Of a stretch of DNA of 37,616 bases, positions 1 through 37,616 are shown piece by piece. The notes under the pieces are model-generated. The model did no database searches. It was not told the DNA's origin and was given only the letters and a program-made list of their open reading frames with translations. The DNA comes from an uncultured Desulfobacteraceae bacterium. Its GTDB lineage: Bacteria > Desulfobacterota > Desulfobacteria > Desulfobacterales > Desulfatirhabdiaceae. Numbering within the stretch: the first letter of the stretch is position 1; each line of letters begins with the position of its first letter. The position numbers and the translations under genes are program-made. The stretch covers positions 1 through 37,616 of the forward strand of contig CAIMCT010000476.1 of NCBI GenBank assembly GCA_903839535.1, read 5' to 3'.

Positions 1-15
1 CAATCATCTTTTAAA

Positions 16-64
16 TGTTACAAAAATGTAATAAATCAGAAATTTGTTACAAAAATGTAATAAA
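16..64. repeat. Direct repeat of a 20-mer with a palindromic core
   Basis: An identical 20-bp sequence occurs at 16-35 and 45-64, 29 bp apart. Each copy contains TTACA-AAAA-TGTAA, a dyad with 5-bp arms around four A residues. Paired dyads like this are typical of sites for a dimeric regulator or partition/replication protein. No gene lies next to it, so the role is open. Confidence 0.7.
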
Positions 65-138
65 AATAGGGAAAATAAGCGAGTTTCTTCATTTTCCCTG
101 TTGTCAATCGCATTTTTTTATGCGGTATTGCATAAAGT

Positions 139-186
139 AGCTACAATATAGCTACATAACAGCTACAATGTAGCTACATTATAGCT
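139..186. repeat. 11-bp tandem repeat, four copies (AGCTACA core)
   Basis: AGCTACA starts at 139, 150, 161 and 172, exactly 11 bp apart, followed by a partial AGCT at 183. The last four bases of each unit vary (ATAT, TAAC, ATGT, TTAT). The spacing is close to one helical turn, so a protein could bind all copies on one DNA face, as in iterons. The function is inferred only from spacing. Confidence 0.75.
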
Positions 187-215
187 TTTTGGCTTGGTTT
201 CCCATGTATTCAACA

Positions 216-465
216 GCCATCCAACCAACCAGCCAACCATCCAGCCAGCCATCCATCCAGCCATCCATCCAGCCATCCAACCAGCCATCCATCCAACCAA
301 CCATCCAACCATCCAACCATCCAACCGGCCATCCAACCATCCAACCATCCAACCAACCATCCAACCATCCAACCATCCAACCGGCCATCCAACCATCCAA
401 CCATCCAACCGGCCATCCAACCATCCAACCGGCCATCCAACCGGCCATCCAGCCATCCAACCATC
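216..465. repeat. CCAT/CCAA/CCGG tetranucleotide minisatellite
   Basis: About 250 bp consist almost wholly of the tetranucleotides CCAT, CCAA, CCAG and CCGG in irregular higher-order units such as CCAACCAT and CCAACCGGCCAT. The plus strand is nearly devoid of G outside CCGG and CCAG, a strong strand asymmetry. All frames stay open through it and give low-complexity (Trp-Met-Val-Gly or Gln-Pro-Ser) translations, which are artefacts. Slippage expansion is the likely origin. Confidence 0.9.
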
Positions 466-537
466 AACAGCATTTTTCAGGAACATAAATAGGCTACAAA
501 CCAATACAGTAACCATTCTATGGCATTTTTTACCCAT

Positions 538-574
538 ATCTCATTTTCATTTTTGTTAAATATGAAAATGAGAT
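538..574. other. Perfect 13-bp inverted repeat (hairpin)
   Basis: ATCTCATTTTCAT at 538-550 pairs perfectly with ATGAAAATGAGAT at 562-574 around an 11-nt loop. The stem is AT-rich and no T-run follows on either strand, so it is not a textbook intrinsic terminator. It closes the repeat-rich block at the left end. Confidence 0.6.
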
Positions 575-1065
575 TGTAATCAACAACAAATTCAATCAGT
601 TATGGTGATACGTTCATGGTGAAAACGGATAGGCTATCCCTTGCTGGACTCTCGAATCATCCATAAGTAACCCCCTCTCCCTACGCCAAAAAATTAAAAA
701 GTGGTTGAAATAACACGATATATTTTTGTGTTGATTTTTTCCTTGCGATAATTTTGGATAAAAAAGTTATTTATATTTATTTTGGCGTTTTTGATTATTA
801 CGTCAAAATGCAATTATGTGTAATATCGCATAGTTAGTATAAATATAACATTACATTTTTACGGTTTTTCTGATAACTTTGCATTATTTACGAATTAAAA
901 TAAATATGTTGTGTAAAGCCGCTGGTTTATCGTATTATTTTGGCATAGGGGTTTGTATGCCTCTTCCTATGATGTATGCTTACAAGCGATTTCAGAGAGT
1001 CTTAAATTCGGTTTTGCGTTTTGGTTGAAAAATTTGTAGAAATTTTTGAGATACGGGGTGATGGT
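575..1065. other. Long non-coding interval
   Basis: No convincing reading frame, RNA gene or ribosome binding site is seen before the gene starting near 1066. The stretch is AT-rich, with T-rich runs at 720-800. It probably carries the promoter of the plus-strand gene that follows, but I cannot pick out a clear -35/-10 pair. Confidence 0.5.
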
Positions 1066-1725
1066 ATGACGGAAAAAGCGGTGTCGAGGCGCAATGATTT
1101 GTTATTGGGACTTTGGGATATAGATTACTGTGAAATATTTGAAGTTAAGCCGATGAAGTTGCGTCCGTTGAAGACGATGCACGATTTGGTTACATACAAA
1201 TTGCCGAACGGTGTTACGATGTATGATGCGCGAGTGAATGATGTTTATGATGTGTTGCCTGAGACGATTGAACCGAATAGGTTGTATCCGATAGTTGGGG
1301 TTATGAGGAAACATATATTGCGTCGAATAAAAGATGGTATACGATTTATACCGTGGATAGTATTTTACGGAGGTAGTGCGAGTGGAATAAACAGGCGGGA
1401 TGTGGGTTCATTGAGGTTTATATGTGGGGATGCTATGCACGTTCGTATGAGGTTGAAGGAGATGGAGTTTAGGACTTGGATGGATTATAGGTTGTACACG
1501 ATGGTAATAGATGAGGAAGTGAATTGGGGAAGGGTAGGCCGGAGGATTGATATTAGTGTAGATATGTTGACGAGATTGGCGTTGTATGTACCGGATCGCA
1601 AGAAGTTGGCGATGTTGAAGAAGGGTAGGATAGCGGCGGCCAATATGGATGATACGGAGGCTGGCAAACGGGAGATGTTGAAGAAGTATGTGGATGGGAA
1701 GGTATCGGCGGTGTTATCGGGATGA
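1066..1725 (+). CDS. Hypothetical protein, 219 aa, plus strand
   Basis: The frame is open from a TTG at 1021, but ATG 1066 is preferred because a GGGGTGAT-like ribosome binding site lies just upstream. I do not recognise the family. The protein mixes basic and acidic residues, has no membrane segment, and its second half is rich in Arg and Lys (AMLKKGRIAAAN, EMLKKYVDGK). Many codons end in G (TTG, GCG, AGG, ATG), unlike the A/T-ending codons of the minus-strand genes, and it faces the opposite way. Both features suggest separate acquisition or separate control. It is flanked by non-coding DNA on its left. Confidence 0.6.
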   Translation: MTEKAVSRRNDLLLGLWDIDYCEIFEVKPMKLRPLKTMHDLVTYKLPNGVTMYDARVNDVYDVLPETIEPNRLYPIVGVMRKHILRRIKDGIRFIPWIVFYGGSASGINRRDVGSLRFICGDAMHVRMRLKEMEFRTWMDYRLYTMVIDEEVNWGRVGRRIDISVDMLTRLALYVPDRKKLAMLKKGRIAAANMDDTEAGKREMLKKYVDGKVSAVLSG

Positions 1726-1819
1726 TGATGTTTTAAAAGCAAAAGGGTATCTGTGAAGGTAGTATCCCGTAGATTGTGGATATAACGTTAGATTTGGTTG
1801 TCCTTTGAGAAAGTGCATT

Positions 1820-1918
1820 TTATTCTTTGTGGATGGTGTAGAGTATGATTTCGTAAAACAATACGGTTAGAAAGCCACCACAGATAACGCTGAATAGAAA
1901 TATTGCATAGGCTGGCAT
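1820..1918 (-). CDS. Small single-span membrane protein, 32 aa
   Basis: ATG at 1918 is preceded by a strong AAAGGAACCAAAACA ribosome binding site and the frame ends with TAA at 1820. The product begins MPAYAIFLFSVI and is almost entirely one hydrophobic helix (about residues 3-28) with a short charged tail (HKE). It resembles the tiny membrane proteins common in phage early regions. The function is unknown; the call rests on the RBS and the helix. Confidence 0.55.
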   Translation of the reverse strand: MPAYAIFLFSVICGGFLTVLFYEIILYTIHKE

Positions 1919-2103
1919 TGTTTTGGTTCCTTTTTTTAAGAAAAATAAGTTACATGGATACAATAGCGATTATATTCTCTGTTTTCAAGAAAAAAGAGTC
2001 ATTTGCACAGTCCTGGGATGTGAGTATGGAATGGACACGTTTCTATGATATGGGTAAAAAACGAGCAAAAATAACCATATCATTCCGATATAAATGTTAT
2101 TAC

Positions 2104-2541
2104 TCATGTATCGTTACGTTTACGAAAGATTACCAGCGCCAGTGGGAATGGAAGTCCATGCTTACCATTGTTAAATTTTGGCCTTCCTCTAAGGAAACGA
2201 ATTTCACCTTTCAAACATAGGTCGTGCCACCATGATGTGTTCGTTCGAGCCGGGATTAACATAACAACTGTTCCGTTTCCTATACATGCCGTATGGTATG
2301 CTTTTTTTATCCACTTTGGCATTTCCCTTCCATACGGAGGATTGCACCAACAGACTCCTTGCCACTCCTGTTTCAGTCCATCATCTGCCATTGTGAAGCA
2401 ATTTACTATCTTTTTATTCTCATGAGTGGCGCATACGTCCAATGTGAAATTAAATTCTTTGTTAAGTGGATCGAATATTGTCCACGGAGTTTCATATTCT
2501 ACGCTTTTCGCAGAGAACCGTTCTTCTGTTAAATCGGCCAT
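2104..2541 (-). CDS. dam: Phage DNA N6-adenine methyltransferase (Dam family)
   Basis: The 145-aa protein matches phage Dam-type adenine methyltransferases (PF05869-like). It starts with a 'YETPWTIFDPLNKEF' segment typical of the family, then 'TLDVCAT' as part of the SAM site. It has 'CWCNPPYGR' with the catalytic NPPY motif (about residues 65-72), followed by 'VVMLIPARTNTSWW' and 'IRFLRGRPKF', also typical. It would methylate adenine in phage DNA, perhaps to evade restriction. Length is near that of short family members. It is the left-most recognisable gene of the minus-strand series and has only a weak ribosome binding site. Confidence 0.9.
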   Translation of the reverse strand: MADLTEERFSAKSVEYETPWTIFDPLNKEFNFTLDVCATHENKKIVNCFTMADDGLKQEWQGVCWCNPPYGREMPKWIKKAYHTACIGNGTVVMLIPARTNTSWWHDLCLKGEIRFLRGRPKFNNGKHGLPFPLALVIFRKRNDT

Positions 2542-2555
2542 AAACTATCCATATA

Positions 2556-2777
2556 TCAATGTGGATTTTTCGTTAAAAGGTTATTCATTGAGATTATCCA
2601 GTGTTCATGTTGCCGAAAGTCGTATCCGCATACTGACATCCAGATGGCGAGTTCCCTGAGAGCTTCTATTTCTGAGGCGGCCTGGTTGAGTTTCTTTACA
2701 ATCATGTTTGAGCTTATGAATTCGGTATCTGAGAGTATCTTTTGCGCTGATTTGCGTAGAGAGTTGGTGTCGAGCAT
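2556..2777 (-). CDS. Hypothetical small protein, 73 aa
   Basis: ATG 2777 follows an AAAGGAACCACA ribosome binding site; an upstream in-frame ATG at 2819 lacks one. The product is helical and charged (LNQAASEIEALRELAIWM) with no recognised domain. It lies 14 bp upstream of dam and is probably co-transcribed. Confidence 0.65.
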   Translation of the reverse strand: MLDTNSLRKSAQKILSDTEFISSNMIVKKLNQAASEIEALRELAIWMSVCGYDFRQHEHWIISMNNLLTKNPH

Positions 2778-2809
2778 TGTGGTTCCTTTCTTTTGCAATG
2801 TTATATTTG

Positions 2810-3076
2810 TTATCCGCAATGGAATGAAGACATAACGACTTCGCTTATGCCAGAAACAATCAGTTCATTGCAAGTTGAATATTTCGGGGATAGCCAGGGG
2901 TTGCATGGTTTCCACATTGATTCGTCTCCACTTTTGGCTTCTTTTGCCGCCAACATTCTTGCGATTGATTCTGATTCGGCGCGGACAACAAAGCTTACAA
3001 ATTTATCTTCAGGTATGAACCACGGATCATCGTCTCTTTCCAATTTGTCATTTTGTTTAAGAATCCAAAGTTTCAT
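2810..3076 (-). CDS. Hypothetical small phage protein, 88 aa (MKLWILKQND type)
   Basis: ATG 3076 is preceded by AAAGGAAACGAAA. The N-terminus MKLWILKQND, the central FVVRAESESIARMLAAKEA and a C-terminal CNELIVSGI resemble a widespread uncharacterised phage family with 'F-V-V-x-A-x-x-E-x-x-A-R' in the middle. The family is recognised only loosely and its function is unknown. It sits in the same minus-strand run as dam. Confidence 0.65.
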   Translation of the reverse strand: MKLWILKQNDKLERDDDPWFIPEDKFVSFVVRAESESIARMLAAKEAKSGDESMWKPCNPWLSPKYSTCNELIVSGISEVVMSSFHCG

Positions 3077-3106
3077 TTTCGTTTCCTTTTTCTTGGTATG
3101 AACATA

Positions 3107-3337
3107 TCACATCCTTTTCAGTTCATCGTACACGTTTTCAATCTCTTTGCCGCGTCTTTCAATATCTGACATCAGTTGACTTTGATTGCAAGGTTCGGGA
3201 GTTGAGAGTTTCCCGCAGTCGCATCTGAATGCTGACATAAGGATACCGTCTTCTGAGTAAAAGGTTTCGATTGTTCCGGTATTGTAACCGAACATGTGAG
3301 ATATTTTGTGTTGGATATTTTTAAAGATTAGGTTCAT
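3107..3337 (-). CDS. Hypothetical small protein, 76 aa, Cys-containing
   Basis: ATG 3337 follows a clear AAGGAAAGGC ribosome binding site. The middle contains FRCDCGKLSTPEPC, three Cys that could bind a metal, followed by a charged helical tail (MSDIERRGKEIENVYDELK). There is no recognised family. It is first in the short minus-strand run leading to dam; upstream of it lies a 400-bp gap with divergent plus-strand rha. Confidence 0.6.
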   Translation of the reverse strand: MNLIFKNIQHKISHMFGYNTGTIETFYSEDGILMSAFRCDCGKLSTPEPCNQSQLMSDIERRGKEIENVYDELKRM

Positions 3338-3739
3338 GCCTTTCCTTGCACAGATATAAAGTTACGTTATTGATTCGGCGATTACGAAAACCGAGCGTTT
3401 GACGGATTTCTTTTAAGGAAGATATGGTTTTTCGCCGGTGTGATTTTTTCGTAGCCTTTTCTCGTTTTAAATCAAGGCATTAAAGTCCAGAGTGGTTAAT
3501 TTGGTTACAGGTGTGTAAAAAATATTCAGTTGGGGTATTGCGGAAAAACCAAATATGTGATACTTAACAACAAAAGTAACAGCGAAACAACGCTGTATGA
3601 ATAAAAGTCATTTTGATTTTTTGCTATTAAGTACACAAATGACGGTGAATCAGAATCTTTTTTCAAATAAACAAGGCGGCTGATGTTTGTGCATCGAGCC
3701 GCCTCTGGCCTTAACGAATCTTCAAAGGAGATTACGCCA
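3338..3739. promoter_or_regulatory. Divergent intergenic region between the dam run and rha
   Basis: This gap of about 400 bp separates minus-strand genes from plus-strand rha, so it should hold two outward promoters. Apart from the hairpin at 3674-3704 I see no clear gene. Frames on the minus strand here run into the rha region and are shadows. Confidence 0.45.
3674..3704. other. GC-rich hairpin in the rha leader
   Basis: AGGCGGCT-GATG pairs with CATC-G-AGCCGCCT: a 12-bp stem with one bulged G and a 6-nt loop. It stands out in an AT-rich region, 36 nt upstream of the leader peptide ATG. No T-run follows on the plus strand; on the minus strand only TTGTTTATTTG follows. It could be a leader attenuator or an RNA-stability element. 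Confidence 0.6.
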
Positions 3740-3826
3740 ATGCTTAAAATCAATATACTCAATATTTGTTCATTTTTCAAGGTTAAAAACCATATCTCCA
3801 AAAACATATTGGAGGTAAAGCCATGA
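3740..3826 (+). CDS. Leader peptide of rha, 28 aa
   Basis: ATG 3740 has a strong AAAGGAGATTACGCCA ribosome binding site. The frame ends with TGA overlapping the rha start as ATGA (3823-3826), and the rha ribosome binding site lies inside its last codons. The product (MLKINILNICSFFKVKNHIS...) has no known fold. The arrangement suggests translational coupling to rha rather than a peptide with its own job. Confidence 0.5.
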   Translation: MLKINILNICSFFKVKNHISKNILEVKP

Positions 3827-4773
3827 AGAATGAAATTATGGTTATCGGCAAGATTAATGTGTTCGAGCGCGACGGAAAGCAGTGGACTACCAGCTTGAAT
3901 ATTGCTGAGGTGTTTAGGAAAGAACATTTTGTCGTTCTTAAGGCAATTGATAATCTTGATTGTTCTCAAGTGTTTGCCGCCAATAACTTTGTTGTGGGCG
4001 AATATGCCGACAAAAACAACCAAATGCGGAAGATGTACGACCTAACCCGTGACGGATTTTCCTTTCTGGTTATGGGGTTCACCGGATCAAAGGCTGCTCA
4101 GTTTAAAGAGGCATTTATTGAAGCGTTCAACATTGCAACGTCACAGATGCAGATGGTTAATTCTGATTTTGCCGAAGCCATGATCAGCATCGCTGATACA
4201 AATAGAGCTATTAAACACATGATCGAAAGACATGATTGCAAGTTAATTTCGATAGAGAATGGACAAAGTAAAACCGATATTAGAGTTGAAGATATTTCCA
4301 GAAAACAAGACATTATGGCAGATGATTTGACTTACATAAAAAGCAAGATAGATCATTCGTGTAAAGGCGGAAAGTTCTCAGCGTCGGTTGTATCACAGCA
4401 TGAGGATATTATATTGAGACGGTTTATGGGAAACTGCCCATGTTGTGGAAATATCCAGATTATCGGGAAAAATGGTAAAATGGTTAAAGGTGTTGCAGAA
4501 CAAGAGCATTTCATTGGCCCGACTCATAACAAAATAGATCAAACATGGATTACATGCAAACAGTGTAATAGGCATAAGGCAACAGGCAGACTGCCTATGG
4601 ACTTTATCAGTAAGAAATTTCAATCGTATCAGGCAGACCTTATAATGGAATTACAACAGAGAAAACAGATGGTTTCTGAAAGAACAAGGCAGAATCACAA
4701 TCTAAGGCAGTTTGGTATTTTTGATTTCAAAGAAGGATTCAACGACCGGAACGTATGCGCTGATATGTGTTGA
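3823..4773 (+). CDS. Rha-family phage regulatory protein with C-terminal HNH-like domain
   Basis: Residues about 15-105 match the Rha (pRha) regulatory domain: TSLNIAEVFRKEHFVVLKAID, then YDLTRDGFSFLVMGFTGSKAAQFKEAFIEAFN. A helical linker follows. The last third contains CPCC at 205-208, EQEHF near 229 and CKQCNRHK at 245-252, which reads as an HNH/zinc fold (E-H, N, and C-x2-C-N-x2-K). Rha proteins affect phage development in IHF-deficient hosts. An HNH end would add nucleic-acid binding or cleavage, as in some Rha and antirepressor fusions. ATG 3823 follows TTGGAGGTAAAGCC. It is one of few plus-strand genes. Confidence 0.85.
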   Translation: MKNEIMVIGKINVFERDGKQWTTSLNIAEVFRKEHFVVLKAIDNLDCSQVFAANNFVVGEYADKNNQMRKMYDLTRDGFSFLVMGFTGSKAAQFKEAFIEAFNIATSQMQMVNSDFAEAMISIADTNRAIKHMIERHDCKLISIENGQSKTDIRVEDISRKQDIMADDLTYIKSKIDHSCKGGKFSASVVSQHEDIILRRFMGNCPCCGNIQIIGKNGKMVKGVAEQEHFIGPTHNKIDQTWITCKQCNRHKATGRLPMDFISKKFQSYQADLIMELQQRKQMVSERTRQNHNLRQFGIFDFKEGFNDRNVCADMC

Positions 4774-4849
4774 ATATCTATTTGGTTGTTGGATTTAAGC
4801 ATTCTTCCCGAACCATTTCTCTCACAGTTTAATTATTGTATCCATCAAT

Positions 4850-5266
4850 TTAGTCCAGTTGGGATCTTATAGTTAATTCAGGGTTCTCGTAAATATTACC
4901 CACTACTTCTAACCCATATCTCTGCACAGAATGTTGAGTCAAGCGATTTACATCGTTTTTGCCTATGGCTGTCAAATAAAAAGCTCCATCATCAAAAACA
5001 ACTATCATATTCCCTTTCACTCCATATACAGTCGCGCTTGTTTTTTTAAGTACAATATCACTTTCATATATCTCATTGCTTTGAATATCAAAGATACCTG
5101 TCGATTGCATATAAATATAACTTTCCTTTGATAATAAAATATTGATCAAGCTAACTTCGCTCATAAAAGGCAATTTCCAATTGATATTATCAGACGTATC
5201 TTTACAATCGCCATTAGCCATTTCATTGCGTTCATTATTCCATGCTCGAAAATTAAACTCTCTCAT
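4850..5266 (-). CDS. YopX family protein
   Basis: The product starts MREFNFRAWNNERNEM, the signature of YopX (PF09643). It continues with YMQSTGIFDIQSNEIYESDIV (family pattern 'Q-x-T-G-x-x-D-x-x-G-x-x-I-Y-E-x-D-I-V') and ends EVVGNIYENPEL, also diagnostic. YopX proteins are frequent in phages and prophages and have no established role. ATG 5266 follows AAGAGGTAAATCAA, which decides it over an in-frame ATG at 5284. It converges on rha. Confidence 0.9.
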   Translation of the reverse strand: MREFNFRAWNNERNEMANGDCKDTSDNINWKLPFMSEVSLINILLSKESYIYMQSTGIFDIQSNEIYESDIVLKKTSATVYGVKGNMIVVFDDGAFYLTAIGKNDVNRLTQHSVQRYGLEVVGNIYENPELTIRSQLD

Positions 5267-5271
5267 TTGAT

Positions 5272-5427
5272 TTACCTCTTGCATTCTTTGTTTATATAGC
5301 GTATTGTCCTGTTCAAATATAGCATTAGTTTTCTTTCGCGTTCATCGTTCGTGTTATCTTTTCTCTTGTTTTGGGTGGTGGTACTTGTATTCCGTTCGCT
5401 GGCTTTTGTTCCTTTCCCTGCGGACAT
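5272..5427 (-). CDS. Small basic Thr/Lys/Arg-rich protein, 51 aa
   Basis: ATG 5427 is preceded by AAGAGGCCGTC. The frame stays open back to an ATG at 5457, which has no ribosome binding site. The product is highly polar (GTKASERNTSTTTQNKRKDN) with a basic tail. It stops 6 bp before yopX, so coupling is plausible. No family is recognised and the low complexity leaves doubt. Confidence 0.4.
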   Translation of the reverse strand: MSAGKGTKASERNTSTTTQNKRKDNTNDERERKLMLYLNRTIRYINKECKR

Positions 5428-5477
5428 GACGGCCTCTTGTGGATTCGCTCCCCACATTGAGGCCGTTTCTGTTTTGT

Positions 5478-6083
5478 TTACACTCGCTTTTCCGCTTTTT
5501 TTTGCATACGAAGTTCCTTCGCCTTAATCCTTTTGTCTGCATTGTTAAGATTCTTTCCCAATTGAATGCAGTGCATTTTGCCGTTAAATCTTTTGAATAG
5601 CTGGTACTGGCCGCTGTGATACTTAACAGCCCAACCGGATATATCTGCAACGTTGGTTTTGATTGGGTTCTGTTTGGCTTGGATGTGCATAATTGCTCTT
5701 AAGCACATTGCGCCTGTCTGAGCCAGTTCCATTTTCAGGAATTCTATATCTCCGTTTGAGTAGTGGCAGTTGATAGCGGATTGCATTGCTTCACCGGCTT
5801 CTTCAATCATAATGGCTACTGCATGGACAATATCGTTCGGCCAACCTTTGTGGATAGCTTCGGCGTGTTTGAGTGCTTCCATCAGGAGTTTGATTGCGTT
5901 ATCTGCGTAAGTGTCGGATAGGACTCCCTGTATCATTTCGGGATACGTTAGGGATATTGGTATCGGCTTTAGCCTTGGCCTTGGTTTCGGCTTTGGTTCA
6001 GGTTCAGGTTCTACCGCCACGGTTGCCTTTCTTGGTGGACGGCCTGATTTCTTCCTTGGTTCAATCGTTTTTAACGCTGCCAT
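5478..6083 (-). CDS. MazG-like protein with basic AT-hook-like N-terminus
   Basis: The N-terminus (residues 10-45) has KSGRPPRKA, an AT-hook-like GRP core, then a repetitive PEPEPKPKPRPRLKP linker. Residues about 75-125 contain AVAIMIEEAGEAMQSA, then ELAQTGAMCLRAI. The EExxE helix resembles MazG-like all-alpha NTP pyrophosphohydrolases, although the second acidic pair of the active site is not clear. The C-terminus is Lys-rich. ATG 6083 follows AAAGGAACATC. It may cleanse the nucleotide pool or act on a nucleotide signal. A second, shorter MazG-like gene lies at 14001-14297. Confidence 0.6.
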   Translation of the reverse strand: MAALKTIEPRKKSGRPPRKATVAVEPEPEPKPKPRPRLKPIPISLTYPEMIQGVLSDTYADNAIKLLMEALKHAEAIHKGWPNDIVHAVAIMIEEAGEAMQSAINCHYSNGDIEFLKMELAQTGAMCLRAIMHIQAKQNPIKTNVADISGWAVKYHSGQYQLFKRFNGKMHCIQLGKNLNNADKRIKAKELRMQKKAEKRV

Positions 6084-6140
6084 GATGTTCCTTTGTATCC
6101 GTTAACGGTATCAGAATTGGCTATGTTCATTTGAATATGT

Positions 6141-7079
6141 TCAGTCCGCAATATTCCTTCTGAAACTGCCTCCATTTGCCAATATTTCAATTTCTGATCC
6201 TGTCAGTAGTCCTAAACATTCTGAATCGCCTACTCCATAAGCTCCGAATCTAAGCTCCGGTTTTCCTCTTAAACGGTTGGACGATGACTCTTCGACAATG
6301 ATGTAATCCTGGAAGCAATCACCAGAATGCCTCACACAAAGGAAGGTATCACCTTCCCTTAATCTTCCAGCTAAAAAACAGTTTCCGACTTTAATTGTTG
6401 CCGGGTCTTTGATTTTCCAAAGTTTACCTATAAGGCCTTCTGGGTGACGTTCGCCGTTGGGTTCAGTTTTGATATCGTGAAACATTGTTGAATAACATCC
6501 TGTTGTCTCACCATCAATTCCGCCATTGTTCTTTTCTTTTTCAATCAATCCTGAATAAATCAAATTCTCTTTCAGGAGTTCATCGAGTGTTCTTGTCGGG
6601 AGCTTGCCTCTGTGTTCCCCATTTTCTTTTCGTTCGAGTTCATTGGCAAGTATCGCTTGTCTGTCCAGCATTGCGTTATAGAGTTTCAACAGTTTTACTG
6701 GTAGAATACCATCATTGCTTCCAGTTATATCCTCTATTTCTGCTATAGCGATTTCGATTCTGTTATATGCTTCTTGTAATGAAGGTGTTTTAAATTCTTC
6801 TTGTTTACCCATTGTCATGCCGAGCATTCTTGATATTGGGTATGATAACAGTCCACAATCGTATTTATGACAGATAGCTCCAAGTATGGCATTATCTAAC
6901 GATGAGTAAATATATTTAGCGTCTGGTAGTTCGTATCGTATCGTATCGTAGTTAATGGCGCTTGAGTACATATTACCTTCAACGATATACGGATGGAACT
7001 CCACAATCCTATATTCACCGATGATATGAGTTTTAATGAACTCACCCAGAACGTTTGAATTATTATCGAATTGATCCAT
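6141..7079 (-). CDS. Hypothetical protein, 312 aa
   Basis: ATG 7079 follows AAGAAAGGACAAC. I do not recognise the family. The first half contains helical acidic segments (EAYNRIEIAIAEIEDI; KLYNAMLDRQAILANELERKENGE). The C-terminal third is beta-rich with Gly and Cys (VGNCFLAGRLREGDTFLCVRHSGDC; GLLTGSEIEILANGG). No transmembrane segment is seen. It follows ssb by 42 bp in the same operon, which hints at a DNA-metabolism or host-takeover role but does not establish one. Confidence 0.7.
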   Translation of the reverse strand: MDQFDNNSNVLGEFIKTHIIGEYRIVEFHPYIVEGNMYSSAINYDTIRYELPDAKYIYSSLDNAILGAICHKYDCGLLSYPISRMLGMTMGKQEEFKTPSLQEAYNRIEIAIAEIEDITGSNDGILPVKLLKLYNAMLDRQAILANELERKENGEHRGKLPTRTLDELLKENLIYSGLIEKEKNNGGIDGETTGCYSTMFHDIKTEPNGERHPEGLIGKLWKIKDPATIKVGNCFLAGRLREGDTFLCVRHSGDCFQDYIIVEESSSNRLRGKPELRFGAYGVGDSECLGLLTGSEIEILANGGSFRRNIAD

Positions 7080-7121
7080 GTTGTCCTTTCTTGTTTCACA
7101 TATAACTACTTGATATTATTG

Positions 7122-7523
7122 CTAAAAAGGAATATCATCTTGAGTATCTACAGTATTCTGTTGAGACTGCTGCCGTTGACTTCCCCCTCCATTGCCATCA
7201 GATTCGGACTTGCCGCCGAGCATCTGCATATCGTTGACTGAGATTTCAGTTGCGTAGTGTTTCTGGCCATCTTTGTCATAGGTACGAGTCTTGAAACGTC
7301 CGTTGACATAAACCTGCTTTCCCTTCGTGAGATACTGAGCGCAAATATCCGCGAGCTTACCGAATGTTACACAGTTCACCCACTCTACGCCTTCTTTCTC
7401 TTTGGTTTTCCAGCCAACTGCTATGCTGAAATTGGTTACTGCATCCCCTGATGGTAGTGTTTTGGATACGGGATCATTACCTAATCGGCCTATAAAACTG
7501 CATGAGTTCAGATCGTTCGCCAT
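7122..7523 (-). CDS. ssb: Single-stranded DNA-binding protein
   Basis: The 133-aa product has the OB-fold hallmarks of SSB: LNSCSFIGRLGNDPVSK at the N-terminus, TNFSIAVGWKTK, EWVNCVTFGKLADICAQYLTKGKQVYVNGRFKTRTY. It ends in a Gly/Gln-rich tail closing with the acidic DDIPF tip that recruits partner proteins. It would coat ssDNA at the phage fork and during RecT annealing. ATG 7523 follows AAGGAAAAACAAT; an in-frame ATG upstream lacks one. It lies downstream of the Tas-like gene and guide array on the same strand. Confidence 0.97.
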   Translation of the reverse strand: MANDLNSCSFIGRLGNDPVSKTLPSGDAVTNFSIAVGWKTKEKEGVEWVNCVTFGKLADICAQYLTKGKQVYVNGRFKTRTYDKDGQKHYATEISVNDMQMLGGKSESDGNGGGSQRQQSQQNTVDTQDDIPF

Positions 7524-7651
7524 ATTGTTTTTCCTTGTTGTGTATTGTATTGCCACGGTGACGGGTATCCGTTGACATGTCAGATACCCATCACTTGCAA
7601 TGGTGCGCGTGTCTGGATTGACAGAGGCGTCGGTGGCGTTGTTGAAGTCAG

Positions 7652-7744
7652 TTAGCAGGCTTTAGTGCCGCCTTTCGTACCGCCTTTGCCTCCTGCGGGT
7701 TTGCCTTTGCCACCTTTACCTTTTGTTGGTGCTGCTTTTGCCAT
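7652..7744 (-). CDS. Gly/Lys-rich basic microprotein, 30 aa
   Basis: A strong AAGGAGGTGAAAAC ribosome binding site precedes ATG 7744 and TAA follows at 7652. The product (MAKAAPTKGKGGKGKPAGG then KGGTKGGTKAC) is made mostly of Gly and Lys, strongly basic and without hydrophobic core, so it must be disordered. It could bind nucleic acid or an acidic protein partner. It lies between ssb and the coiled-coil gene beside the guide array. The strong RBS is the main support. Confidence 0.65.
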   Translation of the reverse strand: MAKAAPTKGKGGKGKPAGGKGGTKGGTKAC

Positions 7745-7775
7745 GTTTTCACCTCCTTCCTTTTCCTGAATCGAA

Positions 7776-8585
7776 TCAAACGTGAATATCTCTTTGCGGA
7801 ATGTCATTGTGCCGATATGGAATATGAACGTCTCTCATGAAAGATGGTACGAGTTGTCTTCTGAGAGATTCGTTCGCTATTTTCAGGTAATCGTTTTCAG
7901 CTTTGAGAGATTCGTTTTCAGCTTGTAGCATAAGAATAGTATTTTGCATACGTTCTATTTGAGTTGTCTGTTCGTTGACGGGTTGTGGATGTTCAGGCAT
8001 TGCAGCCTTTTGGTTGTTGATTGTGTCTTTCATGCGTTCTATTTGTACTGTTTGCTCGTTGATAGTCTGGATGTATTCGGCAATCATCTTCATTTTCTTT
8101 GCATTGCCTTTTTCGAGTTCTCTCTTTGATTCTGTGATGTTTGCTTCGGGTTTGGGTTTTGTTTTGGTTTTGGGTTTCCGAGTGTTGGCGATAATCTTTT
8201 CAATGCCATGATAACTGATATTTGGCGTATCTTCAATGGCCTGGATTACCTCTGTTAATTTACCTGCTCCACATTCCGTCTTGATACGGTCGATGAGTCC
8301 TGCTCCCCATTTGGCTGTTGCGACGGGATGAGCAATGAAGGCGAACCTCTCTTTGTTGAACATCGAATATCGCAAGCTGAACATGTTCATGATGTACTTT
8401 TCAAACGTTGCGTTTTCATAAACCTTGTTTTCTTTGAACCGGCTTGTCCTTTCGAGATAGTACAGTCGGAGGATGAAGTCTCTCCGGTGTAGAGATGATA
8501 TATCTTTTGCGTTCTTGCAGTCTTCTTCGATTGTGCCAATATTCACGCTGTCATAACGGCTCTTCAATTCTTCGAGTAAAATCAT
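7776..8585 (-). CDS. Coiled-coil protein adjacent to guide array, 269 aa
   Basis: The N-terminal 120 residues contain KYIMNMFSLRYSMFNKERFAFIAHP and GAGLIDRIKTECGAGKLTEVIQAIED, reminiscent of DUF3102-like phage proteins such as the one at 32533-33621. A basic linker (TRKPKTKTKPKP) follows, then a long heptad region (about 150-245) with a near-duplicated segment ('EQTVQIERMKDTI' and 'EQTTQIERMQNTI'). The tail is His/Arg-rich. ATG 8585 follows AAAGGAGACTTACC, which sits between the gene and the array end at 8611. A role in array function is possible only by position; it could simply be another operon gene. Confidence 0.75.
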   Translation of the reverse strand: MILLEELKSRYDSVNIGTIEEDCKNAKDISSLHRRDFILRLYYLERTSRFKENKVYENATFEKYIMNMFSLRYSMFNKERFAFIAHPVATAKWGAGLIDRIKTECGAGKLTEVIQAIEDTPNISYHGIEKIIANTRKPKTKTKPKPEANITESKRELEKGNAKKMKMIAEYIQTINEQTVQIERMKDTINNQKAAMPEHPQPVNEQTTQIERMQNTILMLQAENESLKAENDYLKIANESLRRQLVPSFMRDVHIPYRHNDIPQRDIHV

Positions 8586-8610
8586 GGTAAGTCTCCTTTT
8601 TTGGGTTGGT

Positions 8611-9889
8611 GGTTTTGCAAAAAACGCTTAGGTTTCAGGGTTCTTTTGGTCTTGCACCTATATTGTGGGTTTCAGCCATATCATGGTCTTGCAGCCTATC
8701 TCTGGGTTTCATCGGTATCCCGGCCTTGCATTTTGAATTTGGGTTTCAATCAATTTATGGTCTTGCACTATGAGATTGGGTTTCATTTTCTTTCCGGTCT
8801 TGCATTGTGGAAGTGGGTTTCAAACGGACATTGGTTTGCATTCAATCAATGGGTTTCAAATAGGCATTGGTCTTGCATTACGTCATCGGGTTTCACCTCA
8901 AGTTCGGTCTTGCATTTGGTTCTCGGTTTTCAATTAGCCTTTTGGTCTTGCATTGATCTTTTGGGTTTCAACGTGATTCTGGTCTTGCACCGTATCTACG
9001 GGTTTCAGATCACCATTAGTCTTGCATTCTGGCGATGGGTTTCACTCAGTGTCCGGTCTTGCATTTTTATAATGGGTTTCACTCAAGGGGCGGCCTTGCA
9101 TCTGAAGAATAGGTTTCAGTATTGGTGTGGTCTTGCACATGCCACATGGGTTTCAGAAATCTACTGGTCTTGCATTCAATCAATGGGTTTCAATAAAGCT
9201 GTGGTCTTGCATTCAATCAATGGGTTTCAAATCACGCATGGTCTTACATTTGGTTCTTAGTTTTCATAGCCTTTTGGGTCTTGCATACCATCTATGAGTT
9301 TCAAAGATACATTGGTCTTGCATTGGGAACATAGGTTTCAATACATCTGCGGCTTGCATTAGTGATTTGGGTTTCAAAAAAGGAGTGGCCTTGCACAGTT
9401 ACATTGGGTTTCAATGTTCACCTTGTCTTGCATCTGTACAATGGGTTTCAAATCCGTACTGGATTGCATTGTTTTGATGGGTTTCAATGGGATCATGGTC
9501 TTGCATGCAGTCGTTGGGTTTCAATGGCCAATTGGTCTTGCACTTGTCTTGTGGGTTTCAAACATATTACGGTCTTGCAATTTGATTATGGGTTTCATTA
9601 AGGGGCTGGTCTTGCATTGTTTTTGTGGGTTTCAATCCATCATTAGTCTTGCACTCAGACTATGGATTTCATGTTACTTCTGGTCTTGCACATTTTTTAT
9701 GGGTTTCAGCAAGAAATTGGTCTTGCAAGCTTCCAATAGGTTTCAAGTTTCCATTGGTCTTGCAATATCTAACTGGGTTTCAATAGGCCATTGGTCTTGC
9801 ACTTTCACAGCGGGTTTCAGCCTCTTACATGTCTTGCATTTCATTAATGGGTTTCATTGGTTTTATGGTCTTACACTCACAAATTTTCA
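8611..9889 (-). repeat. TIGR-like guide array: 34 two-spacer units, 37-nt period
   Basis: On the plus strand GGTCTTGCA (35 copies; 22 exact) alternates with GGGTTTCA (34 copies; 26 exact), separated on both sides by variable spacers of about 10 nt, period 37. Read on the minus strand, the sense of the upstream tas gene, a unit is TGAAACCC-N10-TGCAAGACC-N10. First-motif starts run 8611, 8648, 8685 and so on to 9867; three 8-nt copies (8833, 9351, 9461) and one 11-nt spacer shift the register by one base. Both ends degenerate (GGTTTTGCA at 8611; ATTTTCA near 9883-9889). Two non-identical short repeats with two spacers per unit fit TIGR arrays, which are processed to 36-nt guide RNAs. They do not fit CRISPR. 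Confidence 0.92.
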
Positions 9890-9912
9890 AAGAACAAATT
9901 GCACCGCTATCT

Positions 9913-10836
9913 TTAAACTTCGCTTACAGCCTTCACTTTCTTAACTGCTTTGCGCTTCGGTTTTGCTACTTCAATCAATTCTTCTTCAACTTCAATGATA
10001 GGTATATTCTTATCGTCTTTCCAGTAATAAGGCGGGATAATGCCGGTGTGTTCCAATATAACATCAGCATAAACGCCACGGGTACTTTTCCCGTCCATTT
10101 CCCGCGCAACATGCCAGAAGTGGGATAAGAACAGCTTGACGGCTCTCATCTTTGCCATTGAATGCCTATGCCCTTTTGACTTTTCGGGATAGACGGTTTC
10201 CAACTTCGATTTGACTTCAAGAAGATGGTTTTTGTATGGATGTTCCAGCGCTTGTTTGTTGAATGATTCACCGATTTGAAAAGCAACTTGCCGACCTTTT
10301 GCCGACCAGTTAGATGCTACACCGGCCTTACGTTTCGGCATTTTACCGTCAATGACATGCTCTCCAAGATAAGCCCACCATTTGGAAACGTTGCTGAAAT
10401 CTTTTGATGTGTCGATACGGGTCTTGAGTATGCCGTCGCCTTTGATACTTCTGTTGCAGGTTGGACAAAAGAACGTGTTACCTTCGCCGTTTTCTTTCTT
10501 TATAACGTCTGTACCGCAGTCTGAACAGATAGCCACAAACTTATAATAATACAACAGAACAAGATTGCCAGAAACGAATGAACCTATCCCAGGAACAGCC
10601 TTAAGCCATTCTGTGTAAATAGGCCAATATTCCAATTCTTTGATAATGTCACGGCTGAGGCGGTCTTTGATTGATTCTAAATCTTTTACGATTTTGTTGT
10701 GTTTGATAGATTCTTCTTGGTTGATGTGAGCAAGTCTATTCTTTGTCGCCACCAGAGTTTTGAGAATTGCGTCATAATTCTTGCAGTAATAATTCAGGCT
10801 TCTGATAACATCGTCATTCGCTTTGATACTTTCCAT
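9913..10836 (-). CDS. Tas-like (Nop/IS110 C-terminal-like) guide-RNA-binding protein without nuclease
   Basis: This 307-aa protein has an N-terminal helical coiled region (1-75), a helix-hairpin-helix-like AVPGIGSFVSGNLVLLY (80-96), a zinc ribbon C104-x2-C107...C124-x2-C127, WWAYLGEHV (153-161), GVASNWSAKGRQVAFQIGESF (172-192) and a C-terminal helical part. The order PGIG / YLG / GR / paired helices matches the IS110 Transposase_20 domain, which Tas proteins share with Nop proteins. There is no RuvC/DEDD half and no HNH motif, so it should bind RNA and DNA rather than cut. The tail is Lys-rich (AKPKRKAVKKVK). ATG 10836 follows AAAGGAAAACTCAA. Its stop is 24 bp from the array. Confidence 0.88.
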   Translation of the reverse strand: MESIKANDDVIRSLNYYCKNYDAILKTLVATKNRLAHINQEESIKHNKIVKDLESIKDRLSRDIIKELEYWPIYTEWLKAVPGIGSFVSGNLVLLYYYKFVAICSDCGTDVIKKENGEGNTFFCPTCNRSIKGDGILKTRIDTSKDFSNVSKWWAYLGEHVIDGKMPKRKAGVASNWSAKGRQVAFQIGESFNKQALEHPYKNHLLEVKSKLETVYPEKSKGHRHSMAKMRAVKLFLSHFWHVAREMDGKSTRGVYADVILEHTGIIPPYYWKDDKNIPIIEVEEELIEVAKPKRKAVKKVKAVSEV

Positions 10837-10866
10837 TTGAGTTTTCCTTTCCCTTTGTGTTTCGCT

Positions 10867-11202
10867 CTACTTACTAATTAACGCATGATATTTATTCGTC
10901 AACTTTTTCGCCTTTTCCCACGAAAGCGGCTTTTCCGGCCCGCAGCCTTTCGGACACTTTAGGAGCGGGTCTTTGCCTGCACCGAATAGCCTGCACATGT
11001 ATGGTTTTACCCGGTGTATGCTACATTTATTATCCTCGCTGACATACGGACACTGCATTGAATTTGCTTCTTTCTTCACAGGAATAGCGTCCCATTCTGA
11101 TTTTGCAAATGGTACGAGGCTTGAGCAGCAGTCTGCACAGCCTTCTTGACATTCAAAAGACGGTATAGAAGCATATAGCTTTTTGATTTTTGGGTGAACC
11201 AT
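10867..11202 (-). CDS. YkgJ-family cysteine-cluster protein
   Basis: The sequence has the family signature C-x3-C-x2-CC (CQEGCADCCSSL, about residues 18-29), then CPYVSEDNKCSIHRVKPYMCRLFGAG and CPKGCG. These Cys-cluster proteins (YkgJ/CxxCxxCC) are predicted to bind zinc or an iron-sulfur cluster; their biochemical role is unclear. ATG 11202 is chosen because GGAGGCTGAC precedes it; a TTG at 11214 overlaps that site. It lies between the Bro-N gene and tas with short gaps, so co-transcription with the guide system is likely. Confidence 0.85.
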   Translation of the reverse strand: MVHPKIKKLYASIPSFECQEGCADCCSSLVPFAKSEWDAIPVKKEANSMQCPYVSEDNKCSIHRVKPYMCRLFGAGKDPLLKCPKGCGPEKPLSWEKAKKLTNKYHALISK

Positions 11203-11215
11203 GTCAGCCTCCAAT

Positions 11216-12022
11216 TCAAAACGTCATTTTCCTAAATTGCCGCATCATGTTCAGGTCTTCTGTCAGTTTGAATTTAAAGTGTTCGATAACGCTGGTATCA
11301 TACGCCTTTACTTCGCCATATTTACTATCCTCAATCTTTTTACAAACACGTCCGAGCGCCCTTGATAATTTGGATAACTGTTTGCCGATTGAGCTATAAA
11401 TATATGGTATTCTCAGATCGAATACTTCGCCAAGCCACGGTATTGCAGATACAGCTTTATATCTCTTGGAATCGCCAATTTGTTCTTTGAGTTTCTCGTT
11501 CTGTTTGGATACCACGGAAGCGGTCGCCATTGCGGTAGCAGTCTTTTTGTCGCTGATATATGCTTTGGTTTTGACAGCTTCATCACGCTGTTTGAGCGCC
11601 AGTTCTTTCATTTCCAATTCGTTTGCGTAAAGTCTCAGCGCTTCGGGTAAAGATTTTGGCATAAGAGAGTAAGAGCCTGTCTTGCGGATAGAAGGCAGAA
11701 CCTCTGAATGAACCCAGTATTTGAATTTCAAAGCGTTCGGTTTTCGGCTTTGAGCAATCAAATCATAAAGCCCGGCTTCTGTTAAGACTGTCATTTCTTG
11801 CATTCCACCTGCTGTTTGAAGGGGGTAGAAATTCACGACACCCTTTGTATCTATCCCAATTCTCTCATAATTCTCTTTGAGTGTTGCAATAGCATCTCTA
11901 TTATTTAAAATATCCAAAGCATCACAAATATCCTTGGCGACAAAATGCGGTTCACCATCAATCATTACCGTTCTGATATTGGTGTTCGGGTCAAAGCTGA
12001 AAACTGTCATTTCATTTGTCAT
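11216..12022 (-). CDS. Bro-N domain phage antirepressor
   Basis: Residues 1-110 form a Bro-N domain: VMIDGEPHFVAKDICDALDI, then LTEAGLYDLIAQSRKPNALKFKYWVHSEVLPSIRKTGSY, the diagnostic block. A coiled middle (EALRLYANELEMKELALKQRDEAV) and a C-terminal region (SAIPWLGEVFDL...KYGEVKAYDTSVIEHF) follow, as in Bro/KilAC-type antirepressors. Such proteins oppose repressors and promote lytic growth. ATG 12022 follows AAGGAAAGATAAA and lies directly after the ribbon-helix-helix gene. The first part is strongly recognised; the C-terminal domain is not. Confidence 0.93.
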   Translation of the reverse strand: MTNEMTVFSFDPNTNIRTVMIDGEPHFVAKDICDALDILNNRDAIATLKENYERIGIDTKGVVNFYPLQTAGGMQEMTVLTEAGLYDLIAQSRKPNALKFKYWVHSEVLPSIRKTGSYSLMPKSLPEALRLYANELEMKELALKQRDEAVKTKAYISDKKTATAMATASVVSKQNEKLKEQIGDSKRYKAVSAIPWLGEVFDLRIPYIYSSIGKQLSKLSRALGRVCKKIEDSKYGEVKAYDTSVIEHFKFKLTEDLNMMRQFRKMTF

Positions 12023-12023
12023 T

Positions 12024-12188
12024 TTATCTTTCCTTTTTCACTTCGAGGGTTATGTTGGAAGTTTCATTTCTTTTGAAGTAAACGTCGATTGCCCGGCGCA
12101 ATATCTCAGAGAGATTTAAGCCTGTAGCTTCCTTTTCTGCAAGGAGACGTTCTATGTACAATGTTGGTATGGAGAATGTCCTTTTCAT
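12024..12188 (-). CDS. Ribbon-helix-helix (CopG/Arc-like) DNA-binding protein, 54 aa
   Basis: MKRTFSIPTLYIERLLAEKE forms the beta strand and first helix, and TGLNLSEILRRAIDVYFKR the second helix, the classic RHH layout. ATG 12188 follows AAAGGAAATAC; the in-frame ATG at 12218 lacks a site. RHH dimers bind short inverted repeats, and an imperfect dyad lies upstream at 12353-12381, so autoregulation of the operon that includes bro, ykgJ, tas and the array is a reasonable inference. The stop is 1 bp from bro. Confidence 0.85.
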   Translation of the reverse strand: MKRTFSIPTLYIERLLAEKEATGLNLSEILRRAIDVYFKRNETSNITLEVKKER

Positions 12189-12409
12189 GTATTTCCTTTC
12201 GATGGAGTAACTTATCAACCTTTATTAGAAAAACTATATACTCATTCTACCAAAAAAGGAAATAAAAACGATAACAATACCTTTTTTATCGGACGTTTTA
12301 CGCATAACCTTTTGAATCTGAAAGACAAAAATGACTTTCATGAGTGATTATCCCAACAGGTAGAGATTATCTACCCATTGGAATATCCTAAACATTGAAA
12401 TGTAATGTG
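12189..12409 (-). promoter_or_regulatory. Promoter region of the RHH-bro-tas operon
   Basis: This 221-bp gap is one of the few breaks in the packed minus-strand genes. Read on the minus strand, a TAGAAT -10-like hexamer occupies 12244-12249 with a T-rich upstream stretch but no clean -35 at 17 bp. The dyad at 12353-12381 lies further upstream. The promoter is inferred from the gap and these elements. Confidence 0.4.
12353..12381. promoter_or_regulatory. 29-bp dyad, candidate operator
   Basis: CCAA-CA-GGTAGA and TCTACC-CA-TTGG flank a 5-nt centre (GATTA): 10 of 12 positions in each arm are complementary. It lies in the gap upstream of the RHH gene and could be its binding site, or the base of an RNA hairpin after the preceding gene. 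Confidence 0.5.
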
Positions 12410-12637
12410 TTAAAAATAGACTCGCTGTTCACGAACGGTTTCTTTGAGACTTACCATCTGCGCTCGAAGTTGCCGGATCATGAAAATCTTATCCGTAAGT
12501 GTACATTGCTCCCTTTCTATAATATCCAATAGCAATGTCAATTCCTTCATCGTGACACAAGGCCAGCCTTCGGGATCGTGATCCATTTCGAGTAACCTGA
12601 GCCGCTTGATGATGTTCTCTTCATTCTTGCTTATCAT
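12410..12637 (-). CDS. Hypothetical helical protein, 75 aa
   Basis: ATG 12637 overlaps the HU stop as ATGA, and AAGAAGGCGGC serves as ribosome binding site. The product is charged and helical (EENIIKRLRLLEMDHD; LTLLLDIIEREQCTLTDKIFMIRQLRAQMVSLKETVREQ), probably a coiled coil. No family is recognised. It is translationally coupled to HU. Confidence 0.65.
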   Translation of the reverse strand: MISKNEENIIKRLRLLEMDHDPEGWPCVTMKELTLLLDIIEREQCTLTDKIFMIRQLRAQMVSLKETVREQRVYF

Positions 12638-12882
12638 GCCGCCTTCTTTGCTTCTTTAAACCGCATGACGGTCTTTGCTGGACACTGGATTGAAGCACCA
12701 GTCTTCGGATTGTGCCTTGTTCTGGCAGTTAATACCACCTTCTTGAACGTTCCCAATCCTGGCACAACCAGCCTATCCTCTGTATTCACGATGTTGATGA
12801 ATGCTCTAATAACCTCATCCGTTTCTATCTGGCTGGTATTGGCCTTACTTGCGATTGTTTTGATATATTCTGCTTTAGTCAT
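12634..12882 (-). CDS. HU/IHF-family DNA-binding protein
   Basis: The 82-aa sequence matches the HU/IHF fold: MTKAEYIKTIASKANTS, VIRAFINIV, LVVPGLGTFKKVVLTARTRHNPKTGASIQCPAKTVMRFK. It has the diagnostic GTFKK and ARxxxNPxTG beta-arm motifs. It would bend and compact DNA at phage recombination or replication sites. It is slightly shorter than the usual 90 aa, with a short C-terminal helix. ATG 12882 follows GGAGTACCGCACA and overlaps the upstream gene's end. Confidence 0.95.
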   Translation of the reverse strand: MTKAEYIKTIASKANTSQIETDEVIRAFINIVNTEDRLVVPGLGTFKKVVLTARTRHNPKTGASIQCPAKTVMRFKEAKKAA

Positions 12883-13231
12883 TGTGCGGTACTCCTTCTT
12901 TTGGTTTGTTGATGTTTTCGATAATGCCTGCGATAAATATTAATGCTGCATCCCATGCGGCCCTTGCGATTTCCCTTTCCCTGTTGGTGATTAAAATAAA
13001 ATCTGTTTCATTCTCAATCCATGACTCAAATTGGTTCATTTGACTTTTCCTCCTTTTATCCTTGATTTTGGCACGAATACCTCTTTTGTAACACGATAAA
13101 TACTCACTATGATTATACGGAACACCCGGAGGCCATTCTGGAGCTATCCAACACATAGCCTCCAAGTATCCTTGACGATGATAATATGAGTTACATTCAG
13201 TATCCCGATACAGAGATATGTCATTAATCAT
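12875..13231 (-). CDS. Hypothetical protein, 118 aa, with strong internal start at 13039
   Basis: The frame opens at ATG 13231, overlapping the end of the preceding small gene, with only a weak ribosome binding site. A strong AAGGAGGAAAAGTCAA site inside it serves ATG 13039, giving a 54-aa product starting MNQFESWIENETDF. The upstream half (SYYHRQGYLEAMCWIAPEWPPG) looks protein-like and the downstream half (REIARAAWDAALIFIAGIIE) resembles small phage 'AW-x-AA' proteins. It may make one fused product, two nested products, or be two genes joined by loss of a stop. Confidence 0.6.
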   Translation of the reverse strand: MINDISLYRDTECNSYYHRQGYLEAMCWIAPEWPPGVPYNHSEYLSCYKRGIRAKIKDKRRKSQMNQFESWIENETDFILITNREREIARAAWDAALIFIAGIIENINKPKEGVPHND

Positions 13232-13394
13232 TATCTTCAAGTGTTTGATTTGGATGATAAACATTATCAGGGATGAACGCCCCGGAATACAATAACCATA
13301 TCACACGGCTCCATGCTGTAAAAGCTCGTTGCCTGGGGCTGTCACAGAAATATTCCTGATACCATTCTTCAAAGACTTCATTTTCTTTCTGCAT
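13224..13394 (-). CDS. Hypothetical small protein, 56 aa
   Basis: ATG 13394 overlaps the end of the upstream gene (stop at 13378). The product, MQKENEVFEEWYQEYF then RQRAFTAWSRVIWLLYSGAF, has the 'F-x-x-W...A-F-x-A-W' layout of common uncharacterised phage proteins, and partly resembles the MNQFESWIENE...AAWDAA segment just downstream. The ribosome binding site is weak, so translation probably depends on coupling. Function unknown. Confidence 0.6.
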   Translation of the reverse strand: MQKENEVFEEWYQEYFCDSPRQRAFTAWSRVIWLLYSGAFIPDNVYHPNQTLEDND

Positions 13395-13593
13395 AGTATT
13401 CATCGTATTCCGCTAATAAAAACCTGTTAATCTCATTTCTGATTGCAATCATATCTGGAACCGTATATCCCATATAGTAATGGGATGATCGTGATGGTTT
13501 TATTACCGACATATTGAATACGGGTTCATTTATGTTGTTGTGAGTATAGTGGATATCCTGTTGAATATTCACTACAATATCGTTATCTTCCAT
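13378..13593 (-). CDS. Hypothetical protein, 71 aa
   Basis: ATG 13593 has AAAGGCGAAGTGAC upstream; the in-frame ATG at 13638 overlaps the preceding gene. The product starts MEDNDIVVNIQQDIHYTHNN and ends FLLAEYDEYYAERK; it is acidic and Tyr-rich, with no recognised family. It sits between the 134-aa protein gene and the 56-aa gene, with overlaps on both sides. Confidence 0.6.
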   Translation of the reverse strand: MEDNDIVVNIQQDIHYTHNNINEPVFNMSVIKPSRSSHYYMGYTVPDMIAIRNEINRFLLAEYDEYYAERK

Positions 13594-13594
13594 G

Positions 13595-13999
13595 TCACTT
13601 CGCCTTTCTCTTTCTGTGTTTAGGTTTTGCAGATACAACCTTGTCTATATCATCCGGGTATTTCGTTTCCGTTTTAGGAGTTGCAACATTCAGCCGCTTA
13701 AACCGTTTGTGTTTACATGCAGGGATAGCATCTTGTACTGGAGCATAAATGCCTTGTATTGTCGGTGATAATTTCGGTTTAACCAACGTGTCACCGTCAT
13801 CTTCCGGTTGTTCGACAGATACCAAAACTAACAAATGTGCCTGGTAATATTCACCTGCTGGACGATTCGTTCCGGTTAAAGTCATCGGGTTGTCATCCAT
13901 TAGTTTATATCTGTCTGACAAGTCAATGTTTTCAATATAGATTCCAAGTTCTTCCATTTTAGACACCTTCTTAACCAATCCAATGAGCGGGTTTTTCAT
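13595..13999 (-). CDS. Hypothetical protein, 134 aa
   Basis: ATG 13999 follows a strong AAGGAGGATTGAA; an in-frame ATG at 14053 lies inside the MazG-like gene. The product (MKNPLIGLVKKVSKMEELGI...) has a beta-rich middle (AHLLVLVSVEQPEDDGDTLVK) and a very basic C-terminus (KPKHRKRKAK). No domain is recognised. It is coupled to the MazG-like gene upstream. Confidence 0.65.
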   Translation of the reverse strand: MKNPLIGLVKKVSKMEELGIYIENIDLSDRYKLMDDNPMTLTGTNRPAGEYYQAHLLVLVSVEQPEDDGDTLVKPKLSPTIQGIYAPVQDAIPACKHKRFKRLNVATPKTETKYPDDIDKVVSAKPKHRKRKAK

Positions 14000-14000
14000 T

Positions 14001-14297
14001 TCAATCCTCCTTATCTTGTTTTTGTAGAACTCGAATTCTATCTGCTGCTGCAATCATCAAATCAAAACCGACTTTGTGCGCCAATGATAAAAGCAGTACA
14101 AAAACATCTCCGGCTTCATTTGCAACGTCTTTCGTGTTGATTGCAGATGGTTCATCGGCGTATATCTTTAATGCTTCGGATAATGATTCTACGCATTGAC
14201 GCATACATTCCATGTGCGATGTTGTAGTTCTTTGTGGGAACGCATCCCCATGCCACAATCCTGCGTATTCCTGAAATCCAGACAGCTTTGAAACCAT
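14001..14297 (-). CDS. MazG-like NTP pyrophosphohydrolase, 98 aa
   Basis: ATG 14297 follows AAAGGAAACGTCAA, preferred over ATG 14375, which lies inside the thymidylate-synthase-like gene. MVSKLSGFQEYAGLW starts the product. ECMRQCVESLSEALKIYAD gives the first helix pair and NTKDVANEAGDVFVLLLSLAHKVG the ExxD metal-binding helix of MazG-like enzymes. Such enzymes hydrolyse (d)NTPs to monophosphates. Next to a thymidylate-synthase-like gene it fits nucleotide-pool remodelling. The first acidic pair is not perfectly conserved. Confidence 0.75.
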   Translation of the reverse strand: MVSKLSGFQEYAGLWHGDAFPQRTTTSHMECMRQCVESLSEALKIYADEPSAINTKDVANEAGDVFVLLLSLAHKVGFDLMIAAADRIRVLQKQDKED

Positions 14298-14328
14298 TTG
14301 ACGTTTCCTTTTCAATCGCTGAACAACG

Positions 14329-14982
14329 TTATTTTTTTCCTGTTCTGAGTTTAGCCAATTCCCAAATATAATCATATAAATGAAGCCCTTTGCTGGCAGC
14401 TATAATCTCACCGTCTTCAACACCTATCTCCTGTGCCATATACTCTTTCAGTATTTGGATAGCTCCCAAGTTCGCCGGAAAACCATTCCACAAGTCCCAT
14501 GACCGGAAATACACCATGAAATGGAGTTTGCCATATCTTATCCGTGTGTCTATTCCCCGAAGGCATGGAGGGTCGTTCAATAACAAAGCCTTCGGGTCGC
14601 CAACCGCCATGTATGCCTGATTTGTTCCATGTCCGTCATTTCGATACATGCGAATCACATCTGCAATTTGAGGCTCAAGGTATTCTCCGTAAGTGTAATC
14701 TTCATTTGGATGTTTTTCTGATGTCATCAGGTATGGCAAATAGCTTTCAATGTAGCCGTCTGCAACAGGGTTCGGGATACACAGAGATTCTGGAATCTCC
14801 GGTATCAACGGCCTCGCCCCAGGATGCTTGATGTGAACCGTGATATAATCAAACTCAAGCCGTTCCTGCCCCTGAAAACTTCCCCTGTCAATCTGGTAAC
14901 GGTAGCCTTTGTCTATAATTTCATAGACGCACTGGAACCATGCGTCCGGTATATCTCTTGCAGTAATACTCGTTATGTTCAT
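14329..14982 (-). CDS. Thymidylate synthase family protein
   Basis: The 217-aa product matches the C-terminal half of the ThyA fold. DPPC with the candidate nucleophile Cys140 is followed by LHFMVYFRSWDLWNGFPANLGAIQILKEYMA (155-183), equivalent to the 'Y-x-R-S-x-D-x-x-x-G-x-P-x-N' signature, and by GLHLYDY near the end for the GDxHIY motif. The usual PCH His is Leu here. It may make dTMP or a hypermodified base precursor (dUMP or dCMP hydroxymethylase relatives share this fold). ATG 14982 follows AAAGGTGAAAAA. The PAPS-reductase-like gene upstream and the MazG-like gene downstream support nucleotide metabolism. Confidence 0.8.
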   Translation of the reverse strand: MNITSITARDIPDAWFQCVYEIIDKGYRYQIDRGSFQGQERLEFDYITVHIKHPGARPLIPEIPESLCIPNPVADGYIESYLPYLMTSEKHPNEDYTYGEYLEPQIADVIRMYRNDGHGTNQAYMAVGDPKALLLNDPPCLRGIDTRIRYGKLHFMVYFRSWDLWNGFPANLGAIQILKEYMAQEIGVEDGEIIAASKGLHLYDYIWELAKLRTGKK

Positions 14983-14993
14983 TTTTTCACCTT

Positions 14994-15794
14994 TTAAAAT
15001 AGCCCCATTTGGCATACATCTTCCGGCATTGCAGTATTAGATAGCCACCAATCGAACCATTCGTTTGAGTTTTTATATATTTTTTTTGCATTGGTATCTC
15101 CCATTAAATCCCATCGTGATTTAGCAGCCCTTTGCCACCGCTTTTTCATGTACGGCCACCGCTGAAAATCAACCTGTCGATTTTGAGGGGACATCGGACA
15201 ACCTACACAGCCTATACGTTTTCTTCCCTCATCATACAGGCTGCAATATGGGATATTGTTATCTCTGATATATTTCCAGATTTCTTTATCTGTCCATGCC
15301 AATACCGGATTTATAACCCATGCCTTATTCTTTCCTTTTCCCCATTCCGTTACGGCTTGCCATGCTTTTGCTCGCTTCGAAGATTCAGCCGACCTGATAC
15401 CCATTACCTTGACTCTATTCTGACCGCCATTTTCTTTGTACAAACGGCAACACCACCTCGAAAACATAGATGGCAGCCCATTTTTCTCAACCATCTTCAT
15501 CATTGGAACCTTCGGCCTATGCCATATTACGTCTGGATGATGATGTTTTATGAATCGGGTCAATTCTGGCGGGTCAATCGTTGTCACTGAATAATTTGAC
15601 GTGAATTTAACGCCTGACTTGATAGCAATATCCTTCACGACAACACTATCCTTACCGCCTGAAAAACAGAGATAATATCCGTCTTGTGAGTATTCCAATG
15701 CAGATGATTCAAATTCTTGCAGCAGAAGTATCCCGTCTGCTATCTTTTGCTCATGGGTAATACCGACATGTTTAAGCGGTATTTGGTTCATCAT
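14994..15794 (-). CDS. PAPS-reductase/ATP-pyrophosphatase family protein
   Basis: SGGKDS at residues 45-50 is the PP-loop of the adenine nucleotide alpha hydrolase (PAPS reductase) family. RWCCRLYKE and RIGCVGCPM provide Cys pairs that could hold an Fe-S cluster, and WTDKEIWKYIRDNNIPYCSLYDEG is the typical family segment before the second pair. Relatives act in sulfate reduction, tRNA thiolation and, as DndC, phosphorothioate DNA modification; no other dnd gene is visible here. It overlaps the upstream NTPase gene by an ATGA. The substrate in this phage is unknown. Confidence 0.88.
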   Translation of the reverse strand: MMNQIPLKHVGITHEQKIADGILLLQEFESSALEYSQDGYYLCFSGGKDSVVVKDIAIKSGVKFTSNYSVTTIDPPELTRFIKHHHPDVIWHRPKVPMMKMVEKNGLPSMFSRWCCRLYKENGGQNRVKVMGIRSAESSKRAKAWQAVTEWGKGKNKAWVINPVLAWTDKEIWKYIRDNNIPYCSLYDEGRKRIGCVGCPMSPQNRQVDFQRWPYMKKRWQRAAKSRWDLMGDTNAKKIYKNSNEWFDWWLSNTAMPEDVCQMGLF

Positions 15795-16315
15795 TGCGGT
15801 TCTTTCTCGTCATAAATCAGTTTGATTCCAAGCTCACCATACAATGTCAGCATTGCCATTTCAACGTTTTGCCTCAACTCCTGTGTCTGATCCCGAAAGC
15901 CATCATCCACCAGGTAATCATGATCGTTGATTTTCCTGAAATGCACTTCTTTGTAAGCGGTTTTAACATACTCTTCAGCCATTGCCTTCATCGCATAAGC
16001 CAATCCATACATGCCAGCAGTAGCCGTGTAGGCGATTGTATCTATAACTGTTCTGTCTGATACGACTACCCCGTATCTGCGTACAGCGTTTAATTCCGCT
16101 TGCAGTTGAGCGCTGTATATCCACAATTGCGCTTCCCTTGTTGGAATAGCATTATTTTTACTAAATATCGGGTAAGGACACTGCCGAGCGACTTCGAGTA
16201 TGACACCAACTTCAGTTCTTTGACTGATCTTAAGCTGATATGCTTTTTCGTAGCAGGACGTTGATTTCCCTGTACCGTGTGCGCCACTGAAGGCTATGAT
16301 ATTTGCTTCTGTCAT
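15791..16315 (-). CDS. P-loop AAA/kinase-like NTPase, 174 aa
   Basis: IIAFSGAHGTGKSTSCYEKAYQL holds the Walker A motif (GAHGTGKS, about residues 10-17). VVVSDRTVIDTIAYTATAGM supplies a kinase-like 'DR' region and HDYLVDDGFRDQTQELRQNVE a lid-like segment. This fits AAA_28-type ATPases or nucleotide kinases found in phages. ATG 16315 follows AAGGAAGAAA; the ATG at 16351 lies in the preceding gene. Its overlap with the PAPS-like gene suggests the two work together, perhaps in base or nucleotide modification. Confidence 0.8.
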   Translation of the reverse strand: MTEANIIAFSGAHGTGKSTSCYEKAYQLKISQRTEVGVILEVARQCPYPIFSKNNAIPTREAQLWIYSAQLQAELNAVRRYGVVVSDRTVIDTIAYTATAGMYGLAYAMKAMAEEYVKTAYKEVHFRKINDHDYLVDDGFRDQTQELRQNVEMAMLTLYGELGIKLIYDEKEPQ

Positions 16316-16752
16316 TTTCTTCCTTTCACTCTGTAGCCGCAACTCCGGCAATATATTTTACCATCCCATCGTTTCCAACATTTGTGAGTTTTGCCATTCG
16401 GACAAAAAGAACCCATAACTGAACCACAATCAACACATTTTCCAACAGACAACATTCTAATTTTCCTAAAAACCCATATCTTACCTTTTGCATCTTTGCG
16501 TGTACCGACACAGCCACACGGAACATCCTCACAGTTATCGTGATACCAATACTCTCTGTCATTTAACACCTCAATTTCCATGCCGCATATCAAACAATAC
16601 TTAACTCCTTGCGTTACAGTATTGAGGCTTCCACAAATGCCACAGCCTTTCTGACGGTTGACGGGACAATCTGTCACACGTTGATCCTTGCGCGTTTTCC
16701 TGATATTGGCAGGTTCAATCAGTTTATCGCTTCGAGTTTTCTCTTTAGCCAT
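16312..16752 (-). CDS. Cys-rich zinc-ribbon protein, 146 aa
   Basis: It contains several zinc-ribbon pairs: CGICGSLNTVTQGVKYCLICG, CGCVG, CVDCGSVMG...CPNGKTHKC and YCRSCGYRVKGRK. The N-terminus is basic (MAKEKTRSDKLIEPANIRKTRKDQR). Multiple ribbons in a small phage protein suggest nucleic-acid or transcription-factor-like binding, but no family is recognised. The stop overlaps the NTPase start. Confidence 0.75.
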   Translation of the reverse strand: MAKEKTRSDKLIEPANIRKTRKDQRVTDCPVNRQKGCGICGSLNTVTQGVKYCLICGMEIEVLNDREYWYHDNCEDVPCGCVGTRKDAKGKIWVFRKIRMLSVGKCVDCGSVMGSFCPNGKTHKCWKRWDGKIYCRSCGYRVKGRK

Positions 16753-16755
16753 TGA

Positions 16756-17205
16756 TCATAATCCTGAAACGAGTTCGCACAATTCTTTCATCGGCATATT
16801 GGCTAACCGTTCTTTGGATACCCAGTCGTAATTGATAGCGTCGTGGTAGGCATCGTCGTATGCTTTCTTTTGCATTTCCTGTCGCATATTCCTGTTATCT
16901 GCGTTATTTTTGATACTCCAATCTCGCAGCCGTCGATGTGATTCAATCAATTCTTCGACCGTAAGAGAATGAATTTTATCCTCATAAATCTCTTCACCAT
17001 AAGCAGCCACCAACTTGTCCGCATGACTGATATAAACATCAGTCTGTTTAGACGCATTTAATGAACCTTCAACTTTAAAATAACAATCAGGACAAGCATC
17101 TACACTTATTCTCCCGATGTTAAATTCCGTCACTCCGTTGGATACTTCGACTGTATTTGACGATGAAAAACTCATAATTTTAGCTTCACATTCTGGGCAT
17201 AACAT
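16756..17205 (-). CDS. Hypothetical zinc-binding protein, 149 aa
   Basis: The N-terminus MLCPECEAKIM and DACPDCYFKVEG give two C-x2-C knuckles about 35 residues apart, a plausible single zinc ribbon. The rest is helical and charged (IHSLTVEELIESHRRLRDWSIKNNAD...MPMKELCELVSGL). ATG 17205 follows CGGAGGTGCAAA. It overlaps the signal-peptide-like gene upstream by 20 bp. Function unknown. Confidence 0.7.
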   Translation of the reverse strand: MLCPECEAKIMSFSSSNTVEVSNGVTEFNIGRISVDACPDCYFKVEGSLNASKQTDVYISHADKLVAAYGEEIYEDKIHSLTVEELIESHRRLRDWSIKNNADNRNMRQEMQKKAYDDAYHDAINYDWVSKERLANMPMKELCELVSGL

Positions 17206-17374
17206 TTTGCACCTCCGTTGGTATCATTTCTTCATCAAGTATGAAAATTACGCCATACTCTACCATGATGTAAGATGGCTCAACGTATCCATCGTATCCG
17301 CCTTCGATATAGTCGGTTACGGCGGTTCCTGTTGCGAAAAGTAACAGGCAGAGTATGGCAATAATAGTCTTCAT
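17186..17374 (-). CDS. Small secreted or membrane-anchored protein, 62 aa
   Basis: MKTIIAILCLLLFATGTAVTDYIEGG is a short signal peptide (Lys, hydrophobic core, ATGTA cleavage-like region). A Tyr/acidic mature part follows (YDGYVEPSYIMVEYGVIFILDEEMI). ATG 17374 lies just after the stop of the 53-aa gene, with AAGAGC upstream. It may act in the envelope; no family is recognised. Confidence 0.55.
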   Translation of the reverse strand: MKTIIAILCLLLFATGTAVTDYIEGGYDGYVEPSYIMVEYGVIFILDEEMIPTEVQNVMPRM

Positions 17375-17375
17375 A

Positions 17376-17537
17376 TTAGCTCTTTATCCAATAATAGATG
17401 GGACAGCTCTCAATCGCACAGATACCAACTCCATGAATTAAACACCGAAATGTAGTGAGTTTTAACGGGCAATTCTTTGCTTTTTTAACCCAGTTTTCAT
17501 ACTCGATCTGTTTATAATCTTTTGATGTCTCAGTCAT
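17376..17537 (-). CDS. Small Cys-containing protein, 53 aa
   Basis: ATG 17537 has a strong AAAGGAGATTGG ribosome binding site and overlaps the end of the preceding winged-helix-like gene by 8 bp. The product (MTETSKDYKQIEYENWVKKAKNC...) has Cys at 23, 32, 40 and 45, enough for one zinc site. It stops two bases before the next gene. No family is recognised. Confidence 0.65.
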   Translation of the reverse strand: MTETSKDYKQIEYENWVKKAKNCPLKLTTFRCLIHGVGICAIESCPIYYWIKS

Positions 17538-17724
17538 CCAATCTCCTTTTCAGCGTCCACTCGCCATACCCGTACAAACCTTCCGCCATCAAATGTTCTT
17601 CAACATACCCTTTTTTAACCAGTCCTCTTAATGTGTTTGCCTCGTCATAGTTGGTTTCAAACCAATTAATAACGTCAATGTTTTCCAACCTTTCAATCAT
17701 GACTTCTTCCTTGTCTGTGAGCAT
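17530..17724 (-). CDS. Winged-helix-like small protein, 64 aa (paralogue of 20070-20258)
   Basis: ATG 17724 follows AAAAGGGGTAAC. The sequence (MLTDKEEVMIERLENIDVIN, LRGLVKKGYVEEH, GEWTLKRRLDD) aligns with the 62-aa gene at 20070-20258 along its length: 'LT-x2-E-x2-M-x-E-x-L', 'INW', 'L-x2-LVKKGY-x-E', 'W-x-LK'. The LVKKGY-turn-WxLK arrangement looks like the wing of a winged-helix DNA-binding domain. It probably binds DNA, but this rests on pattern only. Confidence 0.65.
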   Translation of the reverse strand: MLTDKEEVMIERLENIDVINWFETNYDEANTLRGLVKKGYVEEHLMAEGLYGYGEWTLKRRLDD

Positions 17725-17725
17725 G

Positions 17726-17893
17726 TTACCCCTTTTTGTTAATCTCATACAGTCCAGTCGTCTTGTCAAATTTTATTAGACCATTATCTATTAAATACTC
17801 GGTGCATTTATTGAGGAAGCCGTGGCATAGAAAATGTAGTGAATTGTTTTGAAATAAATCGTTGATACTATTGTCCCTTTTCTTACCAGACAT
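17726..17893 (-). CDS. Small protein, 55 aa, winged-helix-like tail
   Basis: ATG 17893 follows AATAAGGAGTAATC, overlapping the ruvC stop, and TAA ends one base before the next start codon. The product (MSGKKRDNSINDLFQNNSLH...) ends with TEYLIDNGLIKFDKTTGLYEINKKG, which resembles the 'L-x2-G-L-I...Y-x-I' wing of small winged-helix proteins. Tight packing and the RBS support it. Confidence 0.65.
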   Translation of the reverse strand: MSGKKRDNSINDLFQNNSLHFLCHGFLNKCTEYLIDNGLIKFDKTTGLYEINKKG

Positions 17894-17895
17894 GA

Positions 17896-18417
17896 TTACT
17901 CCTTATTTTCTATAAATGTTCGCATTCCCCACGTCGCTATTAATAACGCGTCCGACCTTCCAATATCTTTCTTGCGAGATAATTCATTAACACATTTCGG
18001 CCATAATTCTTGAGCGCGTTGCCTTGATGAGTCTTTGTCTGGCATTCCAAAAAGTAGAGATTTCTTCCATGTTTGTGGCGCAACCTTGGTCATTGGTATG
18101 TGCAGAGCTGCGATTATTCCCAACCACAACCCATAACCTTCCCCAAACCTAAAAAGAGAAGTAACACCCTGTCTTTTTTCTTTTCCATCCTTACCAATAC
18201 TCATCGCTGGCATTGCGTGTACTTTTTCTATGAAGACGTGACCATTATCTCTATACCGTTCTAATATATCTGCCATTTCGTAAGGCAGGTAGTCAGATTT
18301 CAAAGTCTTACCCTGTTTAATTTTTGTAATTGGCGTATCAAAAATAGCAACTTCACCGATTGTAGTAACCACAGCTACCGCACCGGTTAAACCTGGATCA
18401 ATCCCAATGTAAATCAT
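17896..18417 (-). CDS. RuvC-like Holliday junction resolvase
   Basis: MIYIGIDPGLTGAVAVV carries the first catalytic Asp (D7), HVFIEKVHAMP the Glu, and DIGRSDALLIATWGM the C-terminal Asp of the RuvC RNase H-like fold. At 173 aa the length matches RuvC. It would cut four-way or branched DNA formed by RecT/exonuclease recombination or replication before packaging. ATG 18417 follows GGAAGAAGCAAT. It is a stand-alone phage resolvase without RuvA/B nearby. Confidence 0.92.
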   Translation of the reverse strand: MIYIGIDPGLTGAVAVVTTIGEVAIFDTPITKIKQGKTLKSDYLPYEMADILERYRDNGHVFIEKVHAMPAMSIGKDGKEKRQGVTSLFRFGEGYGLWLGIIAALHIPMTKVAPQTWKKSLLFGMPDKDSSRQRAQELWPKCVNELSRKKDIGRSDALLIATWGMRTFIENKE

Positions 18418-18439
18418 ATTGCTTCTTCCTATCTACGGG

Positions 18440-19162
18440 CTAACAAGCAGATAAATCATATCCCAAAATATCATTGATACCATGACGAAACTGTCTGTTT
18501 GTTTCGCATTTATCGCACATTACTCTTGGCATTCCGTTACCAATCCAACATGGATTAAAAAATCTTGAATAAAGAACACCACACATTGGACATTTAGTAT
18601 TGATATTTTCACCACGACAATACACTGTTTTTCTGGATAGTCGTTGGTGTTTTTCGGTATTTGAAAGTGAATTGTAAATATTTCGATCAAGAGCTAACTT
18701 GCATTCTGGATCATCACATACCTTTGAATTATATTGTTTTTTGATGAATTTCATTCCACATATTACGCAATTATCTTGCGGTCTTATCTGTTCGGGTTTG
18801 TTCCTCTTGTAGCTGTGTATATTTCTACATTTGTCTGTACAGTATTTCTTGTTGCCTTGTTTTGTTTCGAATGTTTTACAACACAATAAGCAGTTTTTCA
18901 TTTGAGTATTTGTAGTTTTGTTTAAATCGTTTTTCAGTCTATACCGACGTTGACGATTTCTTTCACCACACTCTGTGGAACAATATATTTTAGTTGATGA
19001 TTTTGTATCTTTACCGCAATAAACACAGTTTTTGTTGTTGGCATCTGTTCCGGTTCTATGTATCCGCTGCGTGCGCATTGCTCCTAAGTGTGAACATGTA
19101 TCGTTACAATATTTTCTTTTAAGCGCAGTCAATGGGTTCCCGCATATCAAACAATCGCTCAT
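18440..19162 (-). CDS. Multi-zinc-finger protein, 240 aa
   Basis: Five or more C-x2-C...YC-x2-C fingers follow each other: CLICGNPLTALKRKYCNDTC, CVYCGKDTKSSTKIYCSTEC, CLLCCKTFETKQGNKKYC, CVICGMKFIKKQYNSKVC and CPMCGVLYSR...CDKC. They look like repeated FCS/treble-clef-type fingers, which bind nucleic acids. The protein at 24011-24601 has the same style. ATG 19162 overlaps the upstream small gene as ATGA. No named family; nucleic-acid binding is inferred. Confidence 0.75.
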   Translation of the reverse strand: MSDCLICGNPLTALKRKYCNDTCSHLGAMRTQRIHRTGTDANNKNCVYCGKDTKSSTKIYCSTECGERNRQRRYRLKNDLNKTTNTQMKNCLLCCKTFETKQGNKKYCTDKCRNIHSYKRNKPEQIRPQDNCVICGMKFIKKQYNSKVCDDPECKLALDRNIYNSLSNTEKHQRLSRKTVYCRGENINTKCPMCGVLYSRFFNPCWIGNGMPRVMCDKCETNRQFRHGINDILGYDLSAC

Positions 19163-19311
19163 TTTGCTTTCCCTTTCTTCCTGAATCTAACACGCCTAAA
19201 TCCCGAATTATAGAGTTCAGCATAATATTTGGCATCTTCCCAATTATTACCCTGAATTCGGAAAACAACCGTCATTATCAAGATTTTGGCTATATGGTAA
19301 TAACGTGGCAT
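19159..19311 (-). CDS. Small basic protein, 50 aa
   Basis: ATG 19311 overlaps the previous stop as TAATG, and the TGA overlaps the zinc-finger gene start as ATGA, so the three genes are coupled. The product (MPRYYHIAKILIMTVVFRIQ) ends in a basic GFRRVRFRKKGKAK tail. No family is recognised. Confidence 0.6.
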   Translation of the reverse strand: MPRYYHIAKILIMTVVFRIQGNNWEDAKYYAELYNSGFRRVRFRKKGKAK

Positions 19312-19484
19312 TACGGCTTACCTTTCAGCTCGCATGTAGCTGACTTCGTATTCACCACCAACCGATTATTTTCAATCACCCATGAACAATCCATTGATTT
19401 TAGTATTTGATCAATGATTTCCTGATTGTCTGATTTACGATAATGGCCGTTCATCTCCAATTTAATCTCTATAATAGCTCTCAT
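19311..19484 (-). CDS. Small protein, 57 aa
   Basis: ATG 19484 follows AAGGACATGATATT. The product (MRAIIEIKLEMNGHYRKSDN, IIDQILKSMDCSWVIENNRL) has an alternating beta/alpha pattern, small but protein-like. The stop codon is shared with the next start (TAATG). No family is recognised. Confidence 0.6.
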   Translation of the reverse strand: MRAIIEIKLEMNGHYRKSDNQEIIDQILKSMDCSWVIENNRLVVNTKSATCELKGKP

Positions 19485-19594
19485 AATATCATGTCCTTGT
19501 GTTTCTTATCCCGTATCGGTATCCATCGGCTTCCTCTTTTTTGCAAACTTCCATCAGATCCGCCGTCCATTATTTACAATGTTCCAGAGCTTCT

Positions 19595-19870
19595 TCAACT
19601 GTCTTTTTCGATCTCACTTGTTTCTGTAGGTCGTTCAGTGCACTCGTTATTCGTGATCTCGTCATCTGCTAACTCCTTTTTGATTTCTATTACCCAACTT
19701 CTGACTATTTCTGATGCACCCAAAAGCTGCTTGGAATGAAGTTCCCAATGTTCCTCATATTCGCCATAATATCCCATTTTATTTGAGATATCCCTCATAT
19801 TTCTTGCAAGGTTCCTGAGTTTATTCGAGATTTCCAACTTGGATAACTGTGGTCGGATTATTCCTTGCAT
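19595..19870 (-). CDS. Hypothetical helical protein, 91 aa
   Basis: ATG 19870 follows AGGAAAGAGA and overlaps the preceding gene by 13 bp. The product is helical (LSKLEISNKLRNLARNMRDI; WELHSKQLLGASEIVRSWVIEIKKEL) with an acidic Thr/Glu-rich tail. No family is recognised. The 110 bp after it hold only doubtful very short frames. Confidence 0.6.
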   Translation of the reverse strand: MQGIIRPQLSKLEISNKLRNLARNMRDISNKMGYYGEYEEHWELHSKQLLGASEIVRSWVIEIKKELADDEITNNECTERPTETSEIEKDS

Positions 19871-20073
19871 TCTCTTTCCTGTATCTCTTCATAGTATTTG
19901 GTTTTCAAATACCGCTCTCGCGCATAAATTGCGGTCAGCGTATCGTGGTACTTTTCACGGATTACCACTATTTCATCCGCCATACACCGGCGTATCCTGA
20001 ACTTTTCAGACTGGATTATCCGCAGGCGTTCTGCTGTTGTCGGTTTCGTTATTTCCATTGCAACTATACTCAT
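19858..20073 (-). CDS. Hypothetical coiled-coil protein, 71 aa
   Basis: GGAGG lies 8 nt before ATG 20073, favouring it over the ATG at 20088 that overlaps that site. The start overlaps the previous TGA as ATGA. The product (MSIVAMEITKPTTAERLRII) is Arg/Glu-rich and helical throughout, probably a coiled coil. Function unknown. Confidence 0.65.
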   Translation of the reverse strand: MSIVAMEITKPTTAERLRIIQSEKFRIRRCMADEIVVIREKYHDTLTAIYARERYLKTKYYEEIQERECKE

Positions 20074-20258
20074 GTTTTTAGCCTCCATTTGAAACTTCCA
20101 AAATTAGACGTTGCCGTTGGTAATCTTTCGGCATATCCTTTCTTTACGAGTCGATTCAACGCCCGTATTTCATACGTCATAGGTTCTGTCCAGTTTATGC
20201 TTTTGATTTTCAGTTTCTCCAGCATTTTCTTTTCTATTTCGGTCAATTTCACATCCAT
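20070..20258 (-). CDS. Winged-helix-like small protein, 62 aa (paralogue of 17530-17724)
   Basis: The product starts MDVKLTEIEKKMLEKLKIKS and shares 'INW', 'L-x2-LVKKGYAE' and 'WRLK' with the 64-aa protein at 17530-17724. ATG 20258 follows ATAGGTAACTT, 1 bp after the primase-helicase stop. A winged-helix DNA-binding role is likely from the shared pattern. Two diverged copies in one operon suggest an old duplication. Confidence 0.65.
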   Translation of the reverse strand: MDVKLTEIEKKMLEKLKIKSINWTEPMTYEIRALNRLVKKGYAERLPTATSNFGSFKWRLKT

Positions 20259-20261
20259 AAG

Positions 20262-21956
20262 TTACCTATCGTTTTGTTTTTTACTGTCAATATATGTGTC
20301 GCTATATTTCTTTGTGCCTGCATCGAACCAAAGTTTAACTGATCCCTCTGTTCCAAACTCTCTATTTTTCTTGATCGAAAATAGAATATCTGGCGTATTT
20401 CCTCTTTGCAGACATGCCGTAGCATTTTTTATCGTTTCAGGATCGGCTCGCCATATCACAATGACATTATGTGCAAGGTTGGTGATATTACCTGATCCCG
20501 AAACGTCAGATTTCCCAGGCTTATCAGAATCAGATGCGCCTTTTCTTGGATGTGCCACAAGATGAATGTGGCATGAGAATTTTTTGGCAAATGAAACTAA
20601 ACTGGATATGAATTCACGCTGTGCTATCAGTTCGTCTCTGGCTGGCAAAGATATCCGCATTAAGCTATCAATGAAAAAATGTTTCACAGAATGTCTTCTT
20701 GCTGCATATTCAAACACGTCTAATAAATCTTTTGGTTTGATCTCTTCAAACGTGTTCACGATATAAATTTTATCGTCAAAATATTCGAGAGCTGCATCAA
20801 CGCGGTTTCTGTGAGGAAACGAATTTTCAAGATGTTGAATAACCGCCCATCTCAAATATCGTTTCGCTGGCATTTCCAAAGAAGCCACGCAACTTTTCTC
20901 TCCGATTGCAGCCAATCCTAAAATTACCTGATTTAAAATTGTTGACTTACCTGCTCCTGACCGTCCAGACCATACCGTCAACTCTTCGTACCGCCAGCCT
21001 TTCAAAATTTCATTCACCCCCGGCCACGGTGTTTGAACCCCGTTCAGGCTGTTTGGATTTTCAAACAATGAGTGTATTTCATCGGCAAAACTGGACGGAC
21101 TCGCCAAAATTGACGGCGCATAATCTTTTGCCTCGCTGAAATGCGTTTTAAGCGTTTTTTCATCAATACCCATACAAAGACACTCATTCACATCCTTGAA
21201 AGGCAAGGTGACGATGTGAGAGCGCCACGAACCTATTTTCTGAACCAATTCTATGACGGCTTTCTGCCCGGCTTCATCCTGGTCGAAACAGATGTTGATT
21301 TTTTTAAACAGATTTATGAAGTCCCATTCTCGTTCCACCCATTCAAAGTTTCCGGCTCCCATAGGTACGGACACTGCTTCTATCCCGAATTGAACGAGAG
21401 TCATGCAATCAATTTCGCCTTCACATATCGTGAGTTCATTCCCGTAAATGTTATCCCGATTGAAAAGCGTCGGCTCTGCGCATTCCTCGCTCCACATCTT
21501 TTTCTTGCCTTTCTCGTTTCGATCTATAGCCATATACTTGACGTTTGTTACAACACCGTCCCGATAATATGGGAATGCTATTGCTCCGTCTTTCGTTCGT
21601 ATTTTAAATGTTTCAATTGTTTCACTTGTCAGTTTCCTTGATTTTAAATACTCGACGGCCGGACTGCTCAATTTCTGGACTTTTGGCTGAGGCAGTTTGT
21701 ATATTTTTGGTTTTTGCACGAAGTTCAGCTTTGGAGCCGAACGTTCTGGAATATCTCCAAGACGTTTTTGCAATTCGTAAAAATTACCACGTTCCCCGCA
21801 GCCGTTTAGGTGCAGGCAGTTCCATGTTCCCTCTTTCAAATTGATTGCGAATTTTCTTTCATCATCAGCACAGAATGGGCAGTTCATTACAGCCTCATCT
21901 CCGCGCTTACGATATTCAAAACCTCGTTTGCCGATATATTCAGTTACGGAAATCAT
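20262..21956 (-). CDS. Phage primase-helicase (Toprim plus DnaB-like)
   Basis: The 564-aa protein begins with a zinc site (C26-P-F-C29, then C-x6-C around 47-54). A Toprim core follows, with LTICEGEIDCMTL (Glu motif) and NICFDQDEAGQKA (DxD motif), and then a RecA-like helicase: WSGRSGAGKSTILNQ (Walker A), KHFFIDSLMRI (Walker B) and a C-terminal arginine-finger region. This is the T7 gp4/Twinkle layout: it makes RNA primers and unwinds DNA at the fork. It sits between the G39P-like gene and the small winged-helix gene, completing a RepO-loader-primase/helicase module. The RBS is weak. Confidence 0.92.
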   Translation of the reverse strand: MISVTEYIGKRGFEYRKRGDEAVMNCPFCADDERKFAINLKEGTWNCLHLNGCGERGNFYELQKRLGDIPERSAPKLNFVQKPKIYKLPQPKVQKLSSPAVEYLKSRKLTSETIETFKIRTKDGAIAFPYYRDGVVTNVKYMAIDRNEKGKKKMWSEECAEPTLFNRDNIYGNELTICEGEIDCMTLVQFGIEAVSVPMGAGNFEWVEREWDFINLFKKINICFDQDEAGQKAVIELVQKIGSWRSHIVTLPFKDVNECLCMGIDEKTLKTHFSEAKDYAPSILASPSSFADEIHSLFENPNSLNGVQTPWPGVNEILKGWRYEELTVWSGRSGAGKSTILNQVILGLAAIGEKSCVASLEMPAKRYLRWAVIQHLENSFPHRNRVDAALEYFDDKIYIVNTFEEIKPKDLLDVFEYAARRHSVKHFFIDSLMRISLPARDELIAQREFISSLVSFAKKFSCHIHLVAHPRKGASDSDKPGKSDVSGSGNITNLAHNVIVIWRADPETIKNATACLQRGNTPDILFSIKKNREFGTEGSVKLWFDAGTKKYSDTYIDSKKQNDR

Positions 21957-21959
21957 AGT

Positions 21960-22229
21960 TTATATATCTCGAAAGAATGCAAGCTGTGTCATAAGTTCTC
22001 TTTGTGGACATCCACCCAATGCTTCAATAAATGCTGCCGGGTCTGGAAATTTGTATTTGTTCGTCGCCAAGATTAATTTATATGCCGCTTCAATATCGGC
22101 TTCTTCTGTGTATTTTGCGTCTTTGATTGTTTCGTAATAAACATCAACCAAGCTTTCACTGACTTCATCTCTTGGCCATATCTCAGCAAATACATCCATC
22201 ATTTCCATAAGTCTTTTCTTTGTAATCAT
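21960..22229 (-). CDS. G39P-like helicase loader/inhibitor, 89 aa
   Basis: MITKKRLMEMMDVFAEIWPRDEVSESLVDVYY (in pieces) and AAYKLILATNKYKFPDPAAFIE match the pattern of phage helicase-loader G39P N-terminal proteins: a helix, 'W-x-x-x-L-x-D', then 'F-P-x-P-A-x-I'. Such proteins deliver replicative helicase to the initiator-origin complex. ATG 22229 is 8 nt after GAGGAG and overlaps the repO stop as ATGA; a GTG at 22238 is less likely. Position between initiator and helicase supports the call. Confidence 0.7.
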   Translation of the reverse strand: MITKKRLMEMMDVFAEIWPRDEVSESLVDVYYETIKDAKYTEEADIEAAYKLILATNKYKFPDPAAFIEALGGCPQRELMTQLAFFRDI

Positions 22230-23092
22230 TCGGTACACTCCTCTATCATGCGTTTTAACGTTGCCTGTTTGTTTGACTTAAATATCCCAATTTCATCTTC
22301 CCATCGCCGTTGATTCAACCATGTGGCAGGCATTGGAATGTACTGACCGTTATCTTTTTTCCAATTCGGGCTGGATTTGAATTTTTCGATTGCCGAACAG
22401 ATAGTTTCCACAAGTCCATTTTGTGGAGATATTTTAAGCCATGCTTTTTCAGCAGTGATTTTTGATTCGTGTTTTGGGTATGCCGACCAAAACAGGGAAA
22501 AGGATTCTTGAAGCTCCGCCGATAATTCAGATGTGCGTTTTTTCTTTATTGGATTATCGGCGGAAAGTTTATTTTTTGTGTTTTCCCCTTTAGGGGATAA
22601 AGGGGTAATGTCTTTTGTTAGTTGTCTTTTGTTATCTATTGGTAGGAGGATACCACGATTGACACTACCCTCAGTGTCAATCTTGCCACTACCCCCCAGT
22701 GTCATTTTTGCCACTACCCCAGTGTCATTTTCACCACTACCCCAAGTATCATAATCCTTATTAAATCGGTATGTTGATATTTTGGTGACAGGGGTAGTGT
22801 CATTTTCGCCACCCCCAGTGTCATTTTCACCACTACCCCATCTCTCGACACTGATCATATTCATTTTTTCAAGTTGATGAATCGCTCTGATAACATTTCG
22901 CTTACAGATACCAGTCGCCTTTGAAAATTGGCTTATTGAAATCGTATCCGTTAATTTATTCCAGCCGTAAGTTTTCCTAAAAATAACGTCTAATACTTGA
23001 CGTGCTGCGGCTGGTATTTTTGTCCTTCCAAGCGCATCGAAAGTCTCGTTTGCAATACTGACAAACCCATTTCCAGTTTGTGGAGAAGCCAT
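22226..23092 (-). CDS. RepO-like replication initiator
   Basis: Residues 1-90 match the phage replication protein O N-terminal winged-helix: NGFVSIANETFDAL, IPAAARQVLDVIFRKTYGWNK, ISISQFSKATGICKRNVIRAIHQLEKMNMI. Residues about 85-145 are a Gly-Ser-Glu-Asn-Asp-Thr repeat region encoded by iteron-like DNA. The C-terminal part (LFWSAYPKHESKITAEKAWLKI, ATWLNQRRWEDE) is the typical second domain of such initiators. It should bind the origin and recruit the loader and helicase encoded next. ATG 23092 follows AAGAGAAAATATAAT. Confidence 0.9.
   Translation of the reverse strand: MASPQTGNGFVSIANETFDALGRTKIPAAARQVLDVIFRKTYGWNKLTDTISISQFSKATGICKRNVIRAIHQLEKMNMISVERWGSGENDTGGGENDTTPVTKISTYRFNKDYDTWGSGENDTGVVAKMTLGGSGKIDTEGSVNRGILLPIDNKRQLTKDITPLSPKGENTKNKLSADNPIKKKRTSELSAELQESFSLFWSAYPKHESKITAEKAWLKISPQNGLVETICSAIEKFKSSPNWKKDNGQYIPMPATWLNQRRWEDEIGIFKSNKQATLKRMIEECTE
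22663..22840. repeat. Iteron-like repeats inside repO, candidate replication origin
   Basis: On the plus strand, copies of CACTACCCC-AGTGTCATTTT-type units of about 23-25 bp start near 22663, 22687, 22712 and 22735 (degenerate). After a 30-bp AT-rich gap, an inverted copy (GACAGGGGTAGTGTC, about 22787-22801) and a further direct copy (about 22807-22829, followed by CACTACCCC) appear. Adjacent copies are read in different protein frames (GENDT versus VAKMT), so the DNA and not the peptide is conserved. Lambda O carries its origin iterons in the same place. Confidence 0.7.
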
Positions 23093-23093
23093 A

Positions 23094-23813
23094 TTATATT
23101 TTCTCTTGGATTGCGATTCGGTCTATCCTTGAAAATTCGGGGACATTATTTTTCTTACATTGGTTTTCTTTGATTTTAATTTCGCTTAAATTTGCATGGG
23201 CGGAAACGAGTCTTAATTCTGCCGTTGAATTGTGAAAGGCTACAAATGATTCAGATAGATTTTTACTATCAAAACAACCGCCGATGATTTCGTCCGTTTC
23301 AATTAATTTTACATGTTTTACAACAATCTTTTTCAGCCTGATAAATTCTTTGACTATGAAATCAAAAGTGTTTGGTGGCGCATGATCGACATGAACGTTA
23401 TTTTTTGTGAGATTAACACCAGTAACCGGGCATATAGAATCATGTTTCAGATTGTGATTTTTGAATAAAATAATATGCTCTCTTACGGCATTCCTACAGG
23501 CGTTGCTAAATCTTGTTTTGTCGTCTCTCTGACTTATACATTCGATAAAACTAAAATCAATAACGGTTCCATCTATTCGCTTAATCCAGAATCCTCTATT
23601 ACGTTTGTATGTTGGATTTTCACGAACAAATATAGACTGAACTCCAACTCCTTTTTTTATATCAGATGAATGGTGCATATCCAGAACACCTAACATAAAT
23701 CTATAATCAGTTTCATTTAATAACTGTTCTGGTTGATATGCGTGCAATATCTGTTGTATCAACCTTTTTAGAGACTCTTTCGTCTTGAACTCTTCGCCAT
23801 TAATAGAGTACAT
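23094..23813 (-). CDS. DCL-family (DUF3223) protein
   Basis: The N-terminal half matches DUF3223: MYSINGEEFKTKESLKRLIQ, FMLGVLDMHHSSDIKKGVGVQSIFV, RGFWIKRIDGTVIDFSFIEC. The C-terminal half has CPVTGVNLTKNNVHVDHAPPNTFDFIV, a Cys...DH...P arrangement that recalls a degenerate HNH domain. DUF3223 proteins are known from plant DCL and many phages; in phages the function is unknown. ATG 23813 follows AAAAGGAGATTTA. It is directly upstream of repO. Confidence 0.8.
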   Translation of the reverse strand: MYSINGEEFKTKESLKRLIQQILHAYQPEQLLNETDYRFMLGVLDMHHSSDIKKGVGVQSIFVRENPTYKRNRGFWIKRIDGTVIDFSFIECISQRDDKTRFSNACRNAVREHIILFKNHNLKHDSICPVTGVNLTKNNVHVDHAPPNTFDFIVKEFIRLKKIVVKHVKLIETDEIIGGCFDSKNLSESFVAFHNSTAELRLVSAHANLSEIKIKENQCKKNNVPEFSRIDRIAIQEKI

Positions 23814-23998
23814 TAAATCTCCTTTTCGATAATGATTCTGTCTGCAAACTCACACATCCCACAATCCATCGGCTTACCGTTGTGGATCGCATTCAACAAC
23901 CCCCAACACAAAGCCAATTGATTGACATGCTCTTCCAGTGTCCTAAATCTGCAACATGCAGGGATTTCAGATTCGTATTGTTGTTCCCAATCTGTCAT
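23813..23998 (-). CDS. Small Cys-containing protein, 61 aa
   Basis: GAGGGGGAATGAAC precedes ATG 23998, favouring it over the ATG at 24004. The product (MTDWEQQYESEIPACCRFRT) also has MDCGMCEFADRIIIEKEI, with CC and C-x2-C that could bind zinc. Its stop overlaps the DCL-family start. No family is recognised. Confidence 0.65.
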   Translation of the reverse strand: MTDWEQQYESEIPACCRFRTLEEHVNQLALCWGLLNAIHNGKPMDCGMCEFADRIIIEKEI

Positions 23999-24010
23999 GT
24001 TCATTCCCCC

Positions 24011-24601
24011 TCATAGCATAGCCTGCCTGCACCCCTCAACGTCCATCCTATTGTCATAATTTCCTGAGAAAACAGTGTTCCGGCAACTTGCGCAGTATAT
24101 CCACTTCGTACTTCCTGCAACTGCCTTGACATCGTGTCTGATGCTACACTTAGGGCATTGTGCTTGTATTTTTACAAAATTCAGAAAGATGTTTTTTTGA
24201 TTTAGTTTTTGCTTGATTTTCGGAATAACCGGCATATCTTTTTTTAATAAACGGCTTTTTACTCTACTCTCGTTTAGTCGTTTATTCCGGCATGTTTTGT
24301 TACTGCAATATATATGCAGTTTATTATACGTTTGGAAAACATCACCACATGCACAAGTTCTTTCGTAACACCTGGCGTTTTTGATTCGTGTTATTGCCTT
24401 TCTCTCGGTAGCTTGCTTCTTGGCAATTTCTGAGCATCTTCCTTCGTGTAATGTTTTGGATGAATCAGTAATCGGCTTTTCACATATTCTACATATACGG
24501 TATCTCGCTTTTTTTCTTTGTAGAATATGTTCAAATTCACATTTCCTACCGCAGTATTTTTTTTTAGTTTGTTTCTTGCAAAAAGCACACAACGTATCCA
24601 T
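24011..24601 (-). CDS. Multi-zinc-finger protein, 196 aa
   Basis: It begins CAFCKKQTKKKYCGRKCEFEH, then CRICEKPITDSSKTLHEGRC, CACGDVFQTYNKLHIYCSNKTC and CPKCSIRHD...YCASCRNTVFSG. These are C-x2-C...C-x2-3-C fingers with many basic residues between them, similar in style to the protein at 18440-19162. It probably binds nucleic acid; the family is not named. ATG 24601 lies after an AAGGAATACAGATA site. Confidence 0.7.
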   Translation of the reverse strand: MDTLCAFCKKQTKKKYCGRKCEFEHILQRKKARYRICRICEKPITDSSKTLHEGRCSEIAKKQATERKAITRIKNARCYERTCACGDVFQTYNKLHIYCSNKTCRNKRLNESRVKSRLLKKDMPVIPKIKQKLNQKNIFLNFVKIQAQCPKCSIRHDVKAVAGSTKWIYCASCRNTVFSGNYDNRMDVEGCRQAML

Positions 24602-24616
24602 TATCTGTATTCCTTT

Positions 24617-24817
24617 TCACTCCCAGTGTTTACAGGTTCGTTCCCCGGCTGATTTATGATCCGGCCCCTGGTCAGGGAAGTGCTTTTAATGTTTCTTGCA
24701 GTATCCCCAACCATGAGTAGCTGGATTATGCTCACGCGCAACAAAACAGAAGTAGTCACAAAAGGCGCATATCTTTTCAGTGTGCTGGACGTGAGTTGTT
24801 ATTTCTGGAGCTGGCAT
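24617..24817 (-). pseudogene. Small zinc-binding protein gene interrupted by an in-frame TAA
   Basis: From ATG 24817 the frame encodes 43 aa (MPAPEITTHVQHTEKICAFC...GWGYCKKH), meets TAA at 24686-24688, and continues in the same frame for 22 codons (KHFPDQGPDHKSAGERTCKHWE) to TGA at 24617. The continuation supplies the final Cys and the 'C-K-H-W-E' ending seen in small phage zinc proteins of this layout (C-x2-C...G-W-G-x-C...C-K-x-W/F-E). The simplest reading is a recent nonsense mutation. The 43-aa form may still be made. Confidence 0.55.
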
Positions 24818-24822
24818 GATGA

Positions 24823-25779
24823 TTATGCGAACAATTGAAGTTGTTTGTTTATATCTACTTGGCTACAAAACTTATTAGCAAATTCAGCGTATTCATGTTT
24901 CAACTCAATACCTATGGCCTTTCTCTCTTGTTTTAACGCTCCGTATAATTCACTGCCTATTCCTGCAAATGGAGTGAAAACGATATCATTGGGAAGTGTC
25001 CATAGGTGGATAGCTCTCTCGATTACCCCTAATTGTAGAGGGCAGATGTGTTTTTCGTCATCTTCACTTCTGCAAAGCTTCGTGTTGAGTACATCCGTCT
25101 GATTTATATCAAACCAAACTGGGCTTGCGTATTGCTGCCAGACGGATATTGAATCGTATGTTCCGCCTTTAAATTCTATTGGCTTATCCCCGATATACTT
25201 ATCAAAACCATCTGGCCTACATACAGGCTCAGGCCCGGATGTATCTCCGTTTTCGGGCCATTTTCTGAATGTTAATATATAATCAGGAAGTCCCTGCCTA
25301 CTCATGGTCGAATCGTTCTTGACTTGCTTATGTAGCAGCCCTTGGCTCTTAGTCCTCTGCATTTCAATCACAGGGTCTTTCCATATCGTAACTCTGCTAT
25401 GGTACTTGAATCCAGATGCTTCAAATGCCTCAATAATCTTACCAGAGAAATCTCTTAAACCAGCACGTCCTGAGCTGCCTTTATAGTCCACCAGGTCTTT
25501 GCAGTGGACGGAACAAAGACGACCCGGAACGAGTATCCTATAAAGCTCAGGAATAAGGAATTTATAATGATCGAAGAACTCATCATCATCCTTGCAATTC
25601 CCCATATCTGAAATGGAATCGGAATAAATATAAAGCTGTGAAAATGGCGGGCTGTGAAGTTGGTAGTGTACCGAATCGTCAGGAATACCTTTTATTATCT
25701 GACAACAATCCCCGACATATATAATATAATTTTTGCCGATGAACTGATTCTCTACTTTTACGCTGCTAATCTCATCCAT
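24823..25779 (-). CDS. DNA methyltransferase (N4-cytosine/N6-adenine type)
   Basis: LHSPPFSQLY (residues about 41-50) is the catalytic SPPF motif IV of amino-methyltransferases, and TPFAGIGSELYGALKQERKAIGIELK near 275-300 is the SAM-binding motif I, so the order is permuted (group beta). GRLCSVHCKDLVDYKG and RVTIWKDPVIEMQRTKSQGLLHKQ lie between. The SPPF form favours cytosine-N4. It overlaps the upstream helicase gene by 22 bp, a common phage pairing. ATG 25779 follows TGGAGATACCAAT. Confidence 0.9.
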   Translation of the reverse strand: MDEISSVKVENQFIGKNYIIYVGDCCQIIKGIPDDSVHYQLHSPPFSQLYIYSDSISDMGNCKDDDEFFDHYKFLIPELYRILVPGRLCSVHCKDLVDYKGSSGRAGLRDFSGKIIEAFEASGFKYHSRVTIWKDPVIEMQRTKSQGLLHKQVKNDSTMSRQGLPDYILTFRKWPENGDTSGPEPVCRPDGFDKYIGDKPIEFKGGTYDSISVWQQYASPVWFDINQTDVLNTKLCRSEDDEKHICPLQLGVIERAIHLWTLPNDIVFTPFAGIGSELYGALKQERKAIGIELKHEYAEFANKFCSQVDINKQLQLFA

Positions 25780-27149
25780 ATTGGTATCTCCATTTTGTCT
25801 GTTCCTGAAAATTTTCGCAGGTTTTTCATTTTAGATTGTGGGTTGAGGTATTGATCTGCATCACATTTCATTAACGATTGATATCTGCTATTCAAATCAG
25901 CTTTTTTCTTGACTATATTAAATACTTGCTGTTCCGTTTCAGAGATTACAACATGGTCAATTACTGTATTTATTTGACCGAATCTGTGAAGCCGTTTTAA
26001 CGCTTGGTATTTCTGTTCAAAAGAGAAATTAATACCTACAGATATTTGATGGTTTATATGCTGCCAGTTTAGTCCGAATGAGCAAATCTTTGGTTTACTC
26101 ACCAACCTTGTGATATTGCCATTAGCGAAGTCTTCAAGTATATGCTCTTTCTTTTTAACATCCATATTGCCAGTCAATTCTACTGCACCGTCGATGCCTT
26201 TTGTAAGCCGTTGGCTTTCATCGTTAGTGTTGCACCATACAACCCACGAATCGCTGCTATTATTCACAATTTCGCAAGCTTTGGCACACCTTTTAGGCGC
26301 TGTATTCCGAAGTTCCCTATAAAGATTTGTTGCGTTCAAAACATCACAATCGTTAAATAATCTGCCATTTGAGTAATCATGTTTATCGTTCGGAATTAAA
26401 TGCACAATTGTTTCCACTTTGGGTAGTATATATCCGCAGTCGGAGTATCCAATATCAGAAGGCGTGTTAATCCAAACAGCCCACGACTGAACCCAATTCC
26501 AAAAATCGCTAACTGCATGTTTCTTCAACCTGTACGATCCGAATGACATCGTGTCATTAATGAACCACCTTGCGAGTGCTTCATTTGAAGGCATAATGCC
26601 AAGGAAGTCCGACTGGTTGAGTATCTCCATCAGATCGTTAGGCGCTGGAGTAGCAGAACAAACCAGTTTATATTTCGTATTCTTGAACGCTGTCATGAGT
26701 TTGTTTTTGATTTTTCCAGAATAATTTTTTAAAACGGAAGATTCATCGAGTACTATTCCAGCAAAGCTGTTTGTATCAAAGTGATCAATCATTTCATAAT
26801 TGGCGATATTGACACCCGGTCTAATATCAGATTGATTGCGACAAACATTCAATTTAATTCCGAATTTTAAACCCTCTCGTTTAGTTTGTTGCGCCACAGC
26901 TAACGGTGTTAGTATCAACACGTTCGAATCAGAATGTTTATATATATGATTTGCCCATTCTATTTGCTGAATCGTTTTCCCGAGTCCGCAGTCCTCGAAG
27001 AGAGCGCATCTGCCTTGAAACAAACTCCAACTGACTACTGTTTTTTGCCAGTCAAAAAGATTTCTATTCAATTCATCTTTCGAGACAACAAAACCATCAG
27101 ATTCATGTTTGATAACTTTTTTATTTAAAAACTTATCATATTCGTTCAT
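25758..27149 (-). CDS. SNF2/DEAD-like superfamily 2 helicase
   Basis: Walker A is CGLGKT at residues 54-59, motif II LDESSVLKN near 134-142 (DESx in place of DEAH), and motif III CSATPAPN at 164-171. The C-terminal RecA domain ends with GLNWQHINHQISVGINFSFEQKYQALKRLHRFGQ, the motif V/VI with 'R-x-x-R-x-G-Q' typical of SNF2 proteins. It likely remodels or translocates on DNA; no nuclease domain is fused. It overlaps the methyltransferase gene, so the two may act together in DNA modification or defence. ATG 27149 follows CTGGAGATTCTAC. Confidence 0.9.
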   Translation of the reverse strand: MNEYDKFLNKKVIKHESDGFVVSKDELNRNLFDWQKTVVSWSLFQGRCALFEDCGLGKTIQQIEWANHIYKHSDSNVLILTPLAVAQQTKREGLKFGIKLNVCRNQSDIRPGVNIANYEMIDHFDTNSFAGIVLDESSVLKNYSGKIKNKLMTAFKNTKYKLVCSATPAPNDLMEILNQSDFLGIMPSNEALARWFINDTMSFGSYRLKKHAVSDFWNWVQSWAVWINTPSDIGYSDCGYILPKVETIVHLIPNDKHDYSNGRLFNDCDVLNATNLYRELRNTAPKRCAKACEIVNNSSDSWVVWCNTNDESQRLTKGIDGAVELTGNMDVKKKEHILEDFANGNITRLVSKPKICSFGLNWQHINHQISVGINFSFEQKYQALKRLHRFGQINTVIDHVVISETEQQVFNIVKKKADLNSRYQSLMKCDADQYLNPQSKMKNLRKFSGTDKMEIPIWMRLAA

Positions 27150-27168
27150 GTAGAATCTCCAGTATAGT

Positions 27169-27215
27169 TTTTTAATCTATCCCGAAATGTCAATCAAATC
27201 AGGATAGATTAAAAA
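27169..27215. other. Perfect 14-bp inverted repeat between recT and the helicase gene
   Basis: TTTTTAATCTATCC at 27169-27182 pairs with GGATAGATTAAAAA at 27202-27215 around a 19-nt loop. On the minus strand it begins 4 nt after the recT stop and is followed by A residues, not a T-run. It could be a weak terminator, an mRNA stabiliser or an operator. Confidence 0.6.
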
Positions 27216-27219
27216 TGGT

Positions 27220-28512
27220 TTAGAACCCTGATGAATCGGAGGATTCTGGTTGTCCTTGATGTTCAAGATCAAAGATATATTCTGAGTATTGGTCGCAACC
27301 GTCTAACTTTCCACAATCTACGCAATCCCTTGGAAACACGCCTTTATATTGTTCGTCTTTCTTGCAGACGATAGGAGCTTTCGGTTTTGGCTGATCAGTA
27401 TGTGTAGAATCAATACTGGTATCAGTTGAATCGTCCTTCCTGTTAAGAAACGGGCAGTGTTGATCAACATACAACTTATTCCACTTTGCTACAGCCTCAG
27501 CGTGGAGAGTTTCAGAACAGTTTTTCATCCGGTCAAGATTCTGGAAAACAAACGTTGAAAATCCAGCTTGTTTGAGATTGATGTATTCATCACGGAATGT
27601 AGTATGGACGGGTTCAGTAACCTTTTCCGTGGTGTCACGAATATGCTCTGGTTGTTGTTCAACCACAGGTTGTGGAAGTTTGGATTTCAGTTTGTCTGCC
27701 AGCGTGTCACTGGCTTTCGGACTAACGTCAATTGCATTGTTGGAGTCTGTATAATCTGGCGACCATGTGCCGTCTATCGCGTCTGTTACTGATAAAGATT
27801 GTTTTCCAGTATGGTCAGCGATATTGTCGAGTTCCAAAGCCGCTGCTAATTCAGGAGATTTGGGTAGATACTTGCACAACCTGCGTATCACAGTCTTGAT
27901 CCCCATAGCCTCTGCGTGTTCATCCCAAATAGAAACTTTACCAAATTTCTTACAGGCTTTGTAACCTTTTGAGCTATCCCTGATTTTCAGAATATCCGCA
28001 TTGCTCATAGCCTGAAATGTCTTTTTCCCGTCATTGAAAATACAAACTGCATAATATCCGACTATACTGCCTCTCATTTCATCAGATGCCGGGAATGAAC
28101 CATCCATTAACGGTTTATGCCTCAGGGTTCTATCCAACCCGAATATGATTTCAAATTCATCGTTCGCACGAACTGAGTGAGCATAAATATCAGAAACTTT
28201 GCCGGTATTCATAGCAAGTTTCATCAGCCCTATATACCCTGGTATCAATTGACATTCAGTTCCAAATGGAACCAAAGAAGCCTCACCGAGTAATCCGACT
28301 TCAAGCCCTAATTGCGAAGCCTGGATTACTGCTGCAAACACACTCTTCGGGTCACAAGATGCCAGTTTGGGGTTTTTCCTAAACTCCGTTAGCGCGATCC
28401 TGCACATACGATCTCCGTTCAAATGTTTGGGCAATGCTCTGACTATTTCAGACTTGAATTTTTCGAGCATATTGGGGAAGTCTCTTTTTAAAGCTGGTAC
28501 ATTTTCAGTCAT
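27220..28512 (-). CDS. recT: RecT-family single-strand annealing protein
   Basis: The first 250 residues match RecT: MTENVPALKRDFPNMLEKF, CRIALTEFRKNPKLASCDPKSVFAAVIQASQLGLEVG, GECQLIPGYIGLMKLA-type segment, VRANDEFEIIFG, KTVIRRLCKYLPKSPELAAALELD. The C-terminal 180 residues are less conserved and contain CKKDEQYKGVFPRDCVDCGKLDGC, a possible zinc knuckle. It anneals ssDNA made by the exonuclease encoded next (28516-29406), as in RecE/RecT or Red systems. At 430 aa it is longer than typical RecT because of this tail. ATG 28512 follows AAAGGATAAATT. Confidence 0.94.
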   Translation of the reverse strand: MTENVPALKRDFPNMLEKFKSEIVRALPKHLNGDRMCRIALTEFRKNPKLASCDPKSVFAAVIQASQLGLEVGLLGEASLVPFGTECQLIPGYIGLMKLAMNTGKVSDIYAHSVRANDEFEIIFGLDRTLRHKPLMDGSFPASDEMRGSIVGYYAVCIFNDGKKTFQAMSNADILKIRDSSKGYKACKKFGKVSIWDEHAEAMGIKTVIRRLCKYLPKSPELAAALELDNIADHTGKQSLSVTDAIDGTWSPDYTDSNNAIDVSPKASDTLADKLKSKLPQPVVEQQPEHIRDTTEKVTEPVHTTFRDEYINLKQAGFSTFVFQNLDRMKNCSETLHAEAVAKWNKLYVDQHCPFLNRKDDSTDTSIDSTHTDQPKPKAPIVCKKDEQYKGVFPRDCVDCGKLDGCDQYSEYIFDLEHQGQPESSDSSGF

Positions 28513-28515
28513 AAT

Positions 28516-29406
28516 TTATCCTTTCAAAATAAATCGGCGTGAGCCTGTTTTAGTTGTTAGATACTTCTTGTAAAGTTCGTAATTTTCAGCCTCGAATCTT
28601 GCTTTATCAAAAACAGTTGATGCTTTTGATTGCTTCCATGTCAATGCTGGTTTGCCGCCTATCAACAGCGTGTCGTTATCCTGTACAAAGTCCTTGATTC
28701 TGGATTCCAATTCTTCATGAGTTGCTTCAAGCTGTTTAATGTCCGCTTTTATGTAGCGCAAATTTTCCAATGCAACTTTCATCAGTTCATCAGCTTCAAC
28801 GGCTTTCTGAACCGACGTAGGCCATCTGGTGTTCCTGTCGCCGGGAGTTGTGCATTCGGGAGGGATGCCAGTCAAGACGTTGTGTTCCCAAAAAGCCACT
28901 AATAGCCTGGTGATAGTTTTAACCATGTCGTCATTCCTGTATAGTTCATAGACATCAAAATCTGATGCTCCGAACAGAACAGCTACATCACATCGCTCTA
29001 ACGCGGTCAATCCCATATAATGTTGACACTGCAACTCGTAATATTCTGGTACGCCAGCGTCCCATGCGTCCCGTGAGCGAGCCGTTTTAATCTCCAGCAC
29101 TCTATTATCGCCTTCGTGCTTGATTGATATGCCGTCGAGACTTCCTGTGATGAACGGATATTCAGGGTGAATAACTTCAATTCCAAGTTTGTCCGGGTCT
29201 ATATTGTATTCGACTCTCCGACCTGTCAGTTCGATATATTTGTTCCGCACAACAGGCTCTAACCTGTTTCCCCATTCCATAGCAGGATTGACTGGTACTG
29301 TAACCTGTCCGGTAATTTTGAGCCACTCGTCGAGCTGCGTACTCCATGGCGATATGCCGCAAATACCCGCTACGTTTGATCCGCCGATTCTCATTGTTTT
29401 TTCCAT
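28516..29406 (-). CDS. YqaJ-type (lambda exonuclease-like) recombinase exonuclease
   Basis: IGGSNVAGICGISPW and WGNRLEPVVRNKYIELTG (with E50), GSLDGIS (D91) and LEIKTA (E105-x-K107) form the PD-(D/E)XK active site of YqaJ/lambda exonuclease proteins. It would resect dsDNA 5' ends and load RecT. The C-terminal part has a helical pair (LENLRYIKADIKQLEATHEELESRIK). ATG 29406 follows AAAGGAGATGAT. The 3-bp gap to recT and shared strand make a recombination operon. Confidence 0.94.
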   Translation of the reverse strand: MEKTMRIGGSNVAGICGISPWSTQLDEWLKITGQVTVPVNPAMEWGNRLEPVVRNKYIELTGRRVEYNIDPDKLGIEVIHPEYPFITGSLDGISIKHEGDNRVLEIKTARSRDAWDAGVPEYYELQCQHYMGLTALERCDVAVLFGASDFDVYELYRNDDMVKTITRLLVAFWEHNVLTGIPPECTTPGDRNTRWPTSVQKAVEADELMKVALENLRYIKADIKQLEATHEELESRIKDFVQDNDTLLIGGKPALTWKQSKASTVFDKARFEAENYELYKKYLTTKTGSRRFILKG

Positions 29407-29407
29407 A

Positions 29408-29602
29408 TCATCTCCTTTTCATAGGTCTGATTATGCCAATTGCAATCCGTCCATTTGTAAACAACGTACAATAATCATATTCAGGGTCACAAAACGTGCC
29501 GAATCTAACCTTTTGAAAATACGTTATCCATCCGTTTCTGTGTGATTCTTGTTGTTGCCACCCACACATCAATAATTCATTTCTACGCTCCGCCATGTTC
29601 AT
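29408..29602 (-). CDS. Small protein, 64 aa (paralogue of 29793-29990)
   Basis: The C-terminal half (GWITYFQKVRFGTFCDP; CTLFTNGRIAIGIIRPMKRR) aligns with the 65-aa protein at 29793-29990 (GWIIFFKDN...TFCSP; CTLFNNGRVAMGIFRPRGR). The pair is a local duplication separated by one gene. The conserved Cys pair and 'NGR-x-A-x-GI-x-RP' are family marks, function unknown. Start uncertain between ATG 29602 and 29596; neither has a strong RBS. Confidence 0.65.
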   Translation of the reverse strand: MNMAERRNELLMCGWQQQESHRNGWITYFQKVRFGTFCDPEYDYCTLFTNGRIAIGIIRPMKRR

Positions 29603-29793
29603 ATATCAGACTCCCAATCTTCGAGTATAAATGCTTTTCTGAACATATCTCTACAATGGCGCGTATCGAATTGATTGCCTTCATAATCGACAAACACAGG
29701 TATAGGTGCCATAGAGTGTTCATCTGTAACATCGTGAAAAGAAGCCCCACACCAGAAACAAATATATGCAATTTTTAAATTTTGATCCGCCAT
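29599..29793 (-). CDS. Small Cys/His-containing protein, 64 aa
   Basis: The product contains YICFWCGASFHDVTDEHSM and then RHCRDMF, with C-x2-C, His and a later Cys that could bind zinc. ATG 29793 follows GAGGTAGATA and overlaps the upstream stop. It lies between the two paralogous genes. No family is recognised. Confidence 0.65.
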   Translation of the reverse strand: MADQNLKIAYICFWCGASFHDVTDEHSMAPIPVFVDYEGNQFDTRHCRDMFRKAFILEDWESDI

Positions 29794-29990
29794 TATCTAC
29801 CTCGTGGTCTAAATATACCCATTGCAACTCGTCCATTATTGAACAGAGTACAAAATTGATTCGCCGGGCTACAGAACGTTTTAGGCGTAAGATTGTCTTT
29901 GAAGAATATGATCCATCCATTATTTAAGATAGCGTGGATCTCGTATCCATTCGCTAACAAGTCACATCTGACTTCTGTCATGTTTCCCAT
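29793..29990 (-). CDS. Small protein, 65 aa (paralogue of 29408-29602)
   Basis: MGNMTEVRCDLLANGYEI begins the product, and the end carries the same 'CTLF-N-NGR-x-A-x-GI' block as its paralogue. ATG 29990 follows a strong AGGAGGCAATT. Tandem duplication with one gene between the copies is the simplest history. Function unknown. Confidence 0.7.
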   Translation of the reverse strand: MGNMTEVRCDLLANGYEIHAILNNGWIIFFKDNLTPKTFCSPANQFCTLFNNGRVAMGIFRPRGR

Positions 29991-29999
29991 AATTGCCTC

Positions 30000-30089
30000 C
30001 TAAAAACTGAACACGATTACAGTTAGCGCCCAGAACATGAGCGCCATCAAAATACCAGATGTAATTTCTTTAATCGTTTCCATGCTCAT
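30000..30089 (-). CDS. Small membrane protein, 29 aa
   Basis: ATG 30089 follows GAGAGGTAAT; a longer frame from 30185 lacks a site and overlaps the next gene. The product is MSMETIKEITSGILMALMFW plus ALTVIVFSF: a short amphipathic head and one transmembrane helix. It is typical of tiny phage membrane proteins. Function unknown. Confidence 0.5.
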   Translation of the reverse strand: MSMETIKEITSGILMALMFWALTVIVFSF

Positions 30090-30150
30090 ATTACCTCTCT
30101 TGTGGATCATGAAATAGCTGCAAAGTGTTTTGTGGCTCATCATTATTGAT

Positions 30151-30612
30151 TTATGATCCACAAAATATCTCATTCCAAATATCATGGGCTTTCATGCCCT
30201 CAACCGCGCATTCAGCATATTCGCCTGAAGCAGCGTATTTATCGTGGATGTCCGCTTCGATCCCTATTAGTTTTTCAATGGCTGCAACCTTGCGTTTGTC
30301 TGCATTGTGAGCCACAAGTTCGCCTCGCACACATTCGAGTTGTTCCGATGAAAAGATGAGATAATTATGGATGTGTAGTTGCTTGTGATCCCATTCCAGT
30401 TTATCGCAAAATTGTGATATTCTATTCTGCACAAATGTCAGTTCTTTATGATCCAATGCGCCAGGAAACGCCGCCAGAGCTAACATTGCAGCGTTGTCCA
30501 TGTTCGTATATGATGCCATAGCATCAGCATCATCTACTGAATCTTCCAGAGCTTTTTGAGCTATTGCAGATGCCATAGCCAATTTTGAAACAATCTTTAT
30601 TAAGGATCTCAT
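30151..30612 (-). CDS. Hypothetical helical protein, 153 aa
   Basis: The sequence is helix-rich and Ala-rich (KLAMASAIAQKALEDSVDDADAMA; KRKVAAIEKLIGIEADIHDKYAASGEYAECAVEGM). There is no transmembrane segment and no recognised family. ATG 30612 overlaps the end of the preceding Cys-rich frame as ATGA. The ribosome binding site is weak (GAGAAA). Confidence 0.6.
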   Translation of the reverse strand: MRSLIKIVSKLAMASAIAQKALEDSVDDADAMASYTNMDNAAMLALAAFPGALDHKELTFVQNRISQFCDKLEWDHKQLHIHNYLIFSSEQLECVRGELVAHNADKRKVAAIEKLIGIEADIHDKYAASGEYAECAVEGMKAHDIWNEIFCGS

Positions 30613-30788
30613 TTTTTTCTCGCCATATCATCATGGACATCACAAATATCTGAATCGCCGTTGTCGCAATGCAAACACCATAGGCGGTCTCTGGTATCGT
30701 TCATGCAAGGCTCGTAAAACACACATTCAATCTGCTGGTCAATGCTATCAGCAGAACAAACCCAACAAAACCGCCGCCAGTAAACATT
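30609..30788 (-). pseudogene. Cys-rich zinc-ribbon-like frame lacking a standard start
   Basis: An open frame ending at TGA 30609 encodes RRFCWVCSADSIDQQIEC, FYEPCMNDTRDRLWCLHC and DNGDSDICDVHDD, a clearly protein-like zinc-ribbon pattern. Upstream it meets a TAG at 30789 before any ATG, GTG or TTG. The only internal ATG (MNDTRDRLW) would drop half of the Cys. A well-placed GGAG-ATG at about 30808 opens another frame (MEYIAHRMFTGGGFVGFV). A frameshift joining the two is the likely explanation. Confidence 0.4.
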
Positions 30789-30832
30789 CTATGTGCAATA
30801 TATTCCATTTATTATTATCTCCAGTTTGAAGT

Positions 30833-30860
30833 TTCCCCGGTATCTTTCCATACCGGGGAA
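30833..30860. other. Perfect 11-bp GC-rich hairpin
   Basis: TTCCCCGGTAT (30833-30843) pairs with ATACCGGGGAA (30850-30860) around CTTTCC. On the minus strand it sits about 22 nt upstream of an ATG with GGAG, in the leader of the downstream small genes. No T-run follows on either strand. It could be a terminator dependent on other factors or a leader structure. Confidence 0.6.
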
Positions 30861-31160
30861 TGGATACTACAGCCCTTTAATTTTTAGTGAACGCTATTTT
30901 TGAGAATGCCCGTTTGTGGATACGGCAGGGCAGGAGGCCGCTTGTACTGTTTATTTGCTGATCCCGTATCTCCTTTCAAAGTCAAAAAGGTCATGGATGA
31001 TATGATTAAGATGATTTGTTATTTCTGAATAAAGATACCGGCTTACCCGCTTTCTAAACATGACAAGGAAAATGCTATAAACCCTGTCGCCCGATTTGCG
31101 AGCAGGAATTGGTTTGCTGCGCCAGTCGGTGTAGCGCCTGGAGATTCGGGCTGATGTAAC
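30861..31160 (-). other. Interval with an open frame continuing past a TAA; possible 36-aa gene
   Basis: No well-supported gene is seen. The minus-strand frame of the preceding 74-aa CDS continues after its TAA (31161-31163) for 69 codons to TAA at 30951, including YTDWRSKPIPARKSGDR and an ATG at 31061 that would give 36 aa (MFRKRVSRYLYSEITNHLNH...). This ATG has no ribosome binding site. The stretch 31070-31260 looks more GC-rich than its surroundings. Confidence 0.35.
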
Positions 31161-31385
31161 TTAAGACCGAGATTGCTTGTGCGAGCCATGCGCCTTGAAT
31201 GCGCCGCGTTCGTGAGAGTCGATCCCCGCACCACGGTAGCACTGGAGACATGTTCGAGATAAGAATTGGCTGCTGCCTAAAACGTATCCGGCGATTGGCC
31301 TTGTGTTGCAGGTTGAACAAGTACCATTGTTGGATTCTGGTACTGATTTTGAATAAGTTGGTTTTTCAAGTTTATGAAATTTCAA
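31161..31385 (-). CDS. Putative Cys-pair protein, 74 aa, TTG start
   Basis: The frame starts at TTG 31385, overlapping the preceding stop as TTGA, with AAGGGGAAAAC upstream. It encodes a Lys-rich start (KFHKLEKPTYSK), TCSTCNTRPIAGYV and RTCLQCYRGAGI: two C-x2-C knuckles 22 residues apart, a plausible zinc ribbon. The unusual start and Ser/Arg-rich end lower certainty. Confidence 0.4.
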   Translation of the reverse strand: MKFHKLEKPTYSKSVPESNNGTCSTCNTRPIAGYVLGSSQFLSRTCLQCYRGAGIDSHERGAFKAHGSHKQSRS

Positions 31386-31585
31386 AAGTTTTCCCCTTTA
31401 TTTCGTTTGGCTATTCGTTTTTCCAAGTCTGCCAAAAGCTCTTTGGATGTTTTCGTTCGTGGCTTCTTTTTCGGCGGAGGTGGGAACATCGCCTTTATCA
31501 GTGATTCAAGTTGCCGCGTGTTGTCATTCGTGCGAGCAATTAAAGCCTGCGCCTGCCTTAACATTCCGATCATTTCAGGTGTCAT
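31382..31585 (-). CDS. Hypothetical small protein, 67 aa
   Basis: ATG 31585 follows CGGAGCTTTCGC and overlaps the acidic protein gene by 4 bp. A helix (MIGMLRQAQALIARTNDNTR) is followed by a PPPPKKKPRTK linker and a basic helix (ELLADLEKRIAKRNKG). The Pro-Lys linker and basic end suggest nucleic-acid or protein tethering. No family is recognised. Confidence 0.6.
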   Translation of the reverse strand: MTPEMIGMLRQAQALIARTNDNTRQLESLIKAMFPPPPKKKPRTKTSKELLADLEKRIAKRNKGENF

Positions 31586-31875
31586 GCGAAAGCTCCGTCT
31601 ATGATTTCAATTGCGGATTCAAGATTGCCGATGATACGATTATATTCCAATTTCGCTATCAATTCGCAATCCTCCATTAGCGCATTGAAGACATCGAAGT
31701 CTTCATCAGCATCCAAGTCTTTTCCGCCGAGTACATCAAAAACCATATCCGTAAAGTCGAAGTCAAAATCATCAAATGACAGATTCACAACATCATAAAT
31801 GACGTCATCCCCCATCCGTGATTTGATTTCATCACGGACTTTCTTCTCTATTTTTTCTCTCAGAGTTGCGTTCAT
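31582..31875 (-). CDS. Acidic protein, 97 aa
   Basis: ATG 31875 overlaps the preceding TGA as ATGA. The product is very acidic in the middle (LSFDDFDFDFTDMVFDVLGG and DLDADEDFDVFNALMEDCE), with a basic first helix (LREKIEKKVRDEIKSRMG). Such acidic phage proteins sometimes mimic DNA and block host DNA-binding enzymes (Ocr, Arn, some anti-restriction and anti-CRISPR proteins), but no family match is seen. That role is speculation from composition. Confidence 0.65.
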   Translation of the reverse strand: MNATLREKIEKKVRDEIKSRMGDDVIYDVVNLSFDDFDFDFTDMVFDVLGGKDLDADEDFDVFNALMEDCELIAKLEYNRIIGNLESAIEIIDGAFA

Positions 31876-32084
31876 GGTCTGCATCCAGTTCTATAACACT
31901 CTTCACATAGGGGGCCTCGTTCATCATCACCATCAACGATACAAAGCGAATCCTCCTCACAATGGCCTGTCGGCTCACCGCAATCGAAGCATAATTGCAG
32001 TGTGCCGGGATAGTTACTGGAGTTCCATCTCTCATGCTCGTCCTGCTCCATTGCGTGCCTCTTTCCACCTGGCCAAGTATTCAT
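31872..32084 (-). CDS. Small zinc-finger-like protein, 70 aa
   Basis: ATG 32084 follows AAAAGGAGCGACAGT. The product has CFDCGEPTGHCEEDSLC and then CEECYRTG: C-x2-C...C...C-x2-C, a common layout in small phage zinc proteins. It is coupled to the acidic gene by ATGA. Function unknown. Confidence 0.7.
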   Translation of the reverse strand: MNTWPGGKRHAMEQDEHERWNSSNYPGTLQLCFDCGEPTGHCEEDSLCIVDGDDERGPLCEECYRTGCRP

Positions 32085-32114
32085 ACTGTCGCTCCTTTTA
32101 TCTCAGAGTTGCGT

Positions 32115-32543
32115 TCATACAGCCTCTTGTTCTGTCGAATTCGACGTAATGTTATCTATAGTTGCAGTATGATAATTCATCAATCTATAGACATCTTCAA
32201 TAGATTGATAAATCAGCTTTTTAATCGCTGAACGATTCAACGGTACTGATTCGCCATACTTAATCACTCGATCAATTTTGATTCTAATAACCATGAGAGT
32301 GTCAATGCCGTAGTCGTCTTTAATTTCATCAACAGTTCGACCAAAAACTTTTTTGATCTTTCTATTGATCTGGATTGCCAATCCTGCTTTGCTTGTTGCG
32401 CATTTACCATCTGGCCCGACATGTTCAGCGTGTTTTGTGATGGTTGCCATCAGCCTATTGTGGGCAACGAGAGAGCTTCTTCTGGCAATTTCCATTAAGT
32501 CAGTTTCTTGAGTTACTTCACATAACGCTAAATTACTCTTCAT
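32115..32543 (-). CDS. Hypothetical protein, 142 aa
   Basis: ATG 32543 follows TTGGAGGATACC; the ATG at 32555 overlaps that site. The product is mixed alpha/beta and basic (QINRKIKKVFGRTVDEIKDD; MVIRIKIDRVIKYGESVPLN). The N-terminal helix region (DLMEIARRSSLVAHNRLMAT) is well formed. No family is recognised. It overlaps the end of the DUF3102-like gene. Confidence 0.65.
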   Translation of the reverse strand: MKSNLALCEVTQETDLMEIARRSSLVAHNRLMATITKHAEHVGPDGKCATSKAGLAIQINRKIKKVFGRTVDEIKDDYGIDTLMVIRIKIDRVIKYGESVPLNRSAIKKLIYQSIEDVYRLMNYHTATIDNITSNSTEQEAV

Positions 32544-33621
32544 GGTATCCTCCAATATGTTTTGTGCCGGTCAAATAATTCTTAAATGCTGTCACTCCCT
32601 GTGCCATTTCGTTTGCCAAAACCATCAGCCCTTTGTTAGCAGATTCAGGTATATCGACATCGGAAAACAAATCTCCAAGAACAATGGATATACCCATAAG
32701 GTGCTGTCTGATTTCTTTTTCCGATTCCCGTATTGCCGATAAATCTCCAACTTTTCTTTCAAGTCTGTTCATCTCAGGTTGAAGCGCGTCAATCCTTGCT
32801 TGAACAGACGCAAGTTGTTTCTCTTTTGTGTCAAACTCATCCTGCATTTCCCGCATTCTAAGATTGACAGCCTGCGCTATTTTGCCGTCCTGTTCTTTTT
32901 TGAGAGTTTTCACTTTCTCTGATAATTTTTCATTTTCAGAGTTGATCTGTTCGAGTCTGGTTACGAGCGCGGTTTTGTCGCGAATTAACGTTTCTTTCGC
33001 AAGTGATAGGTCGGCGTAATCAGCAGGTATGGTGTCCTTCGACTCTGCTATTTTTTTGATTTCAAGATCATGATTGGCCTTCATCTGAGCCATTTCAGAT
33101 TTAAGTTGCATTTTTTCAACTGCGGGCTTGTTTTTCTCTGCTTCCAGGCGGGCTTCAAGGTCATCAATCTTTGCCTTGATATCGTCGGTGGGTATCTGGT
33201 CTTTCGCGGATGCGAGGTCTTTCTCAAGGGCGTCAATGCGCCGGTGGGCTTCTACGAGCTGCTTTGCTTCTTTAACTGTCAGTTTTTTTCCGTTCTCTGC
33301 TTTTTCGATTGCTTCGGTTCGGGCGGATTCGGGGGTGGATGGAGCAGCGAGCATGAACATGACTTCTGCTGGAAGATTTTCTACTACAGTTACTGTAGTA
33401 GAACCGAATTTCTCATAAACATTGAGTAATTGAGCACCGCGAGATGTTCCAAGTCCCAGGTCATTTTTTATCCATGCGGAATAATCCTGATACCCAAACG
33501 CATGATGGTACTCATGGCAAATCTGGCTTAGGTTGACATACTCGTTGGCAGTTCGCTTCAAGGAAGCCAATGCCATTTTTGTAAGGTATTCTTTCTTCTG
33601 GGTGATTATTTCGTCAGACAT
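32533..33621 (-). CDS. DUF3102-like protein with long coiled coil, 362 aa
   Basis: ATG 33621 follows CGGAGAGAATAT. The N-terminal region (SLKRTANEYVNLSQIC, AFGYQDYSAWIKNDLGLGTSRGAQLLNVYEKFG, NLPAEVMFMLAAPSTPE) fits DUF3102-type phage DNA-binding proteins. From about residue 110 to 330 it is a continuous coiled coil (ALEKDLASAK, DDLEARLEAEKNK, KETLIRDKTALVTRLEQ). It may be a ParB- or KfrA-like DNA-binding scaffold, or a growth regulator. A shorter relative may be the gene at 7776-8585. Confidence 0.8.
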   Translation of the reverse strand: MSDEIITQKKEYLTKMALASLKRTANEYVNLSQICHEYHHAFGYQDYSAWIKNDLGLGTSRGAQLLNVYEKFGSTTVTVVENLPAEVMFMLAAPSTPESARTEAIEKAENGKKLTVKEAKQLVEAHRRIDALEKDLASAKDQIPTDDIKAKIDDLEARLEAEKNKPAVEKMQLKSEMAQMKANHDLEIKKIAESKDTIPADYADLSLAKETLIRDKTALVTRLEQINSENEKLSEKVKTLKKEQDGKIAQAVNLRMREMQDEFDTKEKQLASVQARIDALQPEMNRLERKVGDLSAIRESEKEIRQHLMGISIVLGDLFSDVDIPESANKGLMVLANEMAQGVTAFKNYLTGTKHIGGYHEE

Positions 33622-33740
33622 ATATTCTCTCCGTTTCAATATCCCTTGTTCTTTGCGTACCCTGTCCGCCGACACCAATTACCGCCTCGCCGCTCAGCAG
33701 CTTCGATCATGAGGAAACACATCAACGTCACTTTGTCCGG

Positions 33741-34292
33741 TCAAGGACAATCGGTTTCTGTGTTAGGAGTTATTGCTTCCCATATTTCTTCCAGTGTACC
33801 TTCTAACCAAATAATCTCTGGTACGCCTGTTACCAAAGCCAGTTTTTTAGCTGTTCCCCATGCGGCACGTCTCTGACCGCTTAATATTTGAGATAGCATC
33901 GGCTGACTCACACCTGAATCTCTTGCAATCTGTATTTGATTTATCGTTTTTTTAGTTCGCGGTAGAGGTTTGTATTCACCAGTTTGGTTGCTGATATTCT
34001 TTATAAATGAAATGAGTTCATCAGATATAGTGAACCATTCTCTTTTCCCGTGAATGCGTAAATTTCTGAATCTTTCATGAAGTTCAGATTCAAATTTTTT
34101 ATGTGTATTTTTTGCGTATCCAAGGATCGTTAAGGCTGTTGGACTCATTCCATTAATATGGTCGAATCGGATAAATGGGCTATTAATTGTTCTTCCAATT
34201 TTTACATTTCTGGTCGATGTGCATTGGAAAAAATAGATAAAACCTAAATTATCTCCAATTTTATCTGTTGTAGCTATAGAAGTTTCGTTCAT
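33741..34292 (-). CDS. GIY-YIG/Mug113-like domain fused to HTH regulator, 183 aa
   Basis: Residues about 15-105: GFIYFFQCTSTRNVKIGRT, FDHINGMSPTALTILGY, FESELHERFRNLRIHGKREWF match the Mug113/T5orf172 branch of GIY-YIG domains (IYF...VKIG, R, E-x-x-LH-x-x-F). Residues about 125-180: QIQIARDSGVSQPMLSQILSGQRRAAWGTAKKLALVTG form a Cro/CI-type HTH. ATG 34292 follows GGAGGCGATGTG and overlaps the end of the paralogous gene upstream. A regulator with a nuclease-like domain is unusual at an immunity locus. Confidence 0.85.
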   Translation of the reverse strand: MNETSIATTDKIGDNLGFIYFFQCTSTRNVKIGRTINSPFIRFDHINGMSPTALTILGYAKNTHKKFESELHERFRNLRIHGKREWFTISDELISFIKNISNQTGEYKPLPRTKKTINQIQIARDSGVSQPMLSQILSGQRRAAWGTAKKLALVTGVPEIIWLEGTLEEIWEAITPNTETDCP

Positions 34293-34867
34293 CACATCGC
34301 CTCCATTTCGATAAACTCTGCAAAGAACTTTTGTAGTTCTTCCGGTGTACCCTCCAACCAAAGAACCGGGTCAGTGCCAGTAACTTCTGCAAGACGTTTT
34401 GCAGTGGGCCAGGATGGCCGTGCCTTGCCATTCATGATGCCACTCAACATGGCAGGGCCAATCCCTGCTTTTTTTGCTATATCTTTTTGCCTAATCTTCT
34501 TAGTTTTTTTGTTTTTTTCTGAGATTAGTTTACTTTGTGATGGTTCAAGACTTTTTTCATCCTTAAATGGTTCTGAATTGGATATAAATTCCATTAATGA
34601 TTCATCGCAATGGAACCATTCTTTTTTCCCGTCAACTCTATAATCAATGAATCTGGCATGTAGATCATTTTCAAATCTTGCATTCTTGTTTTCGATTATT
34701 TTTAATAAATCAAGACTCGTTGGGCTTGATCCGTTTATGTGTGACATTCTGATTTTTAACTGTTTTCTTGTTTTTCCGATTTTAATGTTTCCAGTCACCG
34801 AACACTGCAAGAAATAAATAACACCAAGTTTTAAAGGGAGTGGTTCAATAGAATGTTCGTTCATCAT
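34292..34867 (-). CDS. GIY-YIG/Mug113-like domain fused to HTH regulator, 191 aa (paralogue)
   Basis: It has the same two-domain plan as the gene at 33741-34292: GVIYFLQCSVTGNIKIGKT, HINGSSPTSLDLLKII, FENDLHARFIDYRVDGKKEWF, then IRQKDIAKKAGIGPAMLSGI and PSWPTAKRLAEVTGTDPVLWLEG for the HTH. A Lys-rich linker (SEKNKKTKKIRQK) joins the domains. The HTH half also aligns with the HTH-only gene at 34864-35079. ATG 34867 (or 34864) follows GGAGGCGGTTAC; genes overlap on both sides. Confidence 0.85.
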   Translation of the reverse strand: MMNEHSIEPLPLKLGVIYFLQCSVTGNIKIGKTRKQLKIRMSHINGSSPTSLDLLKIIENKNARFENDLHARFIDYRVDGKKEWFHCDESLMEFISNSEPFKDEKSLEPSQSKLISEKNKKTKKIRQKDIAKKAGIGPAMLSGIMNGKARPSWPTAKRLAEVTGTDPVLWLEGTPEELQKFFAEFIEMEAM

Positions 34868-35079
34868 GTAACCGCCTCCGTTTGAATAAAATCTGTAACA
34901 ATCTGATACAGTTCTTCATGTGGAGCCTCCATCCACTGATCCGGTGTCGTGCCAATGATGATAGATGAAAGACGTTTTGCAGTACCCCATGACGGCCTCA
35001 CGTTTCCATGTAAAATCTCTGACAACATGGCCGGACTGATACCAGCCATTTCACTGATTTGATATTTTCTGATTTTCAT
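34864..35079 (-). CDS. HTH (Cro-like) regulator, 71 aa
   Basis: MKIRKYQISEMAGISPAMLS, EILHGNVRPSWGTAKRLSSII and TPDQWMEAPHEELYQIVTDF match the HTH half of the two GIY-YIG fusions downstream; 'A-W/P-S-W-x-TAKRL' is shared by all three. It is divergent from the S24 repressor and first in the minus-strand early operon, the position of Cro. ATG 35079 follows AAAGGGTAATC; the ATG at 35121 overlaps the operator region. Confidence 0.88.
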   Translation of the reverse strand: MKIRKYQISEMAGISPAMLSEILHGNVRPSWGTAKRLSSIIIGTTPDQWMEAPHEELYQIVTDFIQTEAVT

Positions 35080-35205
35080 GATTACCCTTTCAAGTTTTAC
35101 TTTAAATGAAAAATATACCAACAGATGGATATTGTCAACAATTATTTTATTATAAGTAAAATAATATATCTTGCTTTAAAATTCATTCAGGGTAAAAATA
35201 TCAAC
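35080..35205. promoter_or_regulatory. Divergent promoter/operator region of the lysogeny switch
   Basis: This 126-bp AT-rich gap between the Cro-like gene (minus) and the S24 repressor (plus) is where both promoters must lie. It contains the 25-bp palindrome at 35141-35165. The repressor start is placed at ATG 35206; ATG 35125 would make the repressor N-terminus run through the operator and lacks a ribosome binding site. Confidence 0.65.
35141..35165. promoter_or_regulatory. Perfect 9-bp-arm palindrome, candidate repressor operator
   Basis: ATTATTTTA and TAAAATAAT flank TTATAAG, a perfect inverted repeat midway between the divergent regulator genes. Its size and place fit the binding site of a dimeric HTH repressor. 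The centre also resembles a -10 element (TTATAA). Confidence 0.6.
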
Positions 35206-35982
35206 ATGGAAGAAAACCCGATAAAAAGAAGATTTCGATCTGCACTTATTCATTTTTGCGATAAGCAGTGGAAACGAAAACAAAAGGCACTGGCCTCTGC
35301 GTGTGGGGTTTCAGATGCAACCATCAGTGAAATAAAAAATGGCAACAATGCAGCCAGTCCCGAACTTCAGATGAAAATAGTTGATATTATGGGATGTTCG
35401 CTTGATGAATTTCTTGCAATCGGAGAATCTCTTTCTGGTTCAGCCGTTGAATGTACTTTGAGTAAGCCGTGCGTCACAGAACCGTATCATCACCCCATCA
35501 TCGTTCAAACGAATTCGGAACCGGAAACGGAATTCATGGCCGGTATATCTGACAGGTATCGAGCCATACCATTATATGAATCAGGTAAACTTGCAGCCGG
35601 TGTCCACGGCGAAGAGTTTGATCCACACGAAGTCCCTGATTCGATGGTGGTAGTTTATGAGCCGGAGCTGAAAGATTGCTCACATCACAACCTGGTTGCC
35701 ATGAAGGTAGGTGGATATTCGATGGAACCAACCATTATACAAGGATCAATTGTCGTGGTGGATTTATCGGACAAGGAAGAATCAAGAGGAAAGATTTTTG
35801 TAGTGAACACGCCAGACGCAAATATGAATATAGTATCCATCAAACGTGTGATACGATGGAAGCATGGTTTTATATTGGTGTCAGACAATAAGGATGTTGA
35901 TCCAGAACCAATAGATTTAGACTGGAACCGGCTTTGCGTGGGCAGGGTAGTTTGGATGTGGCGGGATATTCGGAATGTTTGA
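35206..35982 (+). CDS. CI/LexA-like repressor with S24 peptidase domain
   Basis: From ATG 35206 (258 aa), residues 22-75 form an HTH (KRKQKALASACGVSDATISE, IKNGNNAASPELQMKIVDIM). The S24 peptidase follows: cleavage site Ala131-Gly132 (KLAAGVHGEE), catalytic Ser172 in GGYSMEPTI and Lys213 in VSIKRVIRW. It should repress the lytic promoters and self-cleave when RecA is activated by DNA damage. It is divergent from the Cro-like gene. An AGGG about 13 nt upstream is only a weak RBS. Confidence 0.93.
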   Translation: MEENPIKRRFRSALIHFCDKQWKRKQKALASACGVSDATISEIKNGNNAASPELQMKIVDIMGCSLDEFLAIGESLSGSAVECTLSKPCVTEPYHHPIIVQTNSEPETEFMAGISDRYRAIPLYESGKLAAGVHGEEFDPHEVPDSMVVVYEPELKDCSHHNLVAMKVGGYSMEPTIIQGSIVVVDLSDKEESRGKIFVVNTPDANMNIVSIKRVIRWKHGFILVSDNKDVDPEPIDLDWNRLCVGRVVWMWRDIRNV

Positions 35983-36010
35983 AAAGGAGGATTATTAAAA
36001 GGAGGATTAT
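35982..36010 (+). repeat. Duplicated Shine-Dalgarno segment
   Basis: AAAAGGAGGATTAT occurs at 35982-35995 and again at 35997-36010, directly after the repressor stop. Only the second copy is positioned for ATG 36009. It is a small tandem duplication that doubles the ribosome binding site of the next gene. Confidence 0.75.
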
Positions 36011-36311
36011 GAAAAGATTAATCGTTTTAGCTGTGATTCTATTGAGTTCGAGTTATGTTTATGCAGGTGCTTGTGGTGATTATGATTATGCGGAATTGAA
36101 AGATATGGATCAACCGACATTAACAAAAGAATATTGCAAGGTTCTATCCAAGGGGAGGATTTATGCCGGTGTTGCTATGGGAAGAGGCACAAGGCAATCT
36201 AAGTCAGATTTTGATTCATGCTACGAACTATTGGAAAAGATGGAAAGGATTTATATGAAAAACTTTAAAATCGAAAATGCTGAAACAATAAAAGATTTCT
36301 GTAAAGAATGA
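36009..36311 (+). CDS. Secreted small protein, candidate lysogenic-conversion gene, 100 aa
   Basis: MKRLIVLAVILLSSSYVYA is a signal peptide with a YVYA-G cleavage site. The mature part (GACGDYDYAELKDMD...) has four Cys (CGDY, EYCKVL, SCYELL, FCKE), so two disulfides are possible. ATG 36009 follows a duplicated AAGGAGGATT. It sits between repressor and integrase on the same strand, so it is likely expressed in the lysogen. Superinfection exclusion or another envelope effect is possible but not shown. Confidence 0.7.
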   Translation: MKRLIVLAVILLSSSYVYAGACGDYDYAELKDMDQPTLTKEYCKVLSKGRIYAGVAMGRGTRQSKSDFDSCYELLEKMERIYMKNFKIENAETIKDFCKE

Positions 36312-36357
36312 CGACCTGTTATCATCTGGACTAAATTTAGTTGAGAGGCTAAATGTC

Positions 36358-37395
36358 ATGAGTGTTCACCAACACAAAGATGGCCGGTGGATCGTCAAGA
36401 TTTATGATCCTGAGAAAAAGAGTAAATTCAAGTGGGAATACTTCGGCAGGGGCGCAATTGCAGAATCAAAGGCGAGGGCGAGGGATGCTGATCTGGATTT
36501 CAAGAAGACAAAACCCAGAACTGAATCAGATCATGGCCCGATGTTCCACGACCTGGCCGGTGATTATATCCTCAACCATAATTTCAGCGAAAAATCAGAG
36601 AGGCAATGTAAAAGCCGAATGTTCATGACAATCATCCCTGTATTAGGTCATGTTCCGGCATTGCTCATAACGTATCCTGATATTGACAGGTATATCAGAG
36701 AGCGACGAAAAACCGTAAAAATGAACACTATCAGACGTGAATTAACTGATGTCAAATCCGTCTTGAATTGGGCAGCTAAACACCGTCCACCGCTTATACC
36801 GATGAACCCGATCCGTGACTACCCGCTACCACAGGCTGACGATGCAGTCACGTCACCGCCGACAAAATCAGAAGTTAGCGCAATATTGAAATATGCAAAT
36901 GAACGTCTTACAAGAGCAATTAAATTGGCATGGTACACAGGGTTAAGACCTGGCGCCGTTGAATTGTACAGCTTACATTGGCCTTCTGTATTATGGGATA
37001 CTGGAGTTATCCAGATATTATCAGCACACAAAGGAGGGCCTAAACTTCGGGAAGTGCCTATCCATCCAGATTTCTTACCCGAGTTGGAAGAATGGTATAT
37101 CAAGGATGGTAGTCAGTTCGGGCCTATCGTACACAAGGATGGTCTCCCGATAAAAAGTCTGGCCAACGTATGGGGTTCAACCAAAAAAAAGGCGGGGATT
37201 AACAGGAATCTCCGCCTTTACTCTTTGCGTCACTGGTATGCTACGACTGCTATAGAGGCAGGCTGTGACTATAAAACCTTATCTGAAATCATGGGATCAT
37301 CTCCTGAAACATTGCGTAAATATTATCAGCATGTATCAGGTGCCGCGCGTGTAGCATTGGTATCAAATATGCCTAAATTGACTGACAACTTTTGA
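36358..37395 (+). CDS. int: Tyrosine recombinase (phage integrase)
   Basis: The 345-aa protein has an N-terminal arm-binding part (HQHKDGRWIVKIYDPEKK), a SAM-like core-binding domain (about 60-150) and a catalytic domain: Arg197 in YTGLRPGAVELYSLHW, a Lys near 225-229, Arg291 in LYSLRHWYATTAIEAG and Tyr323 in LRKYYQHVSG. By alignment with XerC/D-type enzymes the first box II His is Tyr288 and the usual LGH His is Ser, so two secondary catalytic positions differ. It would integrate and excise the phage. ATG 36358 lies downstream of GAGAGGCTAAATGTC. The attachment site is not identified. Confidence 0.93.
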   Translation: MSVHQHKDGRWIVKIYDPEKKSKFKWEYFGRGAIAESKARARDADLDFKKTKPRTESDHGPMFHDLAGDYILNHNFSEKSERQCKSRMFMTIIPVLGHVPALLITYPDIDRYIRERRKTVKMNTIRRELTDVKSVLNWAAKHRPPLIPMNPIRDYPLPQADDAVTSPPTKSEVSAILKYANERLTRAIKLAWYTGLRPGAVELYSLHWPSVLWDTGVIQILSAHKGGPKLREVPIHPDFLPELEEWYIKDGSQFGPIVHKDGLPIKSLANVWGSTKKKAGINRNLRLYSLRHWYATTAIEAGCDYKTLSEIMGSSPETLRKYYQHVSGAARVALVSNMPKLTDNF

Positions 37396-37441
37396 CAACT
37401 TACTATCGCTTTTAATCGGTATAACATATTGTAAATAAATA

Positions 37442-37616
37442 TTATTTGAAAATGTAAAAACCTTGGTAAGGGTTTCTTATCGGTTTTATTTGTTCTCGCC
37501 ACTTCTTTTTCAGTTGATGGAAACTGTTTTCATCAATGTCTGTAGCTTTGTAAATAAAATCCCAGGTTGCACCCGCTTTTAAAAATTTTTCGATAACTTC
37601 AATTTGTCCCTTTACC
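37442..37616 (-). CDS. Partial gene (C-terminal 57 codons), HTH-like
   Basis: A minus-strand frame enters from beyond the right edge and ends at TAA 37442. It encodes VKGQIEVIEKFLKAGATWDF, then ATDIDENSFHQLKKKWREQI and NPYQGFYIFK. The 'F-L-x-A-G-A-T-W...T-x-I-x-x-x-S-F-x-x-L' pattern looks like a small helix-turn-helix. It converges on int and its start lies outside the window. It could be phage or host. Confidence 0.55.
   Translation of the reverse strand, partial: VKGQIEVIEKFLKAGATWDFIYKATDIDENSFHQLKKKWREQIKPIRNPYQGFYIFK

What the first reader, a model, noticed from the sequence alone, without database searches (positions are those of the whole stretch)
8611..9889. A 34-unit TIGR-type guide array with two alternating repeats and two 10-nt spacers per 37-nt unit
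Seen directly: GGTCTTGCA (35 copies) and GGGTTTCA (34 copies) alternate for 1.28 kb with a 37-nt period; everything between them, 10 nt on each side, varies. That gives about 68 short spacers. CRISPR repeats are longer, identical and carry one spacer per unit, so this is not CRISPR. Established knowledge: TIGR-Tas systems of phages and parasitic bacteria use tandem interspaced guide RNA arrays processed to 36-nt RNAs with two spacers that recognise DNA in tandem. Inference: this phage encodes such a system. The 37-nt period and these particular repeats may represent a distinct variant.
Basis: partly seen in the sequence, partly recalled or inferred. Interest (0 to 1): 0.97.

Follow-up and report, generated by a model that had tools for sequence, protein, structure and literature searches.

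The report
Phage TIGR-TasA guide-RNA array operon
A phage-like contig binned with a bacterium of the Desulfobacterales order carries a 34-unit TIGR guide-RNA array between a gene for a Tas protein (an RNA-guided DNA binder, here without a nuclease) and a conserved partner gene; the kind of system has been known since 2025, but this branch, marked by a zinc-ribbon insert and the partner, makes its natural role easier to test.

Summary
The array is real and is a TIGR array. On the minus strand (9875->8610) 35 edge repeats (UGCAAGACCA) and 34 loop repeats (UGAAACCCA) alternate; 69 of 69 begin UG and 47 of 69 end CCA, the box D/box C signature of tigRNAs. Spacers are 9 nt (67 of 68), not 10: the tenth base is the end of box C. 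The 37-nt period comes from a 10-nt edge repeat. The gene just upstream (9913-10836, minus) is a Tas protein (TasR E 9e-26 by sequence, Z 21.9 by fold) without a nuclease domain (TasA), with a Cys4 zinc-ribbon insert found in 31 of 31 members of one clade and 0 of 20 other Tas proteins compared. The gene after the array (7776-8585) has homologues beside Tas in 26 of 29 distinct viral zinc-ribbon loci and 0 of 17 others; its model weakly resembles a ParB DNA-binding domain, so it is probably the reported TasParB. Two relatives with 89% identical tas-region DNA keep the repeats but share almost no spacers: turnover, not a decaying minisatellite. No convincing target was found. New member of a known kind; what nuclease-less TIGR-TasA does remains open.

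The parts
8610..9875 (-). TIGR dual-repeat array: 35 edge repeats UGCAAGACCA, 34 loop repeats UGAAACCCA, 68 spacers (67 of 9 nt), 34 complete units; begins and ends with an edge repeat
9913..10836 (-). tasA: 307-aa Tas protein, Nop-type RNA-binding fold, no nuclease domain, Cys4 zinc-ribbon insert (C104, C107, C124, C127)
   Evidence: phmmer TasR E 9.2e-26 and TasH E 1.7e-7; profile 1.2e-47 and 2.4e-22; model versus TasR Z 21.9; the four Cys invariant in 12 of 12 rows
7776..8585 (-). partner gene (P0002, 269 aa): helical N-terminal domain weakly like the ParB DNA-binding domain, plus C-terminal coiled coil; probable TasParB; start codon 24 nt after the last edge repeat
   Evidence: conserved beside zinc-ribbon TasA; model Z 7.0 and 5.6 to ParB
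9876..9912 (-). gap between the tasA stop and the first full edge repeat, with one loop-like word out of spacing (by eye); no minus-strand terminator-like site here
11216..12022 (-). neighbour: BRO-N domain / phage anti-repressor gene on the same strand (context only)

Best explanation
This is a phage-borne TIGR-TasA locus. Inferred mechanism: the minus-strand operon tasA - array - partner is transcribed, and TasA binding lets a host RNase cut the pre-tigRNA inside the edge repeats into 36-37-nt tigRNAs (half edge, 9-nt spacer A, loop, 9-nt spacer B, half edge). A TasA dimer holds one tigRNA by the UG/CCA boxes and opens an 18-bp target, spacer A pairing with one strand and spacer B with the other. 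With no nuclease, TasA acts by binding and bending DNA, most likely blocking transcription or replication of competing mobile elements, aided by the ParB-like partner. Shown here: array anatomy, Tas homology and predicted fold, lack of a nuclease domain, zinc-ribbon insert, linkage to array and partner, spacer turnover in relatives. Inferred from published TasR/TasH work: processing, dimer, tandem targeting. Inferred with low confidence (about 0.45): that the effect is interference by binding rather than partition, gene regulation or help to an integrase. The confidence below is for the first sentence and the guide function, not for the final effect.
For: Array of 35 + 34 repeats, 69 of 69 starting UG, 67 of 68 spacers 9 nt, 0 expected by chance. 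The adjacent protein matches TasR at E 9.2e-26 and 1.2e-47 by profile; model Z 21.9 to TasR, 20.6 to TasH. 13 of 13 viral loci found by the two-row TasA alignment also have a dual-repeat array next to tas (some are near-copies of one another). Of 60 loci found by the 12-row alignment 56 have a 34-38-nt periodic array above shuffles, including 36 of 36 with close relatives, L050-L085. In 12 relatives 223 of 228 repeat-to-repeat gaps counted (5-14 nt window) are 9 nt. L014/L015: tas region 89% and partner region 87% identical, arrays between them not alignable end to end, 1 of 27 spacers matching at 8 of 9 and none at 9 of 9.
Against: No RNA data. No convincing target: none at 0-1 mismatch in the window and fetched DNA; no full target in the own genome (18-nt control recovered, BLAST sensitivity only); no in-register excess among the matches printed for 193 relatives; none in 15 related viral records; 0 IMG/VR hits for the unit-26 target. 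No terminator-like site follows the array and promoter-like sites are at chance number, whereas published arrays typically end in a predicted terminator. What the zinc ribbon does is unknown.
Confidence: 0.93

Rival explanations
1. RNA-guided partition or silencing: the zinc-ribbon TasA-tigRNA marks chosen DNA sites and the ParB-like coiled-coil partner bridges or spreads from them, so the system is an RNA-programmed centromere or silencer rather than a simple roadblock.
For: Partner in 26 of 29 distinct viral zinc-ribbon TasA loci and 0 of 17 viral loci without the insert (Fisher p 6.5e-10, not corrected for kinship). A search with the partner alone returned 16 loci; 13 were scanned and all 13 hold a Tas hit, the other three (L026, L031, L033) lie on the contigs of L013, L011 and L016, whose Tas was already known; 5 of the 16 contigs were new. 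Top two structural matches are ParB DNA-binding domains, Z 7.0 and 5.6. Faure et al. report tasParB operons with tasA.
Against: Z 7.0 is within the noise range stated by the tool; Foldseek found nothing at E <= 0.001; the model has no strands and so no ParB CTPase domain. No target in the phage itself at 0-1 mismatch in the expected geometry, which a self-partition role would need.
Confidence: 0.25
2. Decaying minisatellite with no guide function.
For: Units 17/26 are near-duplicates and units 18/19/28 share spacer B, so duplication does occur.
Against: Repeats keep UG in 69 of 69 and 67 of 68 spacers are 9 nt while spacer letters vary; similar repeats stand beside Tas in distant phages; between L014 and L015 spacers turn over while repeats and flanks stay.
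Confidence: 0.02
3. Box C/D-like guides acting on RNA (modification or binding) rather than on DNA.
For: Same Nop fold family: archaeal Nop5 1nt2 aligns at Z 6.8 over 153 residues, rmsd 5.2.
Against: Far closer to TasR/TasH (Z 18-22) and IS110-type recombinases (Z about 15) than to Nop5. TasR did not act on RNA substrates in print. No L7Ae- or fibrillarin-like hit among the 10 ORFs scanned with Pfam and the 30 entries scanned with PHROGs (some ORFs in both), which is not all ORFs.
Confidence: 0.05
4. IS110-family transposase with a decayed bridge RNA.
For: PHROG 4285 labels residues 148-268 'transposase'; IS621 and ISCro4 align at Z about 15.
Against: IS621 residues before 124 have no counterpart in the model: no DEDD catalytic domain. 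A bridge RNA is one RNA unit, not a 34-unit array.
Confidence: 0.01

Closest known systems
TIGR-TasA with operonic tasParB (Faure et al. [quoted passage not shown]
   Same: Dual-repeat array, nuclease-less Nop protein, partner gene in the same operon with the array between or beside the two genes, 10-nt repeats.
   Different: Identity of P0002 with TasParB rests on a weak fold match and gene order; their figure S14 and table S1 could not be read. The words 'zinc' and '37-nt' do not occur in the main text. 34 units here, most often 5-15 there.
TIGR-TasR (Thermoproteota archaeon, PDB 9mty)
   Same: Best sequence and fold match; repeats start UG and end CCA; 9-nt spacers.
   Different: No RuvC domain here; TasR lacks the ~50-residue Cys4 insert (query residues 96-145 fall opposite about 5 TasR residues); 37- instead of 36-nt period.
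TIGR-TasH (Salicola phage CGphi29, L006; PDB 21kl and others)
   Same: Phage-borne, Nop fold, dual-repeat array with 36-nt period.
   Different: HNH nuclease there, none here; the two L006 repeats have other consensus letters; no zinc-ribbon insert.
IS110-family bridge-RNA recombinases (IS621)
   Same: Shared Nop-type RNA-binding domain (Z about 15).
   Different: No catalytic DEDD domain; array instead of one bridge RNA.
CRISPR arrays
   Same: Repeat-spacer array; spacers turn over while repeats stay (seen here in relatives).
   Different: Two different short repeats and two 9-nt spacers per unit. No Cas gene stands out: the only CRISPR-labelled hits were a weak PHROG 1706 match (E 4.9e-5) of the RecE-like exonuclease at 28516-29406 and one weak Cpf1-domain Pfam match among partner homologues.

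Membership tests
TIGR-Tas | Array of two distinct alternating 8-12-nt repeats with ~9-nt spacers | tested here: met
   Edge 9-10 nt (35), loop 9 nt (34), 67 of 68 spacers 9 nt; definition
TIGR-Tas | Both repeats start with UG (box D) and end with CCA (box C) | tested here: met
   UG 69 of 69; CCA 47 of 69, CCA or CCG 58 of 69; rule
[quoted passage not shown]
   Starts and ends with edge repeats, but of full length; no minus-strand terminator-like site after the array. The paper says 'typically'
TIGR-Tas | Adjacent Nop-domain Tas protein | tested here: met
   P0001: TasR E 9.2e-26, profile E 1.2e-47, Z 21.9 over 198 residues at 2.8 A
TIGR-TasA | Nop domain without RuvC or HNH nuclease | tested here: met
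   Model starts with the coiled-coil helix at residue 8; only TasR residues 112-322 find a counterpart; no nuclease Pfam hit
TIGR-Tas | Array processed to ~36-nt tigRNAs bound by Tas | not testable with these tools
   Needs RNA
TIGR-Tas | tigRNA-guided tandem-spacer DNA binding | not testable with these tools
   Needs protein and RNA; target searches were negative
TasParB (partner of TasA) | ParB-like protein in an operon with tasA | tested here: inconclusive
   Position beside tas conserved; fold match to ParB DNA-binding domain only Z 7.0 and 5.6; no ParB among the 25 of 31 Pfam families shown for its 9 members
IS110 transposase | N-terminal DEDD catalytic domain | tested here: not met
   IS621 alignment starts at its residue 124, model residue 7
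CRISPR-Cas | One repeat type of about 25-36 nt with single spacers of similar length (published contrast) | tested here: not met
   Two alternating 9-10-nt repeats, 9-nt spacers

The most novel reading that the evidence does not exclude
The zinc-ribbon TasA clade is a distinct functional branch of TIGR: an RNA-programmed DNA-binding platform that recruits a dedicated ParB-like coiled-coil partner to 18-bp sites, silencing, bridging or partitioning DNA without cutting it, with spacers that are swapped half-unit by half-unit.
Probability: 0.25. Interest if true: 0.88.

Novelty: new member of a known kind. Interest (0 to 1): 0.6.

Why it matters
How nuclease-less TIGR-TasA works, what its spacers aim at and how arrays grow are stated open questions. 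This work gives a clade with two tight markers (zinc ribbon 31 of 31 inside, 0 of 20 outside; partner 26 of 29 against 0 of 17 among viral loci), a relative pair in which spacers turned over while repeats and flanks stayed, and arrays in which a single half-spacer recurs with different partners. These make the role of the partner and the mode of spacer change directly testable. If the partner is the reported TasParB, the link between TIGR and ParB-like proteins is a property of one zinc-ribbon branch.

Tried and rejected
Targets. Geometry A + reverse-complement(B), gap 0-2, was derived by me from the published 8-nt 3' overhangs and cut rule (one text words the cut as 3' of the paired nucleotide, the other as 5', and only the latter gives an 8-nt 3' overhang). 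Window plus fetched loci, 168 pairs and 209 kb: 0 hits at 0-1 mismatch, 3 at 2 mismatches, against 8 at 2 mismatches for one mispaired control; the opposite orientation rc(A)+B gave one 1-mismatch hit, in the window itself (unit 7 at 4984), and 10 at 2 mismatches. I took that single hit as chance (my estimate was about 0.2 expected per orientation); it was not followed up. Enlarged run, 232 pairs and 266 kb: 1 exact and 4 one-mismatch hits in the expected geometry; two of the five, the exact one included, lie in L046, which had been fetched because it matched, the other three are one AT-rich pair of L011; rc(A)+B gave 3 one-mismatch hits (the window hit again, one in L041, fetched because it matched the joined query, and one from a parsing artefact of L009); three mispaired controls gave 2, 1 and 1 hits at 0-1 mismatch. 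Own genome: the 34 joined targets gave 13 matches, none a full target, while the 18-nt control came back; four of the loci rescanned at up to 2 mismatches: none. 193 relatives (own genome included): at most 3 candidates a genome were scored and the printed list is cut; in it I count 22 rows of 100% identity over at least 18 bases, one of them in register (unit 26, in G030), against about 1.2 expected. That site lies in a 361-aa ORF near a PGK-like gene (named by eye), and the base that unit 17 would need is absent: taken as chance. 15 related viral records: best 16 of 18 of an AT-rich target. IMG/VR exact scan of the unit-26 target: 0. An early own-genome try without control was uninformative.

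Other dead ends. P0001 alone found no IMG/VR relative and no plasmid match; the phages collection gave 4 records, 3 distinct phages; P0002 gave none there. The phage's DnaB gave no IMG/VR relatives. Rfam: nothing at gathering threshold. PADLOC: nothing for P0001, two weak hits for P0002 (E 0.0015 and 0.0069) over its C-terminal half, taken as coiled-coil matches. A zinc-ribbon pattern that also demanded G[DE]G was too strict (18 of 49 scored clusters) and was replaced by the alignment-based count; the simple pattern flagged L091 and L104, which have no insert. Rows under 150 aa (L080, L086, L087) were dropped before the tree and the 26-of-29 count; two of them (L080, L087) have the partner, L086 does not. 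The tree has long branches outside the clade and a midpoint root; the clade's own support is 100/99. Near-copies remain in the counts but were merged at 95% identity. The array flag tests 34-38-nt periodicity against mononucleotide shuffles, not repeat grammar or position; in L056 the best period lies away from tas (the array itself is seen in L028, the same contig). A-B similarity within units is at chance. Nop5 appears only at Z 6.8, below the tool's noise line.

Full report
Observation. Read on the minus strand, the array runs from 9875 to 8610. It holds 35 copies of an edge repeat, consensus UGCAAGACCA, and 34 of a loop repeat, consensus UGAAACCCA. 69 of 69 begin UG; 47 of 69 end CCA and 58 of 69 end CCA or CCG. 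Of 68 spacers, 67 are exactly 9 nt and one is 10. Three edges are a 9-nt form (units 12, 15, 29), so three units are 36 nt, and unit 26 is 38 nt. A two-repeat probe hits 31 times against 0 in 100 shuffles.

Tas gene. The gene directly upstream on the same strand (9913-10836, 307 aa) matches TasR (PDB 9mty) at E 9.2e-26 and TasH (21kl) at E 1.7e-7; with a 14-row profile 1.2e-47 and 2.4e-22. An AlphaFold model from 12 rows (pLDDT 78.5, pTM 0.78) aligns with TasR at Z 21.9 (198 residues, 2.8 A), TasH at Z 20.6, IS621 and ISCro4 at about Z 15, and Nop5 at Z 6.8. There is no N-terminal nuclease domain, so it is a TasA. PHROG's label 'transposase' for residues 148-268 reflects the IS110-type C-terminal half.

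Zinc ribbon. Between the GIG motif and the C-terminal RNA-binding part lies a ~50-residue insert with four cysteines (C104, C107, C124, C127). TasR has only about 5 residues there. Among 51 representative Tas proteins (merged at 95% identity, over 150 aa), 31 have the insert with at least four Cys (41-70 residues) and 20 do not (4-11 residues, no Cys); the 31 form one group with support 100/99. That it binds zinc is inferred from the Cys pattern. The words zinc and 37-nt do not occur in the main text of the TIGR-Tas paper; its supplement was not read.

Relatives and arrays. The two-row TasA alignment found 13 IMG/VR loci, 13 of 13 with a dual-repeat array next to tas: UGCGAGCCA, UGCAAGCCA or UGUGAACCA edges and mostly UGAAACCCA loops, 36 nt; L012/L013 (identical over 9.4 kb) have 37 nt, the edge UGCAAGACCA and a different loop, roughly UNAAAAYCA. 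The 12-row alignment found 60 loci: 56 of 60 have a 34-38-nt periodic array above shuffles, including 36 of 36 in L050-L085, the close relatives. The 37-nt period recurs in L054/L055 (the contigs of L012/L013) and L080 (the contig of L023). In 12 relatives 223 of 228 repeat-to-repeat gaps are 9 nt. One relative, L004 (identical to L021), lies in a MAG titled Desulfobacterales bacterium; the window's genome is in the same order. Few cellular genomes carry it: 2 of 193 relatives, 2 of 395 in the phylum, 1 of 7 in the genus, the window's own included in each.

Partner. The gene after the array (7776-8585, P0002) recurs beside tas in 8 of 14 other loci compared (aligned). A search with the partner alone returned 16 loci: 11 on contigs already in hand and 5 new (L023, L028, L029, L036, L038). 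13 of the 16 were scanned and 13 of 13 hold a Tas hit; the other three (L026, L031, L033) lie on the contigs of L013, L011 and L016, whose Tas was known. L023 has only a Tas fragment at the contig end plus a second fragment on the other strand. Array units are listed for L023, L028, L036 and L038 and the sequence printed for L029. Over non-redundant viral Tas loci, the partner is in 26 of 29 with the zinc ribbon (absent in L051, cut by the contig end, and in L065 and L079) and 0 of 17 without (Fisher p 6.5e-10, which ignores kinship); it is also absent in L004. Its model (pLDDT 80.8, pTM 0.49) has a helical N-terminal domain and long C-terminal helices. Foldseek finds nothing at E <= 0.001, but the second-look aligner ranks ParB DNA-binding domains first and second (6s6h Z 7.0, 116 residues at 6.5 A; 6t1f Z 5.6), within its stated noise range. 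Faure et al. describe a ParB-like tasParB in operons with tasA; P0002 is probably that protein, without a visible CTPase domain.

Array evolution. L014 and L015 share the tas region at 89% DNA identity and the partner region at 87%, yet their arrays cannot be aligned end to end (two short pieces of 71-79% align), and only 1 of 27 L014 spacers matches an L015 spacer at 8 of 9, none at 9. In the window, units 17 and 26 share spacer B and nearly A, and units 18, 19 and 28 share spacer B with different A; L017 and L018 each show one case of the same half-unit sharing. So spacers change quickly while repeats stay, and halves can change alone. Whether by new acquisition, recombination or mutation is not known.

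Targets. No convincing target by the routes tried (details and the few near-hits in Tried and rejected).

Reading. Of the TIGR paper (PMC12045711) I read the sections on arrays, processing, targeting, nuclease activity, structure, stem-loop arrays, discussion, figure legends, genomic vicinity and tasParB. It shows that Tas-bound arrays give 36-nt RNAs and that TasR and TasH read both strands of DNA with the two spacers. By homology this locus should do the same without cutting. What the bound complex achieves is open; blocking of competitors is the default reading, partition or silencing with the partner the bolder one. Literature: of the papers listed by searches only Faure et al. and one review (PMC12385481) have the TIGR names in the title; of all papers other than Faure I saw only listings and abstract starts.

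Noticed in passing
window 214-465: Imperfect tandem array of CCATCCAACC-type units (8/12/20/28-nt periods) near the contig start.
   Followed up: no
window 36358-37395, 35125-35982, 27220-29406, 20262-21956: Phage-integrase-family gene, CI-like repressor, RecT and RecE-like pair and a Toprim + DnaB-type primase-helicase: a temperate-phage-like contig. No capsid or terminase hit among the ORFs scanned (not all were), one weak tape-measure hit (E 1.3e-5) at 32533-33678.
   Followed up: partly
window 14329-16351: Neighbouring genes with thymidylate synthase-like, PAPS reductase-like and thymidylate kinase-like hits: possible nucleotide or base-modification cassette.
   Followed up: no
L023:1-354 (+) and L023:1442-1894 (-): C-terminal and N-terminal Tas fragments on opposite strands of one short viral contig, around the partner gene: rearranged or mis-assembled.
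   Followed up: no
L028:2264-4764: Loop repeat is mostly UUAAACACA while the edge is UGCGAGCCA: boxes of loop and edge differ, unlike the published covariation of the two repeats.
   Followed up: no
L036:3739-5904: Gene order partner before tas, with array units on both sides.
   Followed up: partly
window 4984: One-mismatch match of unit 7 in the reverse geometry rc(A)+B inside the phage itself; about chance level.
   Followed up: no
window 22659-22752 and 35980-36016: Short tandem repeats of 23 and 15 nt.
   Followed up: no
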